In this document: positions 1 through 64,000 of the stretch, piece after piece
How positions within the stretch are numbered: the first letter of the stretch is position 1
Layout of the letters: each line of letters starts with the position of its first letter
Assembly (NCBI RefSeq): GCF_030063365.1
Contig: NZ_JASISY010000001.1
Span: 186,001 to 250,000, forward strand
Length of the DNA stretch: 64,000 bases
Source: Cryobacterium sp. PH29-G1
GTDB taxonomy: Bacteria > Actinomycetota > Actinomycetes > Actinomycetales > Microbacteriaceae
Direction of reading: 5' to 3'
Made by a program: the position numbers and the translations under genes
The notes under the pieces: model-generated
Told to the model about the DNA's origin: nothing
The model's database searches: none
Seen by the model: the letters and a program-made list of their open reading frames with translations, nothing else

Positions 1-10
1 TCACCGTCAT
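1..10 (-). CDS. possible start of a CDS running off the left edge
   Basis: On the minus strand an ATG at 10-8 is followed by ACG GTG and then the window ends. A weak purine-rich stretch (GAAAGG) lies upstream of it. Only three codons are visible, so no product can be proposed and the start itself is uncertain. Confidence 0.25.
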
Positions 11-37
11 TGGTGTGTGCCTTTCGCAATATTGTGC

Positions 38-51
38 CTGCAGCGCTGCAG
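38..51. promoter_or_regulatory. perfect 14-bp palindrome in an intergenic gap
   Basis: CTGCAGCGCTGCAG is a perfect palindrome in the 121-bp gap between the possible left-edge gene and the alkyltransferase-like gene. It lies just upstream of the left-edge start, where an operator would be expected. No regulator is assigned; it could also be chance in GC-rich DNA. Confidence 0.2.
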
Positions 52-131
52 ACAGGAATTATCCGGACCGACTGCGAGCATGTGCAGAACAGGCCGTGGT
101 TGAGGTTAGCCCGCGTTGGGCCCCAATAGGG

Positions 132-554
132 TCACAAATCGAGCACGCTCGGCGGTGCTGCCGCATCGAACGCGTCCCTCGGCTGCGGATGATCGGATTC
201 GCTCGGCCGCTGGCGACCGGCGGGCGGTGACCAGCGGGCGGCGGCGAAGTCGACACGGTAGGCGGCATCCGCGCTCGGCTGGTCACTGCCGGCGTGTATC
301 AGCGGCGTATGTTCGGCGCGGTAGTGCGGCAGGGCCTGCGCCTCGTGCCCGATCGGTGGATGCCCGCCGGAGCGGATCACCCGCCACCACGCCACGTCGG
401 AACCATAGCGGGCCATGATCTGGCCGACGGCGCGGGCGGCGCGCGAGCCGAGTTGTGCGGCCACTCCGCCGTAGGTCATCACCCGTCCCGGCGGGATGGA
501 ATCGACCACGCCGAGCACCAGGGAGACGAAATCATCGGGCTCGGGCGTGCTCAC
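132..554 (-). CDS. alkyltransferase-like (ATL) DNA base-flipping protein, MGMT family
   Basis: The 140-residue protein matches the C-terminal DNA-binding domain of O6-methylguanine-DNA methyltransferases, with the helix-turn-helix stretch PGRVMTYGGVAAQLG near residues 22-36 and the following AR-AVG segment that carries the Arg finger. At the place of the methyl-accepting PCHR motif the sequence reads AWWRVIRSGG, so the reactive Cys is Trp. This is the hallmark of ATL proteins, which bind and flip alkylated guanine and hand the lesion to nucleotide excision repair rather than repairing it. It is longer than the usual roughly 100-residue ATL because of a Pro/Ala-rich tail. The ATG at 554 lies 17 bp after the acetyltransferase stop, so the two genes are probably co-transcribed. 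Confidence 0.85.
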   Translation of the reverse strand: MSTPEPDDFVSLVLGVVDSIPPGRVMTYGGVAAQLGSRAARAVGQIMARYGSDVAWWRVIRSGGHPPIGHEAQALPHYRAEHTPLIHAGSDQPSADAAYRVDFAAARWSPPAGRQRPSESDHPQPRDAFDAAAPPSVLDL

Positions 555-571
555 GCTCTGGCTGAACTCGG

Positions 572-1024
572 TTAGAGCTGGAGGGCGCCGATGATTTCGC
601 CGTACTGGGTTTCGCCGACATCGACGAAGCCGAGGCGGTGGAAGAACGCCTCCGGGCCGTCGGCGCCAGGCTCCCAGATCACGTTGACGTGGTTGAAGCC
701 GCGATCGCGGGCTTCAGCAGCAAGAGCCTCGGCAGCAAATTTGCCGACACCCCGGCCCTGCGCGTCTGCATCGACGTTGATACGCCAGATACAAGCCCGA
801 AACTCTTCGTGGTCAGACTCTGGGTCGAAGTTACCGTGGATGAACCCCGCGACGACACCGTCGAGAAGAACCACGCGCTGCCAAGACGTTGCCGGGTTGA
901 TTACCGAAGCTGCGACCGAATACGAGACCGGCGCAATGAATTGTTCCTGGCCCGGTTTCAGGCTCAAAGTGTTGGCCGCAACGATGTTTCGTGCGGATAG
1001 TTCTTCCAGCTTCAGCTCACCCAT
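572..1024 (-). CDS. GNAT family N-acetyltransferase
   Basis: This 150-residue protein has the GNAT fold. The acetyl-CoA pyrophosphate loop is visible as QGRGVGK around residues 90-96, followed by the helix [13 protein letters not shown] and the C-terminal strand-turn [12 protein letters not shown] typical of single-domain GNATs. The substrate cannot be told from sequence. It is the first gene of a two-gene unit with the ATL protein and is divergent from icd. The ATG at 1024 is the first good start; DNA beyond it belongs to the icd leader. Confidence 0.85.
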
Positions 1025-1100
1025 GTGATCAGGCTAACGTGCACCCGCGGTAGTCGGAAGTCGAGAGAGCGTTTGACCCCGGCAATTCACCTGCAAGATT

Positions 1101-1118
1101 TATCTCGATGTCAAGATA
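1101..1118. promoter_or_regulatory. near-perfect palindrome upstream of icd
   Basis: TATCTCGATGTCAAGATA is an inverted repeat with one mismatch, 66 bp before the icd start and inside the divergent icd/acetyltransferase gap. A TTGACC hexamer at 1073-1078 lies upstream and could be a -35 box. The repeat resembles TATCTTGA..TCAAGATA sites bound by MarR-type regulators; that link is inference. Confidence 0.4.
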
Positions 1119-1183
1119 CTTGCGGGCCTCTAGTAGGCTTGACGGTGGTCGTGACGGCCACACTGAGTAAAGAGGAGAATTTT

Positions 1184-2398
1184 TTGTCGAAGATCAAGGT
1201 AGAGGGTACTGTTGTCGAGCTCGATGGCGACGAGATGACCCGCATCATCTGGCACGCTATCAAAGAAACGCTCATTCACCCGTACCTCGACATTGACCTC
1301 GAGTACTACGACCTGTCAATTCAGAAGCGTGACGAGACCAACGACCAGATCACGATCGATGCGGCTCACGCCATTCAGAAGCACGGTGTCGGCGTGAAGT
1401 GCGCCACGATCACCCCCGACGAGGCACGCGTCGAAGAATTCGGCCTGAAGCAGATGTGGCTTTCGCCCAACGGAACCATCCGTAACATCCTCGGCGGCAC
1501 CATTTTCCGCGAGCCCATCATCATCTCCAACATCCCGCGCCTCGTGCCCGGGTGGAACAAGCCGATCATCATCGGCCGCCACGCCTACGGCGACCAGTAC
1601 AAGGCCACCAACTTTCGGTTCAAGGGCAAGGGCACGCTCAGCATGACCTTCACCCCGCAGGACGGCAGCGAGCCGTCCACGTTCGAGGTCTTCCAGGCCC
1701 CGGGCGACGGTGTCGCGATGGGTATGTACAACCTCGACTCGTCGATCATCGATTTCGCCCGCGCATCGCTCAACTACGGCCTCCAGCGCAAGGTGCCGGT
1801 CTTCCTGTCGACCAAGAACACGATCCTGAAGGCCTACGACGGTCGGTTCAAGGACATCTTCCAGGACATCTTCGACGCTGAGTTCCGTGCGGACTTCGAC
1901 GCCGCCGGCCTCACCTATGAGCACCGCCTCATCGACGACATGGTCGCGTCCGCAATGAAGTGGGAGGGCGGCTACCTCTGGGCCTGCAAGAACTACGACG
2001 GCGATGTGCAGTCTGACACCGTGGCTCAGGGCTTCGGCTCGCTCGGTCTCATGACGAGCGTGCTCTCCACGCCCGACGGCAAGGTCGTCGAGGCGGAGGC
2101 TGCCCACGGCACCGTGACCCGGCACTATCGCCAGCACCAGCTCGGCAAGCCCACCTCGACCAACCCGATCGCGTCGATCTATGCCTGGACCCGCGGCCTC
2201 GCTCACCGTGCCGAGCTCGACAGCAACCCGGCGCTCACCGAGTTCGCGCTCACCCTCGAGGACGTCGTCATCAAGACCGTCGAAAGCGGCAAGATGACCA
2301 AGGACCTCGCCCTGCTGGTCGGCCCGGATCAGGCGTACCAGACCACCGAGGAATTCCTCGCCTCGCTCGCCGAGAACCTGCAGACCCGCCTGGCGTAA
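1184..2398 (+). CDS. icd: NADP-dependent isocitrate dehydrogenase, homodimeric type
   Basis: The enzyme oxidises and decarboxylates isocitrate to 2-oxoglutarate in the TCA cycle, making NADPH in the cytosol. The 404-residue protein is of the dimeric, eukaryote-like class. It shows the substrate-phosphate loop SPNGTIRN (about residues 92-99), the strongly conserved block [22 protein letters not shown] (split here as [16 protein letters not shown] then YKATNF) and the cofactor loop [11 protein letters not shown] whose Arg and His favour NADP. I chose the TTG at 1184 because AGGAG lies 7-8 bases upstream and the protein then begins [20 protein letters not shown], the usual N-terminus. Upstream in-frame codons from 1025 overlap the promoter region. 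A strong terminator follows. Confidence 0.95.
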
Positions 2399-2454
2399 CC
2401 TGCACCAGCGCCTGACGGCGCGTCGGTAGTTCACTACCGTCAGCAGCTGGGTCC

Positions 2455-2492
2455 AACGAGGGCCCCGACCGGAAACGGTCGGGGCCCTCGTT
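2455..2492 (+). terminator. rho-independent-type terminator after icd
   Basis: A 17-bp perfect stem (2455-2471 with 2476-2492) closes a GAAA tetraloop and is almost all G-C in its core. It sits 57 bp after the icd stop and before the P-type ATPase. The following T-run is short, as is common in high-GC actinobacteria. Confidence 0.9.
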
Positions 2493-2640
2493 GTGTGTCG
2501 GTGGAGCCGTGGGGGTGCAGCGGTTTAAGTGCGGCTGCCTGTTGCTGCGACCCAAATGCGGGCGCCCGAATGCGGGCGCCCGAGTGCAGAGGAGGCTGCC
2601 CTCGCTGGCGCGTCGCCCCGGCTCGCGAGAGAATGCAGGT

Positions 2641-4557
2641 ATGCCCCGCCTTCTCGCGCTTGCGCGCCGCTACCCCCTCGTCGTTGCCACCGTGGTTGTC
2701 GGCTTGCTCGGGCTCGTGCTCGGCGCCGCCGGGGCAATGGATGTCGTGCGCTGGCTGTTCAGTGGGTTCGGCCTGATCGCGGCCCTGATCTCATCCGTTG
2801 GTATGGTGCGTCAACTGATGCGGGGTTCCTTCGGCGTCGATCTGCTGGCGATCATCGCCATCGTCGCGACCATTCTCGTGGGCGAATACATAGCGACCCT
2901 GCTCATCGTGCTGATGCTCTCCGGGGGAGCGGCGCTCGAAGACTTCGCTGCCGGGCGGGCCGCCCGGGAACTCGACGCACTGCTGAAACGCGCCCCCCAG
3001 ATCGCACATCGACTGGACCCCCACTCCGGCGAGGCCACGGACGTGCCCGCCACCGAGGTCACCGTGGGTGACCTGCTGCTCGTGCGCCCGTCCGAGATCG
3101 TGCCGGTCGACGGGCAGTTGGACAGCGTCAGCGCGGCATTTGATGAGTCCTCGCTCACCGGCGAGAGTCTGCCGGTCGAACGCACCTCCGGCGACGCGGT
3201 ACTGAGCGGATCGATCAACGGGCAGCGGGCGGCTACCATCGTCGCCACGGCGACCGCCGCAAACAGCCAGTACCAACGCATTATCGCCCTCGTTGAGGAG
3301 GCCTCGCAGAGTAAAGCTCCGGTGGTGCGGCTCGCCGATCGCTATGCCGTGCCCTTCACTGTGGGTTCGCTCGCGCTCGCTGCGCTGGCCTGGGTGCTTT
3401 CCGGCGACCCGGTGCGCTTCGCCGAGGTGCTCGTGGTGGCGACACCATGCCCGCTGCTGCTGGCCGCCCCGGTCGCGTTCATGGGCGGCATGAGCCGCGC
3501 CGCCCGCAACGGCATTATCGTCAAGGGTGCTGGGGTGCTCGAAGCCCTCGCTCGCGCCAAAACGGTGGTCTTCGACAAGACCGGAACGCTCACCTACGGC
3601 ACGCCCCAAATCACCGAGGTGCGCCCCGAAGCCGGGTTCTCCACTGACGAGTTGCTCACCCTCGCGGCATCGGCCGAACAGTATTCCAGTCACGTGCTGG
3701 CAGCATCCGTGATCGCGGCGGCACACGAGCGGGGCCTTCTGCTGCAGACGACCGATTCGGCGCGTGAGGCCGCAACGTTCGGCGTTGAGGCGCAATTCGG
3801 GGCCGGCACGGTGCGCGTCGGCAAGTTGTCCTTCATTCATGAGGGGGCAGCGGATGCCACGGCCACCCATCTTGAGGGCGGCCAGCTGGCCATGTACATT
3901 GCCGTCGACGGTCGATTTGCGGGCAGTATTATCGCGAGCGACCGGATTCGGGACAATGCGCGCCAGACGGTCGCTGACTTCGCTCGAGTCGGCGTGCGGG
4001 AGAACCTCATGCTCACGGGCGATGCGCGCGCCACCGCCCAGCATGTGGCCGGCCAGGTGGGCATCGTGCACGTGCGGGCGGATTGCCTGCCCAGCGATAA
4101 GGTCGACGCGGTGCAGGCCTTGCCCCAGCGGCCGGTGATCATGGTCGGTGACGGGGTCAATGATGCGCCCGTACTCGCCGTCGCCGACGTGGGGATCGCG
4201 ATGGGGGCGAAGGGGTCGACGGCGGCGAGTGAATCGGCCGACGTGGTGATTCTGCTCGACGATATTTCCCGCACCGTGCGCGCCGTGCGCATCGGGCAGG
4301 ACACCGTGCGGGTGGCCTTACAGAGCATCTGGCTCGGCATCGTGCTGAGCGTCGTGCTCATGGTCGTCGCGGCGTTCGGGTTGATTCCGGCCACCGCGGG
4401 AGCGATCAGCCAGGAGGTCGTCGATCTGCTGACCATTTTGAACGCCCTGCGCGCGATCGGCGGCCGTCGGGATAACGCGGCGGCGGCACAGGAGCAGCGG
4501 CAGACTCAGATGCCGGCGCCGCGCACGGTGGCCGCGGACGCCAACCGCGCCGGCTGA
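2641..4557 (+). CDS. heavy-metal P1B-type ATPase with TPC metal-site motif
   Basis: This 638-residue membrane pump carries the phosphorylation motif DKTGTLT (Asp312) and the hinge GDGVNDAP (about 503-510). The actuator-domain loop SLTGES is near residue 180. The metal-site helix reads ATPCPLLLAAP (Thr268-Pro269-Cys270), so this is a TPC-type enzyme rather than the common CPC copper or zinc pump. There is no N-terminal heavy-metal-associated domain; membrane segments begin at once. The usual His-Pro pair of the nucleotide domain reads SHVLA, with Val for Pro. Metal specificity is unknown. The ATG at 2641 is chosen because upstream in-frame codons overlap the icd terminator and are low-complexity. 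It stands alone, far from the copper island at 46-50 kb. Confidence 0.88.
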   Translation: MPRLLALARRYPLVVATVVVGLLGLVLGAAGAMDVVRWLFSGFGLIAALISSVGMVRQLMRGSFGVDLLAIIAIVATILVGEYIATLLIVLMLSGGAALEDFAAGRAARELDALLKRAPQIAHRLDPHSGEATDVPATEVTVGDLLLVRPSEIVPVDGQLDSVSAAFDESSLTGESLPVERTSGDAVLSGSINGQRAATIVATATAANSQYQRIIALVEEASQSKAPVVRLADRYAVPFTVGSLALAALAWVLSGDPVRFAEVLVVATPCPLLLAAPVAFMGGMSRAARNGIIVKGAGVLEALARAKTVVFDKTGTLTYGTPQITEVRPEAGFSTDELLTLAASAEQYSSHVLAASVIAAAHERGLLLQTTDSAREAATFGVEAQFGAGTVRVGKLSFIHEGAADATATHLEGGQLAMYIAVDGRFAGSIIASDRIRDNARQTVADFARVGVRENLMLTGDARATAQHVAGQVGIVHVRADCLPSDKVDAVQALPQRPVIMVGDGVNDAPVLAVADVGIAMGAKGSTAASESADVVILLDDISRTVRAVRIGQDTVRVALQSIWLGIVLSVVLMVVAAFGLIPATAGAISQEVVDLLTILNALRAIGGRRDNAAAAQEQRQTQMPAPRTVAADANRAG

Positions 4558-4568
4558 CCGCGCCGGCT

Positions 4569-4600
4569 GACTGCGCTGGCGGACTGCGCTGGCGGACTGC
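4569..4600. repeat. short tandem repeat, 13-bp unit
   Basis: GACTGCGCTGGCG is repeated twice head to tail, followed by the first six bases of a third unit, just after the ATPase stop. A weak hairpin, TGCCCC (4632-4637) with GGGGCA (4645-4650), follows and could end ATPase transcription. Confidence 0.6.
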
Positions 4601-4711
4601 CCCGATATCACGGCGTCCGATACCTGCAGAATGCCCCTATCCGGGGGGCAATGAGCGCGCTACGGTCACGAGCGAACTGTCCCACGCGCCGGAAAGAGCT
4701 CCGCTCCTGTC

Positions 4712-7700
4712 GTGGAACGACCATCTCGTACCCTTATCGGATTGGACACCCACGTGAGTTCTTTCTTCAGGCGCATGATGTCTGCGCCGGATACCGCGCT
4801 GAACCCAGCGTCAACATCACGTACGCGTCGTCGCGCCACAATCGCGGCCACCGTCACCCTCGCCCTCGTCGGCGCTTCAGCCCTCGTCGGCGGCACCCTG
4901 CCCGCCAACGCAGCCCCGGCAGCGACCGGCCTGGCCGGCAGCATCAGCGCCCCCGGCGGGCAGCGGATGGACTTCACCGCCGGACGCTACATCGTGACCC
5001 TCAGCGACGAGGCCGTTGCGCTGTATCAAGGCGGTGTCAACGGCTTCTCGGCCACGATGCCGGATGCCGGGGCCAAGCTCGACGCGCAAAGCCGCTCGGC
5101 CGAGAGCTACCAGAACTATCTCGCGCGCGTCCAGAGTCAGGTGGCGGCATCCGTTGATGCCACGGTGGCGTATTCCTACACGCTCGCGGTCAACGGATTC
5201 GCCGCGCAGCTGACCGGTAAGCAGGCGGCCACCCTCGCCATGAAGAGAAACGTGGTCTCGGTCGTGCCCGACGCGCTGAGGCACGTGACCGCAGAATCCT
5301 CGACCGACTTTCTGCGGCTCAGCGGACCCGGCGGACTGTGGTCCAAGCTGGGTGGGGCGAGCAAGGCCGGACAGGGCGTTGTGATCGGAGTGCTCGACAC
5401 CGGCATCGCACCGGAGAACCCGTCCTTCGCGGGCGAACAGCTCGGTACGACGCCCGGTAACGAGCCATGGCTCGACGGTGACACGATCACCATGAATAAA
5501 GCCGACGGCACCACCTTCACCGGTCTCTGCCAGACCGGAGAACAGTTCGCCGCGAGCGACTGCAGCACCAAGGTGATCGGGGCACGCTACTTTCTCGACG
5601 GCTTCGGCGCCGATCGGATCGGCGACGCCGCCACTGGAGAATATGTCTCCCCACGCGACGGCGACGGCCACGGTTCGCACACCATGAGCACTGCCGGCGG
5701 AAACGCTGACGTAGCGGCCGCTATCAACGGAAACGATTTCGGCGTCATTTCGGGTGTGGCACCGGCTGCCAAGCTCGCCGCCTACAAGGTGTGCTGGTCG
5801 GGCCCGGACCCTTCGGCGACGACCGATGACGGCTGCACCGACACCGACATTCTCAAGGCCATCGACCAGGCTATCTCCGACGGTGTCGACGTGATCAACT
5901 ATTCGATCGGCGGCGGGCCGGCGCAGACCACATTCTCACCCACCGACGCGGCCTTCCTCGGCGCGGCAGCAGCGGGCATCTTTGTGGCCGCCTCCGCCGG
6001 CAACGCCGGACCAGACGCATCAACCCTCGACAATGCGTCACCGTGGATCACCACGGTTGCCGCGAGTACCATTCCCTCCTACGAGGCGACGGCGTCTCTC
6101 GGTGACGGTTCGAAATACGCCGGTGCCTCGATTACCGTCGACCGCACTCCGGGAGCCACCCCGCTCTCGGGAGACCTGCTCCGGGCCGACCTCGTCGCCG
6201 TCGACGGCTTCGACCCGGCCGACGCGCTGCTCTGCGCACCGGGCGCGCTCGACCCGGCCAAGGTCGCCGGCGGGATCGTCTTCTGTGAACGCGGCGTATA
6301 CGCCCGGGTGGACAAATCCGCCGAGGTGTTGCGGGCAGGCGGCAGCGGCATGCTGCTGGTCAATCGAACCCCCGCAGACGTCGACACCGACGAGCACTCG
6401 GTGCCGAGCATCCACCTCGACGCTCCCGCTTTCGACCCGGTCTACGCGTATGCGGCGACCCCCGGAGCGACCGTCACCTTCACCCCGGACAACACGACAG
6501 CCATGCAGACCCCGGTGCCCCAGGTCGCCGGATTCTCCTCGCGCGGGCCGGTCACCGCCGACGGCGCCGACCTGCTCAAGCCCGACATTTCCGCGCCCGG
6601 TGTCAGCGTTCTCGCTGACGGGGCCAATGCGGCCGGAGCCGACCCGACCTTCCAATTTTTGTCGGGTACCTCAATGGCCAGCCCACACATCGCCGGTCTG
6701 GCGGCACTGGTTCTGGGCTTCCGACCGCTCGCGACACCGGCCGAGATCAAATCGGTCATGATGACGACGGCGACGAACACCGTTGATGCCAACGGTGATC
6801 GGGTGACCGACCCGTTCGCTCAGGGTGCCGGGCAGGTCACCCCCTCGTCGTTCGAATTTCCGGGCCTGGTCTACCAGAGCGGCCCGGCCGACTGGCTGGC
6901 CTACCTGCAGGGGATCGGTTTCAACGCCGGAGTCGACCCCATCGACGCCAGCAACCTGAACCTGCCGTCCATTCAGATCGGTGCCCTGACCGCACCGGAA
7001 ACGATCACCCGCACCGTGACAGCCGTGCGGGCGGGCACCTACACGGCCGCCCCGGTCAACATCCCCGGGATCAGCGCGGTTGTCTCTCCGGCCAGCATGA
7101 CCTTTGGTGCGGTGGGTGAGAAACAGAGCTACACGGTGACCTTCACTCGAACGGATGCCCCGCTCGACGAATACTCCACCGGCTCGCTGGACTGGGGCTT
7201 CGGCAAGGGCAACGTCGTGCACAGCCCGATCGCCGTGCGGCCGGTCACCGTCGTCGCTCCCGGCGACGTGGCCGGCGCCGGCGTGGACGGTTTTGTTGAC
7301 GTCACCGTCACCCCGGGCGGATCGGAGCCGGTAGCGCTGAACCTGAGCGGCCTGGCCGCGGGAACGCACCAGACGGACCCGGCCGACCCGACCGGCGTGC
7401 ACTCCGGTTCCGGCGTGAGCGGCGACCAGGTCACGTCGGAGGTGGAGATTCAGGGAGGCCGACTGGCCCGTTTCGACCTGAACGCCGTGGATGACTCGAC
7501 CGACCTGGACCTGTTCGTGTTCCTGCTCGATGGTGCGGGTGGTGACCCGGTTGCCGGCTGGCAATCCGCCACCGGTTCCGCCGATGAGCGAGTCGACCTG
7601 GCCGACCCGGAACCCGGTTTCTATCGCATCGTCGTGGACTTCTTTTCGGGTTCGACCGCCTTCGACGTGAATACCTTCGCGGTGGCGGCGGGGGAGCCCA

Positions 7701-8425
7701 GCAACGGATTCACGGCGACCCCGCCGTCGATTCAGGGGCCGCAGGGCGTGCCGCTTACGTACACGCTGAGCTGGGCCGGCCTTGCGCCGAACACGCCCTA
7801 CCTCGGCGTGGTCGACTATGGCGACAGCACCGCGTCGACGATCCTCACCGTGGCGGCCACCGCTCCCGGCGAACCGGATGCTCCGGTGAATACGGTGGCG
7901 CCCACCGTGGTCGGCACGCCTGAGATCGGGTCGGTACTCACGGCCGATCCTGGCCAGTGGAACACCGAGGGCCTCGCCTTCGGCTACCAGTGGCAGAGCG
8001 ACGGCGTCGACATCGCCGGCGCGACGACGTCGACGTTCACGCCGAACGCGGCGCTCGCCGGAACGACGCTGACCGTGGTGGTGACCGCGTCGAAGGACGG
8101 GCTGCCGAGTGCGTCGGCGACCTCGCCCGGGGTCCTGGTGAAATACGCCGCCACGGTTGCGATGTCGTTGAACCACCGGGTGGTTTTCTTTTCCAGCCGG
8201 GTCACCGTGTCGGTCACGGTGACCAGCACGGGCAACGTCGGTGACACCGCCACCGTCACGGTCGATAAGCGCCGCTTCACGGTGGCACTCGACGCGCAGG
8301 GGCACGGCAGCGTGACCCTGCCGCGGCTCAGCCGGGGCCTGTACAAGGTGACCGGGCACTACGCCGGCAACGATACGGTCGCGGCAGCGACCAGCCCGAC
8401 GCGTTCCCTGCTGATCGTGCGCTAG
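4712..8425 (+). CDS. secreted subtilisin-family (S8) serine protease, multidomain
   Basis: This is a 1237-residue secreted protease. After an Arg-rich n-region (RTRRR) comes a hydrophobic signal core and an ANA-AP cleavage site, then an I9-type propeptide (from about RYIVTLSDEAV). The catalytic triad is Asp229 (VIGVLDTGIAP), His320 (DGDGHGSHT) and Ser654 (LSGTSMASPHIAG). A protease-associated (PA) insert lies between His and Ser, around residues 490-580. After the catalytic domain come a fibronectin-like domain, a prepeptidase-C-terminal-like beta domain and two Ig-like domains. The start is uncertain: GTG 4712 gives the longest form; GTG 4754 and ATG 4775 or 4778 also keep the whole signal peptide, and none has a clear ribosome site. 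It is a single-gene unit ended by the repeat at 8442. Confidence 0.92.
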   Translation: MERPSRTLIGLDTHVSSFFRRMMSAPDTALNPASTSRTRRRATIAATVTLALVGASALVGGTLPANAAPAATGLAGSISAPGGQRMDFTAGRYIVTLSDEAVALYQGGVNGFSATMPDAGAKLDAQSRSAESYQNYLARVQSQVAASVDATVAYSYTLAVNGFAAQLTGKQAATLAMKRNVVSVVPDALRHVTAESSTDFLRLSGPGGLWSKLGGASKAGQGVVIGVLDTGIAPENPSFAGEQLGTTPGNEPWLDGDTITMNKADGTTFTGLCQTGEQFAASDCSTKVIGARYFLDGFGADRIGDAATGEYVSPRDGDGHGSHTMSTAGGNADVAAAINGNDFGVISGVAPAAKLAAYKVCWSGPDPSATTDDGCTDTDILKAIDQAISDGVDVINYSIGGGPAQTTFSPTDAAFLGAAAAGIFVAASAGNAGPDASTLDNASPWITTVAASTIPSYEATASLGDGSKYAGASITVDRTPGATPLSGDLLRADLVAVDGFDPADALLCAPGALDPAKVAGGIVFCERGVYARVDKSAEVLRAGGSGMLLVNRTPADVDTDEHSVPSIHLDAPAFDPVYAYAATPGATVTFTPDNTTAMQTPVPQVAGFSSRGPVTADGADLLKPDISAPGVSVLADGANAAGADPTFQFLSGTSMASPHIAGLAALVLGFRPLATPAEIKSVMMTTATNTVDANGDRVTDPFAQGAGQVTPSSFEFPGLVYQSGPADWLAYLQGIGFNAGVDPIDASNLNLPSIQIGALTAPETITRTVTAVRAGTYTAAPVNIPGISAVVSPASMTFGAVGEKQSYTVTFTRTDAPLDEYSTGSLDWGFGKGNVVHSPIAVRPVTVVAPGDVAGAGVDGFVDVTVTPGGSEPVALNLSGLAAGTHQTDPADPTGVHSGSGVSGDQVTSEVEIQGGRLARFDLNAVDDSTDLDLFVFLLDGAGGDPVAGWQSATGSADERVDLADPEPGFYRIVVDFFSGSTAFDVNTFAVAAGEPSNGFTATPPSIQGPQGVPLTYTLSWAGLAPNTPYLGVVDYGDSTASTILTVAATAPGEPDAPVNTVAPTVVGTPEIGSVLTADPGQWNTEGLAFGYQWQSDGVDIAGATTSTFTPNAALAGTTLTVVVTASKDGLPSASATSPGVLVKYAATVAMSLNHRVVFFSSRVTVSVTVTSTGNVGDTATVTVDKRRFTVALDAQGHGSVTLPRLSRGLYKVTGHYAGNDTVAAATSPTRSLLIVR

Positions 8426-8441
8426 TCCGCCTCAATTTCGA

Positions 8442-8508
8442 CCGGGCCCGGGCCCGGAAAGTGGGCCCAGGTTAGAACCTGGGCCCACTTTCACAAGGTG
8501 GGCCCAGG
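8442..8508. repeat. GC-rich palindromic intergenic repeat, copy A
   Basis: The element has three parts: the palindrome CCGGGCCCGGGCCCGG, then a perfect 16-bp hairpin (8458-8473 with 8476-8491, core GTGGGCCCA/TGGGCCCAC), then a third TGGGCCCA box near 8499. It begins 16 bp after the protease stop, so it may also act as that gene's terminator. Related copies are at 14983, 24015, 25652 and 43708. Confidence 0.85.
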
Positions 8509-8644
8509 CCCTAAGGCGTGCGCGTTGGGCACAGCATCGTTCGCATTGTGTGCAGCGCAGGATCTCCGCTCCGGGGGATGCTGTTCACGTCGGTTCGACA
8601 ACGTCCAGCGCGGCCGACTCGAGATTGTTCAAGGAGGAACAGTT

Positions 8645-10225
8645 ATGACTGCCCAGAAAAATTCCGACGGGTCAACCGTTGACTACATCGTTGTCGGTGC
8701 CGGTTCCGCCGGGAGCGCCATAACCCGACGCCTGATCGACGCCGGCCATCGCGTTCACGTCATCGAAGCCGGACAAGTCGATACCGACCCGAACATCCAC
8801 AGCCCGCAGGGGTGGCCAGCACTGCTCTTCTCCGAAAATGACTGGGCGGTCATGACCGTTCCGCAACGCCATGCCGCCGAACGCAGTGTGTACTGGCCGC
8901 GCGGAAAAGTGCTCGGAGGCAGCAGCTCTCTCAACGGCATGATCTATATGCGCGGTGACCAGAGCGACTACAACAGCTGGGAGACCCAGGGCGCCGCCGG
9001 ATGGGGGTGGACGGATGTGTTGCCGCTTTTTCTCCGCTCTGAAGACCACGAAGACGGCGCATCCGAGTTTCATGGCGTTGGCGGGCCGCTTCATGTCGAA
9101 CGCATCAAACCCGAAAATCGTCACCCGGCGGCGCAGATGTTCGTCGACGCCGCGAAATCGCTCGGCATCGCTGAGACCACCGACTTCAACGCGGAAAAGC
9201 TCGACGGTGTCGGGTTCAACCACACCACGACGAAGGATGGCCGGCGGGCAAGCGCCTGGACGAGCTATGTGAAGCCGGTTCTCGGTAATGCTCGACTCAC
9301 CGTGACGACCGGTGCCTTGGTACACCGGGTGATCCTCGACAAAAACCGCGCGGTCGGAGTCGAATACGCCGCTGATGGCCAGACGCACCGGACCTTCGCC
9401 GCGGCCGAAGTTATCTTGAGCGCGGGTACGATCGGCTCGCCGAAGATTCTCATGCTCTCCGGGATCGGCCCGAAGAATCACCTGGCCGAGCACGGGATCG
9501 CCGTGCTCGCAGACCTGCCGGGCGTCGGTGAAAACCTCCACGACCATCTGCTGGTCAGTAACATCTACGAGTCTGTCGAACCATTGGTTGCGGGAAAAGC
9601 CAACCTGTTGGAGAGCCAGCTGTTTGCGCGGAGCTCGGGATGGGACGGTCCGGCACCGGACCTGCAACCTCTGTTTCTGCACCTTCCCTACCCGACCAAT
9701 GGCGGGCCGGTCCCGGAGAACGGGTACACCATCGCGCCCGGCATCGTGCGTCCCCAATCCCGGGGGACGCTGCGCCTCGCCTCCGCGAATCCGGCGGATC
9801 CAGCCCTGGCCGATCCGAATATTTTTGCCGAAGACTACGACCTGGAAGCCATGGTCGACGCGATTATTTTGTGCCGAGAAATCGGGCAGCAGGACGCCTT
9901 TGCCGCGATTCGCAAGGCCGAGTTCGCGCCGGGACCGGATGTCACGACGCGCGAGCAACTGCGCGAATTCGCCCGGCAGTCGGTCGGCACGTACCACCAT
10001 CAGGTGGGGACGGCCCGGATGGGTGTGGATGACCTCGCCGTCGTCGATCCGAGCCTGCGCGTGCACGGGCTGCAGGGTTTGCGCGTTGCCGACGCTTCGG
10101 TGATGCCGAGCATTCCCAGCGCCAATACCAATGCGCCGTCGATCATGATCGGCGAGCGGATGGCCGACATCCTTCTCGGCGTTGCCGCCGGTGAACCCAC
10201 CGCGGCCCGTCTTCTCACCGCCTAG
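8645..10225 (+). CDS. GMC-family FAD-dependent oxidoreductase (choline dehydrogenase-like)
   Basis: The 526-residue protein is a glucose-methanol-choline oxidoreductase. The N-terminal Rossmann dinucleotide fold reads VDYIVVGAGSAGSAITRRL, the GMC signature PRGKVLGGSSSLNGMIYMRG is near residue 85, and the C-terminal active-site stretch has TYHHQVGTARMG with the catalytic His. It oxidises an alcohol, perhaps choline or another small or aliphatic alcohol; the substrate is not determinable. The ATG at 8645 has AAGGAGG at 8631-8637. Its stop overlaps the stop of the convergent AraC regulator by four bases, suggesting a substrate-responsive pair. Confidence 0.88.
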   Translation: MTAQKNSDGSTVDYIVVGAGSAGSAITRRLIDAGHRVHVIEAGQVDTDPNIHSPQGWPALLFSENDWAVMTVPQRHAAERSVYWPRGKVLGGSSSLNGMIYMRGDQSDYNSWETQGAAGWGWTDVLPLFLRSEDHEDGASEFHGVGGPLHVERIKPENRHPAAQMFVDAAKSLGIAETTDFNAEKLDGVGFNHTTTKDGRRASAWTSYVKPVLGNARLTVTTGALVHRVILDKNRAVGVEYAADGQTHRTFAAAEVILSAGTIGSPKILMLSGIGPKNHLAEHGIAVLADLPGVGENLHDHLLVSNIYESVEPLVAGKANLLESQLFARSSGWDGPAPDLQPLFLHLPYPTNGGPVPENGYTIAPGIVRPQSRGTLRLASANPADPALADPNIFAEDYDLEAMVDAIILCREIGQQDAFAAIRKAEFAPGPDVTTREQLREFARQSVGTYHHQVGTARMGVDDLAVVDPSLRVHGLQGLRVADASVMPSIPSANTNAPSIMIGERMADILLGVAAGEPTAARLLTA

Positions 10226-11313
10226 AAGGAGCCGGAGGAGTAGTCCAGACCGCCGCTCTGGGCGATCGGGGAAGTGCCGTCCATCAGGGGGACGGTGCTT
10301 CCCCGGGCCAGCATCTCGTGTCGGTACTGCGTGGGACTCACTCCGAATTCCAAGCGGAAGGCGCGGGCGAATGCCGCGGCGTCGGTGAACCCCCAGCTGG
10401 CACCGATCGAGGAGACCGGACGATCACCCAGCCCGGCGGCTCCGAGGTCTCGGCGACACTGCTCGAGTCGACGGCTTCTGATCCACCCGCTGACCGTTGT
10501 CTGATGCTGTTCGAACAGCTTCTGCAGGTACCGAACCGAGACGTTGTGGGCGCTCGCGATGGCGGTCACGGTGAGCGTGGGGTCGCTCAGTCGATGGATG
10601 ATGTAGTTCTCGGCCTGCAGGCGGAGAACACGGCGACGAGAAGCATCGGGTAGGCCCTCGATCGGTTCGAGACGTTCGGAGACGGTGGCCGTGACCAGAT
10701 CGAGGACGGCGTCCGAGACGTGGTGGCCGGAAGCGAGCGGTTGTTCGTCAAGCTGTCGGCTCAGCTCGCGCAACATCGCCGACGTGACGGCGCCGAGTCC
10801 TCGACGCCCGGAGAACCGGGATGCCGTCAACGTCGACAGGGTTCGGCGGTCGATCCGTAACAGCTCCGCCGGTACCATGACCACAAACATTGCGAAGGCG
10901 GAATCGAAATCGAGTCGGTAGGGGCGGGTCGTGTCGTAGATGGCGAAATCGCCGGGCGCGAGCGCGGCATCCCTCTCGTCCTGCGAAACCACGCTGTACC
11001 CGCGCAGCTGGAGACCGATCTTGATATAACCGGGGTTGTCTCGCGCTATCGAACGCTCGGAACGATGCACGGACATCGCAGAACCGGAGACGGTGTTGAT
11101 TTCGGCCTGGCCGAGCGTTTGGGAGACGAGTCGACCCTGAAACTCCAGCGCGCCGTTTCGCGCTTTGGGGTCGGCAACAAGCGGGACAAAACTGTGACTC
11201 ACGGCTTGCGTCCAGGCATCAAATCGGTCTGCCGCCCGCAGAACAGAACTATCCAGCACCATTCGATCACCGGAGCGGCCACCGGGTTGAGACCTGCCGA
11301 GCGTGTCTGTCAT
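10222..11313 (-). CDS. AraC-family transcriptional regulator with AraC_binding_2-type sensor
   Basis: The 363-residue protein has an N-terminal cupin-like effector domain (residues about 25-190, including LAPGDFAIYDTTRPYRLDF) and a C-terminal double helix-turn-helix (ENYIIHRLSDPTLTVTAIAS onward, ending with WGFTDAAAFARAFRLEFG). ATG 11313 is chosen because AAGGAG lies nine bases upstream; the longer in-frame extension runs into the divergent region. It is convergent with the GMC oxidoreductase and is a clear relative of the AraC regulator at 37424. A role in controlling the oxidoreductase is inference from position. Confidence 0.88.
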   Translation of the reverse strand: MTDTLGRSQPGGRSGDRMVLDSSVLRAADRFDAWTQAVSHSFVPLVADPKARNGALEFQGRLVSQTLGQAEINTVSGSAMSVHRSERSIARDNPGYIKIGLQLRGYSVVSQDERDAALAPGDFAIYDTTRPYRLDFDSAFAMFVVMVPAELLRIDRRTLSTLTASRFSGRRGLGAVTSAMLRELSRQLDEQPLASGHHVSDAVLDLVTATVSERLEPIEGLPDASRRRVLRLQAENYIIHRLSDPTLTVTAIASAHNVSVRYLQKLFEQHQTTVSGWIRSRRLEQCRRDLGAAGLGDRPVSSIGASWGFTDAAAFARAFRLEFGVSPTQYRHEMLARGSTVPLMDGTSPIAQSGGLDYSSGSF

Positions 11314-11502
11314 GCGAGATCTCCTTTGACGCGCGCCGCTCGTCGTCGGGCGAGTTGTCGGCAAGTCTAGTGAGGCGCTCTTCCACATTGACCCGGGACG
11401 ATCGATCGGATTGTTCAATTTTCTGCGGTCACGCGGCGAATTCCTGCCGCACCGGCTCCGGGTGCGGCGCGTGCAGCGGGCCCGGCAGCTTAAGCTGGGA
11501 GG

Positions 11503-12741
11503 ATGCGATTAACGGGTTGGATGCGGAACCGCTCCGGGGCATCCGCTGCTCCCGGTGCGAGCCCGAAGCCTCGATTGAACCGCGATGTGATCGTGCTCGG
11601 CGTCATCGCATTCTTCGTGATGGTGGGGTTCGGGGTTGTCGTTCCGGTGCTGCCGGTTTACGTGCAGAGTTTCGGGGTGGGCAACCTCGAGGTCGGGGCG
11701 GTCGTCTCCGCGTTCGCGCTCATGCGGTTTGTGTTCAGCCCGGCCTGCGGTCGCCTGATCGACTGGGCGGGGGAGCGCACCGTGCTGGCCGTCGGTATCG
11801 GCATCGTCGCCGTGTCCAGCGGGCTGGTCGGTGCCGCTGACAGCTATGTGCACCTGTTGCTGCTGCGCGGCGCCGGCGGTATCGGCTCGGCCATGTTCTC
11901 GGTGTCGGCGATGACGCTGTTGCTGCGCACCGCCGAGCCGGGGCGTCGGGCCCGCGCAATCGGCTTTTATCAGGGCGGATTTCTCATCGGTGGCATGGCC
12001 GGTCCCGCGATCGGCAGCCTGCTCGCGACCATCTCGCTGACCGCGCCGTTCTTCTTCTACGCCGGAACCCTCACCGTGGCCGGCCTGGTCGGACTGCTCC
12101 TGCTGCGCTCGGGTGGGCGGGGCAGCGCGCTCGCCGGGTCCGATGCATCCGCTGTGCGCACACCGTTTCGCCAGGTGCTGCGTGACGAGCGCTTTCGTGC
12201 CGCCTGCCTGGCTAATTTTGCACAGGGCTGGACCTCGCTCGGCGTGCGCACGACACTCATTCCGCTCTTCGTCGTCGTGGTGCTCGGCGGTACCAGCTCG
12301 TGGACCGGAATCGCCCTCGCAGCTGCAGCGGTGGCTCAAGCGCTCGCGCTCGCACCGGCCGCGAGGTTCGTGGACACCGTCGGGCGCAAACCCGCCATTA
12401 TCGGGGCATTTGGTGTAGCGGGACTCGCGATTGTGGCGATCTCGTTTGCGCCGAATATCTGGGTGCTCGGCGCGCTCCTGTGCGTCTACGGGGTCGCGGC
12501 TGCGTTCATGGGCACGGCACCCGCGGCCGCGGTGGGCGACGCTGCCGGCGCTCGCGGGGGCCGGCCGGTGTCGGTGTTCTCGATGTGCGCGGATGCCGGA
12601 GCCATCGTCGGCCCGCTCGTGGCCGGTCTGCTCGTTGATACGTTCTCGTTCTCGGTGGGATTCGCCGTGGGCGCTGTGTTCTTGTTCATCGCGGCCGCCT
12701 ACGCCGTGCGGATGCCGTCGGAGCGTCGCGTCGCCGACTGA
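11503..12741 (+). CDS. MFS transporter, DHA1-type drug/sugar efflux family
   Basis: This 412-residue integral membrane protein has about 12 hydrophobic segments in two six-helix halves. The loop after helix 2 (GRLIDWAGERTVLAVG, about residues 84-99) is the motif-A-like signature of the family, with a matching sequence (ARFVDTVGRKPAIIG) at the start of the second half. The substrate is unknown. GGGAGG lies only two bases before ATG 11503; the in-frame ATG at 11521 is an alternative. It is divergent from the AraC gene. Confidence 0.85.
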   Translation: MRLTGWMRNRSGASAAPGASPKPRLNRDVIVLGVIAFFVMVGFGVVVPVLPVYVQSFGVGNLEVGAVVSAFALMRFVFSPACGRLIDWAGERTVLAVGIGIVAVSSGLVGAADSYVHLLLLRGAGGIGSAMFSVSAMTLLLRTAEPGRRARAIGFYQGGFLIGGMAGPAIGSLLATISLTAPFFFYAGTLTVAGLVGLLLLRSGGRGSALAGSDASAVRTPFRQVLRDERFRAACLANFAQGWTSLGVRTTLIPLFVVVVLGGTSSWTGIALAAAAVAQALALAPAARFVDTVGRKPAIIGAFGVAGLAIVAISFAPNIWVLGALLCVYGVAAAFMGTAPAAAVGDAAGARGGRPVSVFSMCADAGAIVGPLVAGLLVDTFSFSVGFAVGAVFLFIAAAYAVRMPSERRVAD

Positions 12742-12824
12742 GTGCGGCATCCGCTGGGAATACGACGGTAGGTACATGCGTTTGCATGAATATCAACCAA
12801 TCGACTTTCCAGGAAGAGGACCTC

Positions 12825-13823
12825 ATGAACGTCCAGACCACCGGACTGCACCACGTCACCGCGATCGCGGGCGCCCCGCAGCGCAATATCGACTTTTATG
12901 TGACCGGGCTGGGCCTGCGTCTGGTCAAGAAAACCGTCAACTTCGACGACCCGGGCACGTACCACCTCTACTACGGCGACGACTCCGGACGGCCGGGATC
13001 GCTGCTCACCTTCTTTCCGTGGACCGGCATTCGCAGCGGGCGCACCGGCTCCGGCCAGTCGACGACGACCGCATTCTCCGTTCCGTCCGGCAGCCTCGGC
13101 TGGTGGAAGACCCATTTCGCCAAGCTCGGAGTGGAATCGGAGGTGACCGGGCGCTCGTCGCACGAGGAGCGGCTTTCCCTGCGTGACCCCGACGGTTTGC
13201 AGCTCGACCTGGTGGCGTCGTCGACCGTGGATCCGCGGAATCCGTGGGATTCTGCATCCGTACCCGCCGAGTTTGCGGTGCGTGGGCAGCACTCTTCGGT
13301 GCTTACCGTGGCCGACCCGGCGAAGACCGTGCAGGTGCTCACGACCGATCTCGGCATGCACGTCATCGCGGAAGCGGATGGTCGCATCCGTGTGGGCGCC
13401 GGCGACGGCGCGGCGGGCAACCTCGTTGACGTGCTCGCCGACCCCGCCGGTCAGCCGGGACTCACCGCCGGCGGAACCGTGCACCACGTGGCGTTTCGGG
13501 TGCCCGACCGGGCCACGCAGGCGCAATGGCGTGAGCAGCTCGTGGAACGAGGCTACGGCGTGACCGCTATTCTCGACCGCCAATACTTCACCTCGATCTA
13601 CTTTCGCGAACCGGGCGGTGTGCTGTTTGAAATCGCCACGGACACTCCCGGTTTCGACATCGACGAGCCGTTGCTGGAGCTGGGCCGGTCGCTTAAGCTT
13701 CCGCCGTGGCTCGAACCGAGCCGCGAGGCCATTGAGAGAGCGGTCGCGCCGCTCGCATTGCCGCCGGAGAACAACCCGGCGATAACGGATGCTGCGGTGT
13801 CGGTCGCCACGGTCGCCGAATGA
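12825..13823 (+). CDS. VOC-family ring-cleaving dioxygenase (glyoxalase superfamily)
   Basis: The 332-residue protein has two paired betaalphabeta modules of the vicinal-oxygen-chelate fold, the first beginning TGLHHVTAIAGAPQRN and the second GTVHHVAFRVPDRATQ. Metal-ligand candidates are the His of each HHV motif and the Glu of PGGVLFEIATD (about residue 267). The length and architecture match the MhqO/LinE-like proteins annotated as ring-cleaving dioxygenases for hydroquinones. ATG 12825 follows an AGGAAGAGGA ribosome site. Its stop overlaps the hydrolase start (ATGA), so the two are translationally coupled, as with MhqO/MhqD pairs of quinone detoxification. Confidence 0.88.
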   Translation: MNVQTTGLHHVTAIAGAPQRNIDFYVTGLGLRLVKKTVNFDDPGTYHLYYGDDSGRPGSLLTFFPWTGIRSGRTGSGQSTTTAFSVPSGSLGWWKTHFAKLGVESEVTGRSSHEERLSLRDPDGLQLDLVASSTVDPRNPWDSASVPAEFAVRGQHSSVLTVADPAKTVQVLTTDLGMHVIAEADGRIRVGAGDGAAGNLVDVLADPAGQPGLTAGGTVHHVAFRVPDRATQAQWREQLVERGYGVTAILDRQYFTSIYFREPGGVLFEIATDTPGFDIDEPLLELGRSLKLPPWLEPSREAIERAVAPLALPPENNPAITDAAVSVATVAE

Positions 13824-14527
13824 ACGCGCCGACGCCTGCCGTGGCACCGGAAGCCGCGTGGCCGCACCTGTTTCGGCCGGGGGCAGCTGACGCGCCCGTG
13901 TTGGTGATGCTGCACGGAACCGGCGGCAATGAGCGGGAGATCAGCGGTCTGGCCGCAGCGCTCAACCCGAACGCCGCCGTGCTGGCGCCGCGCGGACGCG
14001 TGCAGGAGAACGGGCTCAACCGCTGGTTTCGTCGGGTATCAGAGGGTGTCTTTGACACCGCTGACGTGGCGCGACGCGCCGATGACCTCGCCGGGTTTTT
14101 GGTCTGGGCGCGGAATCAGTACGAACTCGGTAAGCGCCCGCTCGTGGCCGTCGGCTTCTCGAACGGCGCCAACATCGCCCTCGCGACGGCACTGTTGCAC
14201 CCCGCAGTGCTGCCACGGGTGATCGCTTTTTCCGGAATGCATCCGCTCGATCGGGTGCCGGCAGGTTCGCATTCGGCCGCCGGGAGCGCAGGGGCGAGCA
14301 CGGTGGCTGCCGGGGGTGCGCTCGACGCGCGGCTTGCGGTGAGCGATCTCACGGCATCCGCTGTGTTGCTCGTGAACGGTCGAAGCGACCCGATGGCACC
14401 GCTGGCGAGTGTGCAGAAGCTGGCGACCCTGCTGCATGAGCGCGGCGCCCGCGTGCGTCAGCACCTGCGCCCCGGCACCCACGGCATCACGCAAGCGGAT
14501 ATAGCCGTGGCTGCGTCGTGGCTCTAG
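13820..14527 (+). CDS. alpha/beta hydrolase, phospholipase/carboxylesterase family
   Basis: This 235-residue cytosolic hydrolase has the oxyanion segment VMLHGTGGNEREI near residue 30, the nucleophile elbow GFSNGA (Ser about 115), an acid residue in NGRSDPMAP and the catalytic His in GTHGITQAD near the end. It matches the dienelactone-hydrolase/carboxylesterase group that includes MhqD. The four-base overlap with the upstream dioxygenase suggests joint handling of quinone-like compounds; this is inference from family pairing. Confidence 0.87.
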   Translation: MNAPTPAVAPEAAWPHLFRPGAADAPVLVMLHGTGGNEREISGLAAALNPNAAVLAPRGRVQENGLNRWFRRVSEGVFDTADVARRADDLAGFLVWARNQYELGKRPLVAVGFSNGANIALATALLHPAVLPRVIAFSGMHPLDRVPAGSHSAAGSAGASTVAAGGALDARLAVSDLTASAVLLVNGRSDPMAPLASVQKLATLLHERGARVRQHLRPGTHGITQADIAVAASWL

Positions 14528-14536
14528 CGCACGGGC

Positions 14537-14577
14537 GCAAAAGTAGCTGTTTGGCACCCTTGATCAGGCACTTTTGC
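14537..14577. terminator. hairpin between convergent genes
   Basis: GCAAAAGT (14537-14544) pairs with ACTTTTGC (14570-14577) in the 63-bp gap between the convergent hydrolase and DUF2568 genes. A U-rich side appears on both strands, so it may serve both. The 25-base loop makes it only a moderate candidate. Confidence 0.45.
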
Positions 14578-14590
14578 ACTCGCGCGCAGG

Positions 14591-14947
14591 CTAGCGGAGT
14601 TCTTTGCGTCCGGAGATGACGCCGCTGACGGTGGCCACGACGGCGAAGATCGCGGTGATGATGGGAAAGCCGAGGTCCCACCAGGCGATGGCGGCGGAGC
14701 CGAAGATGGCGATCTCTATGAAGGCTTTGCCGAACGCATCGAGGCGGAAAACGGCCTTGGGCGACCGAAACAGCGCCCAGACCAGAATGGCGAAGGCGGG
14801 GGTGACGAGGCCGACAAGTATGCCCGGCCAGGGCAGCGGCCAAGCCGCGAAGCCCCAGATGCCGAGGCTGACGAAGGCGAAGAGTTCGAGCACGAACCGG
14901 AGCATGTCGTTGGGGCCGATTTTCGGTAGTTCGCGCGTATCTGTCAC
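14591..14947 (-). CDS. YrdB/DUF2568 family small membrane protein
   Basis: This 118-residue protein has four hydrophobic segments (for example FVLELFAFVSLGIWGFAAW and GILVGLVTPAFAILVWALF) and an Arg-rich end, matching the DUF2568/YrdB family of unknown function. It lies downstream of purU on the same strand, but the repeat at 14983 separates them, so co-transcription is doubtful. Confidence 0.8.
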   Translation of the reverse strand: MTDTRELPKIGPNDMLRFVLELFAFVSLGIWGFAAWPLPWPGILVGLVTPAFAILVWALFRSPKAVFRLDAFGKAFIEIAIFGSAAIAWWDLGFPIITAIFAVVATVSGVISGRKELR

Positions 14948-14982
14948 CCGTCAATCCTAGCGATCCCCGTGTCCGTCGCTTG

Positions 14983-15050
14983 CCGGGCCCGGGCCCGGCA
15001 ACTGGGCCAACGATAGATCATGGGCCCGCTTTCCGGGCCCGGGCCCGGGC
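14983..15050. repeat. GC-rich palindromic intergenic repeat, copy B
   Basis: CCGGGCCCGGGCCCGG at 14983-14998 is followed by a decayed middle hairpin (CTGGGCCAACGAT.. with ..ATCATGGGCCCGC) and, in place of the third box, a second CCGGGCCCGGGCCCGG at about 15033-15048. It starts at the 3' side of purU (minus strand), 18 bp beyond its stop, so it is placed where a terminator would be. Confidence 0.8.
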
Positions 15051-15067
15051 ACAAGAAACAGCGGGGG

Positions 15068-15928
15068 CTACTTGAAGATGATGGTGCGGGCCCCGTCGAG
15101 CAGTACCCGGTTCTCGGCGAACCACTTCACCGCCTGGGTGAGCGTGCGGCTCTCTTCGTCTTGTCCGATCGATACGAGCTCCGCCGGGGTGCGCGAGTGA
15201 TCAACCCGCACCACGTTCTGCTCGATGATCGGTCCCTCGTCGAGGTTGCCCGTCACGAAGTGGGCGGTCGCCCCGATGAGCTTCACGCCGCGAGCGTGCG
15301 CCTGACGGTAGGGATTGGCTCCCTTGAACCCGGGAAGGAACGAGTGGTGAATATTGATCGCGCGGCCGTTCAACCGGTCGCAGAGCTCGGGCGAGAGAAT
15401 CTGCATGTACCGGGCGAGCACGACGAGTTCGATGTCGAGTTCGTCCACCGCCTCGATCACGCGGGCCTCGAAGGCGGCTTTGCTGTCGGCATCCGTGATC
15501 GGCAACGACTCAAACGGCACCCCGTAAAACCCCACGAGGTCGCGCAGCGTGCCGTGATTGCTGAGCACGAGCGGAATCTCGACCGGCAACTGGCCGCCAC
15601 GCTGGCGAAACAACAGGTCGTTCACGCAGTGTCCGGCCGAGGACGCGAGTACGAGCGTGCGCAACGGACGCCCGACGACATCGATGATCGACGCCATCGA
15701 GTAGCGGTCGATCACGGGTGACAGCGCGGACTCGAGCTCGGACCGGGTAGCCGGCGACTGCACCTGCAGGCGCATGAAAAAACGGCCGGTGTCATCGCTG
15801 GAAAACTGCTGGCTCTCCTCGATATTGCCCCGGGCCTGCACGATCGCGCCACTGACAGCGTGCACGATTCCAGGCTGGTCGGCACAGACGAGAGTGATTA
15901 CCCAGTGATGCGGGGTCGAAGAAGTCAT
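15068..15928 (-). CDS. purU: formyltetrahydrofolate deformylase
   Basis: The enzyme hydrolyses 10-formyl-tetrahydrofolate to formate and tetrahydrofolate, balancing the one-carbon pool. The 286-residue protein starts with an ACT regulatory domain (HHWVITLVCADQPGIVHAV, residues 6-85), then a formyltransferase-fold catalytic domain with INIHHSFLPGFKGANPY and the catalytic Asp region FVTGNLDEGPIIEQ. ATG 15928 gives the standard N-terminus; the longer in-frame form adds Arg-rich non-family sequence. It belongs to the same folate theme as glyA and folD in this window. It is divergent from the MFS pump. Confidence 0.95.
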   Translation of the reverse strand: MTSSTPHHWVITLVCADQPGIVHAVSGAIVQARGNIEESQQFSSDDTGRFFMRLQVQSPATRSELESALSPVIDRYSMASIIDVVGRPLRTLVLASSAGHCVNDLLFRQRGGQLPVEIPLVLSNHGTLRDLVGFYGVPFESLPITDADSKAAFEARVIEAVDELDIELVVLARYMQILSPELCDRLNGRAINIHHSFLPGFKGANPYRQAHARGVKLIGATAHFVTGNLDEGPIIEQNVVRVDHSRTPAELVSIGQDEESRTLTQAVKWFAENRVLLDGARTIIFK

Positions 15929-16054
15929 TCGACCAGAATACCGGGACGCAGACGGATGCTTCGGGACCAGCGGGTGCATCCGCTGCCTTCCACCCGTGTC
16001 GGGTGCAAGGCTGCGGAGAAATCCGTGCCCGTGCACGCGAGCCGGCACAATCGA

Positions 16055-16082
16055 TTGACGCCTCAGCGGGGTCGGGTAGACT
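16055..16082 (+). promoter_or_regulatory. sigma-70-type promoter for the MFS gene at 16183
   Basis: TTGACG (16055-16060) and TAGACT (16077-16082) are separated by 16 bases. Transcription would begin near 16089, leaving a leader of about 95 bases before ATG 16183. Confidence 0.6.
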
Positions 16083-16182
16083 CGCGCTTGGTCGCGCTGA
16101 ACAAGCCGGCCCCGGGCGCGCACGTCGGCGCGCAGCCGGCTTCGGTGCGAATGTTCGACCGGATGCCCGCCGAATCACCAGT

Positions 16183-17499
16183 ATGAGTGCCGTAATGACC
16201 AATACCGCCAATATCTTTCTGCCCACCGTTCCGCGCGGCTCGGAAGCGCCTGCCACGACGACCACACCTCCGACGTCCAGATCAACACCGGCCGCACCCA
16301 CGCCGCCGTTCCCCTGGATCGGTTTGATCACCCTCGCCGCCGCCGTTTTTCTCTCGGTCACATCCGAAATGCTGCCGACCGGCCTGCTCCCGGAGATGAG
16401 CGCAAGTCTTGGCGTCGCCCAGAGCCAGATCGGGCTCCTCGTCTCCTGGTTCGCCTTCACCGTCGTCATCACGAGCGCGCCGGTCGCGATCATGACCCGA
16501 CGGTTTCCGCGCCACGGCCTCATCATCATCGTGCTCATCGTCTTTGCGATCAGCAGCATGCTGACCGCGATCGCACCGACCTACGAGCTTGTCGTCGCCG
16601 CGCGCGTGCTCGGCGGAATCGCCCACGGCCTGTTCTGGTCGGTGGTCGGCGCCTACGCGGGCCACCTCGTGCCCAAGGCGCAGATCGGTCGCGCCGTGTC
16701 GATTACCGTCGCCGGCGGCACACTCGCCTTCGTCTTCGGCGTGCCGCTGGGCACCGCGGCCGGCCACGTGCTCGGCTGGCGCCTCTCCTTCGTTGCCCTC
16801 GGCGTACTCATGCTGGTCGGCGCCGCCCTGGTCTGGAAGTTTCTGCCCCCGGTCGCACGCCATTCCACGAGCACAGCCACGAGCACTTCTACAGCGGATG
16901 CCCCCGCTGCGCCGGTCGGCCGCCGAGACTCGACCATTCCGGCCGTCGTGCTGATCTGCTTCATCACGGGCATCACCATGGTCGGCCACTACAGCTTCTA
17001 CACCTACATCGCTCCGTTCCTTCTCGACGAGCTCGGTGTCGGACTGGGACAGCTGGCCCCGCTCCTGTTTGCCTACGGCATCGCCGGCGCGGTCGGACTG
17101 TTGCTGGTGGGAACAGTCTTCGGCCCGCGACCCACCCTCGGGCTCGTGCTCGGACTCGGTGCGAGCGCCGTCAGCGTCACGCTGCTCGCGCTGTTCAGCG
17201 CGACCCTGCCGGTCGCTCTTGTCGCTTTTGTCTTATGGGGCATGGCGTTTGGCACCTTGCCTCCCCTGCTGCAAACGCGGATGCTGCACGCCGCGTCCCC
17301 GGGGATCCGCGACACGGCTTCGGCCTTCTACACCACCGCGTTCAACGCCGGAATCGGCGGGGGCGCATTGCTTGGAGCGGTGCTCATCGAATCGGTCGGG
17401 CTGGGACTCGTGCCGCTGGTTTACCTGGGTCTGCTCGTTCTGGCGCTTGCGCTCGTGCTGGTCACCGACCTGATCATGCGGCGGCGCCAGCGCGCCTGA
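16183..17499 (+). CDS. MFS transporter, DHA1 family (AraJ/YdhP-like)
   Basis: A 438-residue, 12-helix membrane transporter. After a Pro/Thr-rich cytosolic N-terminus come the helices, with the conserved early segment SVTSEMLPTGLLPEMSASLGV typical (in shorter form SEMLPTGLLPEM) of arabinose-efflux-like permeases, and the motif-A loop MTRRFPRHG. The central cytosolic loop (about residues 225-245) is Ser/Thr/Ala-rich. Substrate unknown. ATG 16183 is preferred over the longer in-frame form, whose extra 60 residues overlap the promoter; ATG 16195 is an alternative. No strong ribosome site is visible. Confidence 0.85.
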   Translation: MSAVMTNTANIFLPTVPRGSEAPATTTTPPTSRSTPAAPTPPFPWIGLITLAAAVFLSVTSEMLPTGLLPEMSASLGVAQSQIGLLVSWFAFTVVITSAPVAIMTRRFPRHGLIIIVLIVFAISSMLTAIAPTYELVVAARVLGGIAHGLFWSVVGAYAGHLVPKAQIGRAVSITVAGGTLAFVFGVPLGTAAGHVLGWRLSFVALGVLMLVGAALVWKFLPPVARHSTSTATSTSTADAPAAPVGRRDSTIPAVVLICFITGITMVGHYSFYTYIAPFLLDELGVGLGQLAPLLFAYGIAGAVGLLLVGTVFGPRPTLGLVLGLGASAVSVTLLALFSATLPVALVAFVLWGMAFGTLPPLLQTRMLHAASPGIRDTASAFYTTAFNAGIGGGALLGAVLIESVGLGLVPLVYLGLLVLALALVLVTDLIMRRRQRA

Positions 17500-17590
17500 T
17501 CCGGTTGATCTGACCGGTGCAGGCAAGAGTGTCGCCCATCGGCGGTTAGAATAGACCTTCACACCCCGACCTGACAAGCCTGGAGGACGC

Positions 17591-20581
17591 ATGGTTTCGT
17601 TCCTCCTCGCGTTTGTCGTGTTGTCGGTGTTCACGCCCTGGCTCACCCGGCGGCTGGGAACGCGAGTGTTCTACCTCATCGCCCTGCTCCCGGCCGGCGC
17701 GTTTGCGTACACGCTGACCCAGACCGCCGCGGTCACGGCGGGTGGGGCCGTCACCCAGTCGATTCCGTGGATTCCCCAGCTCGGCATCAATCTGTCTTTT
17801 CGCGTTGACACGCTGGCCTGGCTGCTCGCCCTCGTCGTCACCGGTATCGGCGCCCTCGTGCTGGTCTATTGTGCCCGCTATTTCACCGATGACGAACCGA
17901 GCCTCGGCCGGTTCTCCGCCCTGCTGCTCGCCTTCGCCGGTACCATGTACGGTCTGGTCACGGCCGATGACCTCGTGATCATGTTCATGTTCTGGGAGAT
18001 CACGAGCGTGCTCTCTTACCTGTTGATCGGGCACTACACCCACAAGCGGGAGAGTCGCGGCGCCGCCCTGCAGGCCTTGATCGTGACAACATTCGGCGGT
18101 CTGGTCATGCTCGTGGGCGTCGTGATGATCTCGGTCGCCGCCGGTACGACGAGCCTCGCCTACATCGTGGCCAATCCGGTGACGAACACCATGGGCACGT
18201 GGGCAGTTCTGCTCATTTTGGTCGGAGCGCTCTCCAAATCGGCGCTCGTGCCGTTCCACTTCTGGCTGCCGGCCGCTATGGCCGCACCGACCCCGGTGAG
18301 TGCCTACCTGCATGCCGCCGCCATGGTCAAGGCTGGCATCTACATTGTTGCTCGCCTTGCTCCCGGCTATGCCGAGAGCGCCGGCTGGTTGCCCGTACTC
18401 GTCACCCTCGGCGTCTGGACCATGGTGGTTGGAGCCTGGCGGGCCCTGCGCCAATACGACCTCAAGCTGCTGCTGGCCTACGGTACGGTCAGCCAGCTGG
18501 GTTTTCTCATGATCGCGATCGGTTTCAACACCCGGGACACCGCCCTCGCCGGCGCCGCCCTGCTCCTCGCACACGCACTCTATAAGGCCACCCTGTTTCT
18601 CGTCGTCGGGGTCATCGATCACCGGGCCGGCACCCGTGACTGGCGCAAGCTCAGCGGCGTTGGACGCAGCGCGCCGGCTCTCGCCGTCATCGCCCTTGTC
18701 GCGGTCGCATCCATGGCGGGCCTGCCGCCGCTGTTCGGTTTCGTCGCCAAGGAGGCCGTGTTCACCTCCCTGCTCGATGCCGGGGTGGGGGGATCCGGCT
18801 GGGGCTACGTCGCGCTGATCGGCACCGCCGTCGGTTCCGTGCTCACGGTCGCGTACAGCATCCGCTTTTTCTGGGGTGCCTTCGGAACCCGCAAAAAGCA
18901 GCGCGACACCGTGCTGCACGCGAGCCCGTGGGACACCTTGTTCGCCCCCGGCGTGCTCACCATCGCCACCATCGCACTCGGACTGTTCGCCTCAGCCCTC
19001 GACCCTCTGCTCGCGCCCTACGCCAATACAGTTCCGGGCGCCGGTAGCCTCACCGAGCCGCCCTACCATCTCGCTCTGTGGCACGGGCTGGAACCGGCCC
19101 TGTATATCAGCGCGGTCGTGCTGCTGCTCGGTGGGGTATTGTTCGGGACCCGCCGTGGGGTGGCACGGCTGCAATCGAAGGTTCCTGATTACATTGACGC
19201 CGGCCGTGGCTACGGCAAAGCCATTCGCGGCGTTGATCGCGTCGCCGCCCGGGTCACCCACTTCGCCCAGCAGGGCGGACTGCCGCAGTACCTCGGCACT
19301 ATCCTCAGCGTTTTCGTGTTGGCCCTCGGGTTCGCGGCCTTCGTCAACCGCACCTGGCCGGACACGATCGTGCTCTGGGATTACCCGGGCCAGGTGTTGA
19401 TCGCCCTGATCATGGCGATCTGTGCGGTGCTGGCGGCTCGGGTCGGGCAGCGGATGACCGCGGTCATCCTCGCCGGCGTCACCGGGTACGGCCTCGTCGC
19501 CCTGTTCGCCTTTCACGGCGCGCCCGATCTCGCCCTCACCCAGGCACTCGTCGAATCGATCACCCTCGTGATCTTTGTGCTCGTGTTGCGCCGCCTGCCG
19601 GCGAATATCGCCCAGCACAATAAGCCGGTGCGCCGCAAACGTCGCCTGCTGATCGGCAGCCTGGTGGGGTTGGTGATGGGCACGATCGGCTTCATCGCCC
19701 TCGGTGCTCGCCAGTTTGAGAGCATCGCCGGCGCCCTGCCCCAGCTCTCGGTCGACGATGGGCACGGCGACAACATCGTCAACGTGATGCTCGTGGATAT
19801 TCGTGCCTGGGACACCATGGGCGAGGTGTCGGTGCTCATCGTGGTGGCGACCGGTGTCGCGAGCCTGCTTTTCGTGTCGGGTCGAAATTCCAGCGTGCCG
19901 CGACTCAAAGAATCCCGCCGCCTGCGCTCCGGCGCCAACCGTCGCCGGGTCGTCGCCGACCCCGAGTTCTCGAGCGAGGGCCATGCCGTCACCCGGCAGG
20001 CTTTCCTGCTCGCCGGTCGCAAGAACCCGCAGCAGAGCCGGTCGATTCTGATCGAGGTGCTCGTGCGGCTCCTGTTCCATCCCGCGATGATCGTGTCGAT
20101 CTACCTGCTCTTCGCCGGCCACAATCTGCCCGGCGGCGGGTTCGCCGGCGGACTGCTCGCGGGCCTGGCCCTCGTGTCGCGGTATCTGGCCGGCGGACGC
20201 TACGAGCTGAGCGAAGCGGCTCCGATCGACCCGGGCAAGATTCTCGGCCTCGGTGTGATTCTCGCCGTCGGCATGAGCGTCATCTCGCTGTTCTTCGACG
20301 GCATCCCGCTGGAGTCGGCGTACTTCACGGCGACCGTGCCGGTGCTCGGCGACCTGTCATTCGGCACGTCGACCATCTTCGACATCGGCGTGTACCTCGT
20401 CGTTATCGGCCTTACCTATGACATTCTGCGCAGCCTCGGCAGCGAAATCGACCGGCAGAGTGAGTCGGCCGAGAACGGCCTGCGGCCCACACCCGAACCC
20501 CCGATCAACGTGGAGGCACCCACGCCCGCCACCACGCCCGCCACGACGCCCGCCACGACAACTGAAGAGGTCCCCCGATGA
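17591..20581 (+). CDS. mnhA: Mrp Na+/H+ antiporter subunit A, with fused subunit B domain
   Basis: Subunit A of the multi-subunit Mrp antiporter, which exports Na+ in exchange for protons and supports pH and salt tolerance. The 996-residue protein has the NuoL-like core with the essential Glu in FMFWEITSVLSYLLIG (about residue 140) and the Lys in SKSALVPFHFWLPAAM (about 216). A middle MrpA-specific domain is followed by a C-terminal MrpB domain (about 815-960; VSIYLLFAGHNLPGGGFAGG). It ends in Thr-Pro-Ala repeats. So A and B are one polypeptide here. A possible -10 box TAGAAT is at 17547-17552. ATG 17591 follows a GGAGG site. Its stop overlaps mnhC by four bases. Confidence 0.95.
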   Translation: MVSFLLAFVVLSVFTPWLTRRLGTRVFYLIALLPAGAFAYTLTQTAAVTAGGAVTQSIPWIPQLGINLSFRVDTLAWLLALVVTGIGALVLVYCARYFTDDEPSLGRFSALLLAFAGTMYGLVTADDLVIMFMFWEITSVLSYLLIGHYTHKRESRGAALQALIVTTFGGLVMLVGVVMISVAAGTTSLAYIVANPVTNTMGTWAVLLILVGALSKSALVPFHFWLPAAMAAPTPVSAYLHAAAMVKAGIYIVARLAPGYAESAGWLPVLVTLGVWTMVVGAWRALRQYDLKLLLAYGTVSQLGFLMIAIGFNTRDTALAGAALLLAHALYKATLFLVVGVIDHRAGTRDWRKLSGVGRSAPALAVIALVAVASMAGLPPLFGFVAKEAVFTSLLDAGVGGSGWGYVALIGTAVGSVLTVAYSIRFFWGAFGTRKKQRDTVLHASPWDTLFAPGVLTIATIALGLFASALDPLLAPYANTVPGAGSLTEPPYHLALWHGLEPALYISAVVLLLGGVLFGTRRGVARLQSKVPDYIDAGRGYGKAIRGVDRVAARVTHFAQQGGLPQYLGTILSVFVLALGFAAFVNRTWPDTIVLWDYPGQVLIALIMAICAVLAARVGQRMTAVILAGVTGYGLVALFAFHGAPDLALTQALVESITLVIFVLVLRRLPANIAQHNKPVRRKRRLLIGSLVGLVMGTIGFIALGARQFESIAGALPQLSVDDGHGDNIVNVMLVDIRAWDTMGEVSVLIVVATGVASLLFVSGRNSSVPRLKESRRLRSGANRRRVVADPEFSSEGHAVTRQAFLLAGRKNPQQSRSILIEVLVRLLFHPAMIVSIYLLFAGHNLPGGGFAGGLLAGLALVSRYLAGGRYELSEAAPIDPGKILGLGVILAVGMSVISLFFDGIPLESAYFTATVPVLGDLSFGTSTIFDIGVYLVVIGLTYDILRSLGSEIDRQSESAENGLRPTPEPPINVEAPTPATTPATTPATTTEEVPR

Positions 20582-21138
20582 GCGCCTCGCTCACCCTCGT
20601 CATCCTGATGGCGGTCATGTATGCGGCCGGCGTCTATGTGATGCTCGAACGCAGCCTCACCCGGGTGCTGATCGGTTTTCTGCTCGTCGGCAACGCTACC
20701 AACCTGCTCATTTTCATCATGAGCGGGCGGCCGGGCAGCTCACCGATCGTCACTGACACGAGCGCTGCGGACATGGTCGACCCGATTCCCCAGGTACTGA
20801 TGCTGACCGCGATCGTGATCAATTTCGGAATCACCGCACTGCTGCTCGCGCTCATCTACCGTTCCTGGTGGCTGGCCCAGCTTGGGGACGAGGGCGATAC
20901 GCTCACCGATGAGCACGCCGCCGAGAGCGCCGATGAGGCTGACGCCACCTTCCGTTCCTCATCCGACGATGACGACGCGATCGCCGAATCGCTCGACGAA
21001 CTCGAGCGGGGCGACGGCGCCACGAGCGATGAAGACACCACGAACCATGCAGCGAACCCGGCCCGTTCGGCGGATGCTGTCGGCCGCGCCGGAGCATCCG
21101 CTCGCAAAGCGCCCGGGCCCGATCGGGGGAACCGATGA
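20578..21138 (+). CDS. mnhC: Mrp Na+/H+ antiporter subunit C
   Basis: This 186-residue protein is NuoK-like with three membrane helices in residues 1-105 (VYVMLERSLTRVLIGFLLVGNATNLLIF, DPIPQVLMLTAIVINFGITALLLAL). It then has an unusually long, highly acidic cytosolic tail of about 80 residues (runs of Asp, Glu and Ser), whereas typical MrpC is about 110-125 residues. Start and stop overlap the neighbouring mnh genes by four bases, indicating tight translational coupling. Confidence 0.92.
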   Translation: MSASLTLVILMAVMYAAGVYVMLERSLTRVLIGFLLVGNATNLLIFIMSGRPGSSPIVTDTSAADMVDPIPQVLMLTAIVINFGITALLLALIYRSWWLAQLGDEGDTLTDEHAAESADEADATFRSSSDDDDAIAESLDELERGDGATSDEDTTNHAANPARSADAVGRAGASARKAPGPDRGNR

Positions 21139-22742
21139 CCGCTCTGGTGCCCCTCATCGTGTGTCTGCCGCTGCTCGGTGCGGCGATCACGCTCATGCTG
21201 GGCCAGCGTCGTCGCCTGCAGGTGATTGTGAGCGTGACGAGCCTGGCGGCGGCAACGGTGATGAGCGCGGTGCTCCTCGCCCTCGTCGACCAGATCGGTC
21301 CGGCGGTGGTGCAGGTCGGCGGGTGGGAAGCGCCGTGGGGCATTGTGCTCGTCGTCGATCGACTCTCGGCGATCATGCTGCTCATTTCGGCACTGATGTT
21401 GCTCGGAGTGCTGCTGTTCGCGGTCGGCCAGGGCATCGTTGACGGCGACACCGAAGCGCCGGTGTCGATTTTTCACCCGACCTATCTCGTTCTGGCCGCC
21501 GGACTGTTCAACGCCTTCGTGGCCGGTGACCTGTTCAGCATGTACGTCGGTTTCGAGATGCTGCTCTCGGCGAGCTACGTGCTGCTGACGCTTGGCGGCA
21601 CGGGAGCCCGCATCCGCGTCGGCATCACCTACATCGTGGTCAGCCTGGTGTCGTCGCTGCTGTTCCTCAGCGCGATCGCCCTCATCTACGGCGCGACCGG
21701 AACGGTCACCCTCGCCCTCATCGCCGAGCGGATGCCGGACCTCCCCGGCGACATCCAGCTGATCCTCGGCTTGCTGCTGCTGATCGCCTTCGGGGTCAAG
21801 GCCGCCGTGTTTCCGATGTCATTCTGGCTGCCTGACTCTTACCCGACCGCGCCCGCACCGGTCACGGCCGTGTTCGCCGGACTGCTCACCAAGGTGGGCG
21901 TCTACGCAATCCTGCGCACCCAGACCCTGTTCTTTCCCGACAACCAGTTCTCCAGGCCGCTCATGGTCGTGGCGGCACTGACCCTGATAGTGGGCATTCT
22001 GGGCGCACTCGCCCAGGCCGACATCAAGCGACTGCTCTCGTTCACCCTGGTCAGCCACATCGGCTACATGCTGTTCGGCATTGCGATCGGAACCCCGTTG
22101 GCCATCGCGGCGACCATCTTCTACGTCGTGCACCACATCACCGTTCAGACGACCCTGTTTCTGGCAGCGGGGCTCATCGACCGGGTGGGGGGCACGACGT
22201 CGCTGTCGCGCCTGGGCGGGCTGCTGAAATCGGCACCGCTCGTGGCCGTTCTGTTCTTTCTCGCCGCGCTCAACCTCGGCGGCATCCCGCCGTTCTCCGG
22301 CTTTCTGGGCAAGATCGCCCTCTTTCAAGCCGGCACGATTGTCGGCGAGCCCATCATCTACGTGCTGATCGCGGTCGGAGCGCTGACCTCGCTCCTCACC
22401 CTGTACGCGCTGGCTCGAGCGTGGAACCTGGCGTTCTGGCGGCCGAAGCAGCAGGTGAAGAATTACACCTCGTCGATGTCCGCGTCGCTCGTGGAAGACC
22501 CGCAAGACGAGGGCATCGTGCTCAAGAAGACAGTATCGCCGCTCATGGTCGGCACGACGGCTTCCATGCTCGTGCTGACCCTGGGCCTGACAATTTTCGC
22601 CGGTCCGATCTTCGACCTGACCACCCGGGCCGCCGGCAACATCGGCTCGCCGTCGACCTACATCGACGCCGTATTCCCGAACGGAACCGGGTCGATTGCC
22701 GAGAGTAACGTGGGCACAAACTTCGAGGGCGGTGCCCGATGA
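21135..22742 (+). CDS. mnhD: Mrp Na+/H+ antiporter subunit D
   Basis: This 535-residue proton-translocating subunit is related to NuoM/NuoN. It shows the essential Glu in MYVGFEMLLSASYVLL (about residue 142) and the Lys in VKAAVFPMSFWLPDSYPTAPAPV (about 222, quoted segment kept short: FGVKAAVFPMSFWL). It has about 14 membrane helices. It overlaps mnhC and mnhE by four bases on each side. Confidence 0.94.
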   Translation: MTALVPLIVCLPLLGAAITLMLGQRRRLQVIVSVTSLAAATVMSAVLLALVDQIGPAVVQVGGWEAPWGIVLVVDRLSAIMLLISALMLLGVLLFAVGQGIVDGDTEAPVSIFHPTYLVLAAGLFNAFVAGDLFSMYVGFEMLLSASYVLLTLGGTGARIRVGITYIVVSLVSSLLFLSAIALIYGATGTVTLALIAERMPDLPGDIQLILGLLLLIAFGVKAAVFPMSFWLPDSYPTAPAPVTAVFAGLLTKVGVYAILRTQTLFFPDNQFSRPLMVVAALTLIVGILGALAQADIKRLLSFTLVSHIGYMLFGIAIGTPLAIAATIFYVVHHITVQTTLFLAAGLIDRVGGTTSLSRLGGLLKSAPLVAVLFFLAALNLGGIPPFSGFLGKIALFQAGTIVGEPIIYVLIAVGALTSLLTLYALARAWNLAFWRPKQQVKNYTSSMSASLVEDPQDEGIVLKKTVSPLMVGTTASMLVLTLGLTIFAGPIFDLTTRAAGNIGSPSTYIDAVFPNGTGSIAESNVGTNFEGGAR

Positions 22743-23344
22743 CCACCAAGCACGAACGTCTGGAAGCCGTCGGCAACCAGATTCCACCGCTGATCGCACT
22801 GACCGTGCTGTGGATGCTGCTCTGGGGTGAGTTCTCCTGGCTGAACCTGCTTGTCGGGTTCGTTGTGGGCATGATCGTGACCGTCGCGTTCTATCTCGTG
22901 CCGGTGCAGCTGAGCGGGCGCCTGCATCCGCTGCACACCGTGATATTTTTTGTGCGGCTGATCGTGGACATTGCGCGGGCCTCGATCGAGGTGTCCTGGC
23001 TGGCGGTGAAGCCGCGGCTGGTCACGAGCAATGCGATCCTGAAGATTCGTCTGCGCACCCGCAGCGACCTCATTCTCACCTGGACCGGTGTCGCCACCTC
23101 GATCGTGCCCGGCTCGATCGTGGTCGACATCGACCGGGAATCATCGATCCTGTTTTTGCACGTGCTGAACATGCACAGCGCCCGCGATATCGAGCGGTTT
23201 CGGCGGCGTGTGCTCGACACCGAGCGACGCATCGTGCGCGGCTTCGGCTCGTACGAAGACGTCGAGCGGATGCGTGGGGTACTGCCCGAGAACCGCCTGA
23301 CCGCCCGCCGCGCCGCGCGAACCAAGGGAAAGGGATCGTCATGA
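22739..23344 (+). CDS. mnhE: Mrp Na+/H+ antiporter subunit E
   Basis: The 201-residue protein has two or three N-terminal membrane helices (PPLIALTVLWMLLWGEFSW, LLVGFVVGMIVTVAFYLV) and the conserved soluble MrpE segment around TSIVPGSIVVDIDRESSILFLHVLN. It belongs to the coupled mnh operon, with four-base overlaps on both sides. The C-terminal Arg-rich tail is probably cytosolic. Confidence 0.92.
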   Translation: MTTKHERLEAVGNQIPPLIALTVLWMLLWGEFSWLNLLVGFVVGMIVTVAFYLVPVQLSGRLHPLHTVIFFVRLIVDIARASIEVSWLAVKPRLVTSNAILKIRLRTRSDLILTWTGVATSIVPGSIVVDIDRESSILFLHVLNMHSARDIERFRRRVLDTERRIVRGFGSYEDVERMRGVLPENRLTARRAARTKGKGSS

Positions 23345-23607
23345 TGCAAATTGTGGCCGGGGTTGCCGGTGTCATGTTCGCGGTCGGGGCGATCCTGGCC
23401 GTGTACCGCATCGTCGTCGGCCCGAGCGTACTCGACCGCGTCATCGCGTCGGATGTGCTCGTCGCGACGCTCATCTGCGCCCTCGGCGCCGAGATGGCCC
23501 TGAACCGGCACACCGACAACCTGCCAGTGCTGCTCGTGCTGGCGCTGTTCGCGGTGCTGGGTTCGCTCAGCGTCGCCCGCTTTCTGCCCGCTCGGGACAG
23601 CGCATGA
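23341..23607 (+). CDS. mnhF: Mrp Na+/H+ antiporter subunit F
   Basis: A short 88-residue subunit with three membrane helices and the conserved GPSVLDRVIASDVLVA segment. Its stop (TGA 23605-23607) overlaps an ATG at 23604 that opens a 24-codon mini-frame leading exactly to the start of mnhG. Confidence 0.92.
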   Translation: MMQIVAGVAGVMFAVGAILAVYRIVVGPSVLDRVIASDVLVATLICALGAEMALNRHTDNLPVLLVLALFAVLGSLSVARFLPARDSA

Positions 23608-23678
23608 GCGCCGTCTTGTGCCTGACCCGTCTGGGCCTGACCCGTCTGGGCCCGACCGGTCTGGCCGTGACCCGATGA
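23604..23678 (+). other. 24-codon mini reading frame bridging mnhF and mnhG
   Basis: ATG at 23604 overlaps the mnhF stop, and the frame ends at TGA 23676-23678, overlapping the mnhG start as ATGA. The peptide is MSAVLCLTRLGLTRLGPTGL followed by four residues. The DNA consists of CTGACCCGTCTGGGC-type repeats, and ATGAGCGCC occurs at both ends, suggesting a local duplication. It may keep ribosomes coupled from mnhF to mnhG; a functional peptide is unlikely. Confidence 0.3.
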
Positions 23679-24007
23679 GCGCCATTGTGCACGACGTGTT
23701 GACCGCTGTTCTCGTGCTCGCCGGCGCCGCCATGTGCCTCGCCGCCGGCATCGGGCTCATCCGCTTTCCCGACGTGTTGTCGAGGCTGCACGCCGCGACC
23801 AAGCCGCAGATCTTCGGTCTCATGGCCGTGACCGCGGATGTCGCCATCAACAATTTCTCGGTCGGCACCGTGACGCTCGTCGTTGCGATCGTGGTCTTTC
23901 AGGCGCTTACGGCACCGATGGCCGCGCACCTGGTGGGCCGCGCTGCGTATACCACCGAGCACCTGCGCGCCGACCTGCTCATCGTGGACGAACTGCGCGC
24001 CCCCTAA
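23675..24007 (+). CDS. mnhG: Mrp Na+/H+ antiporter subunit G
   Basis: The 110-residue protein has three membrane helices and the family's conserved GIGLIRFPDVLSRLHAATKPQ segment (shorter key part: RFPDVLSRLHAATKPQ). ATG 23675 gives the standard N-terminus; a longer in-frame reading adds DPSGPDPSG repeats encoded by the duplicated spacer and is rejected. It is the last gene of the operon, and the repeat at 24015 begins eight bases after its stop. Confidence 0.92.
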   Translation: MSAIVHDVLTAVLVLAGAAMCLAAGIGLIRFPDVLSRLHAATKPQIFGLMAVTADVAINNFSVGTVTLVVAIVVFQALTAPMAAHLVGRAAYTTEHLRADLLIVDELRAP

Positions 24008-24014
24008 AACTGCA

Positions 24015-24080
24015 CCGGGCCCGGGCCCGGAAACCGGGCCCATGATAAATACTGGGCCCGCTTGCATAAGGTGGGCCCGG
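24015..24080. repeat. GC-rich palindromic intergenic repeat, copy C
   Basis: CCGGGCCCGGGCCCGG at 24015-24030 is followed by a hairpin with CGGGCCCA/TGGGCCCG arms (imperfect, loop ATGATAAATAC region) and a third GTGGGCCCGG box at 24071-24080. It starts eight bases after the mnhG stop, and may terminate the mnh operon. Confidence 0.83.
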
Positions 24081-24127
24081 AGCATCCGCTTCTGGTGCCG
24101 GGCTGCCTCCCCGAGCCGCGCACCGAC

Positions 24128-24136
24128 TGGTATGCT
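24128..24136 (+). promoter_or_regulatory. extended -10 promoter element of glyA
   Basis: TGGTATGCT is an extended -10 box (TGN plus TATGCT) located six bases before the first stem of the ZTP riboswitch, so transcription would begin right at the aptamer. No good -35 box is visible. Confidence 0.55.
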
Positions 24137-24142
24137 AAACGA

Positions 24143-24222
24143 GTCGCAACTGGCGTAGCACGAAGATGGGTCACCATCGGGGAGCGACTGACACGGTTAG
24201 TGGCCGCACGCCTGGGCCGCAA
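24143..24222 (+). ncRNA. ZTP (pfl) riboswitch upstream of glyA
   Basis: The leader shows all pfl/ZTP hallmarks in order: a P1 stem GTCGC (24143-24147) with GCGAC (24184-24188), the internal ACTGGCG segment, a small hairpin GATGG..CCATC, the CGGGGAGCGAC block, a variable linker, and the conserved CGCCTGGGC loop (24209-24217). This RNA senses ZMP/ZTP, the intermediate that accumulates when 10-formyl-folate is short, and turns on one-carbon genes. The ribosome site TAAGGAGA at 24232-24239 follows closely, which suggests control of translation start, although the mechanism is inferred. Confidence 0.93.
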
Positions 24223-24245
24223 CATCCACCTCTAAGGAGAACTCC

Positions 24246-25556
24246 GTGCCTGATTCCGCCACCACTGTGCAGTCAAACAACGCAGTGAAGTCGACTTTCA
24301 ACGAACCGCTCTCGGTCGTCGACCCCGAGATCGCCGCCGTGCTTGAGCAAGAGCTCGGTCGCCAGCGTGACTACCTCGAAATGATCGCCAGCGAGAACTT
24401 CGTTCCGCGCGCCGTGCTGCAGTCGCAGGGCTCGGTACTCACCAACAAATACGCCGAGGGCTACCCGGGCCGCCGCTACTACGGTGGCTGCGAATACGTT
24501 GACGTTGCCGAACAGCTCGCCATCGATCGCGCCAAGAGCCTGTTTGGTGCCGCCTACGCGAACGTGCAGCCGCACTCCGGCGCGACCGCCAATGCCGCTG
24601 TGCTCTCCGCCATCGCCACGCCCGGCGACACCATCCTCGGTCTTGAGCTGGCCCACGGCGGTCACCTCACCCACGGCATGAAGCTCAACTTCTCGGGCAA
24701 GCTGTACAACCCGGTTGCTTACGGGGTTGACCCCGAAACCTTCCGCGTCGACATGAACGTCGTGCGCGACAAGGCCCTCGAGAGCAAGCCGAAGGTCATC
24801 ATCGCCGGTTGGTCGGCCTACCCGCGTCACCTCGACTTCGAAGCCTTCCGCTCCATCGCCGACGAGGTCGGCGCACTGCTCTGGGTCGACATGGCGCACT
24901 TTGCCGGACTCGTTGCCGCCGGTCTGCACCCCTCGCCCGTGCCCTACGCCGACGTCGTGTCGAGCACCGTGCACAAGACGCTTGCCGGCCCGCGCTCGGG
25001 ATTCATCCTGTCGCGTGACATGGCGCTGGCCAAGAAGCTCAACTCCAACGTGTTCCCGGGTCAGCAGGGCGGGCCGCTCATGCACGTGATCGCCGCCAAG
25101 GCCACCGCGTTCAAGCTCGCCGCCGAGCCCGAATTCAAGGAACGTCAGGAGCGCACCCTGCGCGGGGCCAGCATTCTCGCCGACCGCCTCACCGCCGACG
25201 ACTCGCGCGCGCACGGCATCGACGTGCTCACCGGCGGCACCGACGTGCACCTCGTGCTCGCCGATCTGCGTCACTCCGAAATCAATGGCCAGCAGGCCGA
25301 AGATGCCCTGCACGAGGTGGGCATCACCGTGAACCGCAACTCGGTTCCGTTCGACCCGCGTCCGCCGATGGTCACCAGCGGCCTCCGTATCGGCACGCCC
25401 GCCCTCGCCACCCGCGGATTCGGCGACACCGAGTTCACCGAGGTGGCCGACATCATCGCCGAGGCTCTCAAGCCCGGCGCCGACATTGCCGCGCTTCGCA
25501 GCCGCGTCGGCGTGCTCACCCAGGCCTTCCCGCTGTACTCCGGCCTCGAGCAGTAA
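24246..25556 (+). CDS. glyA: serine hydroxymethyltransferase
   Basis: The PLP enzyme interconverts serine and glycine while loading a one-carbon unit on tetrahydrofolate. The 436-residue protein has the PLP-lysine motif [15 protein letters not shown] with Lys at residue 244, the N-terminal [10 protein letters not shown] and the [15 protein letters not shown] substrate loop, all standard for SHMT. The GTG at 24246 follows a TAAGGAGA ribosome site downstream of the ZTP riboswitch, so expression should rise when formyl-folate is limiting. folD follows on the same strand after a hairpin. Confidence 0.97.
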
Positions 25557-25573
25557 CGCAACCGTTTCGAAAG

Positions 25574-25604
25574 CGGATGCCGCTGGCCCGGCCGGCGGCA
25601 TCCG
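25574..25604 (+). terminator. hairpin after glyA
   Basis: CGGATGCCGC (25574-25583) pairs perfectly with GCGGCATCCG (25595-25604) around a GC-rich loop, 18 bp after the glyA stop. The T-run is weak. Both arms carry the octamer-like GCGGATGC/GCATCCG word that recurs across the window. Confidence 0.7.
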
Positions 25605-25651
25605 TCTCCTCGCGGTTGCCCGTGCGTCACCCCGCGCGATGTGTCCGCTGT

Positions 25652-25669
25652 CCGGGCCCGGGCCCGGGC
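25652..25669. repeat. GC-rich palindromic intergenic repeat, copy D (core only)
   Basis: Only the palindromic core CCGGGCCCGGGCCCGGGC is present, without the hairpin and third box of copies A, C and E. It lies in the glyA-folD gap, 50 bp before folD. Confidence 0.7.
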
Positions 25670-25718
25670 AGAGGGAACCGCAGCACAGCACCGATCTGAA
25701 CCACGACAGTAGGGAACC

Positions 25719-26606
25719 ATGATGACGGCAATCACACTCGACGGGGTCAAAACCGCGTCGGACATCAAGGCCGAGCTGCGTGACCGCATTGCTGCCCTGC
25801 GCGCGCACGGCGTCGTGCCCGGCCTGGCCACCCTGCTCGTGGGCAACGATCCGGGTTCCGAGACCTACGTCGCGGGCAAACACCGCGACTGCGCCGAGGT
25901 CGGCATCGAATCGCTGCGCATCGACCTGCCCGGCTCGGCGACGAGCGCCGATGTGCGCTCCGCCATCAATGACCTCAACAACAGCCGCGAGGTGACCGGT
26001 TACATCATTCAGCTGCCGTTGCCGGTCGGCCACAATGAGAACGCCATGCTGGAGCTCATCGATCCGTCGAAGGATGCCGACGGCCTGCACCCGACCAACC
26101 TGGGGCGTCTCGTGCTGGGCATCGAAGGCGAGCTGCGTTCACCGTTGCCCTGCACCCCGGCCGGAATCGTGGAACTGTTGCGCCGCTACGACGTGCCGAT
26201 CGTGGGCAAGAAGGTTGTCGTGGTCGGTCGTGGGCTCACCGTCGGGCGTCCGCTCGGCCTGTTGTTCACCCGTAAGGGCCTCGATGCGACTGTCACGCTG
26301 ACCCACTCCCGCACGGTTGACCTGGCCGGCGAGGTGCGCCGCGCCGACATCGTCGTGGCCGCCGTGGGTGTACCGCACCTGGTGCAGGCTGACTGGATCA
26401 AGCCGGGCGCCGCGGTGCTCGATGTGGGAATCACCCGCGTGATCGATGAGGTCACCGGCAAGAGCCGCCTGATCGGCGACGTGCACCCCGACGTCGCTAC
26501 GGTCGCCGGCCACCTCTCGCCCAACCCCCGTGGTGTCGGCCCAATGACGCGGGCCATGCTCCTCTCCAACGTGGTTAAGGCCGCCGAGCAGTCCCTGTCG
26601 GCGTAG
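25719..26606 (+). CDS. folD: bifunctional methylenetetrahydrofolate dehydrogenase/cyclohydrolase
   Basis: FolD converts 5,10-methylene-THF to 10-formyl-THF in two steps using NADP. The 295-residue protein has the catalytic Lys in [14 protein letters not shown] (about residue 52), the [10 protein letters not shown] motif, the [11 protein letters not shown] segment and the NADP-binding [19 protein letters not shown] 25719 is followed directly by a second ATG at 25722. It completes the folate set: glyA makes methylene-THF, folD converts it to formyl-THF, and purU (15068) removes excess formyl-THF. Confidence 0.96.
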
Positions 26607-26654
26607 CCGTAGCCGTAGCCGAGTCACCGGAGCGGCTGGACCTACCCGCCGAGA

Positions 26655-26704
26655 TTTCGCGCATGATCGCGCGAAAATAGGCGTTTTCGCCGGTTCGAAC
26701 CGGC
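26655..26704. terminator. two hairpins between convergent folD and carbonic anhydrase genes
   Basis: TTTCGCGC (26655-26662) pairs with GCGCGAAA (26669-26676), followed by an A/T-rich stretch on either strand; next comes the perfect 16-bp palindrome GCCGGTTCGAACCGGC (26689-26704). GTAGCC is also repeated three times at about 26604-26621. The position suggests bidirectional termination. Confidence 0.6.
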
Positions 26705-26715
26705 ATTCTCCGCCG

Positions 26716-27258
26716 CTACGACTCGGCGAGAGCGGCGCGGTGCAGCTCGGTGTGTTCGAGGTAGTTCTGCGCGTTGTGACGGATGCTCGCGATCTCGTCG
26801 TCGGTGAGCGGGCGCCGCACCTTGGCGGGAACACCGGCCACGAGCGAACCGGGCGGTACGATGGTGCCGCCGAGCACCACGGCTCCGGCGGCCACGAGCG
26901 ATCCGGTGCCGATGACGGCACCGTTCAAAACGGTCGCGGCCATGCCCACGAGCACGTTGTCTTCGATCGTGCAGCCGTGCAGCACGGCGCCGTGCCCGAC
27001 GGAGACACCGGTGCCGAGGGTGAGCGGAAAGTCGGTGTCGACGTGACAGGAGACGTTGTCCTGCAGGTTTGACCCGGCCCCGATCGTGATGGCTTCCAGC
27101 TCGGCGCGCAGCACGGAGTTGTACCAGACGCTGGCCCGATCGGCGAGGGTGACGTTGCCGACGATGACGGCGCCGGGAGCGACGAACGCGGTCTCCGCGA
27201 TGCTCGGAGCCGGCGTGTGCGGCAGGACGATGATTCGGGCGGCGCTGTTGACAGTCAT
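26716..27258 (-). CDS. gamma carbonic anhydrase-family protein (hexapeptide repeat)
   Basis: A 180-residue left-handed beta-helix protein made of hexapeptide repeats. Zinc-ligand candidates are the His in NVSCHVDTDF (about residue 72) and the two in VGHGAVLHGCTI (about 89 and 94), in the spacing of gamma-class carbonic anhydrases such as YrdA/PaaY. Activity is not certain, since many family members lack it. It is convergent with folD and lies downstream of galK on the same strand with a 62-bp gap. Confidence 0.88.
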   Translation of the reverse strand: MTVNSAARIIVLPHTPAPSIAETAFVAPGAVIVGNVTLADRASVWYNSVLRAELEAITIGAGSNLQDNVSCHVDTDFPLTLGTGVSVGHGAVLHGCTIEDNVLVGMAATVLNGAVIGTGSLVAAGAVVLGGTIVPPGSLVAGVPAKVRRPLTDDEIASIRHNAQNYLEHTELHRAALAES

Positions 27259-27320
27259 AGGCGCCAGCCTAGTCCGAGCCCTCAGGCCTCCCGTCCCTCA
27301 GCCCTCCCCGTCCCCAGCCG

Positions 27321-28499
27321 TCACTCGCGATGAGCGCCGTCGGCAGCGTGCACCACGAAGAGGTCAGGTGTTGCAAAGCCGGCCAGGGTGAAGGCCGCCA
27401 GGACCGCGGTTGTCACCGTGGGCACGAGTTCGGTGGGGGTCAGGGCGATTGCTGCACCGCCGAATCCGCCTCCGGTCATGCGCGCGCCGATCGCGCCGGC
27501 TCCCCGGGCGGTCACCACGGCCAGGTCCAACTCCGGTGCCGAAATCTCGAAGTCGTCGCGCATCGATACATGTGAGGCGTCGAGCAGATCGCCAATCGCG
27601 GCGCATCCGCTCTCGCGCAGCACCTGCACGGTGTCGAGTACCCGCTGGTTCTCGGTGACGATGTGGCGTACCCGGCGAAAAGTCTCCTCATCGAGCACAG
27701 TCGACGCTCGGTCGAGATCGTCGACACTGAGATCGCGAAGAGCTTTCACCCCCATCAATCGGGCTCCGGCCTCGCACGATTGACGCCGCGCGGAGTATCC
27801 GCCCGTGGCATGCGAGTGGCTCACTCGGGTATCGATGATGAGGAGTTCCAAGCCGGCCTCGTCGAGACCGAAGGGGATGATCTCAGCCTCCAGGCTGCGA
27901 CAATCCAGAAATACCGCGGAGTTGATCTGGCCGAGCAGCGACGCCGACTGATCCATGATGCCGGTGGGTGCTCCCACGACCCGGTTTTCGGCGAGCTGTC
28001 CCACTCGGGCGAGGGTCGGTCGATCGAGATTGAGATCCCACACCTCGTTCAGCGCCAGGGCGACCGAGCTCTCGATTGCGGCCGACGAGGACAGTCCGGC
28101 ACCAACCGGCACATCGGAGTCGATGTAGATGTCGAACCCGGATACCGTCGTGAGGTCGGCTCCGAACTGGCCCAACGCCCACGCCACCCCGAGCGGGTAG
28201 GCGGACCAGCCGTGCAGATTCTCCGGCGCCAGTTCGTCGAGGGTGAGCTCGACGATGTCACCGGCGAAGGAGCTCGCCACGCGAACGATGCGGTCAGGTC
28301 GGGGTGCCAGCGCCACGACCGTGCGCCGGTCGATCGCGAACGGCAGCACGAACCCATCGTTGTAGTCCGTGTGCTCACCAATCAGGTTGACCCGACCGGG
28401 CGCCGACCACAGGTCGTGCGCTGGGCGATGGAATCGACTCTCGAATCCGGCGTGGGCGGCGCGGTTCAGCTCGGAGTTCGCACCGGTGAAGAGTGTCAT
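27321..28499 (-). CDS. galK: galactokinase
   Basis: The GHMP kinase phosphorylates galactose at C1 (Leloir pathway). The 392-residue protein shows the galactokinase signature GRVNLIGEHTDYNDGFVLPF near residue 30, the ATP loop VPVGAGLSSSAAIE (about 130) and the C-terminal GARMTGGGFGGAAIAL. ATG 28499 overlaps the galT stop by four bases, so the pair is coupled as galTK. A longer upstream in-frame reading is antisense-phase galT sequence and is rejected. Confidence 0.96.
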   Translation of the reverse strand: MTLFTGANSELNRAAHAGFESRFHRPAHDLWSAPGRVNLIGEHTDYNDGFVLPFAIDRRTVVALAPRPDRIVRVASSFAGDIVELTLDELAPENLHGWSAYPLGVAWALGQFGADLTTVSGFDIYIDSDVPVGAGLSSSAAIESSVALALNEVWDLNLDRPTLARVGQLAENRVVGAPTGIMDQSASLLGQINSAVFLDCRSLEAEIIPFGLDEAGLELLIIDTRVSHSHATGGYSARRQSCEAGARLMGVKALRDLSVDDLDRASTVLDEETFRRVRHIVTENQRVLDTVQVLRESGCAAIGDLLDASHVSMRDDFEISAPELDLAVVTARGAGAIGARMTGGGFGGAAIALTPTELVPTVTTAVLAAFTLAGFATPDLFVVHAADGAHRE

Positions 28500-29686
28500 G
28501 CGTTCGCCTCCGTGGCATCGTCGGCGTGCTCTAAGTCCGACGCGGCTGCCCGCTCGATGGCGGCCCGAATCGTGGCGGCGGCATCCTCCGGGGTGACATC
28601 TCCGATCCAGGCACCCATCGCTGCCTCCGATCCTGCGAGAAACTTCAATTTGTCCTCGGCGCGCCGGGGGCTGGTCAGTTGCAGCATCAGTCGAATATCG
28701 GTGCGGTGTACTCGCACCGGCGCTTGATGCCAGGCGGCGATATAGGGAGTGGGTGTCGAGTAGATCGCATCGATGCCGCGCAGCAGCCGCCGATAGAGAA
28801 CGGCGAGTTCGTCGCGTTCGGCCAGCGTGGTTTCGGCAAAGTCGGGCACGTGGCGGTGCGGCAGCATGTGCACTTCGATCGGCCACCGGGCCGCAAACGG
28901 CACGAACGCGCTCCAGTGCTCTCCCCGAAGCACCACCCGGTCACTCGCTTGCTCGCTGGCCAGAATGTCGGCGAACAGTGTGGGTCCATAGTTGTCCAGG
29001 GAGGCCGTCAGTCGCTGCGTGCGCGGAGTCACATAGGGATAGGAATAGATCTGGCCGTGCGGATGCCGCAGGGTCACGCCGATTGCCTCGCCGCGGTTCT
29101 CAAACGGGAACACTTGCTCGACCCCCGGTAGGCGCGACAACACAGAGGTGCGTTCGGCCCAGGCCTCGATGACGGTTCGCGCGCGAGTCACGGACAGGCT
29201 CCCAAAAGATCCTTCGTGCTCGGGGCTGAAACAGACGACTTCACAGCGCCCGATGGAACGACGGGTGCGTCCGATTCCGATGGAGTCGAGATCGTGCAGA
29301 TCGACGGAGTCGGAGGCATCCGCTAGGAGCGGTCCGAACGACGGGGACTTGTTCTCGAACACCGCCACATCGTAGTTACTGGGAATCTCCGACGGGTTGT
29401 CGGGGGACTGCGGGGCGAGCGGGTCCAGGCTGGCGGGCGGCAGGAACACGCGGTTCTGGCGGTTCGCCGCGATCGAGACCCACTCGCCGGTGAGGGGGTC
29501 TTGCCGCATGGTTGCGGTCGCTGCTCGCACGGTGGGCGTTCGCAGGTCGGGCGCTCGGTCGGGCGGCAGGGCGGTGTCCGGGTCATCGAAATAGACCAGG
29601 TCGCGCCCGTCGGCGAGTGTGCACGTTTGCCGGGCGATGCGCTCATCGGCGACAAATTGGGGGTGGTTGGAAAGTGAGTTCGTCAT
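28496..29686 (-). CDS. galT: galactose-1-phosphate uridylyltransferase
   Basis: GalT exchanges UMP between UDP-glucose and galactose-1-phosphate. The 396-residue protein carries the active-site HPHGQIYSYPYV (about residue 213) and the earlier SPEHEGSFG segment typical of the family. ATG 29686 is preferred; a GTG at 29698 is four codons upstream. It is transcribed away from the DeoR-type regulator, sharing a 85-bp control region. Confidence 0.95.
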   Translation of the reverse strand: MTNSLSNHPQFVADERIARQTCTLADGRDLVYFDDPDTALPPDRAPDLRTPTVRAATATMRQDPLTGEWVSIAANRQNRVFLPPASLDPLAPQSPDNPSEIPSNYDVAVFENKSPSFGPLLADASDSVDLHDLDSIGIGRTRRSIGRCEVVCFSPEHEGSFGSLSVTRARTVIEAWAERTSVLSRLPGVEQVFPFENRGEAIGVTLRHPHGQIYSYPYVTPRTQRLTASLDNYGPTLFADILASEQASDRVVLRGEHWSAFVPFAARWPIEVHMLPHRHVPDFAETTLAERDELAVLYRRLLRGIDAIYSTPTPYIAAWHQAPVRVHRTDIRLMLQLTSPRRAEDKLKFLAGSEAAMGAWIGDVTPEDAAATIRAAIERAAASDLEHADDATEANA

Positions 29687-29729
29687 GGCAGAGCCCACAG
29701 TAGCAAACTTGCCTAATCGATACCATCTA

Positions 29730-29742
29730 TTTCACATTGAAA
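29730..29742. promoter_or_regulatory. inverted-repeat operator candidate between galT and deoR-type gene
   Basis: TTTCACATTGAAA is a perfect TTTCA-N3-TGAAA repeat. It overlaps the -35 box of the regulator promoter, in an A/T-rich island unusual for this DNA. Binding by the adjacent DeoR-type regulator, with repression of both directions, is inference. Confidence 0.5.
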
Positions 29743-29765
29743 GGTAAAAGAAAATAAGCGATACT
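29737..29765 (+). promoter_or_regulatory. promoter of the DeoR-type regulator
   Basis: TTGAAA (29737-29742), 17 bases, GATACT (29760-29765). Transcription would start at about the ATG at 29772, which suggests a leaderless mRNA. Confidence 0.6.
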
Positions 29766-29771
29766 TGAGAG

Positions 29772-30641
29772 ATGACTTCGACCGACTCGACTCCCAACCC
29801 TGCGGCCGAACCGCTTCCCGCTCATGTGCGGCGGGAGCACGCGCAGCGACTGGTGGATGAACGCGGATTCGTGCGGGTCAGCGAGCTGCGCAGCGCTTTT
29901 GGGGTGTCCGGGGTGACCGCCCGGGCTGACCTCGATGCGCTCGTGCTGCGGGGAGCCGTGAGACGAGTGCATGGCGGGGCGGTGCCGGCGCACTCCCCGA
30001 GCGAGCACGCGGCTTTGCGGCTGGAACGCGAGCATTCGTTTGAGGAAGCGCTGGAATCCTCCGCGATACCCAAACGTCAAATCGCCCAGGTCGCAGCCGG
30101 GCTCGTGCGGAGTGGGCAGAGTGTCATTCTGGATGTGGGTACCACGACACACGCGATCGCTCGCGCACTCTGTGACCGCGAAGACCTGCAGGACGTTGTC
30201 ATCATCACCAACGGACTCAACATCGCCTTGGAACTGGAACGGGCTATTCCGCGGTTCACCGTCATCGTCACCGGAGGATCGTTGCGCCCGTTGCAGCACT
30301 CCCTCGTCGAGCCGCTAGCCGGCACGGTACTGAGTCAGGTACATGCCGACCTTGCTTTCATCGGTTGCAATGGCGTCGACATTGTGGGTGGCGTCACGAA
30401 CGTCAACCTTCCTGAGGCCGGCGTTAAGGCGCGCATGCTCGCTGCGGCCGAGCGTGTGGTGGTGGTGGCCGATCGGTCCAAGCTCGGCCACGTTCACCTC
30501 GGCCTGGTTGGCCCGCTGAGCGCGGTCCATACCCTCATTACGGATGCGGCGGCGGATTCCGCAGTGCTGGACTCGTTTCGCGAAGTCGGGCTCACCGTGC
30601 TCCTGCCGGAAATTGAACACAACCCCGACTCGCGGCCGTAG
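29772..30641 (+). CDS. DeoR/GlpR-family transcriptional regulator, likely galactose regulator
   Basis: The 289-residue protein has an N-terminal winged helix (about 18-72; VSELRSAFGVSGVTARADLDAL and RRVHGGAV) and the DeoR C-terminal sugar-phosphate sensor with ILDVGTTTHAIARAL, ITNGLNIALEL and the VVVADRSKLG end motif. It sits between galTK and galM and most likely controls them in response to a phosphorylated sugar. The predicted transcript starts at the ATG, and no ribosome site is needed. Confidence 0.92.
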   Translation: MTSTDSTPNPAAEPLPAHVRREHAQRLVDERGFVRVSELRSAFGVSGVTARADLDALVLRGAVRRVHGGAVPAHSPSEHAALRLEREHSFEEALESSAIPKRQIAQVAAGLVRSGQSVILDVGTTTHAIARALCDREDLQDVVIITNGLNIALELERAIPRFTVIVTGGSLRPLQHSLVEPLAGTVLSQVHADLAFIGCNGVDIVGGVTNVNLPEAGVKARMLAAAERVVVVADRSKLGHVHLGLVGPLSAVHTLITDAAADSAVLDSFREVGLTVLLPEIEHNPDSRP

Positions 30642-30650
30642 GCTGACGCT

Positions 30651-31601
30651 ATGCGCGCACCCACCGGAACCCAGTATGAGCTGAACTTGCAGTCGCCGAG
30701 CGGCACCGCCCGCGCGGTAGTAACCGAAGTCGCGGCCGGCCTGCGGGCATATTCCATTAATGGCATAGACCTGGTGGAGTCCTTCAACGAGGCGGTGCAA
30801 CCTCCGATGGCGGCCGGAATCGTGCTCGTGCCATGGCCGAACCGCATTCGCGATGGCCGGTGGACGCAGAACGGGACCACCCGTCAGCTCGCGCTCACCG
30901 AGCCGGGGAAGCAGAACGCGATTCACGGGCTGTTGCGCTTCGCTCCCTATCGCGAAGTGTCGCGCTCGAGCGACACGGTGACACTCGCAGCCACGGTGTT
31001 TCCGCAGGCGGGCTATCCGTTTCACCTCGAAACCGAGGTGACGTACTCGCTCACGGAGACCGGCCTCGACGTCACCCATCGGGTGCGAAACGTCGGGGTG
31101 GCGCCGGCGCCGGTGGCCGTGGGGGCGCATCCGTTTCTTAAGATTGGCGACGTTCCCACGGCTGATCTGGTCGTGCGGGTGGCCGCGGCGACCCACATCG
31201 ATGTGGATGATCGGCTAAATCCCACCGGTGAGACCTCGGTTGACGCCACCGGATTCGACCTGCGCGCGGGCGTCGCCGTTGGCGATCTCGACCTCGATGA
31301 TGGCTTCGGTGGTGTGAGCATGGCGAACGATCGATGCGAGCATTCGCTCACAGCAGCGGATGGCCGCAGCCTCACTCTCTGGGGCGATGAGAACATGCGC
31401 TACGTGCAGGTCTTCACACCCAGAATCTTTCCGGTCAGCAATGATTCTATGGAGCCCGTGCGCGGCCTCGCCATCGCGATCGAGCCCATGACGGCACCCG
31501 CCAACGCCTTCAACTCCGGCGCGGGGCTGCGCTGGGTGGAGCCGGGGGAGCAGTGGGTCGTGCGCTGGGGCATCCGTCATGACGGATTCACCGCACGGTA
31601 G
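30651..31601 (+). CDS. galM: aldose 1-epimerase (galactose mutarotase) family protein
   Basis: The 316-residue beta-sandwich protein interconverts alpha and beta anomers of hexoses. Catalytic residues are visible: His in KQNAIHGLLRF (about 90), His in VAVGAHPFLKIG (about 160) and Glu in IAIEPMTAPANAFNSG (about 282). It starts nine bases after the regulator stop, so it is probably in the same transcript. The family also includes mutarotases for other sugars. Confidence 0.9.
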   Translation: MRAPTGTQYELNLQSPSGTARAVVTEVAAGLRAYSINGIDLVESFNEAVQPPMAAGIVLVPWPNRIRDGRWTQNGTTRQLALTEPGKQNAIHGLLRFAPYREVSRSSDTVTLAATVFPQAGYPFHLETEVTYSLTETGLDVTHRVRNVGVAPAPVAVGAHPFLKIGDVPTADLVVRVAAATHIDVDDRLNPTGETSVDATGFDLRAGVAVGDLDLDDGFGGVSMANDRCEHSLTAADGRSLTLWGDENMRYVQVFTPRIFPVSNDSMEPVRGLAIAIEPMTAPANAFNSGAGLRWVEPGEQWVVRWGIRHDGFTAR

Positions 31602-31682
31602 CGGGTTTAAGTTGATGTCAGGGCGGGTGTTTCAGATGCTGGTGACCCTGCAGCGTGTCATCGAGAGCGAGAGAGTAGAGCG

Positions 31683-33743
31683 ATGCGGATATTTGCGGCA
31701 CTGGGCGCGGGACTGATTGCGCTCATTCTGGGTGGCGGAGTCTCGACGGCGGCCTCGGCGAGCACACCGGTGGACTTCGGCGCGAGCCATGTGATCGACT
31801 CGGCCGGAGTGCTCGGCGACCAGGAGGCCGAGGTCACCGATCGGATTGACCAGCTGTACCAAGACACGCAGATAGATCTCTTCGTTGCCTACGTCGACTC
31901 TTTCACCAACCCCAGTGACCGGGAAGAGTGGGCTGACGAAGTGATCAGCCGAAACGGCATGGGTACCAACGACATTCTCCTCGCGGTGGCCACTGACGAT
32001 CGGCAATATCAGGTGCGCGTCACGCCGGGCTTTGTCCTGACCGATTCCGAACTCTCCGGTGTGCAGCTGGATTGGATCGAACCGGCCCTCCGCGACAGCG
32101 ACTGGGCCGGCGCCGCGCTGTCCGCCGCCGACGGACTCGAAGTCGGAGTTTCCGGCCAGAGCCAACCCGATAGCAGCCAGGACATCGCGGATGACGGCCA
32201 GATTCAGCCGGAAACGGGCCAGTCTGGTGGGAGCGGCAGTGGGGCCATAATCATCATTCTGATCGTGCTGGTCGCGGTCGGCCTGATCTTCTTCCTCGTT
32301 CGTCGGCGTAGTCGGGTGTCATCGGTGGCTCAGCCCAAACCGGAGATCCCCACCGAGCAGCTCGGTCAGGAAGCCGGGCGCGCACTCGTGCACACGGACG
32401 ACGCCATCAAGACCAGCGCGCAGGAGCTCGGCTTCGCGACGGCCCAATATGGTGAGGCCGCCACCGAACCATTCCACACAGCTCTCGCCGAGGCCCAGCA
32501 GAAGCTCCTGGCTGCCTTCACCCTGCAACAAAAACTCGATGATGCCGAACCCGACACCGACGAGCAGCGTCGGGCCTGGTTCAGCGAAATCGGGCAGCTC
32601 TGCGCCGCCGCCAATGCGTTGCTCGACGAGCAAACAGCTGACTTCGACGAACTCCGTCAGGTCGCCAAAAACGCACCGGCGGTGGCCGCATCCGTTGCTC
32701 AACAACTCGCCGAACTGCAGTCCCGGGTGCCTCAGGCCGAAGAGGAGCTGGCCGGCCTCGCTTCTCGCTACACCGAGGCGGCCCTCGCCACGGTCACCGA
32801 CAACCCGGCGCAGATCAGCGAACGTATCGCCTTCGCGAACGAGGCCCTGAGCGAAGCCACGGCTCGGCTTTCGGCCTCCGACATGGGTGCTGCCGCGGTC
32901 GCCATCCGTGCCGCCGAAGAATCCGTCGATCAGGGCGAACTGTTGCTCGCGGCGATTGATCGGCTGTCGTCGAGCCTCGGTGCGGCGGTGGCGAGTATCG
33001 CCCCTCTGGTGGCCGATCTGGAGAACGACCTCAGAATCGCCCGATCCATTCCGAGCCAGTCCGATGCCGGTGCGAATCTCCCGGGTGTAATCGCACTCAC
33101 CGAGCAGCGTCTGAGCGAGACGCAGACCCGGCTCGCGGCGGGCGCGGTCAATCCTCTCGAACTTGCTGCGCGATTGGAGTCGGTCAATACTCAGATGGAT
33201 GCCGTGCTCAAGGGGGTGCGCGATGCCGGCGAGCGAGCGCGGCGGGTGCGCGCGGCACTCGACCAGACCCTGCTGGCCGCTCGAGGTCAGGTGTCGGCCG
33301 CCGAAGACTTCATTGGCGCGCGCCGCGGCGCGATCGGAGCGGAGCCACGCACCAGGCTGGCGGAGGCGGGCCGCTTCGTCGCGCTCGCTGAAGCGCAGGC
33401 GAGCATCGACCCCGAAGCGGCCCTCGCCGCCGCCCAGCGCGGTAACGCGCTCGCCGCCGAGGCGAATGCACTTGCCCGCAAAGACGTCGACGGTTTCGGC
33501 GATGACTTTTTCGGTGGCGGTGGCGGTCGCGGCCCGCGCGGGAGAAACGGCTCGCTGGGTGCGGCGCTGGGTGGCATCCTGATCGGCACGCTGTTGAGCG
33601 GCGGCCGGGGCGGTGGTGGCTTCGGCGGCGGATTCGGAGGCGGCGGTGGTTTCGGCGGCGGCGGCTTCGGCGGTGGCGGCAATAGCGGCGGCGGCGGAGG
33701 CTTCGGTGGTGGTGGCAATAGCGGTGGGGGCGGCCACTTCTGA
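31683..33743 (+). CDS. TPM-domain membrane-anchored protein with coiled coils and Gly-rich tail
   Basis: This 686-residue protein has a signal peptide (residues 1-26), a TPM domain (about 30-160; VIDSAGVLGDQEAEVTDRID start), an acidic linker, one membrane helix (188-206, IIIILIVLVAVGLIFFLV) followed by RRRSR, then about 350 residues of Ala/Glu/Gln-rich helical sequence predicted to form coiled coils. It ends with a GGGFGGG/GGGGNSGGG tail. TPM proteins of the YgcG type occur widely and some are phosphatases or photosystem repair factors; the exact function here is unknown. The topology places TPM outside and the coiled coil inside. ATG 31683 follows GAGAGAGTAGAG. Confidence 0.85.
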   Translation: MRIFAALGAGLIALILGGGVSTAASASTPVDFGASHVIDSAGVLGDQEAEVTDRIDQLYQDTQIDLFVAYVDSFTNPSDREEWADEVISRNGMGTNDILLAVATDDRQYQVRVTPGFVLTDSELSGVQLDWIEPALRDSDWAGAALSAADGLEVGVSGQSQPDSSQDIADDGQIQPETGQSGGSGSGAIIIILIVLVAVGLIFFLVRRRSRVSSVAQPKPEIPTEQLGQEAGRALVHTDDAIKTSAQELGFATAQYGEAATEPFHTALAEAQQKLLAAFTLQQKLDDAEPDTDEQRRAWFSEIGQLCAAANALLDEQTADFDELRQVAKNAPAVAASVAQQLAELQSRVPQAEEELAGLASRYTEAALATVTDNPAQISERIAFANEALSEATARLSASDMGAAAVAIRAAEESVDQGELLLAAIDRLSSSLGAAVASIAPLVADLENDLRIARSIPSQSDAGANLPGVIALTEQRLSETQTRLAAGAVNPLELAARLESVNTQMDAVLKGVRDAGERARRVRAALDQTLLAARGQVSAAEDFIGARRGAIGAEPRTRLAEAGRFVALAEAQASIDPEAALAAAQRGNALAAEANALARKDVDGFGDDFFGGGGGRGPRGRNGSLGAALGGILIGTLLSGGRGGGGFGGGFGGGGGFGGGGFGGGGNSGGGGGFGGGGNSGGGGHF

Positions 33744-33770
33744 TTCAAGCCGCACCCCACGGCGCTGACC

Positions 33771-33830
33771 CGTGAGTTTCAACCGCTGACGACGTTCAAC
33801 TGACAACGTTCGGGTGGGGTCAAACTCACA
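33771..33830. terminator. long hairpin between convergent TPM and amidohydrolase genes
   Basis: GTGAGTTT (about 33771-33778) pairs with AAACTCAC (about 33823-33830) and further pairing continues inside (CAACC with GGGTG). It lies in a 123-bp gap between two converging genes. The loop is large, so this is a moderate candidate. Confidence 0.4.
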
Positions 33831-33866
33831 GATCGGCGCAATGCCCTGCTGTCACTCGTTCGTCGA

Positions 33867-35558
33867 CTACGCCGGAGTCGGAGTCGGAACCACGGCCAGG
33901 GTCTGCGCCGCGTCGTAGACCTTGCGGCCTTCGAAGTACGTCTGGGTCACCTTGGTTTGGTGGATGCTCGACGGGTCGACCTCGAACAGGTTCTGGTCCA
34001 CCATGATGAAGTCCGCGGACAATCCAGGTCGAATCATTCCGGTTACGGAGGCGAGCCCCATGGCCGCCGCCGGGTTGCGCGTGAACACTGCGATCGCCTC
34101 GGCAACGGTGAGCCGCTGGCCGGGATTGAGGATGCCCGCCACTGTGGGGTCCGGGTTTCTTCGGGTGACCAGTGTCTCCAGCCCGACCCACGGGTCGGGT
34201 GTCGGCAAGACGCATGGCCAGTCAGACCCGGCCGACAGAAGTGCCCCGGAATCGAGCATGTCTTTGGTTAGCCAACTGTTCTGCACGGTAGCGTCGGGGA
34301 TCTGTTTGCCGATGCTTTCCTGGATGACCGAGGGATACCAGATGTACGGCGACGCATCGGGCACGACGCCGAGTGCGGCGAACCGGGGCACGTCGAGGGG
34401 GTCGACGAACTCCACATGGGCGATCTGAAAAATCGGGCCGTCGCCGAGCTTGTTGCGCACGATTTCAACGGCGTCGAGCACCAGGCGTACAGAGGCATCG
34501 CCGGTGGCGTGCAACTTACCTCCCATACCGTTTTCGTAGCAGAGCTCGAGGCTCGCGACCAGGTCTTCCAGAGTCCACAGCGACGTGCCGGTGAACTCTG
34601 GATCTTCGTGCTCGTGGCAAATGTACGGCCGCAGCATGGCCGTGGTGCGGGTCATGGGCACGCCATCGAGCACGAACTTCACGAAGTCGGGACGCACGTG
34701 CTTGCTGCGGTGCGCTGCTCCGATTGTGAACAGCTCCTCGCCCACAACTCCGGCCTCGATGAATCCCCGGGTTGGCATCGACCCGACTACCCACGCTGTG
34801 ATTTCCCCCGCTTGTTCGAGTGCACCGAGGGCCTTCCAGGAATACGCCATGGTCGCCGCGTCCTGAACCGACGTGATGCCGTACGAATTGAGTATGCGCA
34901 GGGCGGTCTGAACTGAGACTTTGTTATGCGCATCCGGTTCGACCATTGACGCATCGGCAGCGGCCTCGACGTCGGCTGACGCGAGTTCGTAGAGCACGCC
35001 GGTGAGGCGACCCGCTGCGTCGCGCACGTATTCGCCACCATCGGAGTTGGGGGTGTCCGGGCCGACGCCCATCAGCTCCAGCGCACGGGAGTTCACCCAG
35101 CGGTTGTGCATCGAGTCGTCCCGCAACAACACGGGATGGCCACCGGCAGCCTCGTCGAGGGAGGCGAGGTCTGCAACATTTTTGATGTCGTCCATGATGG
35201 TGGCACCGACAATGCCGCCGATGATCCATTCGTCTGGAGCAAGATTCGCGCCCCACGCGCGCACCTTCTCGAAGATCTCCCCTTTTGTGTCCGTCGGCAG
35301 CAGCGGCATCTCCCACGCGGCCTGGCCACCGCCCAAGCCGAGGTGGGAATGTCCGTCGCTGAAGCCGGGCAAGACGAGGCCACTGGGGGATTCGATAATC
35401 TCCGTCGTCGCCCCGGCGAGGCCGCGCAGCTCGGATTCGCTGCCGACGGCAGTGATCATGCCGTCGGTCACGGCGAATGCCTCGACCCACTCGTTGTCGG
35501 GATCGCTGGTGAATATCTTGCCCGTGACAATCAGGTCGGGGGTGCTGGCATCGGCCAT
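33867..35558 (-). CDS. amidohydrolase, YtcJ/Amidohydro_3 family
   Basis: The 563-residue metal hydrolase has the entry motif GFSDGHSHLGLGG (His-x-His about residue 66-68), the carboxy-lysine-region and later His ligands in GKLHATGDASVRLVLD (about 355) and the Asp of SAGSDWPCVLP (about 445). Family members hydrolyse amide bonds of small molecules; the substrate is unknown. It lies 109 bp downstream of the APC permease on the same strand and probably degrades what the permease imports. Confidence 0.88.
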   Translation of the reverse strand: MADASTPDLIVTGKIFTSDPDNEWVEAFAVTDGMITAVGSESELRGLAGATTEIIESPSGLVLPGFSDGHSHLGLGGGQAAWEMPLLPTDTKGEIFEKVRAWGANLAPDEWIIGGIVGATIMDDIKNVADLASLDEAAGGHPVLLRDDSMHNRWVNSRALELMGVGPDTPNSDGGEYVRDAAGRLTGVLYELASADVEAAADASMVEPDAHNKVSVQTALRILNSYGITSVQDAATMAYSWKALGALEQAGEITAWVVGSMPTRGFIEAGVVGEELFTIGAAHRSKHVRPDFVKFVLDGVPMTRTTAMLRPYICHEHEDPEFTGTSLWTLEDLVASLELCYENGMGGKLHATGDASVRLVLDAVEIVRNKLGDGPIFQIAHVEFVDPLDVPRFAALGVVPDASPYIWYPSVIQESIGKQIPDATVQNSWLTKDMLDSGALLSAGSDWPCVLPTPDPWVGLETLVTRRNPDPTVAGILNPGQRLTVAEAIAVFTRNPAAAMGLASVTGMIRPGLSADFIMVDQNLFEVDPSSIHQTKVTQTYFEGRKVYDAAQTLAVVPTPTPA

Positions 35559-35667
35559 GTTTGTTCTCCTCGATGGGTGCGGTGGTGGGTGATAGAAAGG
35601 TCAGGTGCGAGCATCGCTCGGGCCGCAGTTTCGGCTCGAGCCACCGGGTGCAGCGACGGGCGATCAG

Positions 35668-37173
35668 CTACGACAGCACATCGCGCACGAGGTTATCGTT
35701 CTCGTGGTTCTGCATTCGGGAGAAGGCGAAACCACCGATCAACAGTGCGAATGGGAGGGCAACGAGTACCCAGCCGATCGCGCTCAGGCCCCAGGAGGTG
35801 GTGGTCGGGTCGACCCCGTCGGCCACGGTACCGGCGAGCAGCCCGAAGTGGCTCATCAGCAGGTATTCGCCGAGCAACAGGCCGACCGTCGCCAGTACCG
35901 GGGCGATGACCGTCTGGAAGATGTTTTCAGCGCCCTTATTGCGGTGGAAGTAGACGATGATGGCAATGCTCACCAGAATTTCGATGAGCACGATCGCGAT
36001 AACCGACAGGCCGCTGAACCAGTAGAACAGGTTGAGAATGGGGTCGAGTTGGAACACCGCAAACACCACGAGCACGATGCCGGTGATGACCGAGGTGACG
36101 ATGGACGCCGTGCTCGGTGCGCCACGGTCGTTGACCGTGCTGAGCGGCCGGGGCAGCGCACCGCCACGACCCAGCGCGAACAGGTAGCGGCCGGCCGCAT
36201 TCTGAAAGGCCAGCAGCCCGGCGAACAGGCTCGACAGAACGAGAATACTCATGACCGTCGCCATCCATGGGCCGACATACTGGGTGGCCAGCGCGAACAA
36301 CACCGCGGCAGGGTCGGCCAAGGGGACGCCCGCGACCGTCGACAATTCGACGGTCTGCTCGACCACCCTCGACGCGCCCATTCCGGTCACCATCGCGAAA
36401 GCGGTCAGGCCGAACAATACGGTGATGACGACGACGGCGAGGTAGGTGGCGCGGGGTACTACAGTCTTCGGATCTTTTGATTCTTCACCGTAGATGGCGG
36501 TGGCTTCGAAGCCGATGAATGAGGCAAAGGCGAATGCGAAGGCGATTCCGGCCGAACCGGCCAGGCCCCCGGCGACAATGGCGGCGGGGTTGAACGAGGC
36601 CCAGAAGTTGATGCCTTCCGGTCCGCCGTCGATCAGAATGGCAATCGCCGTGACTACCAGTGCGGTCAGTTCCAGCAGCATGAGCACGCCGAGCACCTTG
36701 GCCCCGACGTCCACGCTGAGCAGGCTGAGCAGTGTCACCACACCCCAGGACAGGATCGACCAGGCCCACCAGGGGAGTACGCCGACCTGACCAGCCATCA
36801 GGGCGCCGAAGAATCCATAGATGGCCAGCTGGATGGACAGATAGGCCAGAATTGACACAAACGCCGACGCGGTGCCGAGATGACGGCCGAGACCGCGTCC
36901 GATGTAGGCGAAGAAGGCGCCGGCGTTGGTGACGCGCTGGCTCATGGCAGCGTAGCCGACGCTGAATACCAGCAGGGTGAGCCCGACGACCACGTAGGCA
37001 CCGGGCGCTGCCGCACCGTTGCCGAGCACGATCGCCACCGGCACCGCACCCGTCATACCGACGAGGGGAGCGGCTGCCGCGACGACGAAGAAGACGATAC
37101 CGATCACGCCGAGCCGGCCCTTATGAAGGACCGTTTCTTGTGTTGGCGTCGAATTGCGGATGGTCTGGGTCAT
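35668..37173 (-). CDS. APC-family amino acid/amine permease
   Basis: This 501-residue membrane protein has 12 hydrophobic segments, beginning LGVIGIVFFVVAAAAPLVGMTGAVPVA (short key part VVAAAAPLVGMTG), with conserved APC features IGRGLGRHLG and GFEATAIYGEESKDPKTVVPRAT (key part GEESKDPKTVVPRAT). It is most like actinobacterial APC permeases linked to amidohydrolases. It forms a unit with the downstream amidohydrolase and is preceded on the same strand by an AraC regulator. Confidence 0.9.
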   Translation of the reverse strand: MTQTIRNSTPTQETVLHKGRLGVIGIVFFVVAAAAPLVGMTGAVPVAIVLGNGAAAPGAYVVVGLTLLVFSVGYAAMSQRVTNAGAFFAYIGRGLGRHLGTASAFVSILAYLSIQLAIYGFFGALMAGQVGVLPWWAWSILSWGVVTLLSLLSVDVGAKVLGVLMLLELTALVVTAIAILIDGGPEGINFWASFNPAAIVAGGLAGSAGIAFAFAFASFIGFEATAIYGEESKDPKTVVPRATYLAVVVITVLFGLTAFAMVTGMGASRVVEQTVELSTVAGVPLADPAAVLFALATQYVGPWMATVMSILVLSSLFAGLLAFQNAAGRYLFALGRGGALPRPLSTVNDRGAPSTASIVTSVITGIVLVVFAVFQLDPILNLFYWFSGLSVIAIVLIEILVSIAIIVYFHRNKGAENIFQTVIAPVLATVGLLLGEYLLMSHFGLLAGTVADGVDPTTTSWGLSAIGWVLVALPFALLIGGFAFSRMQNHENDNLVRDVLS

Positions 37174-37423
37174 GATTACTCCTCGTCGAGTAAGAGGTCA
37201 GTTGCGGCCGTGCGGGCGGCTGAATTACACAGCGGATGCTGCGGCATCCGTTTTAGGTGTGTCTCACATCGTGGCAACCTCTGGGCTAAACGGGTTGCCA
37301 TCGGCGGCACCGCAGTTGTCGAATGGTGCATGCTGTGCGTTTTTGCTGTGCAGCGCCGTGCACCGCGGCGCGTCGAACGGGGCACGCGGCTCGACGCGCA
37401 TCGGCTGCAGTGCACGAACCCGG
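37174..37423. promoter_or_regulatory. 250-bp control region of the permease gene
   Basis: No gene is visible here. The minus-strand promoter of the permease must lie in it; a ribosome site (GAGGAG) is next to the permease start at 37174-37185. TGC-containing short repeats (GTGCATGC, TGTGCG, TGTGCAG, GTGCAC) occur near 37326-37365 and could be AraC-type half-sites, but I cannot define an operator. Confidence 0.35.
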
Positions 37424-38464
37424 TTAGGCGCGGCGGTACGTGCTCGGCGTCTCGCCGAAGGCCGCACGAAAGATGCGGCTGAAGTGCGCGGCGTCGACGA
37501 AACCCCAACGGGCGGCGATGGTGCCGACCGAGCGGCTTTCGAGGATAGGGTCGCGCAGGTCGCGGCGGCAGTGCTCCAGGCGTCGGGTGCGGATCCAGCT
37601 CGCCACCGTGGTGTCGGCCTCGTGGAACACGTTGTGCAGGTGGCGCGTCGAGATGAAGTGCGCAGCGGCGATGCTCGCCGGGCACAACTCGGGGTCACCC
37701 AAATGCCCATCAACATAGGAGCGGATGCGCCCCAGCAGGTCGCCGTGCACCCCCGCTTCCGGGTCGCGGCGCAGGTTCAACTCGCTCTCGAACATGGTCG
37801 CGATGAGATCGACGGCGTTATAGGCGAGGCGGTGTCCGCTCGCACCCGAGAGGACGTCGAGATTTTCGGCGAGCTGCACCATGAACGGGCTGATCAGCCG
37901 GCCCAGTCCCGCGTCGCCGGCCAATCGCACGGCGGTGAGCTGGCCGACTGAATCGGCCGGCAGGTCGAGGACGTCGTGCGGAAACATCAGTACGAGAGTG
38001 CGAAAATCTTCTTCAAAGGCGAGCGTGTACGGGCGGTTGGTGTCGTAGACGGCGAGGTCTCCCGGGCGCAGGGTTGCCTCCCGGTTGTCTTGCACGAGCA
38101 TGCCCGTGCCGGTCAGCTGCAGATTCAATTTGAAGTATTGCCGAGCGGATCCCGCGATCAGCGACGGGGTACGCAGAACCTGGTGACCGTTGGCCGTGAC
38201 CTCGACGATTGACAATTCGTCGAGCACGCGCGAGCGGAGGGTGCCATGAAAGCTGCGGGATTCGCTGCGTACTTCCAGGGGCACGAAGGACTGCGACACG
38301 AGCGTGCGCCACTGCGTGAACGAGTCGGCGACGGCGCACTGCACGGTATCGCCCGCTACGGTATCGCCCGCTGCGATATCGCTGGCTCCGGCCGCGCCGG
38401 TCGCCGGGGTGACGGTGGACCTGCGTGCGACGTCAGGGAACGAGTTTGCAGTCGTCATCGTCAC
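37424..38464 (-). CDS. AraC-family transcriptional regulator with AraC_binding_2-type sensor
   Basis: The 346-residue regulator has a sensor domain (about residues 45-225; LRPGDLAVYDTNRPYTLAF) and a C-terminal AraC DNA-binding domain (HFISTRHLHNVFHEADTTVASW through GFVDAAHFSRIFRAAFG). It is clearly related to the regulator at 10222, with the same SFVPL and PGD-AIYDT-RPY landmarks. GTG 38464 has AAGGAG six bases upstream; ATG 38458 is two codons further. Codons 30-41 are encoded by a short tandem DNA repeat (GTATCGCCCGCT units near 38345-38375), giving AGDTVAGDTV. It likely controls the permease/amidohydrolase unit. Confidence 0.88.
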   Translation of the reverse strand: MTMTTANSFPDVARRSTVTPATGAAGASDIAAGDTVAGDTVQCAVADSFTQWRTLVSQSFVPLEVRSESRSFHGTLRSRVLDELSIVEVTANGHQVLRTPSLIAGSARQYFKLNLQLTGTGMLVQDNREATLRPGDLAVYDTNRPYTLAFEEDFRTLVLMFPHDVLDLPADSVGQLTAVRLAGDAGLGRLISPFMVQLAENLDVLSGASGHRLAYNAVDLIATMFESELNLRRDPEAGVHGDLLGRIRSYVDGHLGDPELCPASIAAAHFISTRHLHNVFHEADTTVASWIRTRRLEHCRRDLRDPILESRSVGTIAARWGFVDAAHFSRIFRAAFGETPSTYRRA

Positions 38465-38856
38465 AAGCAGCTCCTTTGCCGGTTCGAGTGCGGCGACCAG
38501 ATTTGCCCGGGGAAAATCAGTGATCGTCTGCAGCTAATGTAGCCCGGGTCGTGCCGAATGTCATTCTTTTTTCGACACTCGTCGAAAAAAGGACTTGCCA
38601 AGACCCCTGTCCGCCGGCGGAATCTGCCGGCGCGCAGGCCATCGACAGCTACGCGAGGACGTCGAACCGCACTGAAGCTTTCGTGGTGTCGGTTGCCACG
38701 CGCACTTCCCCGCAGCCGGGGGAACTGAGTAGGAATCGGGTGCCCCACTCCCGACCGGGGCGCAAGGAGGTGTGCTGCCGGATTGCTCTTCAGCGCCCCA
38801 GGCCAGCGCCTGCTCCGATCCGTTCGGATCGAAGAGCGCAATGCGAAGGTTGCCGT
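38465..38856. other. 392-bp region with decayed coding traces, no intact gene
   Basis: The first 80 bp hold the promoter of the AraC gene. The rest has no open frame that looks like a gene. On the minus strand two protein-like stretches occur in different frames: HGNLRIALFDPNGSEQALAW (about 38780-38840) and EVRVATDTTKASVRFDVLA ending at a stop near 38655. They look like pieces of a gene broken by frameshifts. No family is recognised. Confidence 0.4.
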
Positions 38857-38935
38857 GCGCCGAGCACGACCTCCACGGGGCGACCGACGGTATCCGTGTC
38901 GGTGATGCTGGTGTGTTCCGTGTGCTGGCGTCAGC
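38857..38935 (-). pseudogene. TetR-regulator fragment abutting the HNH gene
   Basis: Bases 38857-38919 match 41053-41115, inside the intact TetR gene, at 57 of 63 positions, in the same orientation. The fragment can be read as [21 protein letters not shown] against [21 protein letters not shown] of the intact regulator. It has no start and lacks the DNA-binding domain. The two copies flank the DUF222/HNH gene, suggesting that this gene moved in with, or duplicated, neighbouring sequence. Confidence 0.7.
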
Positions 38936-40769
38936 CTGATTGGGCGTTGGGCTGGTGTTGTTCGGGGTGTTGTTCGTGGTGGAGTTCGAGCAGGAGGGGG
39001 TTTTTGCTGTGCAGGGCGATCGGTGTTTGGTGTGGGTCGATTGTTGCGGGTGGTTGCAGCCAGAACCGGCCGTGGTCGGCGATGATCTGCCAGCCTTCCT
39101 GGTGGAGTCGGCGGTGGCACGGTGCGCAGAGCAGGAGTCCGACGTCGATATCGGTGGTGCCGGAGTCGCGTACCCAGTGCTCGGCGTGGTGCACTTCGGA
39201 TCGGGAGGGTGGCATGTCGCAGTCCAGGAACATGCAGCCGCCGTCGCGCATGCCGATGGCCACGCGTTGGGCTTCGCTGAAGGTGCGTTGGCTGCGGCCG
39301 AGTTTGAGTGGATGCCCCGCCTCGTCCAGGAGTAGCCGGAGCTGGCCGGTGTTGCAGAGAATCTGCTGCACCGTTTCGAGGGAGATCGGGGCGGGGTTGC
39401 CCTCGAGGAAGCCGTGCCCTACCCGGGCCGGTGACGCCGGCACTGACGCCGGCACTGTCGCCGGCCCTGTCGCCGGCACTGACGCCGGCCCTGACGCCGG
39501 CCCTGACGACGGCACTGTCACTGGCTCTGACGACGCTGCCCCCGCGGCCGCGGCCGCAGTGGCAGCGCGCAACTCCGCTTCCGCGGTCGCGCCCGCTGCG
39601 CCGGCTGCGCCGGCTGCGCCGGCTGCGCCGGCTGCGCCGGCCGGGTCGGCCGGGTCGGCCGGGTCGGCCGGGTCGCGCTCGTCGGCCGGCACGAGTCCGG
39701 CGTTTTTCAGGTCGGTGTGGGTGACGATGACGCGCACTGCGGGGTGGCGTCCGCCATACATGCGGGTGGGGTCGGCGTCGGTGCCGGTTTTTAGCAGTGT
39801 GGTGAACGCGTCGGCGGCGATCTGGTCGACGGTGCGCGGGTCGTTCTTGATGCGTTCAGCCCAGGCCGCTTGCTCCGTGTCGACGAAGCGCACGCCGCCG
39901 CGGCGGGGACTGGTGAGGCAGTCGTAGGCGCTGAGCCAGTACTCGCCCTGCTCGGGCGCGAGCAGTCCGCTGAGCACGACCATGCCGTCGTGCCGGCGGA
40001 ACAGCGTGAATTTGGTGTCGTCGCGGGCCTGCTTCTCCCGCGCCCGAATACCGGCCTCGTCGAGGTGGTCGCGCAGTCGACGCGCCCGCCGGTACACCAG
40101 CTCCACGTTCAACCCGGTCACCTCCGGCACGAGCACCGACAGCGCATCGCGCAGGATTGGCGCGGACACGGCCTGATCAATATCGCCCAGCCCGCGCCGG
40201 AGGGCGTCGGCCTGATCGACCGTGAGGGTGCCGGCGGCAACGGCATGCACGATCGGCGCCTGCCACGGCACGTCGCCTAGATCCTTGGCGATACCCTCGG
40301 CGATCCCGTCGCCTCTGCCGTCGCCTATTCCGTCACCGGGACCGTCGGCTGGGCTGTTCGGACCGCCAGTATCCGTTCCACCACTAGCACCCGTCAGCGC
40401 GGCAGCCGCCTCGGCAGCCAGCTGGGCGGCCCGTTCCGCGGCATCCGTTTCAGCCATCAGCGTGCCCGACGCGACCAGCTTGACCGCTTCGCCGCGGCTG
40501 GAGCCGTTCACGTGCTGAATCATGGCCTCCGGCGACGCGAACCCCTGTCGTGCGGCCAGGCCTTCGCGGCCGAGCTCGGGCCGGGACCGGCGGGCGACGG
40601 TGCCGGCCATCCACGCCGCGAACACATCCAGCAGCCGCCGTGCCTCCGCCAACGACCGCTGGCCGCTGAGCACATCGGCCTCGGGCAGGGCGTCAAACGC
40701 CGCGCTGCAATCGCCGAGGGAGGCGACCCGGTCGGCCGCCCATCGAAGCTCATCAGCGAGGCTGTTCAT
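38931..40769 (-). CDS. DUF222 domain HNH endonuclease (13E12-type)
   Basis: The 612-residue protein has the N-terminal DUF222 region found in the actinobacterial 13E12 repeat family and a C-terminal HNH nuclease domain: CMFLDCDMPPSRSEVHHAEHW (key part SEVHHAEHW) and LLLCAPCHRRLHQEGW with two Cys-x-x-Cys-like pairs. Between them lies a low-complexity region (about residues 380-470) of PAD, GAA and VPA repeats encoded by DNA tandem repeats. Such genes exist in many copies in actinobacterial genomes and behave like selfish or mobile nuclease genes. ATG 40769 is chosen over 40817, which is followed by Gly/Trp-rich non-family sequence. Its 3' end touches a TetR gene fragment. Confidence 0.9.
   Translation of the reverse strand: MNSLADELRWAADRVASLGDCSAAFDALPEADVLSGQRSLAEARRLLDVFAAWMAGTVARRSRPELGREGLAARQGFASPEAMIQHVNGSSRGEAVKLVASGTLMAETDAAERAAQLAAEAAAALTGASGGTDTGGPNSPADGPGDGIGDGRGDGIAEGIAKDLGDVPWQAPIVHAVAAGTLTVDQADALRRGLGDIDQAVSAPILRDALSVLVPEVTGLNVELVYRRARRLRDHLDEAGIRAREKQARDDTKFTLFRRHDGMVVLSGLLAPEQGEYWLSAYDCLTSPRRGGVRFVDTEQAAWAERIKNDPRTVDQIAADAFTTLLKTGTDADPTRMYGGRHPAVRVIVTHTDLKNAGLVPADERDPADPADPADPAGAAGAAGAAGAAGAAGATAEAELRAATAAAAAGAASSEPVTVPSSGPASGPASVPATGPATVPASVPASPARVGHGFLEGNPAPISLETVQQILCNTGQLRLLLDEAGHPLKLGRSQRTFSEAQRVAIGMRDGGCMFLDCDMPPSRSEVHHAEHWVRDSGTTDIDVGLLLCAPCHRRLHQEGWQIIADHGRFWLQPPATIDPHQTPIALHSKNPLLLELHHEQHPEQHQPNAQSG
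39431..39530. repeat. 12-bp tandem repeats inside the HNH gene
   Basis: About eight degenerate copies of GCCGGCACTGAC/GCCGGCCCTGTC encode alternating Pro-Ala-Ser/Thr-Val/Gly units in the HNH protein linker. The unit length is a multiple of three, so copy-number change keeps the frame. Confidence 0.85.
39595..39675. repeat. 9-bp tandem repeats inside the HNH gene
   Basis: Five copies of GCTGCGCCG are followed by about four copies of GGCCGGGTC. On the minus strand they encode PAD and GAA triplets. The repeats are exact, which points to recent slippage. Confidence 0.88.
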
Positions 40770-40955
40770 ACCCCAATTCTCCCACCCACCACCGACAAAG
40801 CCGAGAAAAGCTCGCAATCTGTGGAGAAGAAACCGAACACACCCCCTGTGGAGAACCGGTGTTCTATCGGTCGAGGTGTGCTGGAGGCCAGAACCCGGAG
40901 CCGTGGCCCCCGAACCCTGAAGACCCGTGCCCCCGGGGCGTGAGGGCTCCGACAG

Positions 40956-41552
40956 CTAACTTCCGGTGGCCAGTAGGTGCAGGTATCCGTCCAGCTGCAG
41001 CACAAGAAGCTCGGGGGAGTGCTCGTCGGGGGAGAGCGAGGTAGTGATCTGGGCGCCGAGCACGACGTCCATGAGGTGACCGACGATATCCGTGTCGGTG
41101 ATGCTGGTGTGTACCTCGCCGGCGGCGCGCGCCTCGGCGACATGGCCGAGCAGTGCGAGCCGCCACTGCAACATCGACTCATTGTGCAGCTGCGCTTTGG
41201 CAGCGCTGTTAAGCGCCTTCTGCCAAAACGGAATCACGATGCGCGCCTCGCTGACTCGGGTCTCGTCGAGGGGTAAAATCTCGTGGCAGTAAGCGCGTAC
41301 GGCAGCCAGTCCGGTCAGTCCGGCGGTCGTGCGCGCGATGCGCAGGTTGGTCTGCCTGAACACATGGCCGAACGCGAAGGTCAGCAGATCGTCTTTGGTG
41401 CCGAAGTAGGGTTTGAGCGCGCCATTGGCGAATCCGGCCTCGGTCGCTATCTCGCGCAGGGTTGCCCCCTCGATGCCGTGGCGGGCGATGACGCGCCAGG
41501 TCGCATTGACCAGTTCAACGCGACGCTGGTCGTGATCGACGACTTTTGGCAT
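40956..41552 (-). CDS. TetR-family regulator (BetI-like), divergent from amine oxidase
   Basis: The 198-residue protein has an N-terminal TetR helix-turn-helix (residues 9-55; [32 protein letters not shown], key part [18 protein letters not shown]) and a BetI-like C-terminal ligand domain. It is divergent from the copper amine oxidase with a 157-bp gap that contains repeats fit to be its operator. It probably represses amine oxidase until an amine is present. Part of its coding sequence (41053-41115) is duplicated at 38857. Confidence 0.92.
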
Positions 41553-41569
41553 GGGCCCTCTTCTGCTGG

Positions 41570-41612
41570 CGAAACTTCAGCTTGCCAGAAAGTTTCGGCA
41601 AACGCTTGCCAG
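41570..41612. promoter_or_regulatory. operator candidates between tetR and amine oxidase genes
   Basis: CGAAACTT (41570-41577) and AAGTTTCG (41590-41597) form an inverted repeat with a 12-base spacer, and GCTTGCCAG occurs twice as direct repeats (41580-41588, 41604-41612). The second copy overlaps the -35 box of the amine oxidase promoter, as expected for TetR repression. Confidence 0.6.
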
Positions 41613-41635
41613 CAGCGGCATGAACCATTTATATT
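41606..41635 (+). promoter_or_regulatory. promoter of the copper amine oxidase gene
   Basis: TTGCCA (41606-41611), 18 bases, TATATT (41630-41635). This is one of the best sigma-70-type boxes in the window. The leader to ATG 41710 would be about 68 bases. Confidence 0.68.
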
Positions 41636-41709
41636 CTACAACCATAGGAAAAAACTCTCCCGGGGCCACACTGAGGTGGTCCTTGGCCGATATTTGGAAA
41701 AGAGAACCC

Positions 41710-43635
41710 ATGTCTCCCGCGCTCACCTCCGATACCGACACCGTGACCGCCTTCGCGCTACCCACCGCTGACGAACTCCACAAAGTGCGCACGATCCTGA
41801 CCGAGGCCGGTTTATTCGGCAACAGCATCCGTGTTGCCTACCTCGGGCTCCTCGACCCGCCGCGCGGTGCTGCCGGCGACACAGCTGATCGCCGCTTTCG
41901 CGTCTTCCTGCACGATGTTTCCGGCGCCGCCCCCACCGATGTGACCGTGTCGGTCACACGGTCCGTGGTCGAATCCAGCGTGACCCTCGACACCGCGCTC
42001 ACCGGTGAACTGCCCGTGCTTGAAGAGGAATTCGGTGCCGTCGAAGAGCTCCTCACGACGGATGCCCGTTGGCTGGCAGCCCTCGCCGCCCGCGGAATCG
42101 ACGTGGCCAACGTGCGCGTCGCGCCGCTCTCGGCCGGAGTGTTCGAGTACCCGAACGAGAAGGGGCACCGCATTCTTCGTGGCCTCGCCTTCGTGCAGAA
42201 CTTTCCCGAAGACAGCGCTTGGGCTCACCCCATCGATGGCCTCGTCGCCTACATCGACGTCGTCGCGCGCACCGTCGAGCAGGTGCTCGACTTCGGGGTC
42301 GTGCCGGTTCCGGCCGAACACGGCAATTACACCGACCCCACCCTCACCGGACCGATGCGTGAGACGCTCAAGCCGATCAGCATCACCCAGCCGGAGGGCG
42401 TGAGCTTCACCGTTACCGGCGGCAACCACATCGAGTGGGAGAATTGGAGCCTCGACGTGGGGTTCGACGTGCGCGAGGGCGTCGTGCTGCACAACATCGG
42501 CTTTCGTGATGGCGAAAAGACGCGGTCCATCATTCGACGCGCCTCGATCGCCGAGATGGTGGTGCCCTACGGCGACCCAGCCCCGGTGCGTTCCTGGCAG
42601 AACTACTTCGACACCGGTGAATACCTCGTGGGCCAGTACGCAAATTCGCTCGAGCTCGGCTGCGACTGCCTCGGTGAAATCACCTACCTGAGCCCGGTCG
42701 TCACCGACGGCTTCGGCAACCCGCGCGAGATTCGCAACGGAATCTGCATGCACGAAGAGGACTGGAGCATCCTCGCCAAGCACAGTGACCTCTGGAGCGG
42801 CATCGAGTACACCCGTCGCAACCGCCGTTTTGTGATCTCGTTCTTCACCACGGTCGGCAATTACGATTACGGCTTCTACTGGTACCTCTACCTCGACGGC
42901 ACCATCGAATTCGAGGCCAAGGCCACCGGCGTCGTCTTCACGAGCGCCTACGCCGGCAAGGGGTACCCCTACGCCTCCGAAATCGCCCCCGGACTCGGCG
43001 CACCCTTTCACCAGCACCTGTTCAGCGCCCGCCTCGATATGGCCCTCGACGGTGACACCAACCGGGTCGAAGAGGAAGACGTCGTGCGCGTACCGATGGG
43101 CCCCGGCAACGAGCGCGGCAACGCCTTCACCCGCCAGCGCACGCTGCTCGCCACCGAGGCAGAGGGCGTCAGGCAAGCGGATACCTCCATCGGTCGCACC
43201 TGGCACGTCTCCAACCCCAATTCCCTCAACCGCCTCGGCGAACCGGTGGCCTACAAACTGCACCCGCAGGGCCTGCCCATGCTGCTCGCTGACCCCGAGT
43301 CGTCGGTGGCTCAGCGTGCAGCTTTCGCCACGAAGGGCCTCTGGGTCACCCGTTTCGCCGAAGACGAGCGCTATCCCACCGGCGACTTCGTCAACCAGCA
43401 CTCCGGTGGCGCCGGACTGCCGGCCTTCATCGCCGCGAATCGCGACATCGACGGCGAAGACATCGTGCTCTGGCACACCTTTGGCCTCACCCACTTTCCG
43501 CGGGTCGAAGACTGGCCGATCATGCCCGTCGACACGGTGGGCTTCAAACTGCGCCCCGACGGTTTCTTCGACCGCAGTCCGGTACTCGACGTGCCCGCCA
43601 GCGTCCCCCCGGCATCCGGCGGCCACTGCCACTGA
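41710..43635 (+). CDS. copper-containing primary-amine oxidase
   Basis: The enzyme oxidises primary amines (such as phenethylamine, tyramine or histamine) to aldehydes, with H2O2 and ammonia. The 641-residue protein matches the Arthrobacter globiformis type in length. The topaquinone precursor Tyr385 lies in [11 protein letters not shown], and the catalytic base candidate Asp301 lies in YFDTGEY, 84 residues earlier, the spacing found in the Arthrobacter enzyme. The copper HxH is in [13 protein letters not shown] (about 436-438) and the third His near the C-terminus in [14 protein letters not shown]. No signal peptide is seen, so it is cytosolic. ATG 41710 is chosen over upstream in-frame codons that overlap the promoter. 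Confidence 0.95.
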
Positions 43636-43707
43636 CCGCTCGGCGCGCTGACACAGCCTCACGCCCAGTCGTCTTCGTTGGCCCCCGGGCGTGAGGTTCT
43701 GCGCTTT

Positions 43708-43773
43708 CCGGGCCCGGGCCCGGAAAGTGGGCCCGTGATAGATCATGGGCCCACTTTCCGAAGGTGGGCCCAG
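43708..43773. repeat. GC-rich palindromic intergenic repeat, copy E
   Basis: CCGGGCCCGGGCCCGG (43708-43723; the surrounding 22 bp are fully palindromic) is followed by an 18-bp hairpin with one G-T pair (about 43721-43758, core GTGGGCCC/GGGCCCAC, loop AG) and a third GTGGGCCCAG box at 43764-43773. It lies between the convergent amine oxidase and type VII-like cassette, 73 bp after the amine oxidase stop. Confidence 0.85.
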
Positions 43774-43861
43774 ATCAGCGGATGCCGGGGCGCGCGGGCC
43801 AGCCGCGGCCATCCGTCGGTCGCGCCGGCCGCGGCCATCGACTATTCGCGCGAACCGGGGC

Positions 43862-44587
43862 TCAGCCGCGTAGCGCGGTCTCGAAGAGTTCGAGCAGGTG
43901 CGTGTAGAACGCGTAGCTCAGCAACGTCGCGATCGGAACGAATGCTTCGTCCGGGCCGGCCTCCGGCGCACCGATGTTGAGCAGGCCGGCCGAGGAAGTG
44001 TTGACGGCGCGAACCGACGCGTGCACCGAACGCACTCGCAGTTCGGTCCATTCCTGGTTCCAGATCCGCACGAATGCGTCGTTGGCGCTGGCCGGCGGCG
44101 CTGGCAGCGTCGACGCAGCACCCGCAGCCAGCCGCTCATTCAACAAACCCACCGACAGCCGCGCAGGCTCCATCGCACGCGACCACATTGGCCCGACGCC
44201 CAGAAAACGCAGGATCAGGTCGACGGTCTGGCTGACCGGACGCAACTCGATGGCGAGACCACCGGTATCCGCTTCGTTCTGGGTCGTGGAAGAGTAGGCG
44301 AACAGGGTGGACTCGCCTCGCGTCCAGCTGCGCAGGCTCCGGTTGACCCCGCCGCGGGAAGTGCTGGCCTCGAGCTGAAAGACGCCGGCGCCCCAGTGCG
44401 TGACAACCTGCAGCGCGAACGGGCTCAGCCGGCGACTACCGCCCTCGAGCAGGCCGCTATCACGCAGCTCCTCGCGGACGGGCGAGCGCCAGGCGAGGGC
44501 GCCGGTCGTGCGCGCGCTGAGCAGCGCGCCCTGCGCCGCCTCGGAGATCTCCAGCGCCGGAGGCGTATACGGCTGAAAAGTGGGCAC
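43862..44587 (-). CDS. C-terminal part of a type VII secretion accessory-like protein (EspG-like), probably frameshifted
   Basis: The 241-residue frame starts at a GTG with GGAG only three bases upstream. Its sequence (LEISEAAQGALLSARTTGALAW, then beta-rich EASTSRGGVNRSL) resembles EspG-like chaperone proteins of actinobacterial ESX clusters, with low confidence. Reading upstream in the same frame gives GPLELLERVPTFQP, which joins smoothly to the upstream frame if one G is restored in the run at 44610-44613. I therefore think it is the second half of the gene at 44425-45099, giving a protein of about 413 residues. Independent coupled translation is the alternative. Confidence 0.6.
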   Translation of the reverse strand: MPTFQPYTPPALEISEAAQGALLSARTTGALAWRSPVREELRDSGLLEGGSRRLSPFALQVVTHWGAGVFQLEASTSRGGVNRSLRSWTRGESTLFAYSSTTQNEADTGGLAIELRPVSQTVDLILRFLGVGPMWSRAMEPARLSVGLLNERLAAGAASTLPAPPASANDAFVRIWNQEWTELRVRSVHASVRAVNTSSAGLLNIGAPEAGPDEAFVPIATLLSYAFYTHLLELFETALRG

Positions 44588-45099
44588 CCGCTCCAGAAGT
44601 TCGAGCGGTCCCCGACCGCCGCGGTGGCGGCAACGTCGAGCTTTGGGGCGGCGTCGACATGCACTCGCGTCGCGCTCATCTCGCCAGAGAGCACGAGAGC
44701 AGTCGCAACATACGACAGCTGCCGCTGGTAGGCCAGAAACTGATGCGTCGCAGCGGATGCCGTGAGGTGAACGTGTCGCAGACCCGTCGCCCAGATCCAG
44801 CGTTGAATGACGATCTGCTCGTCGCCGGAGGGGTAGCTCGCCGTGATCATGCGCCCGTCAACGGTCTGCTCGGCCCACAGATCGACCGCGATGATCTGGG
44901 CACCGGGATGGTCGGTCAGAATTGCGGCGATGGAGACGCTGGAGGCGGCCTCGATCGGTGCGGTCGACGACGTGGACGTGAGCACGATCGTTGGTCGAAA
45001 GACACCGGCAGGAACGTTTGCGAGCGCGAGGACACGCTCGGCCCCCTCGTGCTGGATGCTTCCCCATCCGTCGAGCTCGGGCAGAGTAGCGCTCAACAT
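44425..45099 (-). CDS. N-terminal part of LpqN/PsbP-fold protein, probably frameshifted into the next frame
   Basis: From ATG 45099 the first 163 residues look like a compact alpha/beta domain of the LpqN/DUF1795 type: LALANVPAGVFRPTIVLTS, then IIAVDLWAEQTVDGRMITAS, then VIQRWIWATGLRHVHLTASA. After about position 44610 the frame turns into Arg/Ser-rich sequence with no protein character until its stop at 44425, while the neighbouring frame becomes protein-like. This is the sign of a one-base deletion in the G-run at 44610-44613 (or of a sequence error). It starts two bases after the stop of the small membrane protein gene. Confidence 0.65.
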   Translation of the reverse strand: MLSATLPELDGWGSIQHEGAERVLALANVPAGVFRPTIVLTSTSSTAPIEAASSVSIAAILTDHPGAQIIAVDLWAEQTVDGRMITASYPSGDEQIVIQRWIWATGLRHVHLTASAATHQFLAYQRQLSYVATALVLSGEMSATRVHVDAAPKLDVAATAAVGDRSNFWSGCPLFSRIRLRRWRSPRRRRARCSARARPAPSPGARPSARSCVIAACSRAVVAG

Positions 45100-45101
45100 C
45101 G

Positions 45102-45422
45102 TCAGGTGAGTCCCTTCAGGGTTGTGAACCAAATTGGCAACAGGAAGCGAGGTAGCCAGAACAGGGACACGGTGAATGTGAGCACGCTCAGAACGCCGAT
45201 GGTGAACAGAATCAAAGCGAGAATCCTCGAATCGGCAGCCAGAGCGGTGTCCGTCGCCGAAAAAACGATCGCGGCAAAGCCCAGGTAGATAAATCCGAAA
45301 CCGACGCTGTAGCCATAGTGCCCGGGAGTTACTGGGCGGATCCAGCTGCTCCAGATGCGGCGGTAGGCGAGTGTGCCGAGGGTTAGCGCGACCAGACCGA
45401 TGCCGATCAAAATCCAGTTCAT
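45102..45422 (-). CDS. small membrane protein, putative partner or immunity protein
   Basis: The 106-residue protein has four hydrophobic segments (for example WILIGIGLVALTLGTLAY and GFIYLGFAAIVFSA). No family is recognised. ATG 45422 overlaps the upstream gene's stop by four bases, and its own stop is two bases before the next start, so the three genes form one tightly coupled unit. Small multi-helix proteins coded right after a toxin-like protein often give immunity; here that is inference from arrangement only. Confidence 0.6.
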   Translation of the reverse strand: MNWILIGIGLVALTLGTLAYRRIWSSWIRPVTPGHYGYSVGFGFIYLGFAAIVFSATDTALAADSRILALILFTIGVLSVLTFTVSLFWLPRFLLPIWFTTLKGLT

Positions 45423-46015
45423 CCGAACAATCCGTTCCACGTGTCTTTGATACCCTTACCGATTTCGCCGCCGCCCCACCCGCGGGCAACGCCGCCGATC
45501 ACGCCGCCGACGCCGCCGCCGATGCCGCCGATCTGCGTTCCAGATCCGGGAAAAATGCTGCCGATGGCCGCTCCTGCAGCTGCACCGGCCCACGCCCCGC
45601 CTGCGCCTCCGGCGGCGGTCGCTCCGCCGACGATCACGGCGTTCTCCGTCGCGCTGGCGACACGGGCACCATTATCCCATTCCGGGTGCGCCTGAAGGTC
45701 TGAGTTGTACTGGTTGGAGTACTCGCCCCAAACGGTAGTGCCCGCGCCGGCGACGCCCAGAACCTTACCGCCGGTTCGCAGCCATGACGGCGGCGCAGCG
45801 GCATCTGGTACGGCCGTGAGAAAGGGTTTGGACTTCCATCCCTCGGGCAGCGCTATGGAGGTCGGCGGCGGGGATGTCATGGAGCCGACCTGCACCAGGA
45901 GGCCGCTGGGCAGGCGGGTGTAGCCGACCCCCCGAATGATCTCGTCCGGCACAATCGCGTCGATACGTGGAATGAGCGGAAGAACGGCGCCAGGGGAGAC
46001 GGGGTTGTATTTCAT
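45419..46015 (-). CDS. glycine-zipper protein resembling the C-terminus of type VII secreted effectors
   Basis: The 198-residue protein has a soluble N-terminal part (residues 1-85, Pro-rich) and a C-terminal part with GKVLGVAGAGTTVWGEYSNQ, a charged stretch and a long Gly/Ala zipper (about 115-185; repeats of GG-A and GGxxGG) ending in GKGIKDTWNGLFG. This type of ending is seen in large LXG/WXG-type secreted proteins of actinobacteria. The expected N-terminal WXG/LXG domain is missing, and the gene begins just 28 bp from the end of copB, so it may be a truncated effector. Gly-zippers can insert in membranes. Ribosome site AAGGG touches the ATG, which is unusually close. Confidence 0.5.
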   Translation of the reverse strand: MKYNPVSPGAVLPLIPRIDAIVPDEIIRGVGYTRLPSGLLVQVGSMTSPPPTSIALPEGWKSKPFLTAVPDAAAPPSWLRTGGKVLGVAGAGTTVWGEYSNQYNSDLQAHPEWDNGARVASATENAVIVGGATAAGGAGGAWAGAAAGAAIGSIFPGSGTQIGGIGGGVGGVIGGVARGWGGGEIGKGIKDTWNGLFG

Positions 46016-46042
46016 CCCTTGGGGCCACCGAGCGTGCCTGGG

Positions 46043-48100
46043 CTAACCCTCCCGCACGCTCGACGCCGGCCGCAGGTCGAGCCGGCGCAGCAACTGCGCG
46101 TTCAGGGCGACGACCACGGTGGACACCGACATGAGCAGCGCTCCGATCTCCATCGGCAGCACGAAGCCGATCGGGGCGAGCACCCCGGCGGCCAGCGGAA
46201 CCGCCAGCAGGTTGTAACCGGCGGCCCACCAGAGATTCTGCTTCATCTTGCGGTAGCTGGCCCGCGACAACTCAATCACCGAGAGCACCGAACGCGGGTC
46301 ATCGCTCGCGAGAATGACACCGGCCGAGGCGATCGCCACATCGGTGCCGGCGCCGATCGCGATGCCGACGTCGGCTTGGGCGAGGGCTGGAGCGTCATTG
46401 ACGCCGTCTCCGACCATCGCCACCCGGCGACCCTCATGCTGCAGTTCCGCCACCTTGCGGGCTTTGTCTTCCGGGTGTACGCCCGCGAATACCCGGTCGA
46501 TGCCGAGTTCGGCGGCCACGGACTGCGCGACGGCTTCGGCGTCGCCCGTGATCATGACGACCTCGATACCCCGGCGATGCAGGGCGTCGACCGCCTGCCG
46601 CGATTCCTCACGAACCTCATCGGCGAGACCGATCGCGCCGATGACCGCACCGTCGCGAAGCACGTGCAGAATGATCGCACCCTGGCTCTGCCAGTGCGTG
46701 GTCTCGGCCAGCGGTGTTGCATCGTGCTCGGTGAGCAGGCTTGGCCCGCCCACGCCAATGCGGTGGCCATCGACCAGACCGGTAACACCGACCGCAGCTG
46801 CGGTCTGAAATTCGCTCGCCCGCGGCACGGCCAGATCACGGTCGCGCGCGGCGGTCACGATGGCCCGGGCGAGCGGATGCTCACTATCGCCTTCCACGGC
46901 GGCGGCCCAGGCCAGCACCTGATCACTCGTGAACGTGCTGTCGGCGACCGCGACGTGGGTCACCGTCGGCTCGCCCCTGGTCAGCGTGCCGGTCTTGTCG
47001 AACAGAACCGAGGTGACCTGACGCATGCTCTCGAGGGCGAGCCGGTCCTTGATGAGCACGCCGCCCTTCGCGGCGCGCTCGGTGGCGATGGACACCACGA
47101 GCGGAATCGCCAGTCCGAGTGCGTGCGGGCACGCGATGACGAGCACCGTGATGGTGCGGATCACGGCATCCTGGGGCTGGCCGAGCAGGGTCCAGACGAT
47201 CGCGGTCACGACACCGGAACCCAGCGCGAACCAAAACAGCCAGCCCGCCGCGCGGTCCGCGATGCGCTGCGCCCGCGACGACGAGCTCTGTGCCTCGCTG
47301 ACGAGTCGCTGGATTCCGGCCAGCGCGGTGTCGTCGCCGACCGCGTCAACGCGCACCCGCAGGGCGGAATCGGTCGCCACGGTGCCAGCCACGACCTGAT
47401 CGCCGACCCCCCGCTGCACCGGCCGGGACTCACCGGTGATCATCGATTCGTCGACATCCGCTGTGCCTTCGGTGACCGTGCCGTCGGCCGGAACCCGGCC
47501 GCCCGGCCGCACCACGACAAGGTCACCGAGCACTAGTTCGCCCGGTGCCACCACAACGATCTCATCGCCGTCGACTCGTTCAGCCTCATCGGGCAGCAGC
47601 GCGGCGAGCGACTCGAGGGCAGTGGATGTCTGCGCCAGTGACCGCATTTCGATCCAGTGGCCCAGCAGCATGATCACGATCAGCAGGGCCAGTTCCCACC
47701 AGAAATCGAGCTCGGCATCGATGATACCGAGGCTCGCTGCCCAGGAGGCGAGGAACGCCACCGTGATCGCCAGGGCGATCAGCAGCATCATGCCCGGTTT
47801 GCGGGACTTCAGCTCGGACACTGCCCCGGTCAGGAAGGGGCGTCCGCCCCAGACATACATGACCGTTCCGAGCAGGGGGGAGATCCACTCGATGCCCACG
47901 AGGTTCGGCAGCGTGTAGCCGAGCAGCATGGAGAACATGTGGCTGAACACGACCACCGGCACCGCGATGACGAGCATGGTCCAGAACAGGCGGCGAAATT
48001 GCCCGACGTGGTCACCATGCCCGCTGTGGTTCATGGCCCCGTGGTCCATGGCCGTGCTGTGTTTCAGGTCTGTGCTGTGGTTCAGGTCAGGCTGCGTCAT
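46043..48100 (-). CDS. copB: copper-translocating P-type ATPase, CopB (CPH) type
   Basis: The 685-residue pump exports copper. It has a His/Met-rich N-terminus (HST, DHGAMNHSGHGDH) instead of a CxxC metal-binding domain, the membrane metal site C324-P325-H326 (IACPHALGLAIP), the phosphorylation motif DKTGTLT (Asp368), a normal SEHPLA motif and GDGVNDAPAL hinge. CPH places it in the P1B-3 class. ATG 48100 has GAGGA five bases upstream; an in-frame ATG at residue 18 is possible. A CsoR-like operator lies 40 bases upstream. It is the third gene of a copper island with the multicopper oxidase and DUF6153. Confidence 0.94.
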   Translation of the reverse strand: MTQPDLNHSTDLKHSTAMDHGAMNHSGHGDHVGQFRRLFWTMLVIAVPVVVFSHMFSMLLGYTLPNLVGIEWISPLLGTVMYVWGGRPFLTGAVSELKSRKPGMMLLIALAITVAFLASWAASLGIIDAELDFWWELALLIVIMLLGHWIEMRSLAQTSTALESLAALLPDEAERVDGDEIVVVAPGELVLGDLVVVRPGGRVPADGTVTEGTADVDESMITGESRPVQRGVGDQVVAGTVATDSALRVRVDAVGDDTALAGIQRLVSEAQSSSSRAQRIADRAAGWLFWFALGSGVVTAIVWTLLGQPQDAVIRTITVLVIACPHALGLAIPLVVSIATERAAKGGVLIKDRLALESMRQVTSVLFDKTGTLTRGEPTVTHVAVADSTFTSDQVLAWAAAVEGDSEHPLARAIVTAARDRDLAVPRASEFQTAAAVGVTGLVDGHRIGVGGPSLLTEHDATPLAETTHWQSQGAIILHVLRDGAVIGAIGLADEVREESRQAVDALHRRGIEVVMITGDAEAVAQSVAAELGIDRVFAGVHPEDKARKVAELQHEGRRVAMVGDGVNDAPALAQADVGIAIGAGTDVAIASAGVILASDDPRSVLSVIELSRASYRKMKQNLWWAAGYNLLAVPLAAGVLAPIGFVLPMEIGALLMSVSTVVVALNAQLLRRLDLRPASSVREG

Positions 48101-48139
48101 GTCGTTCCTCGATCTTGATCTGCAAAAAAACTCTGCTCA

Positions 48140-48156
48140 ATACCCCCCAAGGGTAT
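48140..48156. promoter_or_regulatory. CsoR-type copper operator upstream of copB
   Basis: ATACCCCCCAAGGGTAT carries the ATACCC..GGGTAT inverted arms of copper-responsive CsoR operators, in a pseudo-palindrome of 17 bases. It is 40 bases before the copB start. A similar 17-base site precedes the DUF6153/multicopper oxidase genes. No csoR gene is in the window. Confidence 0.75.
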
Positions 48157-48193
48157 ACCTGTCGGGGAGTTCCTGCATCCGCTCAGGACGTGC

Positions 48194-49729
48194 TCATCTG
48201 GCTTCCACGACGCCCATCATTCCGGTGTCCTCGTGATCGAGGATATGGCAGTGGTACACCGTGCGACCGCTGAAGTCCTCGAATGCAATGCGCACCCGCA
48301 CCTGGCCGCGCGCCGGGATGTTGACCACGTCCTGCCAGGGCGCCTTCGACACGGTCTGCCCGTTCTGCTCGATGAGCTGCATGGGCCAGACGTGCAGGTG
48401 CAGTGGGTGCGCCATGGTGCTGGCGTTGGTCAGCGTCCACTCCTCCACGGTGCCCGCCGCTACGGTCGTGTCGACCCGATCGCCGGCGAAGACGCGACCG
48501 TTGATCGTAGACACCATCATGTTGGCACCCATTCCCATGCCCATGCCCATATCGAAAACCAACTCGCGCCGGGCCGTCACGGTAGCTGACCGCAGGTCGC
48601 GCGGCTTCGGCTGGGTGGGCAGGGCGCCGAGTGGCTGCACTTCGGATCCGGCCACAACCAAGGTTGCCAGTGCGGTCGTGTCTGACGTCCCGCTGCTTCC
48701 TCCCATCATGCCGCCGCTCGTCGTACCGCCGCTCGTCATCGCGCCGGACGTTCCGCTGTGCGAGCCGCGGTCCACAGCAAACGCGCGCAGCACCGAGGTT
48801 CCCGCCTGGGCGGTGACCATGAGGTCGGCCCGGTTGCCCGGCGCGAGCACGATCTCGGTGACTTCCTCCGCATTCTCGAATCGACCGGAGTCGATGCCGA
48901 GCAGCTGCATCAGCTGCCCGTCGAGCTGCAGGCGCAGATAGCGCGACACGCAGGCGTTCACGATGCGCCAGCGCTCGCGCTCGCCGGGACGCGCGGCCAG
49001 CGCCGGGTTCACCTGCCCGTTGACCAGCACGATATCGCCTTCACGCCCGTCCATCTGCTGCATGGCGTTGACCGCGGCCACCTGCCCGCTCGATGCCAAT
49101 GCGATATCGGAGATCACCAGCATCCGCTCGCGCGCACTGGGAATGGGCACGGGATCGTCGACGATAATCGCCCCGTAGAGTCCGCCGAAGACCTGATCGG
49201 CGACGTAACCGTGGTGGTGCGGGTGATACCAATACACGCCAGGCGGGTGATTGTCGGGCAGCTGGTAGTCGTAGGCGAACGACTGGCCGGCCTCAACCAT
49301 GACGAACACATTGTCGCTGTTGCCCTCGGGTGAGACGTGCAGTCCGTGCACGTGCAGGTTGCTCGGATCATTCAGCCCGTTGTGCAGATTCACCCGCAGG
49401 CGATCACCAGAGCGGATGCGCAGCGTCGGCCCCGGCAGGCCGCCGTTGTACCCCAGAACGCTCGCCTCCACCCCGGCCAACTGAACCCGAACGGGCGCTG
49501 CGTCAAGGTCCACCGTGAGATCACCGGATGCGCTGGTCAGCTCCTCCGGTTGCACGAACTCCGCGCCCACCGGAGGGTTCTCGCCCGAATCGCCCGAACC
49601 GCCCGAACCGCCCGAATCGGGCCATAACTTCCAGACCGCGGCGCCCCCGACGGCGGTCGCGGCCAGTCCCAGGCCGCCAATGGTCAGCACCCGGCGGCGG
49701 CTGAGTACCATTTTCTGCTGGCTCGTCAT
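48194..49729 (-). CDS. multicopper oxidase with Tat signal (copper resistance)
   Basis: This 511-residue exported oxidase probably detoxifies Cu(I) outside the membrane. The Tat signal is SRRRVLTIGGLGLAATAVGG near residue 10. Copper-site motifs are HVHGLHVSPEG, YWYHPHHHGYV, HPLHLHVWPM and the C-terminal YHCHILDHEDTGMM, which supply type 1, 2 and 3 sites with an axial Met. Met-rich loops (GGMMGG and MGMGMGMGANMM) near residues 350-440 suggest cuprous binding as in CueO. ATG 49729 is chosen since upstream in-frame codons lack family sequence. It follows the DUF6153 gene by 176 bp. Confidence 0.93.
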   Translation of the reverse strand: MTSQQKMVLSRRRVLTIGGLGLAATAVGGAAVWKLWPDSGGSGGSGDSGENPPVGAEFVQPEELTSASGDLTVDLDAAPVRVQLAGVEASVLGYNGGLPGPTLRIRSGDRLRVNLHNGLNDPSNLHVHGLHVSPEGNSDNVFVMVEAGQSFAYDYQLPDNHPPGVYWYHPHHHGYVADQVFGGLYGAIIVDDPVPIPSARERMLVISDIALASSGQVAAVNAMQQMDGREGDIVLVNGQVNPALAARPGERERWRIVNACVSRYLRLQLDGQLMQLLGIDSGRFENAEEVTEIVLAPGNRADLMVTAQAGTSVLRAFAVDRGSHSGTSGAMTSGGTTSGGMMGGSSGTSDTTALATLVVAGSEVQPLGALPTQPKPRDLRSATVTARRELVFDMGMGMGMGANMMVSTINGRVFAGDRVDTTVAAGTVEEWTLTNASTMAHPLHLHVWPMQLIEQNGQTVSKAPWQDVVNIPARGQVRVRIAFEDFSGRTVYHCHILDHEDTGMMGVVEAR

Positions 49730-49905
49730 GGTCGACGCGCCAGCCGGGCGCGGGGAGCGGGAGCCGTTTCCCGGGGTGTTTTGCGGGCTGTCGCGGACGC
49801 CGTTGTGGCACAAAGTGGTACACGTGCGTTGTTCATCGTTCAATCCGTTCAGATCACGTCACAGAAACCGGGGGTGTCGGAGTGCGCCCGAAAGCGCGAC
49901 GGTTT

Positions 49906-50511
49906 CTAGACGCGACGGATGCCGAGAAGGGCCAGGCGGGGTCGGTGAATCGGCAGAGCGACCGCGAACAACTGGGCATGCAGAACGCTGCTGGGCCTCG
50001 GCAGGCGGTGAGCGGGCGTGCCGCGCCGATTGAGCATCACCGTCGCGGCCAGCACGAGCAGCATTACGCAGCCCATGACCATGAGAGCGCAGTCCAGCAT
50101 GCCATTGTGGGTCAGGGGCGCGACCACGCCAACTACAGCAGCCGCACTCATCAGGGCTGGCGCCATGATCATCGCGCTGCCTGCCCTGCCGAGCGCAGCG
50201 GCAGTAGCAGTAGCAGCGGCGCTGACCGCCGGGCCGACTTGAGGCTCGGCAGCCGTGCCGGGGTGTGCCGCGGTTGTCCCGTGGTGCGGCGCGGCCACGG
50301 CGACCTGCGACGCATCGACCTGCGACGCATCGACCTGCGACGCGGCGACCGGCAGCGCAAAGCCCATGACGTGGAAACTCGCGGCCGAGTGCATAGCCAG
50401 CACGCTCAGCAGCAGGGCCACGAGGGCCAGCAGCGCGAGCATTGACGTGCGCACGTTCAGCGGGTGACACCGCCTCGAAACGGATGCCGGCACGGCCGCT
50501 GTCTGTGTCAT
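49906..50511 (-). CDS. DUF6153-like membrane protein linked to copper resistance
   Basis: The 201-residue protein has an N-terminal membrane helix (MLALLALVALLLSVLAMHS), a His/Ala-rich middle section with AAPHHGTTAAHPGT and short VDASQ repeats, and a second helix pair (LDCALMVMGCVMLLVLAATVM). Its shape matches DUF6153 proteins often found beside copper genes. His and Met residues could bind copper, but this is inference. GGAGG lies five bases before ATG 50511, and a CsoR-like operator is 44 bases upstream. It is the first gene of the copper unit. Confidence 0.75.
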   Translation of the reverse strand: MTQTAAVPASVSRRCHPLNVRTSMLALLALVALLLSVLAMHSAASFHVMGFALPVAASQVDASQVDASQVAVAAPHHGTTAAHPGTAAEPQVGPAVSAAATATAAALGRAGSAMIMAPALMSAAAVVGVVAPLTHNGMLDCALMVMGCVMLLVLAATVMLNRRGTPAHRLPRPSSVLHAQLFAVALPIHRPRLALLGIRRV

Positions 50512-50554
50512 GCCACCTCCGTCGACGCGGGTGCGAGCGGCTCGGTTGAACCGC

Positions 50555-50571
50555 ATACCCCCATAGAGTAT
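50555..50571. promoter_or_regulatory. CsoR-type copper operator upstream of the DUF6153 gene
   Basis: ATACCCCCATAGAGTAT matches the copB site in length and in the ATACCC left arm and GTAT right end. It lies 44 bases before the DUF6153 start, almost the same distance as at copB, which supports shared control by CsoR. Confidence 0.7.
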
Positions 50572-50645
50572 CCGATCTGCATGATCCCACGCTGAATACG
50601 AACATATGGACACCACGCGGCCGCGCGATCGGGCAGGCTGGAGCT

Positions 50646-51959
50646 ATGGCGCAGACGAGACCCACGGCATCCACAGCACCGACGACACTCACGGCGCTCC
50701 CCGCTGAATCCCCGAACGACGCCGCCCGCCGCACCGCGCTCACCCGTATGAAGCGACTCGCCGGCGGGTTGCTCGCGCTGATGGCCGTCATTTTCACCTT
50801 GTCGTTCGCCCTGCAGGATCGCTACCCGTGGCTGGAATACGTGCGCGCAGCGGCCGAGGGCGGCATGGTGGGCGCGATCGCCGACTGGTTCGCCGTAACG
50901 GCCCTGTTTCGCTACCCCCTGGGCCTGCGCATTCCGCACACCAACATCATCGCCAACCGTAAAGATGAGATCGGCGCGAGCCTCGGCGAGTTCATCGAGA
51001 CCAATTTTCTGGCCGAGAGCGTCATTCGCGGCAAGCTCGAATCGGTCGGTTTGTCCCGCCGCCTGGGCGTCTGGCTCGTTGCCCCGGCCAATGCTGAAAA
51101 ACTCACCACCGAGCTGGCTGTCGCCGGCCAGGGCCTGCTCAATCTGCTCGGCGATGACGCCATCAAAAACCTCATCGAATCGGTTGCCCGGGAGCACCTG
51201 GTCAAGCCCGAGTGGGGACCCAGTATCGGCCGGGTGGGGGAGCGGCTGGTCGCGAGCGGGCAGCAGCACGCAGCGGTCGACCTGTTGCTCGACCGTGCTG
51301 ACGGCTGGCTGCGCGAGCACCCCGAGGCCTTCGGTCGCGTCGTTTCCGAGCGGTTGCCGAGCTGGCTTCCCGGATTCGTCGACAAACTGGTCGACGACAA
51401 GGCCTATCGCGAGGTGCTCACTTTCATAGCGGCGGCGCGCGGCGACCGCAGGCATCCGGTTCGGCGTGCTCTCGATGAGTACCTCAGCGAGGTCATGCAC
51501 GACCTGCAATACGAGCCCGCGATGATCAATCGGATCGAAAAGCTCAAGGCCGAAGTGCTCGACAACGCCAAGTTGCGCGAATTCGCCGCTGACACCTGGG
51601 AGGCGGTCAAGGCCTCCCTCATGCAGGCCCTCGGTGAGCCGACGAGCGCTCTGCGGGTCGGCATCCGTGACACGCTGCAAGACATCGGCACGAGGCTCAC
51701 GACGGACGCCGCGCTCGGCTCCCGCATCGACCGCTGGCTCGCTGACACGGCCAGTTATGTCGTGGCCAACTATCGCCACGAGATCGCCGGGGTGATCACC
51801 GAAACCGTCGAACGCTGGCCCGCTGCGGAGACGGCCGCGAAGATCGAATTGCAGGTGGGCCGTGACCTGCAATTCATTCGGATCAACGGAACCGTGGTCG
51901 GAGCCCTTGTGGGTCTGGTTATCTTCGCGCTCGCACACGCGGTGGCGGCGTTGTTCTGA
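50646..51959 (+). CDS. DUF445 family membrane protein (YjiN-like)
   Basis: The 437-residue protein has a membrane helix near residue 45 (LLALMAVIFTLSFALQ), the DUF445 hallmark GMVGAIADWFAVTALFRYPLG (key part GAIADWFAVTALFR), a long helical middle, and a C-terminal helix FIRINGTVVGALVGLVIFALAH. The function is unknown; members are thought to be inner-membrane proteins. It is divergent from the copper unit and stands alone. Confidence 0.9.
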   Translation: MAQTRPTASTAPTTLTALPAESPNDAARRTALTRMKRLAGGLLALMAVIFTLSFALQDRYPWLEYVRAAAEGGMVGAIADWFAVTALFRYPLGLRIPHTNIIANRKDEIGASLGEFIETNFLAESVIRGKLESVGLSRRLGVWLVAPANAEKLTTELAVAGQGLLNLLGDDAIKNLIESVAREHLVKPEWGPSIGRVGERLVASGQQHAAVDLLLDRADGWLREHPEAFGRVVSERLPSWLPGFVDKLVDDKAYREVLTFIAAARGDRRHPVRRALDEYLSEVMHDLQYEPAMINRIEKLKAEVLDNAKLREFAADTWEAVKASLMQALGEPTSALRVGIRDTLQDIGTRLTTDAALGSRIDRWLADTASYVVANYRHEIAGVITETVERWPAAETAAKIELQVGRDLQFIRINGTVVGALVGLVIFALAHAVAALF

Positions 51960-52039
51960 ACCCAAAATACGGGTTCGTGGTGCGGGGCCGCCCCTGTTCG
52001 GGGCAGACTAGTGTTTTCGGTTGTTTCTGAAAGGCACCA

Positions 52040-53263
52040 ATGCACGACCTCACCCGGTGGGCGCTGCGTCCGCTGATGCGTGTCTGGACGGCGTCTGCCG
52101 AGCGGCAGGACCGTACCCTGCCTCGTCCGAACGACGCTCCGCAGGCCCACGCTCCCGGAATCGACAGTGACCGTGTGCTCATTCTCGGTTGTGGTCCGGC
52201 GGTCGGCTGGGGGGTGCTGAGCCACCAGCTGGCTCTGCCCGGGGCGCTCGCTCGGGAGCTGTCCGTGCGCACCGGGCGTGGTGCGGATATCGATCTCGTG
52301 AGTAGTCGCACCATGACAGCGGCGAACGCGCTCAGCGCCCTGGCCGGCACGCGCCTTAGCCGCTATGACGCGGTTGTGGTCATTCTTGGGCTGAACGAGG
52401 CGCTTGACCTCACCAGCGTGCACGAGTGGCACGACCGGTTGACGGCACTGCTTGCGATGCTCGAGCGTGAGACGTCGCGCAGCACCATGATCGTGGTGTT
52501 GGGTATTCCGCCCATTCGCAGCATCGAGATTTTCCGACGTCCGCTCGTGTTCATCGCCGACTGGTCGGCCGCGGACCTCAACGCGGTGAGTGCCCGGCTG
52601 GCCGCCGAGGCGTCCCGCACCACTTTCGTGCCGTTCTCGCCCACCGCAACGCTCACGCCCGATCGGCATCGTACCCCGCAGGATTACCGTGGCTGGGCCG
52701 TGCTCCTGGCCAACGCCATGGCTGACAGCCTCGACTCGGTACGCCTCGGCATAAACGGTGCGGAGGCCCCGGGCGCGGATGCCGCCAGCCGGGAGCGCTC
52801 CCGGCAGGCGGCCGTCGACGGCCTGGCCATTCTGGACACCCCGCCGGAAGCGCGGTTCGACCAGCTGGTCGCCCTGGCGCAACGCCTGTTTGGTACGGAG
52901 TCTGCGCTGATCAGCATCATTGATCACGACCGGCAGTGGCATAAGGCCCGGGTCGGGACCAACGAGACCGAAGTGCCCCGATCCCAATCATTCTGCGCGA
53001 TCACGATCGAGGGGGATGGGGCACTCATCGTTGAGGATGCCAGCAGCGACACCAGGTTCAGCGACAACCCACTGGTGAACGGTGACCCGAGCATCCGCTT
53101 TTATGCCGGGTTTCCGATCGAGTCTCCTTCGGGGGAACGCATCGGTGCCCTCTGCGTGTTCGATCCGAAGCCGCGGGTGCTCGCCGAGGTTGACCAGGTG
53201 CTGCTGCGCGAACTCGCGCTCCTCGTGCAGCGGGAACTGCGGGTGCCGCCAGTGGCACACTAG
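52040..53263 (+). CDS. SGNH-fold pseudohydrolase fused to a GAF domain
   Basis: The 407-residue protein has an SGNH-hydrolase-like N-terminal domain (residues 35-235): [22 protein letters not shown], then [13 protein letters not shown] and [13 protein letters not shown]. The usual GDS nucleophile motif reads GCGP, so the catalytic Ser is absent. A C-terminal GAF domain (about 255-405; [33 protein letters not shown], key part [16 protein letters not shown]) follows. GAF domains bind small molecules, so it may be a sensor, but no output domain is present. It follows DUF445 on the same strand by 80 bp. Confidence 0.85.
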
Positions 53264-53303
53264 GTCAGCGCGTGCTGGACCGGTCAGTGAACCGGTTTGC
53301 CCC

Positions 53304-53325
53304 GGTGAAAGCGGTACTGTTCACC
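53304..53325. promoter_or_regulatory. operator candidate touching the IclR gene start
   Basis: GGTGAA (53304-53309) and TTCACC (53320-53325) form a perfect inverted repeat with ten bases between, ending one base before the ATG at 53327. The spacer holds TACTGT, a possible -10 box, so the mRNA may be leaderless and autoregulated. Confidence 0.5.
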
Positions 53326-53326
53326 T

Positions 53327-54094
53327 ATGGTGAGTCCCCCCGAACAGTCAGTTCCCGTTCCGGGTACGAAACCAGCTGGGTCAGATCCCTCGGATTCGTC
53401 GGTGCTGGAAAAAGTGGATCGATTGTTTCGAGCGCTGTCAGAAACGTCGAGCACTCTCGGCCTCACCGAACTCGCGCGACGATCGCAGGTGCCGAAGGCC
53501 AGCACGTATCGCCTTGCAGAACAGCTGGTCGACCTTGGCTTCATGGTGAAGACGGCCCGGGGTTATCAGTTGGGTTGGCGGATTTACGAGATGGGGCAGT
53601 CGGTGCCGCGGCCCGCGCAGCTGCGGCGCGTTGCGCGCCCAACGCTCGTCGATCTCCGCCAAGCGACGAAGGCTCTCGTCGTGCATTTCGCTGTTCTGCA
53701 GGGTGACGACGTCGTGTATCTCGAGCGGCTAGGCGGGCGCCGTGAGGTAGCACTGCTTGCTGCCGTGGCCGCGTCGGCGCCGGCCGACCAAACCGTTTCT
53801 GGACGCGTTCTGCAGGCATACAGTGCGAACACGGAACGGGGGTCGGTTACGAGTGAGCAAGCGGCGGAGTACGCCGCCATTCGAGAGCGTCGCTGGGCGA
53901 GCGAAACCGGTTCCGTCGTTGCCGGGGCGAAAACGTTTGCCGTTCCCATTGAATACCCGGGTGGTTCGTTCGTCATCGGTGTGATTGCGGCTACCGTGCA
54001 CACGGGTCGTCAGGATGATCAGGAGACGCTGCACGCGCTGTGGGCGGCAGCGGGCGAAATCTCCGCTGCTCTGCAACGCAAGCCGGTTCGCTGA
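53327..54094 (+). CDS. IclR-family transcriptional regulator
   Basis: The 255-residue regulator has a winged helix (about residues 28-85; LGLTELARRSQVPKASTYRLAEQLVDLGFMVKT, key part TELARRSQVPKASTYRLAEQL) and an IclR effector domain (about 100-255; VVHFAVLQGDDVVYLERLGG, VSGRVLQAYSANTE). It is the first gene of the iac-like island and probably the substrate-responsive regulator. Known iac loci use a MarR-type IacR, so this would be a replacement. The control repeat just before the start suggests autoregulation. Confidence 0.9.
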   Translation: MVSPPEQSVPVPGTKPAGSDPSDSSVLEKVDRLFRALSETSSTLGLTELARRSQVPKASTYRLAEQLVDLGFMVKTARGYQLGWRIYEMGQSVPRPAQLRRVARPTLVDLRQATKALVVHFAVLQGDDVVYLERLGGRREVALLAAVAASAPADQTVSGRVLQAYSANTERGSVTSEQAAEYAAIRERRWASETGSVVAGAKTFAVPIEYPGGSFVIGVIAATVHTGRQDDQETLHALWAAAGEISAALQRKPVR

Positions 54095-54184
54095 ATGAAC
54101 CCGAACTCTCTCGGCAGCTTCCTTTAGTTCTACCGTCGACTATGCGTATTGGCACCGTGGCCGCGCGAGCGATGAAGGAGTTCC

Positions 54185-54742
54185 ATGAGTAGCGAATCAG
54201 TTCTGGCAGATCTGTTGCGACGCGTTGAAGTGCTGGAAGCCGAGGCCGATATTCGTCGAATTCAAGCTCGCTACATGTTTCTCTGTGACACTCCGATGCC
54301 TGAAGCTGACGTCACCGATGACTCGCGACGCGTCGAACTCATCCTTGATCTCTACACCGAAGATGCGGTGTGGGAAGGCGTGGGAGAGTATTACGACAAT
54401 CAGTTTGGACGCGCTGAAGGCAAGGACGCGATTCGTCGGCACTTCGAAGGATTCTGGGGCAGCCGTCAGGATCCTGCTCTGCTCCTGAACGCCCATTACC
54501 TCACGTCGGAGCAGATTAACGTTGATGGTGACACCGCGACCGGACAATGGATTCACATGCAGCCGTGGCTGTTCGCCGATGGCACGGGGTTGCTGCGCTC
54601 GAGCCGGCTGTACAACACCTTTCGCAGAGAGAACGGCGTGTGGTTGATCACGAGAACCCGCACCGAGAACGTCTTTGTTGCACCATTGCCCGACAATTTT
54701 GCCGAGGCATTCCCCTCGGCTTCCGTATTGATGCGTGGTTAG
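54185..54742 (+). CDS. SnoaL/NTF2-fold protein of the iac-like island
   Basis: The 185-residue protein has an NTF2/SnoaL fold with an N-terminal helix pair (VEVLEAEADIRRIQARYMFLCD, key part ADIRRIQARYMFL), then beta strands including TEDAVWEGVGEYYDNQFG, LTSEQINVDGDTATGQWIHMQ and RENGVWLITRTRTENVF. The IacI protein of iac loci is also a small protein of this class, so this could be its equivalent; I leave the symbol blank. A clear AAGGAG precedes the ATG. It is followed six bases later by the response regulator gene. Confidence 0.75.
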   Translation: MSSESVLADLLRRVEVLEAEADIRRIQARYMFLCDTPMPEADVTDDSRRVELILDLYTEDAVWEGVGEYYDNQFGRAEGKDAIRRHFEGFWGSRQDPALLLNAHYLTSEQINVDGDTATGQWIHMQPWLFADGTGLLRSSRLYNTFRRENGVWLITRTRTENVFVAPLPDNFAEAFPSASVLMRG

Positions 54743-54748
54743 GGAATC

Positions 54749-55402
54749 ATGACTATGCCGAGCACGCTCAGCGGTTCCGTACGCATGCTGGAGTCCGCCC
54801 CCGTCGTTCATATCGTTGACGATGACGAAGGATGGCGAAATTCCCTGGCCTTCCTCTTGCAGAGTGTGGGCATCGTCGCGCTCACGTACCCGCTCGCCAC
54901 TACTTTTCTCGAGGAGCTTGATAGCGACGAGCCCGCGGTGGTCATCCTGGAGGCGCGCATGCGTGGGCTCAGCGGCCTGCAGCTCCAGGAGCGGCTGGCG
55001 CTGCGGGATTATCCCGCACCTGTTCTGTTCTGTTCGGCCCATGGCGACATCGCGACCACGGTGCGTGCGATGCGCGCGGGGGCCGTGGGCTTCCTCGAGA
55101 AGCCGTACGACCCACAGGTGATGTTGGAGACCGTTCAGGAGCAGATCGTAGAGGCGGAGACCGCCTTCCGGGAACGCGCCGGACGCCGCTCGATCGAGGC
55201 TCGCATCGATTCACTCACACCGCGCGAGCTGGACGTGCTGCGTCTGGTCATGGAGGGCCTTCCCAGTCGGCAGATCGCGTCGCTTCTGGGCGCAAGTGTC
55301 AAGACGATCGACGTGCACCGCGCTCGAATCCGGGCTAAGGCCGATGCTGAAAGTCTGGGCTGCCTGGTGCGAGATCTGTTTCAGCACCGCATCAAGGTCT
55401 GA
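54749..55402 (+). CDS. LuxR/FixJ-type response regulator with Glu in place of the phosphoacceptor Asp
   Basis: The 217-residue protein has a receiver domain (about 17-130) and a C-terminal LuxR helix-turn-helix (about 155-210; LTPRELDVLRLVMEGLPSRQIASLLGASVKTIDVHRARI, key part SRQIASLLGASVKTIDVHR). The Mg-binding acids are kept (HIVDDDEGW), as are the switch Ser (LFCSAHGD) and the Lys of FLEKPYD. At the phosphoacceptor position the sequence reads VVILEARMRG, so the usual Asp is Glu68, and the following Pro is Arg. Glu can mimic a phosphorylated Asp, so it may be always active. No histidine kinase gene is adjacent. FixJ-type regulators are known in some iac loci with a kinase partner. Confidence 0.9.
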   Translation: MTMPSTLSGSVRMLESAPVVHIVDDDEGWRNSLAFLLQSVGIVALTYPLATTFLEELDSDEPAVVILEARMRGLSGLQLQERLALRDYPAPVLFCSAHGDIATTVRAMRAGAVGFLEKPYDPQVMLETVQEQIVEAETAFRERAGRRSIEARIDSLTPRELDVLRLVMEGLPSRQIASLLGASVKTIDVHRARIRAKADAESLGCLVRDLFQHRIKV

Positions 55403-55421
55403 GCTCATCAGTAAACGTGGT

Positions 55422-55472
55422 CCCAGCGTCGCTCAGAGACCCAGCGTCGCTCAGAGACCCAGCGTCGCTCAG
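55422..55472. repeat. 18-bp tandem repeat between response regulator and amidase
   Basis: CCCAGCGTCGCTCAGAGA occurs twice in full and once in its first 15 bases. It lies at the convergent end of the response regulator and amidase genes and overlaps the last few bases of the amidase frame, including its stop. Confidence 0.9.
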
Positions 55473-56707
55473 GGTAAGCGGTCCTGAATCCAGCCAGCAG
55501 TGCTGAGGAGCGCGGCTTCACCTCGAGGGTGTCCGATCAGTTGGATCCCCAGTGGGAGGTGAGCCTGGCTTCTCAAGCCCGGAATAGTGGCCACGGGCAG
55601 GCCAATCGCCTGCCACGGACGGCTGAGCAGCGGATCCCCGGTGGCCGCCGTGCCTTCAGGAGCAGCGCCCAGTGCAGCCGCTCCGACGATGCCACTGCAC
55701 CCGTTCAGTACCTCGCGGATCCGAGCGCGTCCCCGTGCCAGCAGGGTGCGCGCCTCGCGGTAATCGGCGTCCGAAATCCGGGCACCGTTCTCGAGCAGCT
55801 GTCGGAGAGGCTCACTCAAGCGGTCGGCCATAGCCAGCTCTGTGGCACGTTCGCGGGCGGCTTCATAGCCCATCACGATCGGCTGCGCTGCCGTGCAATC
55901 GATAATCAGTTGGGCCTCGGGGAAGACCTCAACGACAGCGCCATCTGCGCGAAAAGCACGGGTGGCCCGGTCCACGGCATCCACCATCTCGCCAGACACC
56001 GAGCCGATAGTGCACGCATCCCAGAGCAGCAGTCGGGGTGGCGCGGAGGGTGGGATGCTTTCGCCGGAGAGGGCTGACCATGCCACGGCCAGGTCGTGGG
56101 CATCCGCGGTGAACATGCCGTTGCTGTCCAGGCTTTGGGACAGGCCGGTGATGCCGTCAACCGGAAACCGGTCGTGCGTCATGACCAGCGATGCCACGCC
56201 GCAGAACGAAGCGGGACGAGTGACCGATCCCGCTGTCTGTGAGCCGAGCGCGAGTGGAACCTGGCCGGACGCAACTGCCGCAGCCGAGCCGCTCGATGAT
56301 CCGCCGGGAGTGTGGCCGGGAGCAGCGGGGTTGTTGGTCGGGCCGGGTTGAAAGAATGCGAACTCCGTCGTGACGGTCTTTCCGATGGGTACTGCACCAG
56401 CAGCACGCCACGCCGACACGATCGTCGCATCCGTTTCGGCCGGTGCGGCGTCACGCCGCGTGGCCGAACCGCATTTTGTGGGAAAACCATGCAGGTCAAT
56501 GATGTCTTTGACGCCCATCGGCACTCCGTGCAGCGCTCCTTCTGCGCTGGGCCGCTCGGGAAAAGAGATGTCCACCCACGCGCGGACTGTTTCCTCGGTC
56601 TCATCTATGCGCTGCCGTGAGCGTGCGCGAGCGGCATCTTGGGTGGTGCGGCCCGTCTTGAGATCTTCAACGAGCTCCCGGAGAGACCATGGAGCGAATA
56701 GGCTCAC
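55469..56707 (-). CDS. iacH: amidase signature family enzyme, IacH-like
   Basis: The 412-residue amidase has the catalytic Lys in HGVPMGVKDIIDLHG (about residue 75), the Gly/Ser-rich motif PGGSSSGSAAAVASGQVPLALG (key part GGSSSGSAAAVASG, about 148) and the nucleophile region SQTAGSVTRPASFCG. In iac loci an amidase-family protein (IacH) accompanies the ring-opening enzymes, thought to cleave an amide or lactam made from the indole ring. GTG 56707 overlaps the stop of the upstream 94-residue gene as GTGA; ATG 56773 would put the start inside that gene and is rejected. The gene name is inferred from the locus. Confidence 0.75.
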   Translation of the reverse strand: MSLFAPWSLRELVEDLKTGRTTQDAARARSRQRIDETEETVRAWVDISFPERPSAEGALHGVPMGVKDIIDLHGFPTKCGSATRRDAAPAETDATIVSAWRAAGAVPIGKTVTTEFAFFQPGPTNNPAAPGHTPGGSSSGSAAAVASGQVPLALGSQTAGSVTRPASFCGVASLVMTHDRFPVDGITGLSQSLDSNGMFTADAHDLAVAWSALSGESIPPSAPPRLLLWDACTIGSVSGEMVDAVDRATRAFRADGAVVEVFPEAQLIIDCTAAQPIVMGYEAARERATELAMADRLSEPLRQLLENGARISDADYREARTLLARGRARIREVLNGCSGIVGAAALGAAPEGTAATGDPLLSRPWQAIGLPVATIPGLRSQAHLPLGIQLIGHPRGEAALLSTAGWIQDRLP

Positions 56708-56988
56708 GCCTCGTCCCAGACCACATCGGCACGCCAATAGTCCTGCCCAACCGGGCTCTGGTGGTGATCCCAATCGGAGACACGCTTGAGCGTGGGCTCG
56801 ATTCGCGCCGTTACCGCATCGGCAGCTTCCGGGCCGTCCTCGGGAACACCCCAGTGAACCCAGTTCAGCTCATTGCCATCGGCATCATGGATGAAGAGAT
56901 CGACGTGCTTCCAGCCGTAGCCGAACGTATCGTTGTAACACATCAGCGTCATCTTGCGCTGGTCGTCAGGGGTGTCGAGCCGAAGCAT
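56704..56988 (-). CDS. small conserved-looking protein coupled to the amidase gene
   Basis: The 94-residue soluble protein has many aromatic and acidic residues (YNDTFGYGWKHVDLFIHDADGNELNWVHWG, key part GYGWKHVDLFIHDADG). I recognise no family. GAGGAGG is seven bases before ATG 56988, and two further in-frame ATGs lie upstream. Its stop overlaps the amidase start, so it is made with the amidase, and may be a small partner or a pathway protein. Confidence 0.65.
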   Translation of the reverse strand: MLRLDTPDDQRKMTLMCYNDTFGYGWKHVDLFIHDADGNELNWVHWGVPEDGPEAADAVTARIEPTLKRVSDWDHHQSPVGQDYWRADVVWDEA

Positions 56989-57018
56989 GTGCATCCCTCC
57001 TCTGTGGTGATCGTGCAC

Positions 57019-57155
57019 GGATTGAACCGGGAGACGGGGGCGGGACAGGTCTCGCCTCGCGTGACCGACGGTCCGGAATGAGGTTCCAACTTGAGCCTAT
57101 GTCGCACCAAAGAAATCGCAAGTGAAGATTACCGTTCGGCAGTGCAGAGAATTCC
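57019..57155. other. 137-bp control region before the small protein/amidase unit
   Basis: No gene is seen. The promoter of the minus-strand unit must lie here; the stretch is less GC-rich than its neighbours near 57085-57155, as expected for a promoter, but I cannot name boxes with confidence. Confidence 0.3.
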
Positions 57156-57497
57156 TTACTCTCGTGCCAGCGCCGCGAGCAAGAAGTTCATCAGATCGTC
57201 TGTCGTCTCGGGCTGGGCGAGAGCAAATTTCTCAGATGCTTCCGCACACGAATCTCCACACATGACCTCGCGTCGGTTGTGCTCAATCAGTGATGCTGCG
57301 ACCTGCAGGTGTCTGATGGCGCACGTGATCCCCACCAGGATTTGCTCGCTGACCTCCTCCGAGGCGCCAGTGAGATCGGTCAGGGAATGCGCGCGCACTT
57401 GGACCCCGGCCAGGTAGTTGTGAGCCGAAGCCAGGGGAATAGCCATGGCACGGATCAACTTCACGGTGTCGTCACCGGGTTGGGCGTCGTTGGGCAT
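57156..57497 (-). CDS. hypothetical helical protein, 113 residues
   Basis: The protein is mostly helical with Ala/Leu-rich sequence (AMAIPLASAHNYLAGVQVRAH, key part PLASAHNYLAGVQVRAH) and three Cys residues or fewer near MCGDSCAEASEKF. No signal peptide or membrane helix is evident. I recognise no family. It sits alone between the 94-residue gene and the divergent dioxygenase genes. Codon use is like its neighbours, so it is probably real. Confidence 0.5.
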   Translation of the reverse strand: MPNDAQPGDDTVKLIRAMAIPLASAHNYLAGVQVRAHSLTDLTGASEEVSEQILVGITCAIRHLQVAASLIEHNRREVMCGDSCAEASEKFALAQPETTDDLMNFLLAALARE

Positions 57498-57689
57498 GTC
57501 TTCAGGCTAGGCGCGCCGACGTCGCTGCGACAGCGGGGGTAGTCACCATCCAGCTAAAGATTCCCCCCGCGATGCTGAGGCGATCCCGCATATCCCTGAA
57601 AGTCACGCGTCTCATACGATGGCAACACGCTCTCTCGGCCATGTTTTATGGTCGGGCCTATGCGCACTGACACAGATGGAGGCAAGTCG

Positions 57690-58988
57690 ATGACCGTTGA
57701 GTTCACCGAAGAGAACATCTACGACCTGACACCCGATGAGCTGGTGCTCACCGATCGAGTCGCCGGACGAATGTATACCGATCCGGACATCTTTGATGAA
57801 GAGATGACCAAGATCTTCGAACGGACCTGGATCTGGGTGGCGCACCTCAGCGAACTGCCCAAGGCCGGCGCCTTCAAGACGACCTACGTCGGACAACAGC
57901 CGGTCATCGTGTCGCGTGACCGCAAGGGCAACATTCACACGATGCTCAATCGGTGCCGCCATCGCGGTGCAACTGTGTGCGAGACGCCCAGCGGAGTCGT
58001 GAACGGGTTCACCTGCCCGTACCACGCGTGGTCATACGGCCTTGACGGCAGCCTGCGAGGAATCCCGTATCCCGATGGGTATGAAGGCATCATGGACAAG
58101 TCCACGATGGGTCTGAAGAAGCTGCGTACGGAGCAGTACAACGGCATGATCTTCGCTACCTTCGACCATGACATCGAGCCGCTCGAGGACTTCCTCGGCG
58201 ATGCGAAAATGTGGATCGACCGCTTCATGGCACAGGGCGCCGGCTACCCCGTGAAGGTTTTGGGCACGCACCGTTTCAAGTTCAAAGGCAACTGGAAGAT
58301 CCAGTTGGAGAACACCACCGACGGCTACCACTTTCCGATCGTGCACCGCTCGTGGATGGCGACCGTTGATGAAGAGACCGCGGACATGATGAGCTTCATG
58401 ACCGACCCGACTGCAATCACTCACGTGCTCGGCAACGGTCACTCCGTCATGCAGATGGTCCCGCAACACACCGACCTTGAAGCGGACGACGGCAGCGAGC
58501 CGCTGCAGCCGCGCTTCGATGGCCTCGTCGCCGACCTGCGGGCACAGGGGGTCGACGAAGAGAGGATACGAAAGCTCGTGTACACCGTGCACGGCACCGG
58601 ATTCAACCTCAACCTCTTTCCGAACGTGTCATTGTCGATCTCGTTCTTTCGCACGTTGCGTCCGGTGTCCGTCAACGAGACGATCATCGAACACATTGCG
58701 ATCGGCCCGGATGGCCCGCCGGAGATCGTCGACCGCGTCAACCAGGAGCGCATGCGTGCGCACGAGAACTTTCAGGGCCCCTTCGGATTCGGCACGCCGG
58801 ACGATGCCGAGGGATGGGACCGTGTGCAGCGCGGCGCCGTCGGCGGACCAGAACTGCCTGTCATGGTGAACCGTGGTCTCGCTCGCGAAACAAAATCGCC
58901 CGAAGGTTGGACGACCTCGCACGTCACCGATGAGTCAGGGATGCGTGCGGCGTACTACCAGTGGAAGGAAATGATGGGCAATGAGTGA
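57690..58988 (+). CDS. iacC: Rieske aromatic-ring dioxygenase, alpha subunit (IacC-like)
   Basis: The 432-residue oxygenase subunit binds a Rieske cluster through Cys89-x-His91 and Cys109-x2-His112 (NRCRHRGA and TCPYHAWSYG), and a mononuclear iron through His214 and His219 in DGYHFPIVHRSW, with the bridging Asp211 and a C-terminal Asp in the DDAEGWDRVQRG stretch. It hydroxylates an aromatic ring with O2. Its place beside IacA/B/E/H-like genes points to the late step of indole-3-acetate degradation (IacC). Substrate is not proven. ATG 57690 follows GGAGG by eight bases. It overlaps the beta-subunit gene. Confidence 0.88.
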   Translation: MTVEFTEENIYDLTPDELVLTDRVAGRMYTDPDIFDEEMTKIFERTWIWVAHLSELPKAGAFKTTYVGQQPVIVSRDRKGNIHTMLNRCRHRGATVCETPSGVVNGFTCPYHAWSYGLDGSLRGIPYPDGYEGIMDKSTMGLKKLRTEQYNGMIFATFDHDIEPLEDFLGDAKMWIDRFMAQGAGYPVKVLGTHRFKFKGNWKIQLENTTDGYHFPIVHRSWMATVDEETADMMSFMTDPTAITHVLGNGHSVMQMVPQHTDLEADDGSEPLQPRFDGLVADLRAQGVDEERIRKLVYTVHGTGFNLNLFPNVSLSISFFRTLRPVSVNETIIEHIAIGPDGPPEIVDRVNQERMRAHENFQGPFGFGTPDDAEGWDRVQRGAVGGPELPVMVNRGLARETKSPEGWTTSHVTDESGMRAAYYQWKEMMGNE

Positions 58989-59553
58989 CCCAGGAGCGAC
59001 CCTCAAGCCCGGTGCGTGGCTGACCGGCCGCAGTACTTACAAGCGACCGCTGTCTTACGCTGGTATTTCCAGCAGCGACCCTCGGGTGGCGCGCGCCATC
59101 GATTTTGTCTCCTATGAGGCTGAGCTTCTCGATCGCAAGGAGTACGTGGTCTGGCAGGAACTGTACGCCGAGGACGGCGTATATGTTATTCCCATTGATC
59201 CAGAGACCGATAACTTCGACAGTCAGCTGAACATGGTCTATGACCATGACAAGCTCCGTCGCGCACGCGTTGTTCGGCTGAGCGAGGGCTACGCCATTTC
59301 GGCCGTGGATGCTGCGCTGACAGTGCGCACTCTCGGTCGTTTCATCGCCGCTGAAGTCAGCGACACCGAGATCACTTTGCGCGCGGCGCAGATTGTGGTG
59401 GCCTACAAGCGAGGCACTCACCACATCTGGGCCGGCGACGTTGAGTACAAGATTCGCTTCGGTGCTACCACCGCAGACGACCGGATTGTATTGAAGGTCA
59501 TTCGCCTGGTCGACAGTCAAGGCGTGACTCCCGCCTCAGGATTCCTGTTGTGA
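58981..59553 (+). CDS. iacD: aromatic-ring dioxygenase beta subunit (IacD-like)
   Basis: The 190-residue NTF2-fold small subunit has the typical VARAIDFVSYEAELLDRKEYVVWQELYAEDGVYVIP (key part EAELLDRKEYVVWQELYAEDG) start of aromatic dioxygenase beta subunits. It forms an alpha3beta3 enzyme with the alpha subunit. Its ATG lies eight bases inside the alpha gene, and its stop overlaps the reductase start, so the three are coupled. The iacD name is inferred from the island. Confidence 0.88.
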   Translation: MSDPGATLKPGAWLTGRSTYKRPLSYAGISSSDPRVARAIDFVSYEAELLDRKEYVVWQELYAEDGVYVIPIDPETDNFDSQLNMVYDHDKLRRARVVRLSEGYAISAVDAALTVRTLGRFIAAEVSDTEITLRAAQIVVAYKRGTHHIWAGDVEYKIRFGATTADDRIVLKVIRLVDSQGVTPASGFLL

Positions 59554-60503
59554 GCGGAGTTGTCGTTGTGGTTGCGGAAGTCACCGAGGAGACTCCGGAC
59601 ATCCGCACCCTCAGGCTCGTCCACGAGGACGAGCGCCCGTTCACGCGCTTCGAGGCGGGCGCCCATATGGACGTCACGGGCCCAACAGGAGTTCTGCGGC
59701 AGTACTCATTGGCCAGCGCGCCAGGCGACCCCTCGTCGATTCTCATTGCGGTCAAACGCGAACCGGGCGGTACCGGAAGCGCGGCGCTGCACGAAGTGCA
59801 GGTAGGCGACCGGCTCCTCATCGGCAAACCGCGCAACCTGCTCAAGATCATGGACGATGCCGACCGTCACATCCTTGTGGTCGGCGGTATCGGCGTGACG
59901 CCGCTGCTCTCAATGGCGTACGAGCTGTACTCGCGCGGTGCCGACTTTGAACTGCACTATTTCGCACGCTCGCGTGCGGAAGCGGCGTTTGTTCCGTTCC
60001 TCGAAGAGCGCGCCGAGTTCCGCGACATGGTCCACTTCCACTTTGGCGGTCCGCGAGCTGAGCGCCCGGCGATTTATGCCGACATCGTGTCCCGGGTAAC
60101 GCCGCGAAGCCACCTATACACCTGCGGCCCTGTTCCGTTCATGGAACAGGTCGAGCAGATCTTCGCGCCGGTCGTTGGCCAGGAACACGTGCACATCGAG
60201 CAATTTCAGGCCGCAGAGATTGACACGAGCGAAGACACGGCTTTCACGGTGGAACTCGACTCTGGTGAGGTGTTCGAGATCCCCGCGGATCGGACGATTC
60301 TCGCCGTGCTGGAAGACAACGGCATTGACGTCTTCAAATCATGCGAGGAGGGCGTCTGTGGTTCCTGCGTCAGCGGTCTGATTGAGGGTGTCGCGGACCA
60401 CCGTGATAGCTGTCTGTCGAAATCAGAGAAAGACGCCGGCGAACAGATCGCCATTTGCGTTTCTCGTGCCAAGACTCAAAAGTTGGTCATCGAACTCTAC
60501 TGA
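59550..60503 (+). CDS. iacF: dioxygenase reductase: flavin/NAD domain with C-terminal 2Fe-2S (VanB/phthalate-reductase type, IacF-like)
   Basis: The 317-residue protein passes electrons from NAD(P)H to the Rieske oxygenase. It has the flavin motif RQYSLAS (about residue 50), the nucleotide motif VVGGIGVTPLLSM (about 112), CGPVPFMEQ (about 194) and a C-terminal plant-type ferredoxin with CEEGVCGSC and a later Cys in DSCLSKSE. RxYSL without a following FAD lysine is typical of the FMN-using phthalate-dioxygenase-reductase class. Known iac loci contain IacF as the electron-transfer partner; the name is inferred. A strong terminator follows at 60517. Confidence 0.85.
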   Translation: MSGVVVVVAEVTEETPDIRTLRLVHEDERPFTRFEAGAHMDVTGPTGVLRQYSLASAPGDPSSILIAVKREPGGTGSAALHEVQVGDRLLIGKPRNLLKIMDDADRHILVVGGIGVTPLLSMAYELYSRGADFELHYFARSRAEAAFVPFLEERAEFRDMVHFHFGGPRAERPAIYADIVSRVTPRSHLYTCGPVPFMEQVEQIFAPVVGQEHVHIEQFQAAEIDTSEDTAFTVELDSGEVFEIPADRTILAVLEDNGIDVFKSCEEGVCGSCVSGLIEGVADHRDSCLSKSEKDAGEQIAICVSRAKTQKLVIELY

Positions 60504-60516
60504 GGCCGCGCTGAAA

Positions 60517-60548
60517 TGGGCGTCACGCAGGAATCTGCGTGACGCCCA
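60517..60548. terminator. terminator between convergent reductase and octopine-dehydrogenase-family genes
   Basis: TGGGCGTCACGCA (60517-60529) pairs perfectly with TGCGTGACGCCCA (60536-60548) around a six-base loop, 14 bases after the reductase stop. The convergent gene ends at 60595, so it may serve both directions. Confidence 0.85.
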
Positions 60549-60594
60549 GTGTGCTGTCAGAACACAGTTGTCACTGCGACGGCACAAGCGCCCC

Positions 60595-61671
60595 TCAGAT
60601 CCCGGCGCGCAGCATTGTCTGAACCTCGGTCACCGACTGATCGGCGAGGCCAAGATTCTCCAGAGTGCGTCCGGTGGCGCGAAGATCGCGGCCGTGCACA
60701 GCGCCGGCGATGGACAGCAGACCAGCTGCAACGGGTACCGGAACGCCAGCCCATTCGCCGACCGAGACGAGAAAGGCCAGGCCGACAGCGGTGTCCTCGG
60801 TCATGTACCGGTGCTGTTGGAAGTTGAGTTTCTCACTCCAATCGCCGGAGTCCACCAGATTGTTACGGGCCTTGGTGCCATACATCCAGTCACCACCCTC
60901 GTAGTAGTCGGCGAGGGGAAAGTGCGGGGCACCGTAGCCCAGAGCTTCGCGTACGGCCATGCGTTCGGCGTCGAGCGCGGTGTGCACAGCGCGCACCGCC
61001 GGCTGGGTGCCTTCGTTATGGATGTCCCAATGGTCGAAGTGCTCGATTGGGCCGGCATTCATCAGGATGAGCGGCGGATGGATGATCGGCCCCGCATTCA
61101 TCAGGGCGCCCGAGAGCGCATCACCGCAGGGCTCAATGGCACCGGGGAAGGCTTGACCGATGACTCGGAGTGCATGATCAGCCAGCCGCTCGGGGAGAAC
61201 GCCCGTCGGCAGGCGCGTCGCGCGGGTCGTTATTCGCACGGTGTCGTCGCCTTGCTTACGACACAGCCACGGAAGAGTCCCGGTCTCGGCGATGGAAATA
61301 TCGGCAACGCAGCCCTGTTCGCGCAGCCGCTTCATCATGAGGAACGAGCCGAACGAGCCGGGTGAGAGGTAGATGACCTGCCCGTCCACGAGATGCGCTG
61401 CCAGCGCGTCGGCGAGCGCCTCGTGCGCGAAGGCGGGCGTCGGCGCGATAATCAGTTCGGCACCTTCAATCGCCGCGGCCAGGTCATCCGTGGGCGAGAT
61501 TGGAATCTCCCGGATGCCGTCACTATCGATTAGCGTGAGGGGTTTGCCCGTCGCGAGGCTGCCGAAGGCCGCCAATTCGCGTCGCCACCAGCGCACATCA
61601 TGACCGGCCACGGTCGCATCCGCCACGGCGGCGAAGGACCCGTTCCCTCCACCAAGTACTGCAACTCTCAT
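60595..61671 (-). CDS. NAD/NADP octopine/nopaline dehydrogenase family protein
   Basis: The 358-residue oxidoreductase has an N-terminal Rossmann fold (MRVAVLGGGNGSFAAVADATVAGH, key part VAVLGGGNGSFAAVADA) and the octopine-dehydrogenase C-terminal domain (about 185-340; ALMNAGPIIHPPLILMNAGP, with His-containing NEGTQPAVRAVHTALDAER). Family members reduce or oxidise an opine-like C-N bond between an amino acid and a keto acid. I know of no such gene in iac loci, so it may be an extra step here. AGAGG is nine bases before ATG 61671; ATG 61677 is also possible. It is downstream of the SDR gene on the same strand. Confidence 0.85.
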   Translation of the reverse strand: MRVAVLGGGNGSFAAVADATVAGHDVRWWRRELAAFGSLATGKPLTLIDSDGIREIPISPTDDLAAAIEGAELIIAPTPAFAHEALADALAAHLVDGQVIYLSPGSFGSFLMMKRLREQGCVADISIAETGTLPWLCRKQGDDTVRITTRATRLPTGVLPERLADHALRVIGQAFPGAIEPCGDALSGALMNAGPIIHPPLILMNAGPIEHFDHWDIHNEGTQPAVRAVHTALDAERMAVREALGYGAPHFPLADYYEGGDWMYGTKARNNLVDSGDWSEKLNFQQHRYMTEDTAVGLAFLVSVGEWAGVPVPVAAGLLSIAGAVHGRDLRATGRTLENLGLADQSVTEVQTMLRAGI

Positions 61672-61757
61672 GGTCATATACCTCTTAAATAGAAAGACAC
61701 TGCGGTGATTTTCGGGTCCGCTCAGCGGCACAGCTCAGTTGGCTTCGGCGTGCGCCG

Positions 61758-62501
61758 TCAGCGCATAAAGACACCCCCGTTGACGTCGAGCGTGGAACCG
61801 GTGACAAAACCGCTGTCCGGCCCAACGAGATAGGCGACGGCCGCGGCAACTTCTTCGGCGGTTCCCACGCGTCCGACGGGAAGCGTGCGCCCGATCTCGG
61901 CAGCATCCGCGTCGCTGCCCATCGCTGGCGTGTGGATCGCGGCCGGCGAGACCGAGTTGACGGTGACGCCGTCACCGGCGAGCTCACGCGCGAAGATCTT
62001 GGTCAGCACGAGGGCCCCCGCTTTGGATGCGGCGTAGTGTGCTCCCGTGACCAAGCCGCCCTGCTGGCCGGCAAAGGAAGCCATATTCACGATTCGACCC
62101 CAGCCCTTGTCCCGCATCGCGGAACCCGCGAGTTGGCAGAACACCAGATAGCTGCGGAGGTTGGTGCGAAGCACCGCGTCCCATTCTTCCGGGGTGATGT
62201 CCCAGATCGAGCTTCGCACGGTGCGCCCCGCGTTGTTGACCAGCACGTCCGGTGCGCCCCAGGCCGCCGTCTGGTCAGCGAAGGCCCGATGAATCGAGTC
62301 CGCGTCTGAGACGTCGACCGCAAGTGCACGCGCCGTCGCCCCGCTCGCATCGAGTTCGAGAGCAAGCGCCGTGGCCGTGTCAATGTTCAGATCGGCGATT
62401 GCGACGCGAAAGCCGTCGGCGTGAAGCCGCCGAGCAATCGCAGCGCCCAGGCCCTGGGCCGCACCGGTAACAAGTGCGGATCGGTTTTCGTTCGGGGCCA
62501 C
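61758..62501 (-). CDS. iacE: short-chain dehydrogenase/reductase (IacE-like)
   Basis: The 247-residue classical SDR has the cofactor motif VTGAAQGLGAAIARRL (about residue 12), NNAG (about 87), catalytic Ser in VNMASFAGQQGG (about 138) and YAASK (Tyr about 151, Lys 155). GTG 62501 is chosen because GGAG overlapping the upstream stop lies eight bases before it, and the protein then begins MAPNENRSALVTG. It would oxidise the alcohol made by the first IAA step, by analogy to IacE. It lies between the octopine-dehydrogenase-family gene and the IacB-like gene, all on the minus strand. Confidence 0.85.
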   Translation of the reverse strand: MAPNENRSALVTGAAQGLGAAIARRLHADGFRVAIADLNIDTATALALELDASGATARALAVDVSDADSIHRAFADQTAAWGAPDVLVNNAGRTVRSSIWDITPEEWDAVLRTNLRSYLVFCQLAGSAMRDKGWGRIVNMASFAGQQGGLVTGAHYAASKAGALVLTKIFARELAGDGVTVNSVSPAAIHTPAMGSDADAAEIGRTLPVGRVGTAEEVAAAVAYLVGPDSGFVTGSTLDVNGGVFMR

Positions 62502-62505
62502 GGCG

Positions 62506-62871
62506 CTACTCCGTGCCAAAGAACAGTCCACGGCCGAGGCGTGCCTCGATTTTGTAGTAGTGCCACATCAGGTGGTCGCCCACCGGGGTGTCGCGGATGA
62601 TGCTCGCGATGGATCTCACCGATTCGTAGCCTGGAGTGTCCATCAGAATATATGCGGTCCACGGCGCCGCGCTGGAGGGGCCAACCTGCAGGGTATCGTC
62701 GTCGAACGTGCCGATGACGCTCACGCCGAAACGACCGCTCAGGTCGGCAAACGCTGCCTTCGTGGTTTCGAAAACGAGCTTGCGCTCATCGGCGTCGGCG
62801 GCAAAGAATGCGTCCCGAACGCCGATGCAGATGAGTGCGCGCACTGGTTCGGGGCTCTGCTGGTCGCTCAT
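62506..62871 (-). CDS. iacB: IacB-like small protein of the IAA degradation locus
   Basis: The 121-residue cytosolic protein has no known catalytic motif. It is rich in aromatic and charged residues and ends HLMWHYYKIEARLGRGLFFGTE. Its size and place directly after the IacA-like gene (ATGA overlap) and before the SDR match IacB, an essential but uncharacterised member of iac loci. The assignment rests on gene order and size, not on a searched match. Confidence 0.6.
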   Translation of the reverse strand: MSDQQSPEPVRALICIGVRDAFFAADADERKLVFETTKAAFADLSGRFGVSVIGTFDDDTLQVGPSSAAPWTAYILMDTPGYESVRSIASIIRDTPVGDHLMWHYYKIEARLGRGLFFGTE

Positions 62872-64000
62872 GCGTTTACTCCTTCGCGAAGGCTGCCATG
62901 GGTCGGAGCAAGCACCAGGCCAAGCGAGGTGGCGGCAATGAACTCGTGTGCGGCGAAGGAGGAGACCGGCATGAACTGGCCAGCCTGCACGTCACGCCAC
63001 ATGCGCTCGAACGGCAACGACTTTGCGTAGGCAGCTCCGCCGACAACATCGATCAAACGGGTGAAGACCGCGACGGCATTGGTCGCGCAGACATGCTTGA
63101 CCAGGGCGCTACCGGCGACGATTTCCTGCAGGTCAAACTCGTTGTAGTACTCCGGGGTGCCGAACTGGTGCGTGTGACGGTACAGCAGGGCTCGCGCCGT
63201 TTCGATCAGGATCTCTGCATCGGCAATGCAATCCTGCGCGCGGGCGTCATCGACGAGACCTCGGCGACGGACCTGCTGTTTTGCCCAGTCCAGTCCGCCG
63301 ACAGCGATGCCCACGTAGACGGCACCAAACGCTGGCTGGGAGGAACCGAATACAGTCTCCGTGACAGTGGCATCGAGGTGGCCGACCGGAAAGGAATGCA
63401 CGACGTCCGCGTCGGGCACGAAAACACCGTCAAATTCCAGGTCGTTGCTCTGCGTGGCGCGCATGCCCATCATGTTCCACACGTTGTGGATTCTGACGTT
63501 CGGGTCCTTGAGGTCGAGCTTCATCATGAGCAGCTGCGGGCCCTTTTCGGGATCCTCAAATCGCGCAGTGGTCGAAGCGTGCGTGGCGACAGCGGAGTTC
63601 GTGCCGAAGTTCTTCCGCCCCGTAATTCGGTAGCCGCCCTCAACCTTCTCGGCGCGCGTGCGCGCGTCGGTCATGAGATTGGGGGTACCGAACTCGCTCG
63701 TGATGGCGGCCCAGATGAGTTTGCCCTCTGCGGCTTCGCGGAGCAGGCCCTCCAGGCGGGGGCTCTTGGTCTTGCGCCATACGTTGGACCACTGCGCCAA
63801 CGGCGTGAAGTGCATGTTCACCGCCAGGGCCGTGGCGGCGTCGGCCGACGCAATCCGCTCAACAACCGGGATCACCTCAAACAGTGTGGCGCCAAGCCCC
63901 CCGAGCTCTTCGGGTACGGAGAGGTTCAACAATCCAACGTCGCGCATGTCTTCGTAGTTCTGGAAGGGAAACGTGTTGTCGGCGTCGTTCGCGGCGGCGC
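62868..64000 (-). CDS. iacA: acyl-CoA-dehydrogenase-fold monooxygenase, IacA-like (partial, runs off right edge)
   Basis: At least 377 residues are visible, from AAANDADNTFPFQNYEDMRD at the window edge to the stop at 62868. The fold is acyl-CoA dehydrogenase: VPEELGGLGATLFEVIPVVERIA, AITSEFGTPNLMTDARTRAE, the central beta domain GGYRITGRKNFGTNS, and the helical C-terminus with VGGAAYAKSLPFERMWRDVQAG (key part SLPFERMWRDVQAG). In iac loci this protein is IacA, the flavin enzyme that starts attack on the indole ring. The start lies outside the window. Its stop overlaps the IacB-like gene by four bases. Confidence 0.85.
   Translation of the reverse strand, partial: AAANDADNTFPFQNYEDMRDVGLLNLSVPEELGGLGATLFEVIPVVERIASADAATALAVNMHFTPLAQWSNVWRKTKSPRLEGLLREAAEGKLIWAAITSEFGTPNLMTDARTRAEKVEGGYRITGRKNFGTNSAVATHASTTARFEDPEKGPQLLMMKLDLKDPNVRIHNVWNMMGMRATQSNDLEFDGVFVPDADVVHSFPVGHLDATVTETVFGSSQPAFGAVYVGIAVGGLDWAKQQVRRRGLVDDARAQDCIADAEILIETARALLYRHTHQFGTPEYYNEFDLQEIVAGSALVKHVCATNAVAVFTRLIDVVGGAAYAKSLPFERMWRDVQAGQFMPVSSFAAHEFIAATSLGLVLAPTHGSLREGVNA

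Follow-up and report, generated by a model that had tools for sequence, protein, structure and literature searches.

A candidate hybrid iac-type catabolic locus in an actinobacterium, with a different ACAD-fold flavoprotein in the place of IacA

Earlier reports describe IacA as an enzyme that hydroxylates indole-3-acetic acid (IAA) at C2 and accepts many 3-substituted indoles, and IacE as the enzyme that converts the product into DOAA with an oxygen atom from water; the role of IacB is given there as unknown (PMC7225977). The conversion of DOAA into catechol requires iacC in P. putida, and Conway et al. divided the degradation loci into iac-like ones, marked by iacA, iacB, and iacI, and iad-like ones, whose exclusive markers are iadA and iadB (iotA/iorB); they reported such loci in five phyla including Actinobacteria (PMC9613470). 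Rhodococcus is named among the IAA-degrading genera and a LysR-type IacR has already been reported in Paraburkholderia (PMC11676955). In genome surveys, iacA has served as a marker of IAA degraders (PMC9613470 and PMC11630574). Among the matches listed in our literature search, which covered journals other than subscription ones, there was no description of an iac variant with a swapped IacA.

The reference loci used in the present study are five plasmid records, those of Acinetobacter sp. NCu2D-2, Rhodococcus YL-1, Rhodococcus USK13, Streptomyces NBC_00564, and Caballeronia SBC1. Only the IacB of NCu2D-2 is named Iac in its record, and the other letters follow from the annotated products and from the gene order HABICDEFG, taken here to be that of the iac genes. 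The window, that is, the whole 64,000-base stretch analyzed (contig bases 186001-250000 of Cryobacterium sp. PH29-G1), was read on beyond its right edge. Like the Acinetobacter locus with its true IacA, the locus found here holds together IacB, IacC, IacD, IacF, an IacI-like protein, an IacE-like enzyme, a flavin reductase, and an amidase, but its first oxygenase belongs to another clade of ACAD-fold proteins, its IacB and short-chain dehydrogenase (SDR) come from another lineage, and its genes lie on both strands. Unlike in canonical iac loci, no MarR gene was found among the genes read here. The loci on the YL-1, USK13, and NBC_00564 plasmids are alike in IacC, IacI, the clade of the amidase, a response regulator, and a 96-aa protein, but they carry true IacA and the canonical lineages of IacB and IacE. 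The iad loci of Variovorax and Achromobacter also lack iacA and also contain a Rieske dioxygenase and a reductase, but the window has IacB, an IacI-like protein, and an iac-type IacC. In a Pfam scan of 53.3-70.9 kb, no gene resembled iadA or iadB as we presume those families to appear. The enzymes nearest in sequence and fold to the protein in the IacA slot, here called ACAD2, are the nitrososynthase/DszC-side monooxygenases (KijD3, DnmZ, DszC, TdsC, and 5gj7/5z8t), and the flavin reductase nearby would suit the two-component use of such enzymes; the identity in structural alignments is, however, about 20-28%, and ACAD2 sits in an indole-acid-type locus.

Gene content and the late genes

The first-pass annotation had proposed an actinobacterial counterpart of the iac loci, and the gene types it named are present: the IclR-family regulator, the NTF2/SnoaL-fold protein, the response regulator, the amidase, the Rieske alpha and beta subunits, the reductase, the SDR, and the ACAD-fold protein are all encoded by intact frames, each scoring above the threshold of its best-matching Pfam family, and are split over both strands in the layout described (Table 1). 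The proposal itself survives for IacC, IacD, IacF, IacB, and the IacE-like and IacI-like proteins but not for the ACAD-fold protein. The octopine-dehydrogenase-like gene and the second small protein, of 96 residues, had been overlooked.

Table 1. Genes of the locus and of its right flank, in positions of the window
Feature	Position	Strand	Evidence
IclR-family regulator	53327..54094	+	Pfam HTH_IclR and IclR_C; 61-65% identity in two related Leucobacter loci
IacI-like NTF2/SnoaL-fold protein	54185..54742	+	SnoaL_4; 77% Rhodococcus YL-1, 34% Acinetobacter, 39% Caballeronia
Response regulator with LuxR-type DNA-binding domain	54749..55402	+	Response_reg and GerE; 44-52% to three actinobacterial iac plasmids
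Amidase of an actinobacterial clade, putative IacH-like role	55469..56773 (listed frame; true start probably further in)	-	PF01425
96-aa protein, family unknown, not IacB	56704..56994	-	Seen only with actinobacterial iac genes
Possible small gene, weak	57156..57497	-	Match in L. chromiisoli alone, 39% over 69 aa; no Pfam match
IacC, Rieske dioxygenase alpha subunit	57648..58988	+	58-76% to five iac-locus IacC
IacD, dioxygenase beta subunit	58981..59553	+	35-53% to five iac-locus IacD; PF00866
IacF, ferredoxin/flavin reductase	59550..60503	+	35-49% to four iac-locus IacF
Octopine-dehydrogenase-like oxidoreductase, downstream of SDR	60595..61731	-	PF02317
IacE-like SDR	61758..62531	-	55-80% to cassette SDRs, 39-48% to canonical IacE
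IacB	62506..62871	-	38-42% to five canonical IacB; 49-83% to cassette IacB
ACAD2, putative ACAD-fold flavin monooxygenase in the IacA slot	62868..64076 (edge at 64000)	-	402 aa
Flavin reductase, past the edge	64102-64965 (open frame; true start probably later)	-	PF01613
LysR, TRAP transporter DctP/Q/M, LysR, past the edge	>64000	+	
MR/MLE (muconate-cycloisomerase-like) enzyme	about 69780-70892 (~6 kb past the edge)	+	57% to Streptomyces iac-cluster MLE

The genes of the Rieske alpha subunit, beta subunit, and reductase are joined by short start-stop overlaps, and that of IacB overlaps the stop of ACAD2 by 4 bases. Read from the right, the minus strand carries the flavin reductase, ACAD2, IacB, the SDR, and the octopine-dehydrogenase-like gene, and further on the 96-aa gene followed by the amidase. 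Continuing past 64000, as had been recommended, showed that the ACAD gene runs 76 bases further and revealed the flavin reductase frame; the statement that no flavin reductase precedes the edge is thus correct for the window, but the gene was missing from the annotation only because of where the window ends.

The late genes agree well with iac loci. The IacC of the window is identical by 58% to that of Acinetobacter, 76% to YL-1, 67% to USK13, 64% to Streptomyces, and 60% to Caballeronia (blastp), and its Rieske and iron-ligand motifs are intact. Two features of iac loci, adjacent orthologues of iacC and iacD accompanied by iacF, and an iacI counterpart, here a homologue of the Acinetobacter protein occupying the IacI place, are present, and among the reference loci both IacC and IacI are closest to those of Rhodococcus YL-1 (76-77%). 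The IacC clade is sharply bounded, given that within the best 40 of 941 matching plasmid records the first 30 show at least 52% identity and the next 36.5%. IacB matched 28 of 72,556 plasmid records, 26 of which have an IacC-clade protein among those best 30, the others being Psychrobacter urativorans and Neorhizobium SOG26; the pairing of IacB with IacC, which the window shows, is therefore diagnostic.

The amidase, which had been assigned as IacH, does possess the catalytic motifs, but it belongs to an actinobacterial clade that is 27-31% identical to the two proteobacterial IacH-like amidases compared (Acinetobacter and Caballeronia). The window protein itself shows 42-49% identity to the amidases of the Rhodococcus and Streptomyces iac loci and 29-30% to the proteobacterial pair. 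The 96-aa protein had no match in Pfam or NCBIfam and was found in three of the 72,556 plasmid records, which are the three actinobacterial iac plasmids; 39 columns are invariant across five sequences of the family.

The protein in the IacA slot

Judged by its sequence, the ACAD-fold protein of the window is not IacA but a member of a separate clade nearer to nitrososynthases and DszC, and the earlier description of it as IacA is not supported: a better match to another family, such as that of DszC, was the outcome that the first-pass annotation had itself named as refuting the assignment. The identity of ACAD2 to four true IacAs is 21-27%, as compared with 40-46% between the Acinetobacter IacA and the other three, which are actinobacterial (blastp). 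The family of true IacA is itself bounded: with the Acinetobacter query, 42 of the best 60 of 355 records lie at or above 37.7%, and the next lies at 31.8%. Such an IacA is encoded on the same replicon in 27 of the 28 IacB plasmid records, in a few of them 7-22 kb away, the exception without a listed IacA being a Psychrobacter plasmid that carries IacB and an IacE-like SDR. No true IacA was found in the host, in Leucobacter chromiisoli (G788), or in the possibly incomplete Leucobacter MAG G790, where the best matches reached only 24-29%.

Comparison with solved structures separates the two proteins in the same way. The best match of the true IacA from Streptomyces is Rv3094c (205 bits), with the HsaA-type 2rfq at 113 bits, whereas ACAD2 scores 134 bits with 5z8t/5gj7, 104-125 with nitrososynthases, and 46 with the Rv3094c/HsaA-type chains. 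In a tree of 16 proteins, in which two further rows on long branches leave the deeper order unsettled, ACAD2 and its relatives form a clade of five rows (support 98/97), and IacA forms another of five rows (100/99) on a stem of 2.06. In the alignment made, a middle segment of 24 columns is present in ACAD2 and absent from the four true IacAs. By identity and by its separate clade, then, ACAD2 is not an iacA orthologue; this feature was tested for, and the locus is for that reason not filed as a canonical iac operon. The AlphaFold model of ACAD2 is of low confidence (mean pLDDT 67), and its top structural matches are 5gj7, 5z8t, KijD3, and DnmZ, closely followed by DszC and TdsC with small differences in Z. 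The structure of TdsC has been solved with indole bound, and the closest solved relatives of ACAD2 by sequence include sugar N-oxygenases.

A role as an acyl-CoA dehydrogenase is made unlikely by the proline that all five ACAD2 proteins have at the aligned place of the catalytic glutamate, a position located by what we take to be its MCAD-type place near the C terminus. The loss of this glutamate, together with the adjacent flavin reductase, which is 27% identical to the Acinetobacter IacG, fits a two-component monooxygenase.

The front-end cassette and its linkage to the late genes

The annotation of the small protein as IacB-like held, with no other family matching it better, and a search of the whole host genome found IacB once. 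The trees of IacB and SDR place the copies from the window, from L. chromiisoli, and from G790 in one group with those of Amycolatopsis anabasis and two further actinobacterial genomes (G515 and G731), and the six canonical rows in another, with support for the split of 100/99 for IacB and 100/100 for the SDR, which is thus placed in a sister lineage of canonical IacE. Their neighbors vary. LysR, flavin reductase, ACAD2, IacB, and SDR genes are contiguous in A. anabasis. The G515 stretch contains ACAD2, SDR, IacB on the other strand, TRAP genes, and, near the cassette, a 42% identical homologue of the octopine-dehydrogenase-like protein; homologues of the flavin reductase and LysR were not found in that stretch. 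G731 has IacB and SDR near hydantoinase B and an AMP-ligase-like gene, and ACAD2 was not found in its stretch. An IacC-clade protein is absent from these genomes, in the sense that G515 and G731 gave no match at E 1e-20 and A. anabasis gave only partial matches of 35-38%. A LysR gene beside the ACAD operon is common to the window and to the stretches L013, L014, and L015, and was not found in L028. The IclR regulator, which the first-pass annotation regarded as a replacement of the MarR-type IacR, is only a candidate for that role. In another genome (G1021), an ACAD2 of 53% identity lies beside a phosphonate-type ABC system, without IacB.

The cassette and IacC/D/F occur together in all three related genomes, namely, the host, L. 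chromiisoli, whose protein is 88% identical to ACAD2, and G790, although the gene order differs; the two Leucobacter loci were found with the ACAD2 query, which does not force adjacency to IacC/D/F. In L. chromiisoli the cassette is inverted and a class-III aminotransferase gene lies between, and G790 shows yet another order, with ACAD2 cut by the contig end. The response regulator was not found in the G790 stretch, nor the octopine-dehydrogenase-like gene in either Leucobacter locus.

Since the IacB and SDR of the cassette belong to a lineage of their own and the late genes match actinobacterial iac plasmids, the locus appears to be a hybrid, and we give slightly better than even chances to the reading that it is an iac-type catabolic locus for the conversion of IAA or a close indole acid into catechol, in which we infer the substrate and every reaction from the genes. 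Its back end would be the actinobacterial iac set of IacC/D, IacF, the IacI-like protein, the amidase, the response regulator, and the 96-aa protein, and its front end a separate cassette of flavin reductase, ACAD2, IacB, IacE-like SDR, and LysR that would have replaced iacA, iacG, iacB, and iacE. We consider it an even chance that this cassette represents a second, independently recruited front end of auxin type, composed of a DszC/nitrososynthase-side monooxygenase with its own IacB and SDR, and used with the iac dioxygenase, as in Leucobacter, or without it, as in Amycolatopsis and another actinobacterium.

Possible pathway, alternatives, and distribution

In the proposed pathway, the flavin reductase would supply reduced flavin to ACAD2, which might introduce a hydroxyl group at C2 of indole-3-acetate, or of a close 3-substituted indole acid, and so give an oxindole; the SDR, perhaps with IacB, would then form a 3-hydroxy-oxindole of the DOAA type, and IacC/D/F would carry this toward catechol. 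The catechol might undergo ortho cleavage by intradiol dioxygenases whose genes lie in other parts of the genome and by the muconate-cycloisomerase-like enzyme past the edge. Intradiol-dioxygenase matches occur at four places on three contigs of the host, and may be of the catechol or the protocatechuate type.

The strongest doubt concerns the substrate. The ACAD2 next to the phosphonate-type ABC system in G1021 indicates that this family is not confined to indoles, and the cassettes of Amycolatopsis and G515, which exist without an IacC-clade protein, indicate that the product of the cassette need not be DOAA. The same hybrid layout might therefore serve another indole, such as a ring-substituted or longer-chain indole acid, or an N-heterocycle; ACAD2 would then determine which compound is accepted, and the corresponding 3-hydroxy-oxindole would pass to IacC/D/F. 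We regard this as possible but clearly less probable than the use of IAA or a close indole acid: a change of specificity would most naturally arise with a different first oxygenase, and the octopine-dehydrogenase-like gene, the TRAP transporter, and the aminotransferase of L. chromiisoli are absent from the five reference stretches as annotated, but the identity of IacC (58-76%) argues for the same dioxygenase substrate, and IacA itself is described as accepting indole-3-propionate and -butyrate, so that a new oxygenase would be unnecessary for a wider range (PMC7225977). It is improbable that two unrelated pathways lie side by side by chance, with IacC/D/F using dioxindoles supplied from outside, because, even though Amycolatopsis and G515 carry the cassette without IacC, the linkage is kept in all three related genomes despite the changed order and the host has no second IacB match. 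Slightly less probable still is rapid divergence of IacA within an otherwise canonical iac locus, since the shared fold family, the place before IacB, and the presence of a flavin reductase are outweighed by the low identity, the separately supported clades with their long stem, the different nearest structures, the additional middle segment, and the likewise separate lineage of the cassette IacB and SDR.

Surveys based on iacA would overlook or misinterpret a locus that retains IacB, IacC, IacD, IacF, and IacI with another enzyme in place of IacA. If the hybrid reading is true, it would suggest that the initial step of auxin-type breakdown, which sets the specificity, drew on ACAD-fold flavoproteins on at least two separate occasions, and bacteria may have a second way to start the breakdown of the plant hormone or a similar indole. 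The pairing of IacB with the SDR even where IacA or IacC is lacking bears on the question of what IacB does, and both the cassette and the 96-aa protein offer targets of small size that lend themselves to testing.

The components are rare. An IacC of this clade was found in one of 398 sampled genomes of the family, which is the host, one other genome passing the limit with a match of 39%; IacB occurred in four of 396 sampled genomes of the phylum. ACAD2 exceeded 500 bits in two of 394 sampled genomes of the class, and six more at 213-230 bits represent a related subfamily; the 96-aa family occurred in one of 394 sampled genomes, again the host. This rarity, along with the shuffled gene order, suggests that the locus was acquired by transfer. 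The G+C content per kb across the locus is 0.59-0.65, and that of the whole window is 0.652.

IacB, the SDR and ACAD2 in other settings

In G731, another actinobacterial genome, genes for hydantoinase B, IacB, an AMP-ligase-like protein (labeled by eye) and an IacE-like SDR stand side by side (L030:307-4789) in a group that contains neither IacA nor IacC. IacB and its SDR may thus act jointly on cyclic amides more generally. ACAD2, the ACAD-fold flavin monooxygenase in the IacA slot, has a homologue (53%) in a different setting, the genome G1021, where its immediate neighbors are an ABC gene and one for a phosphonate-type binding protein (L058:8592-10705). No IacB was found in the stretch around this homologue, which points to another use of the ACAD2 flavoprotein family.

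Genes accompanying the cassette and its relatives

In Leucobacter chromiisoli, two genes flank the cassette (flavin reductase, ACAD2, IacB, IacE-like SDR and LysR), one encoding a class-III aminotransferase and the other an aldehyde dehydrogenase (L013:6893-8356 and 12986-14437); we infer that these enzymes could provide an indole acid from an amine; the iac locus of Rhodococcus YL-1 also has an aldehyde dehydrogenase gene.

Two accompanying genes of the window
Feature	Position	Strand	Remark
96-aa protein	56704-56994	-	conserved His/Asp/Trp residues
Octopine-dehydrogenase-like gene	60595-61731	-	behind the SDR

The 96-aa protein had no match in Pfam and NCBIfam searches and no clear match in fold comparison. 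Among 72,556 plasmid records it occurs in three, the actinobacterial iac plasmids of Rhodococcus YL-1, Rhodococcus USK13 and Streptomyces NBC_00564, and in all three a response regulator adjoins its gene. In the Leucobacter MAG (G790) the amidase adjoins it, and no response regulator was found in the stretch holding both. The Streptomyces stretch with this gene also has, ~6 kb away, a beta-propeller (lactonase-like) gene (L036:13179-14243), and another such gene adjoins the cassette in Amycolatopsis anabasis (L014:12393-13436).

The best match of the octopine-dehydrogenase-like protein among solved structures is N-(1-D-carboxyethyl)-L-norvaline dehydrogenase. Neither of the two related Leucobacter loci gave a hit for this gene; the actinobacterial genome G515 has a homologue (42%, L028:2776-3792) close to the same cassette.

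Genes to the left of the locus

By-eye reading of translations indicated a putative copper-type P-ATPase and an adjacent putative multicopper oxidase at 46043-49843 (minus strand). At 52040-53263 (plus strand), a single frame combines a GAF domain with a GDSL-type hydrolase region that scored just below the Pfam cut-off.
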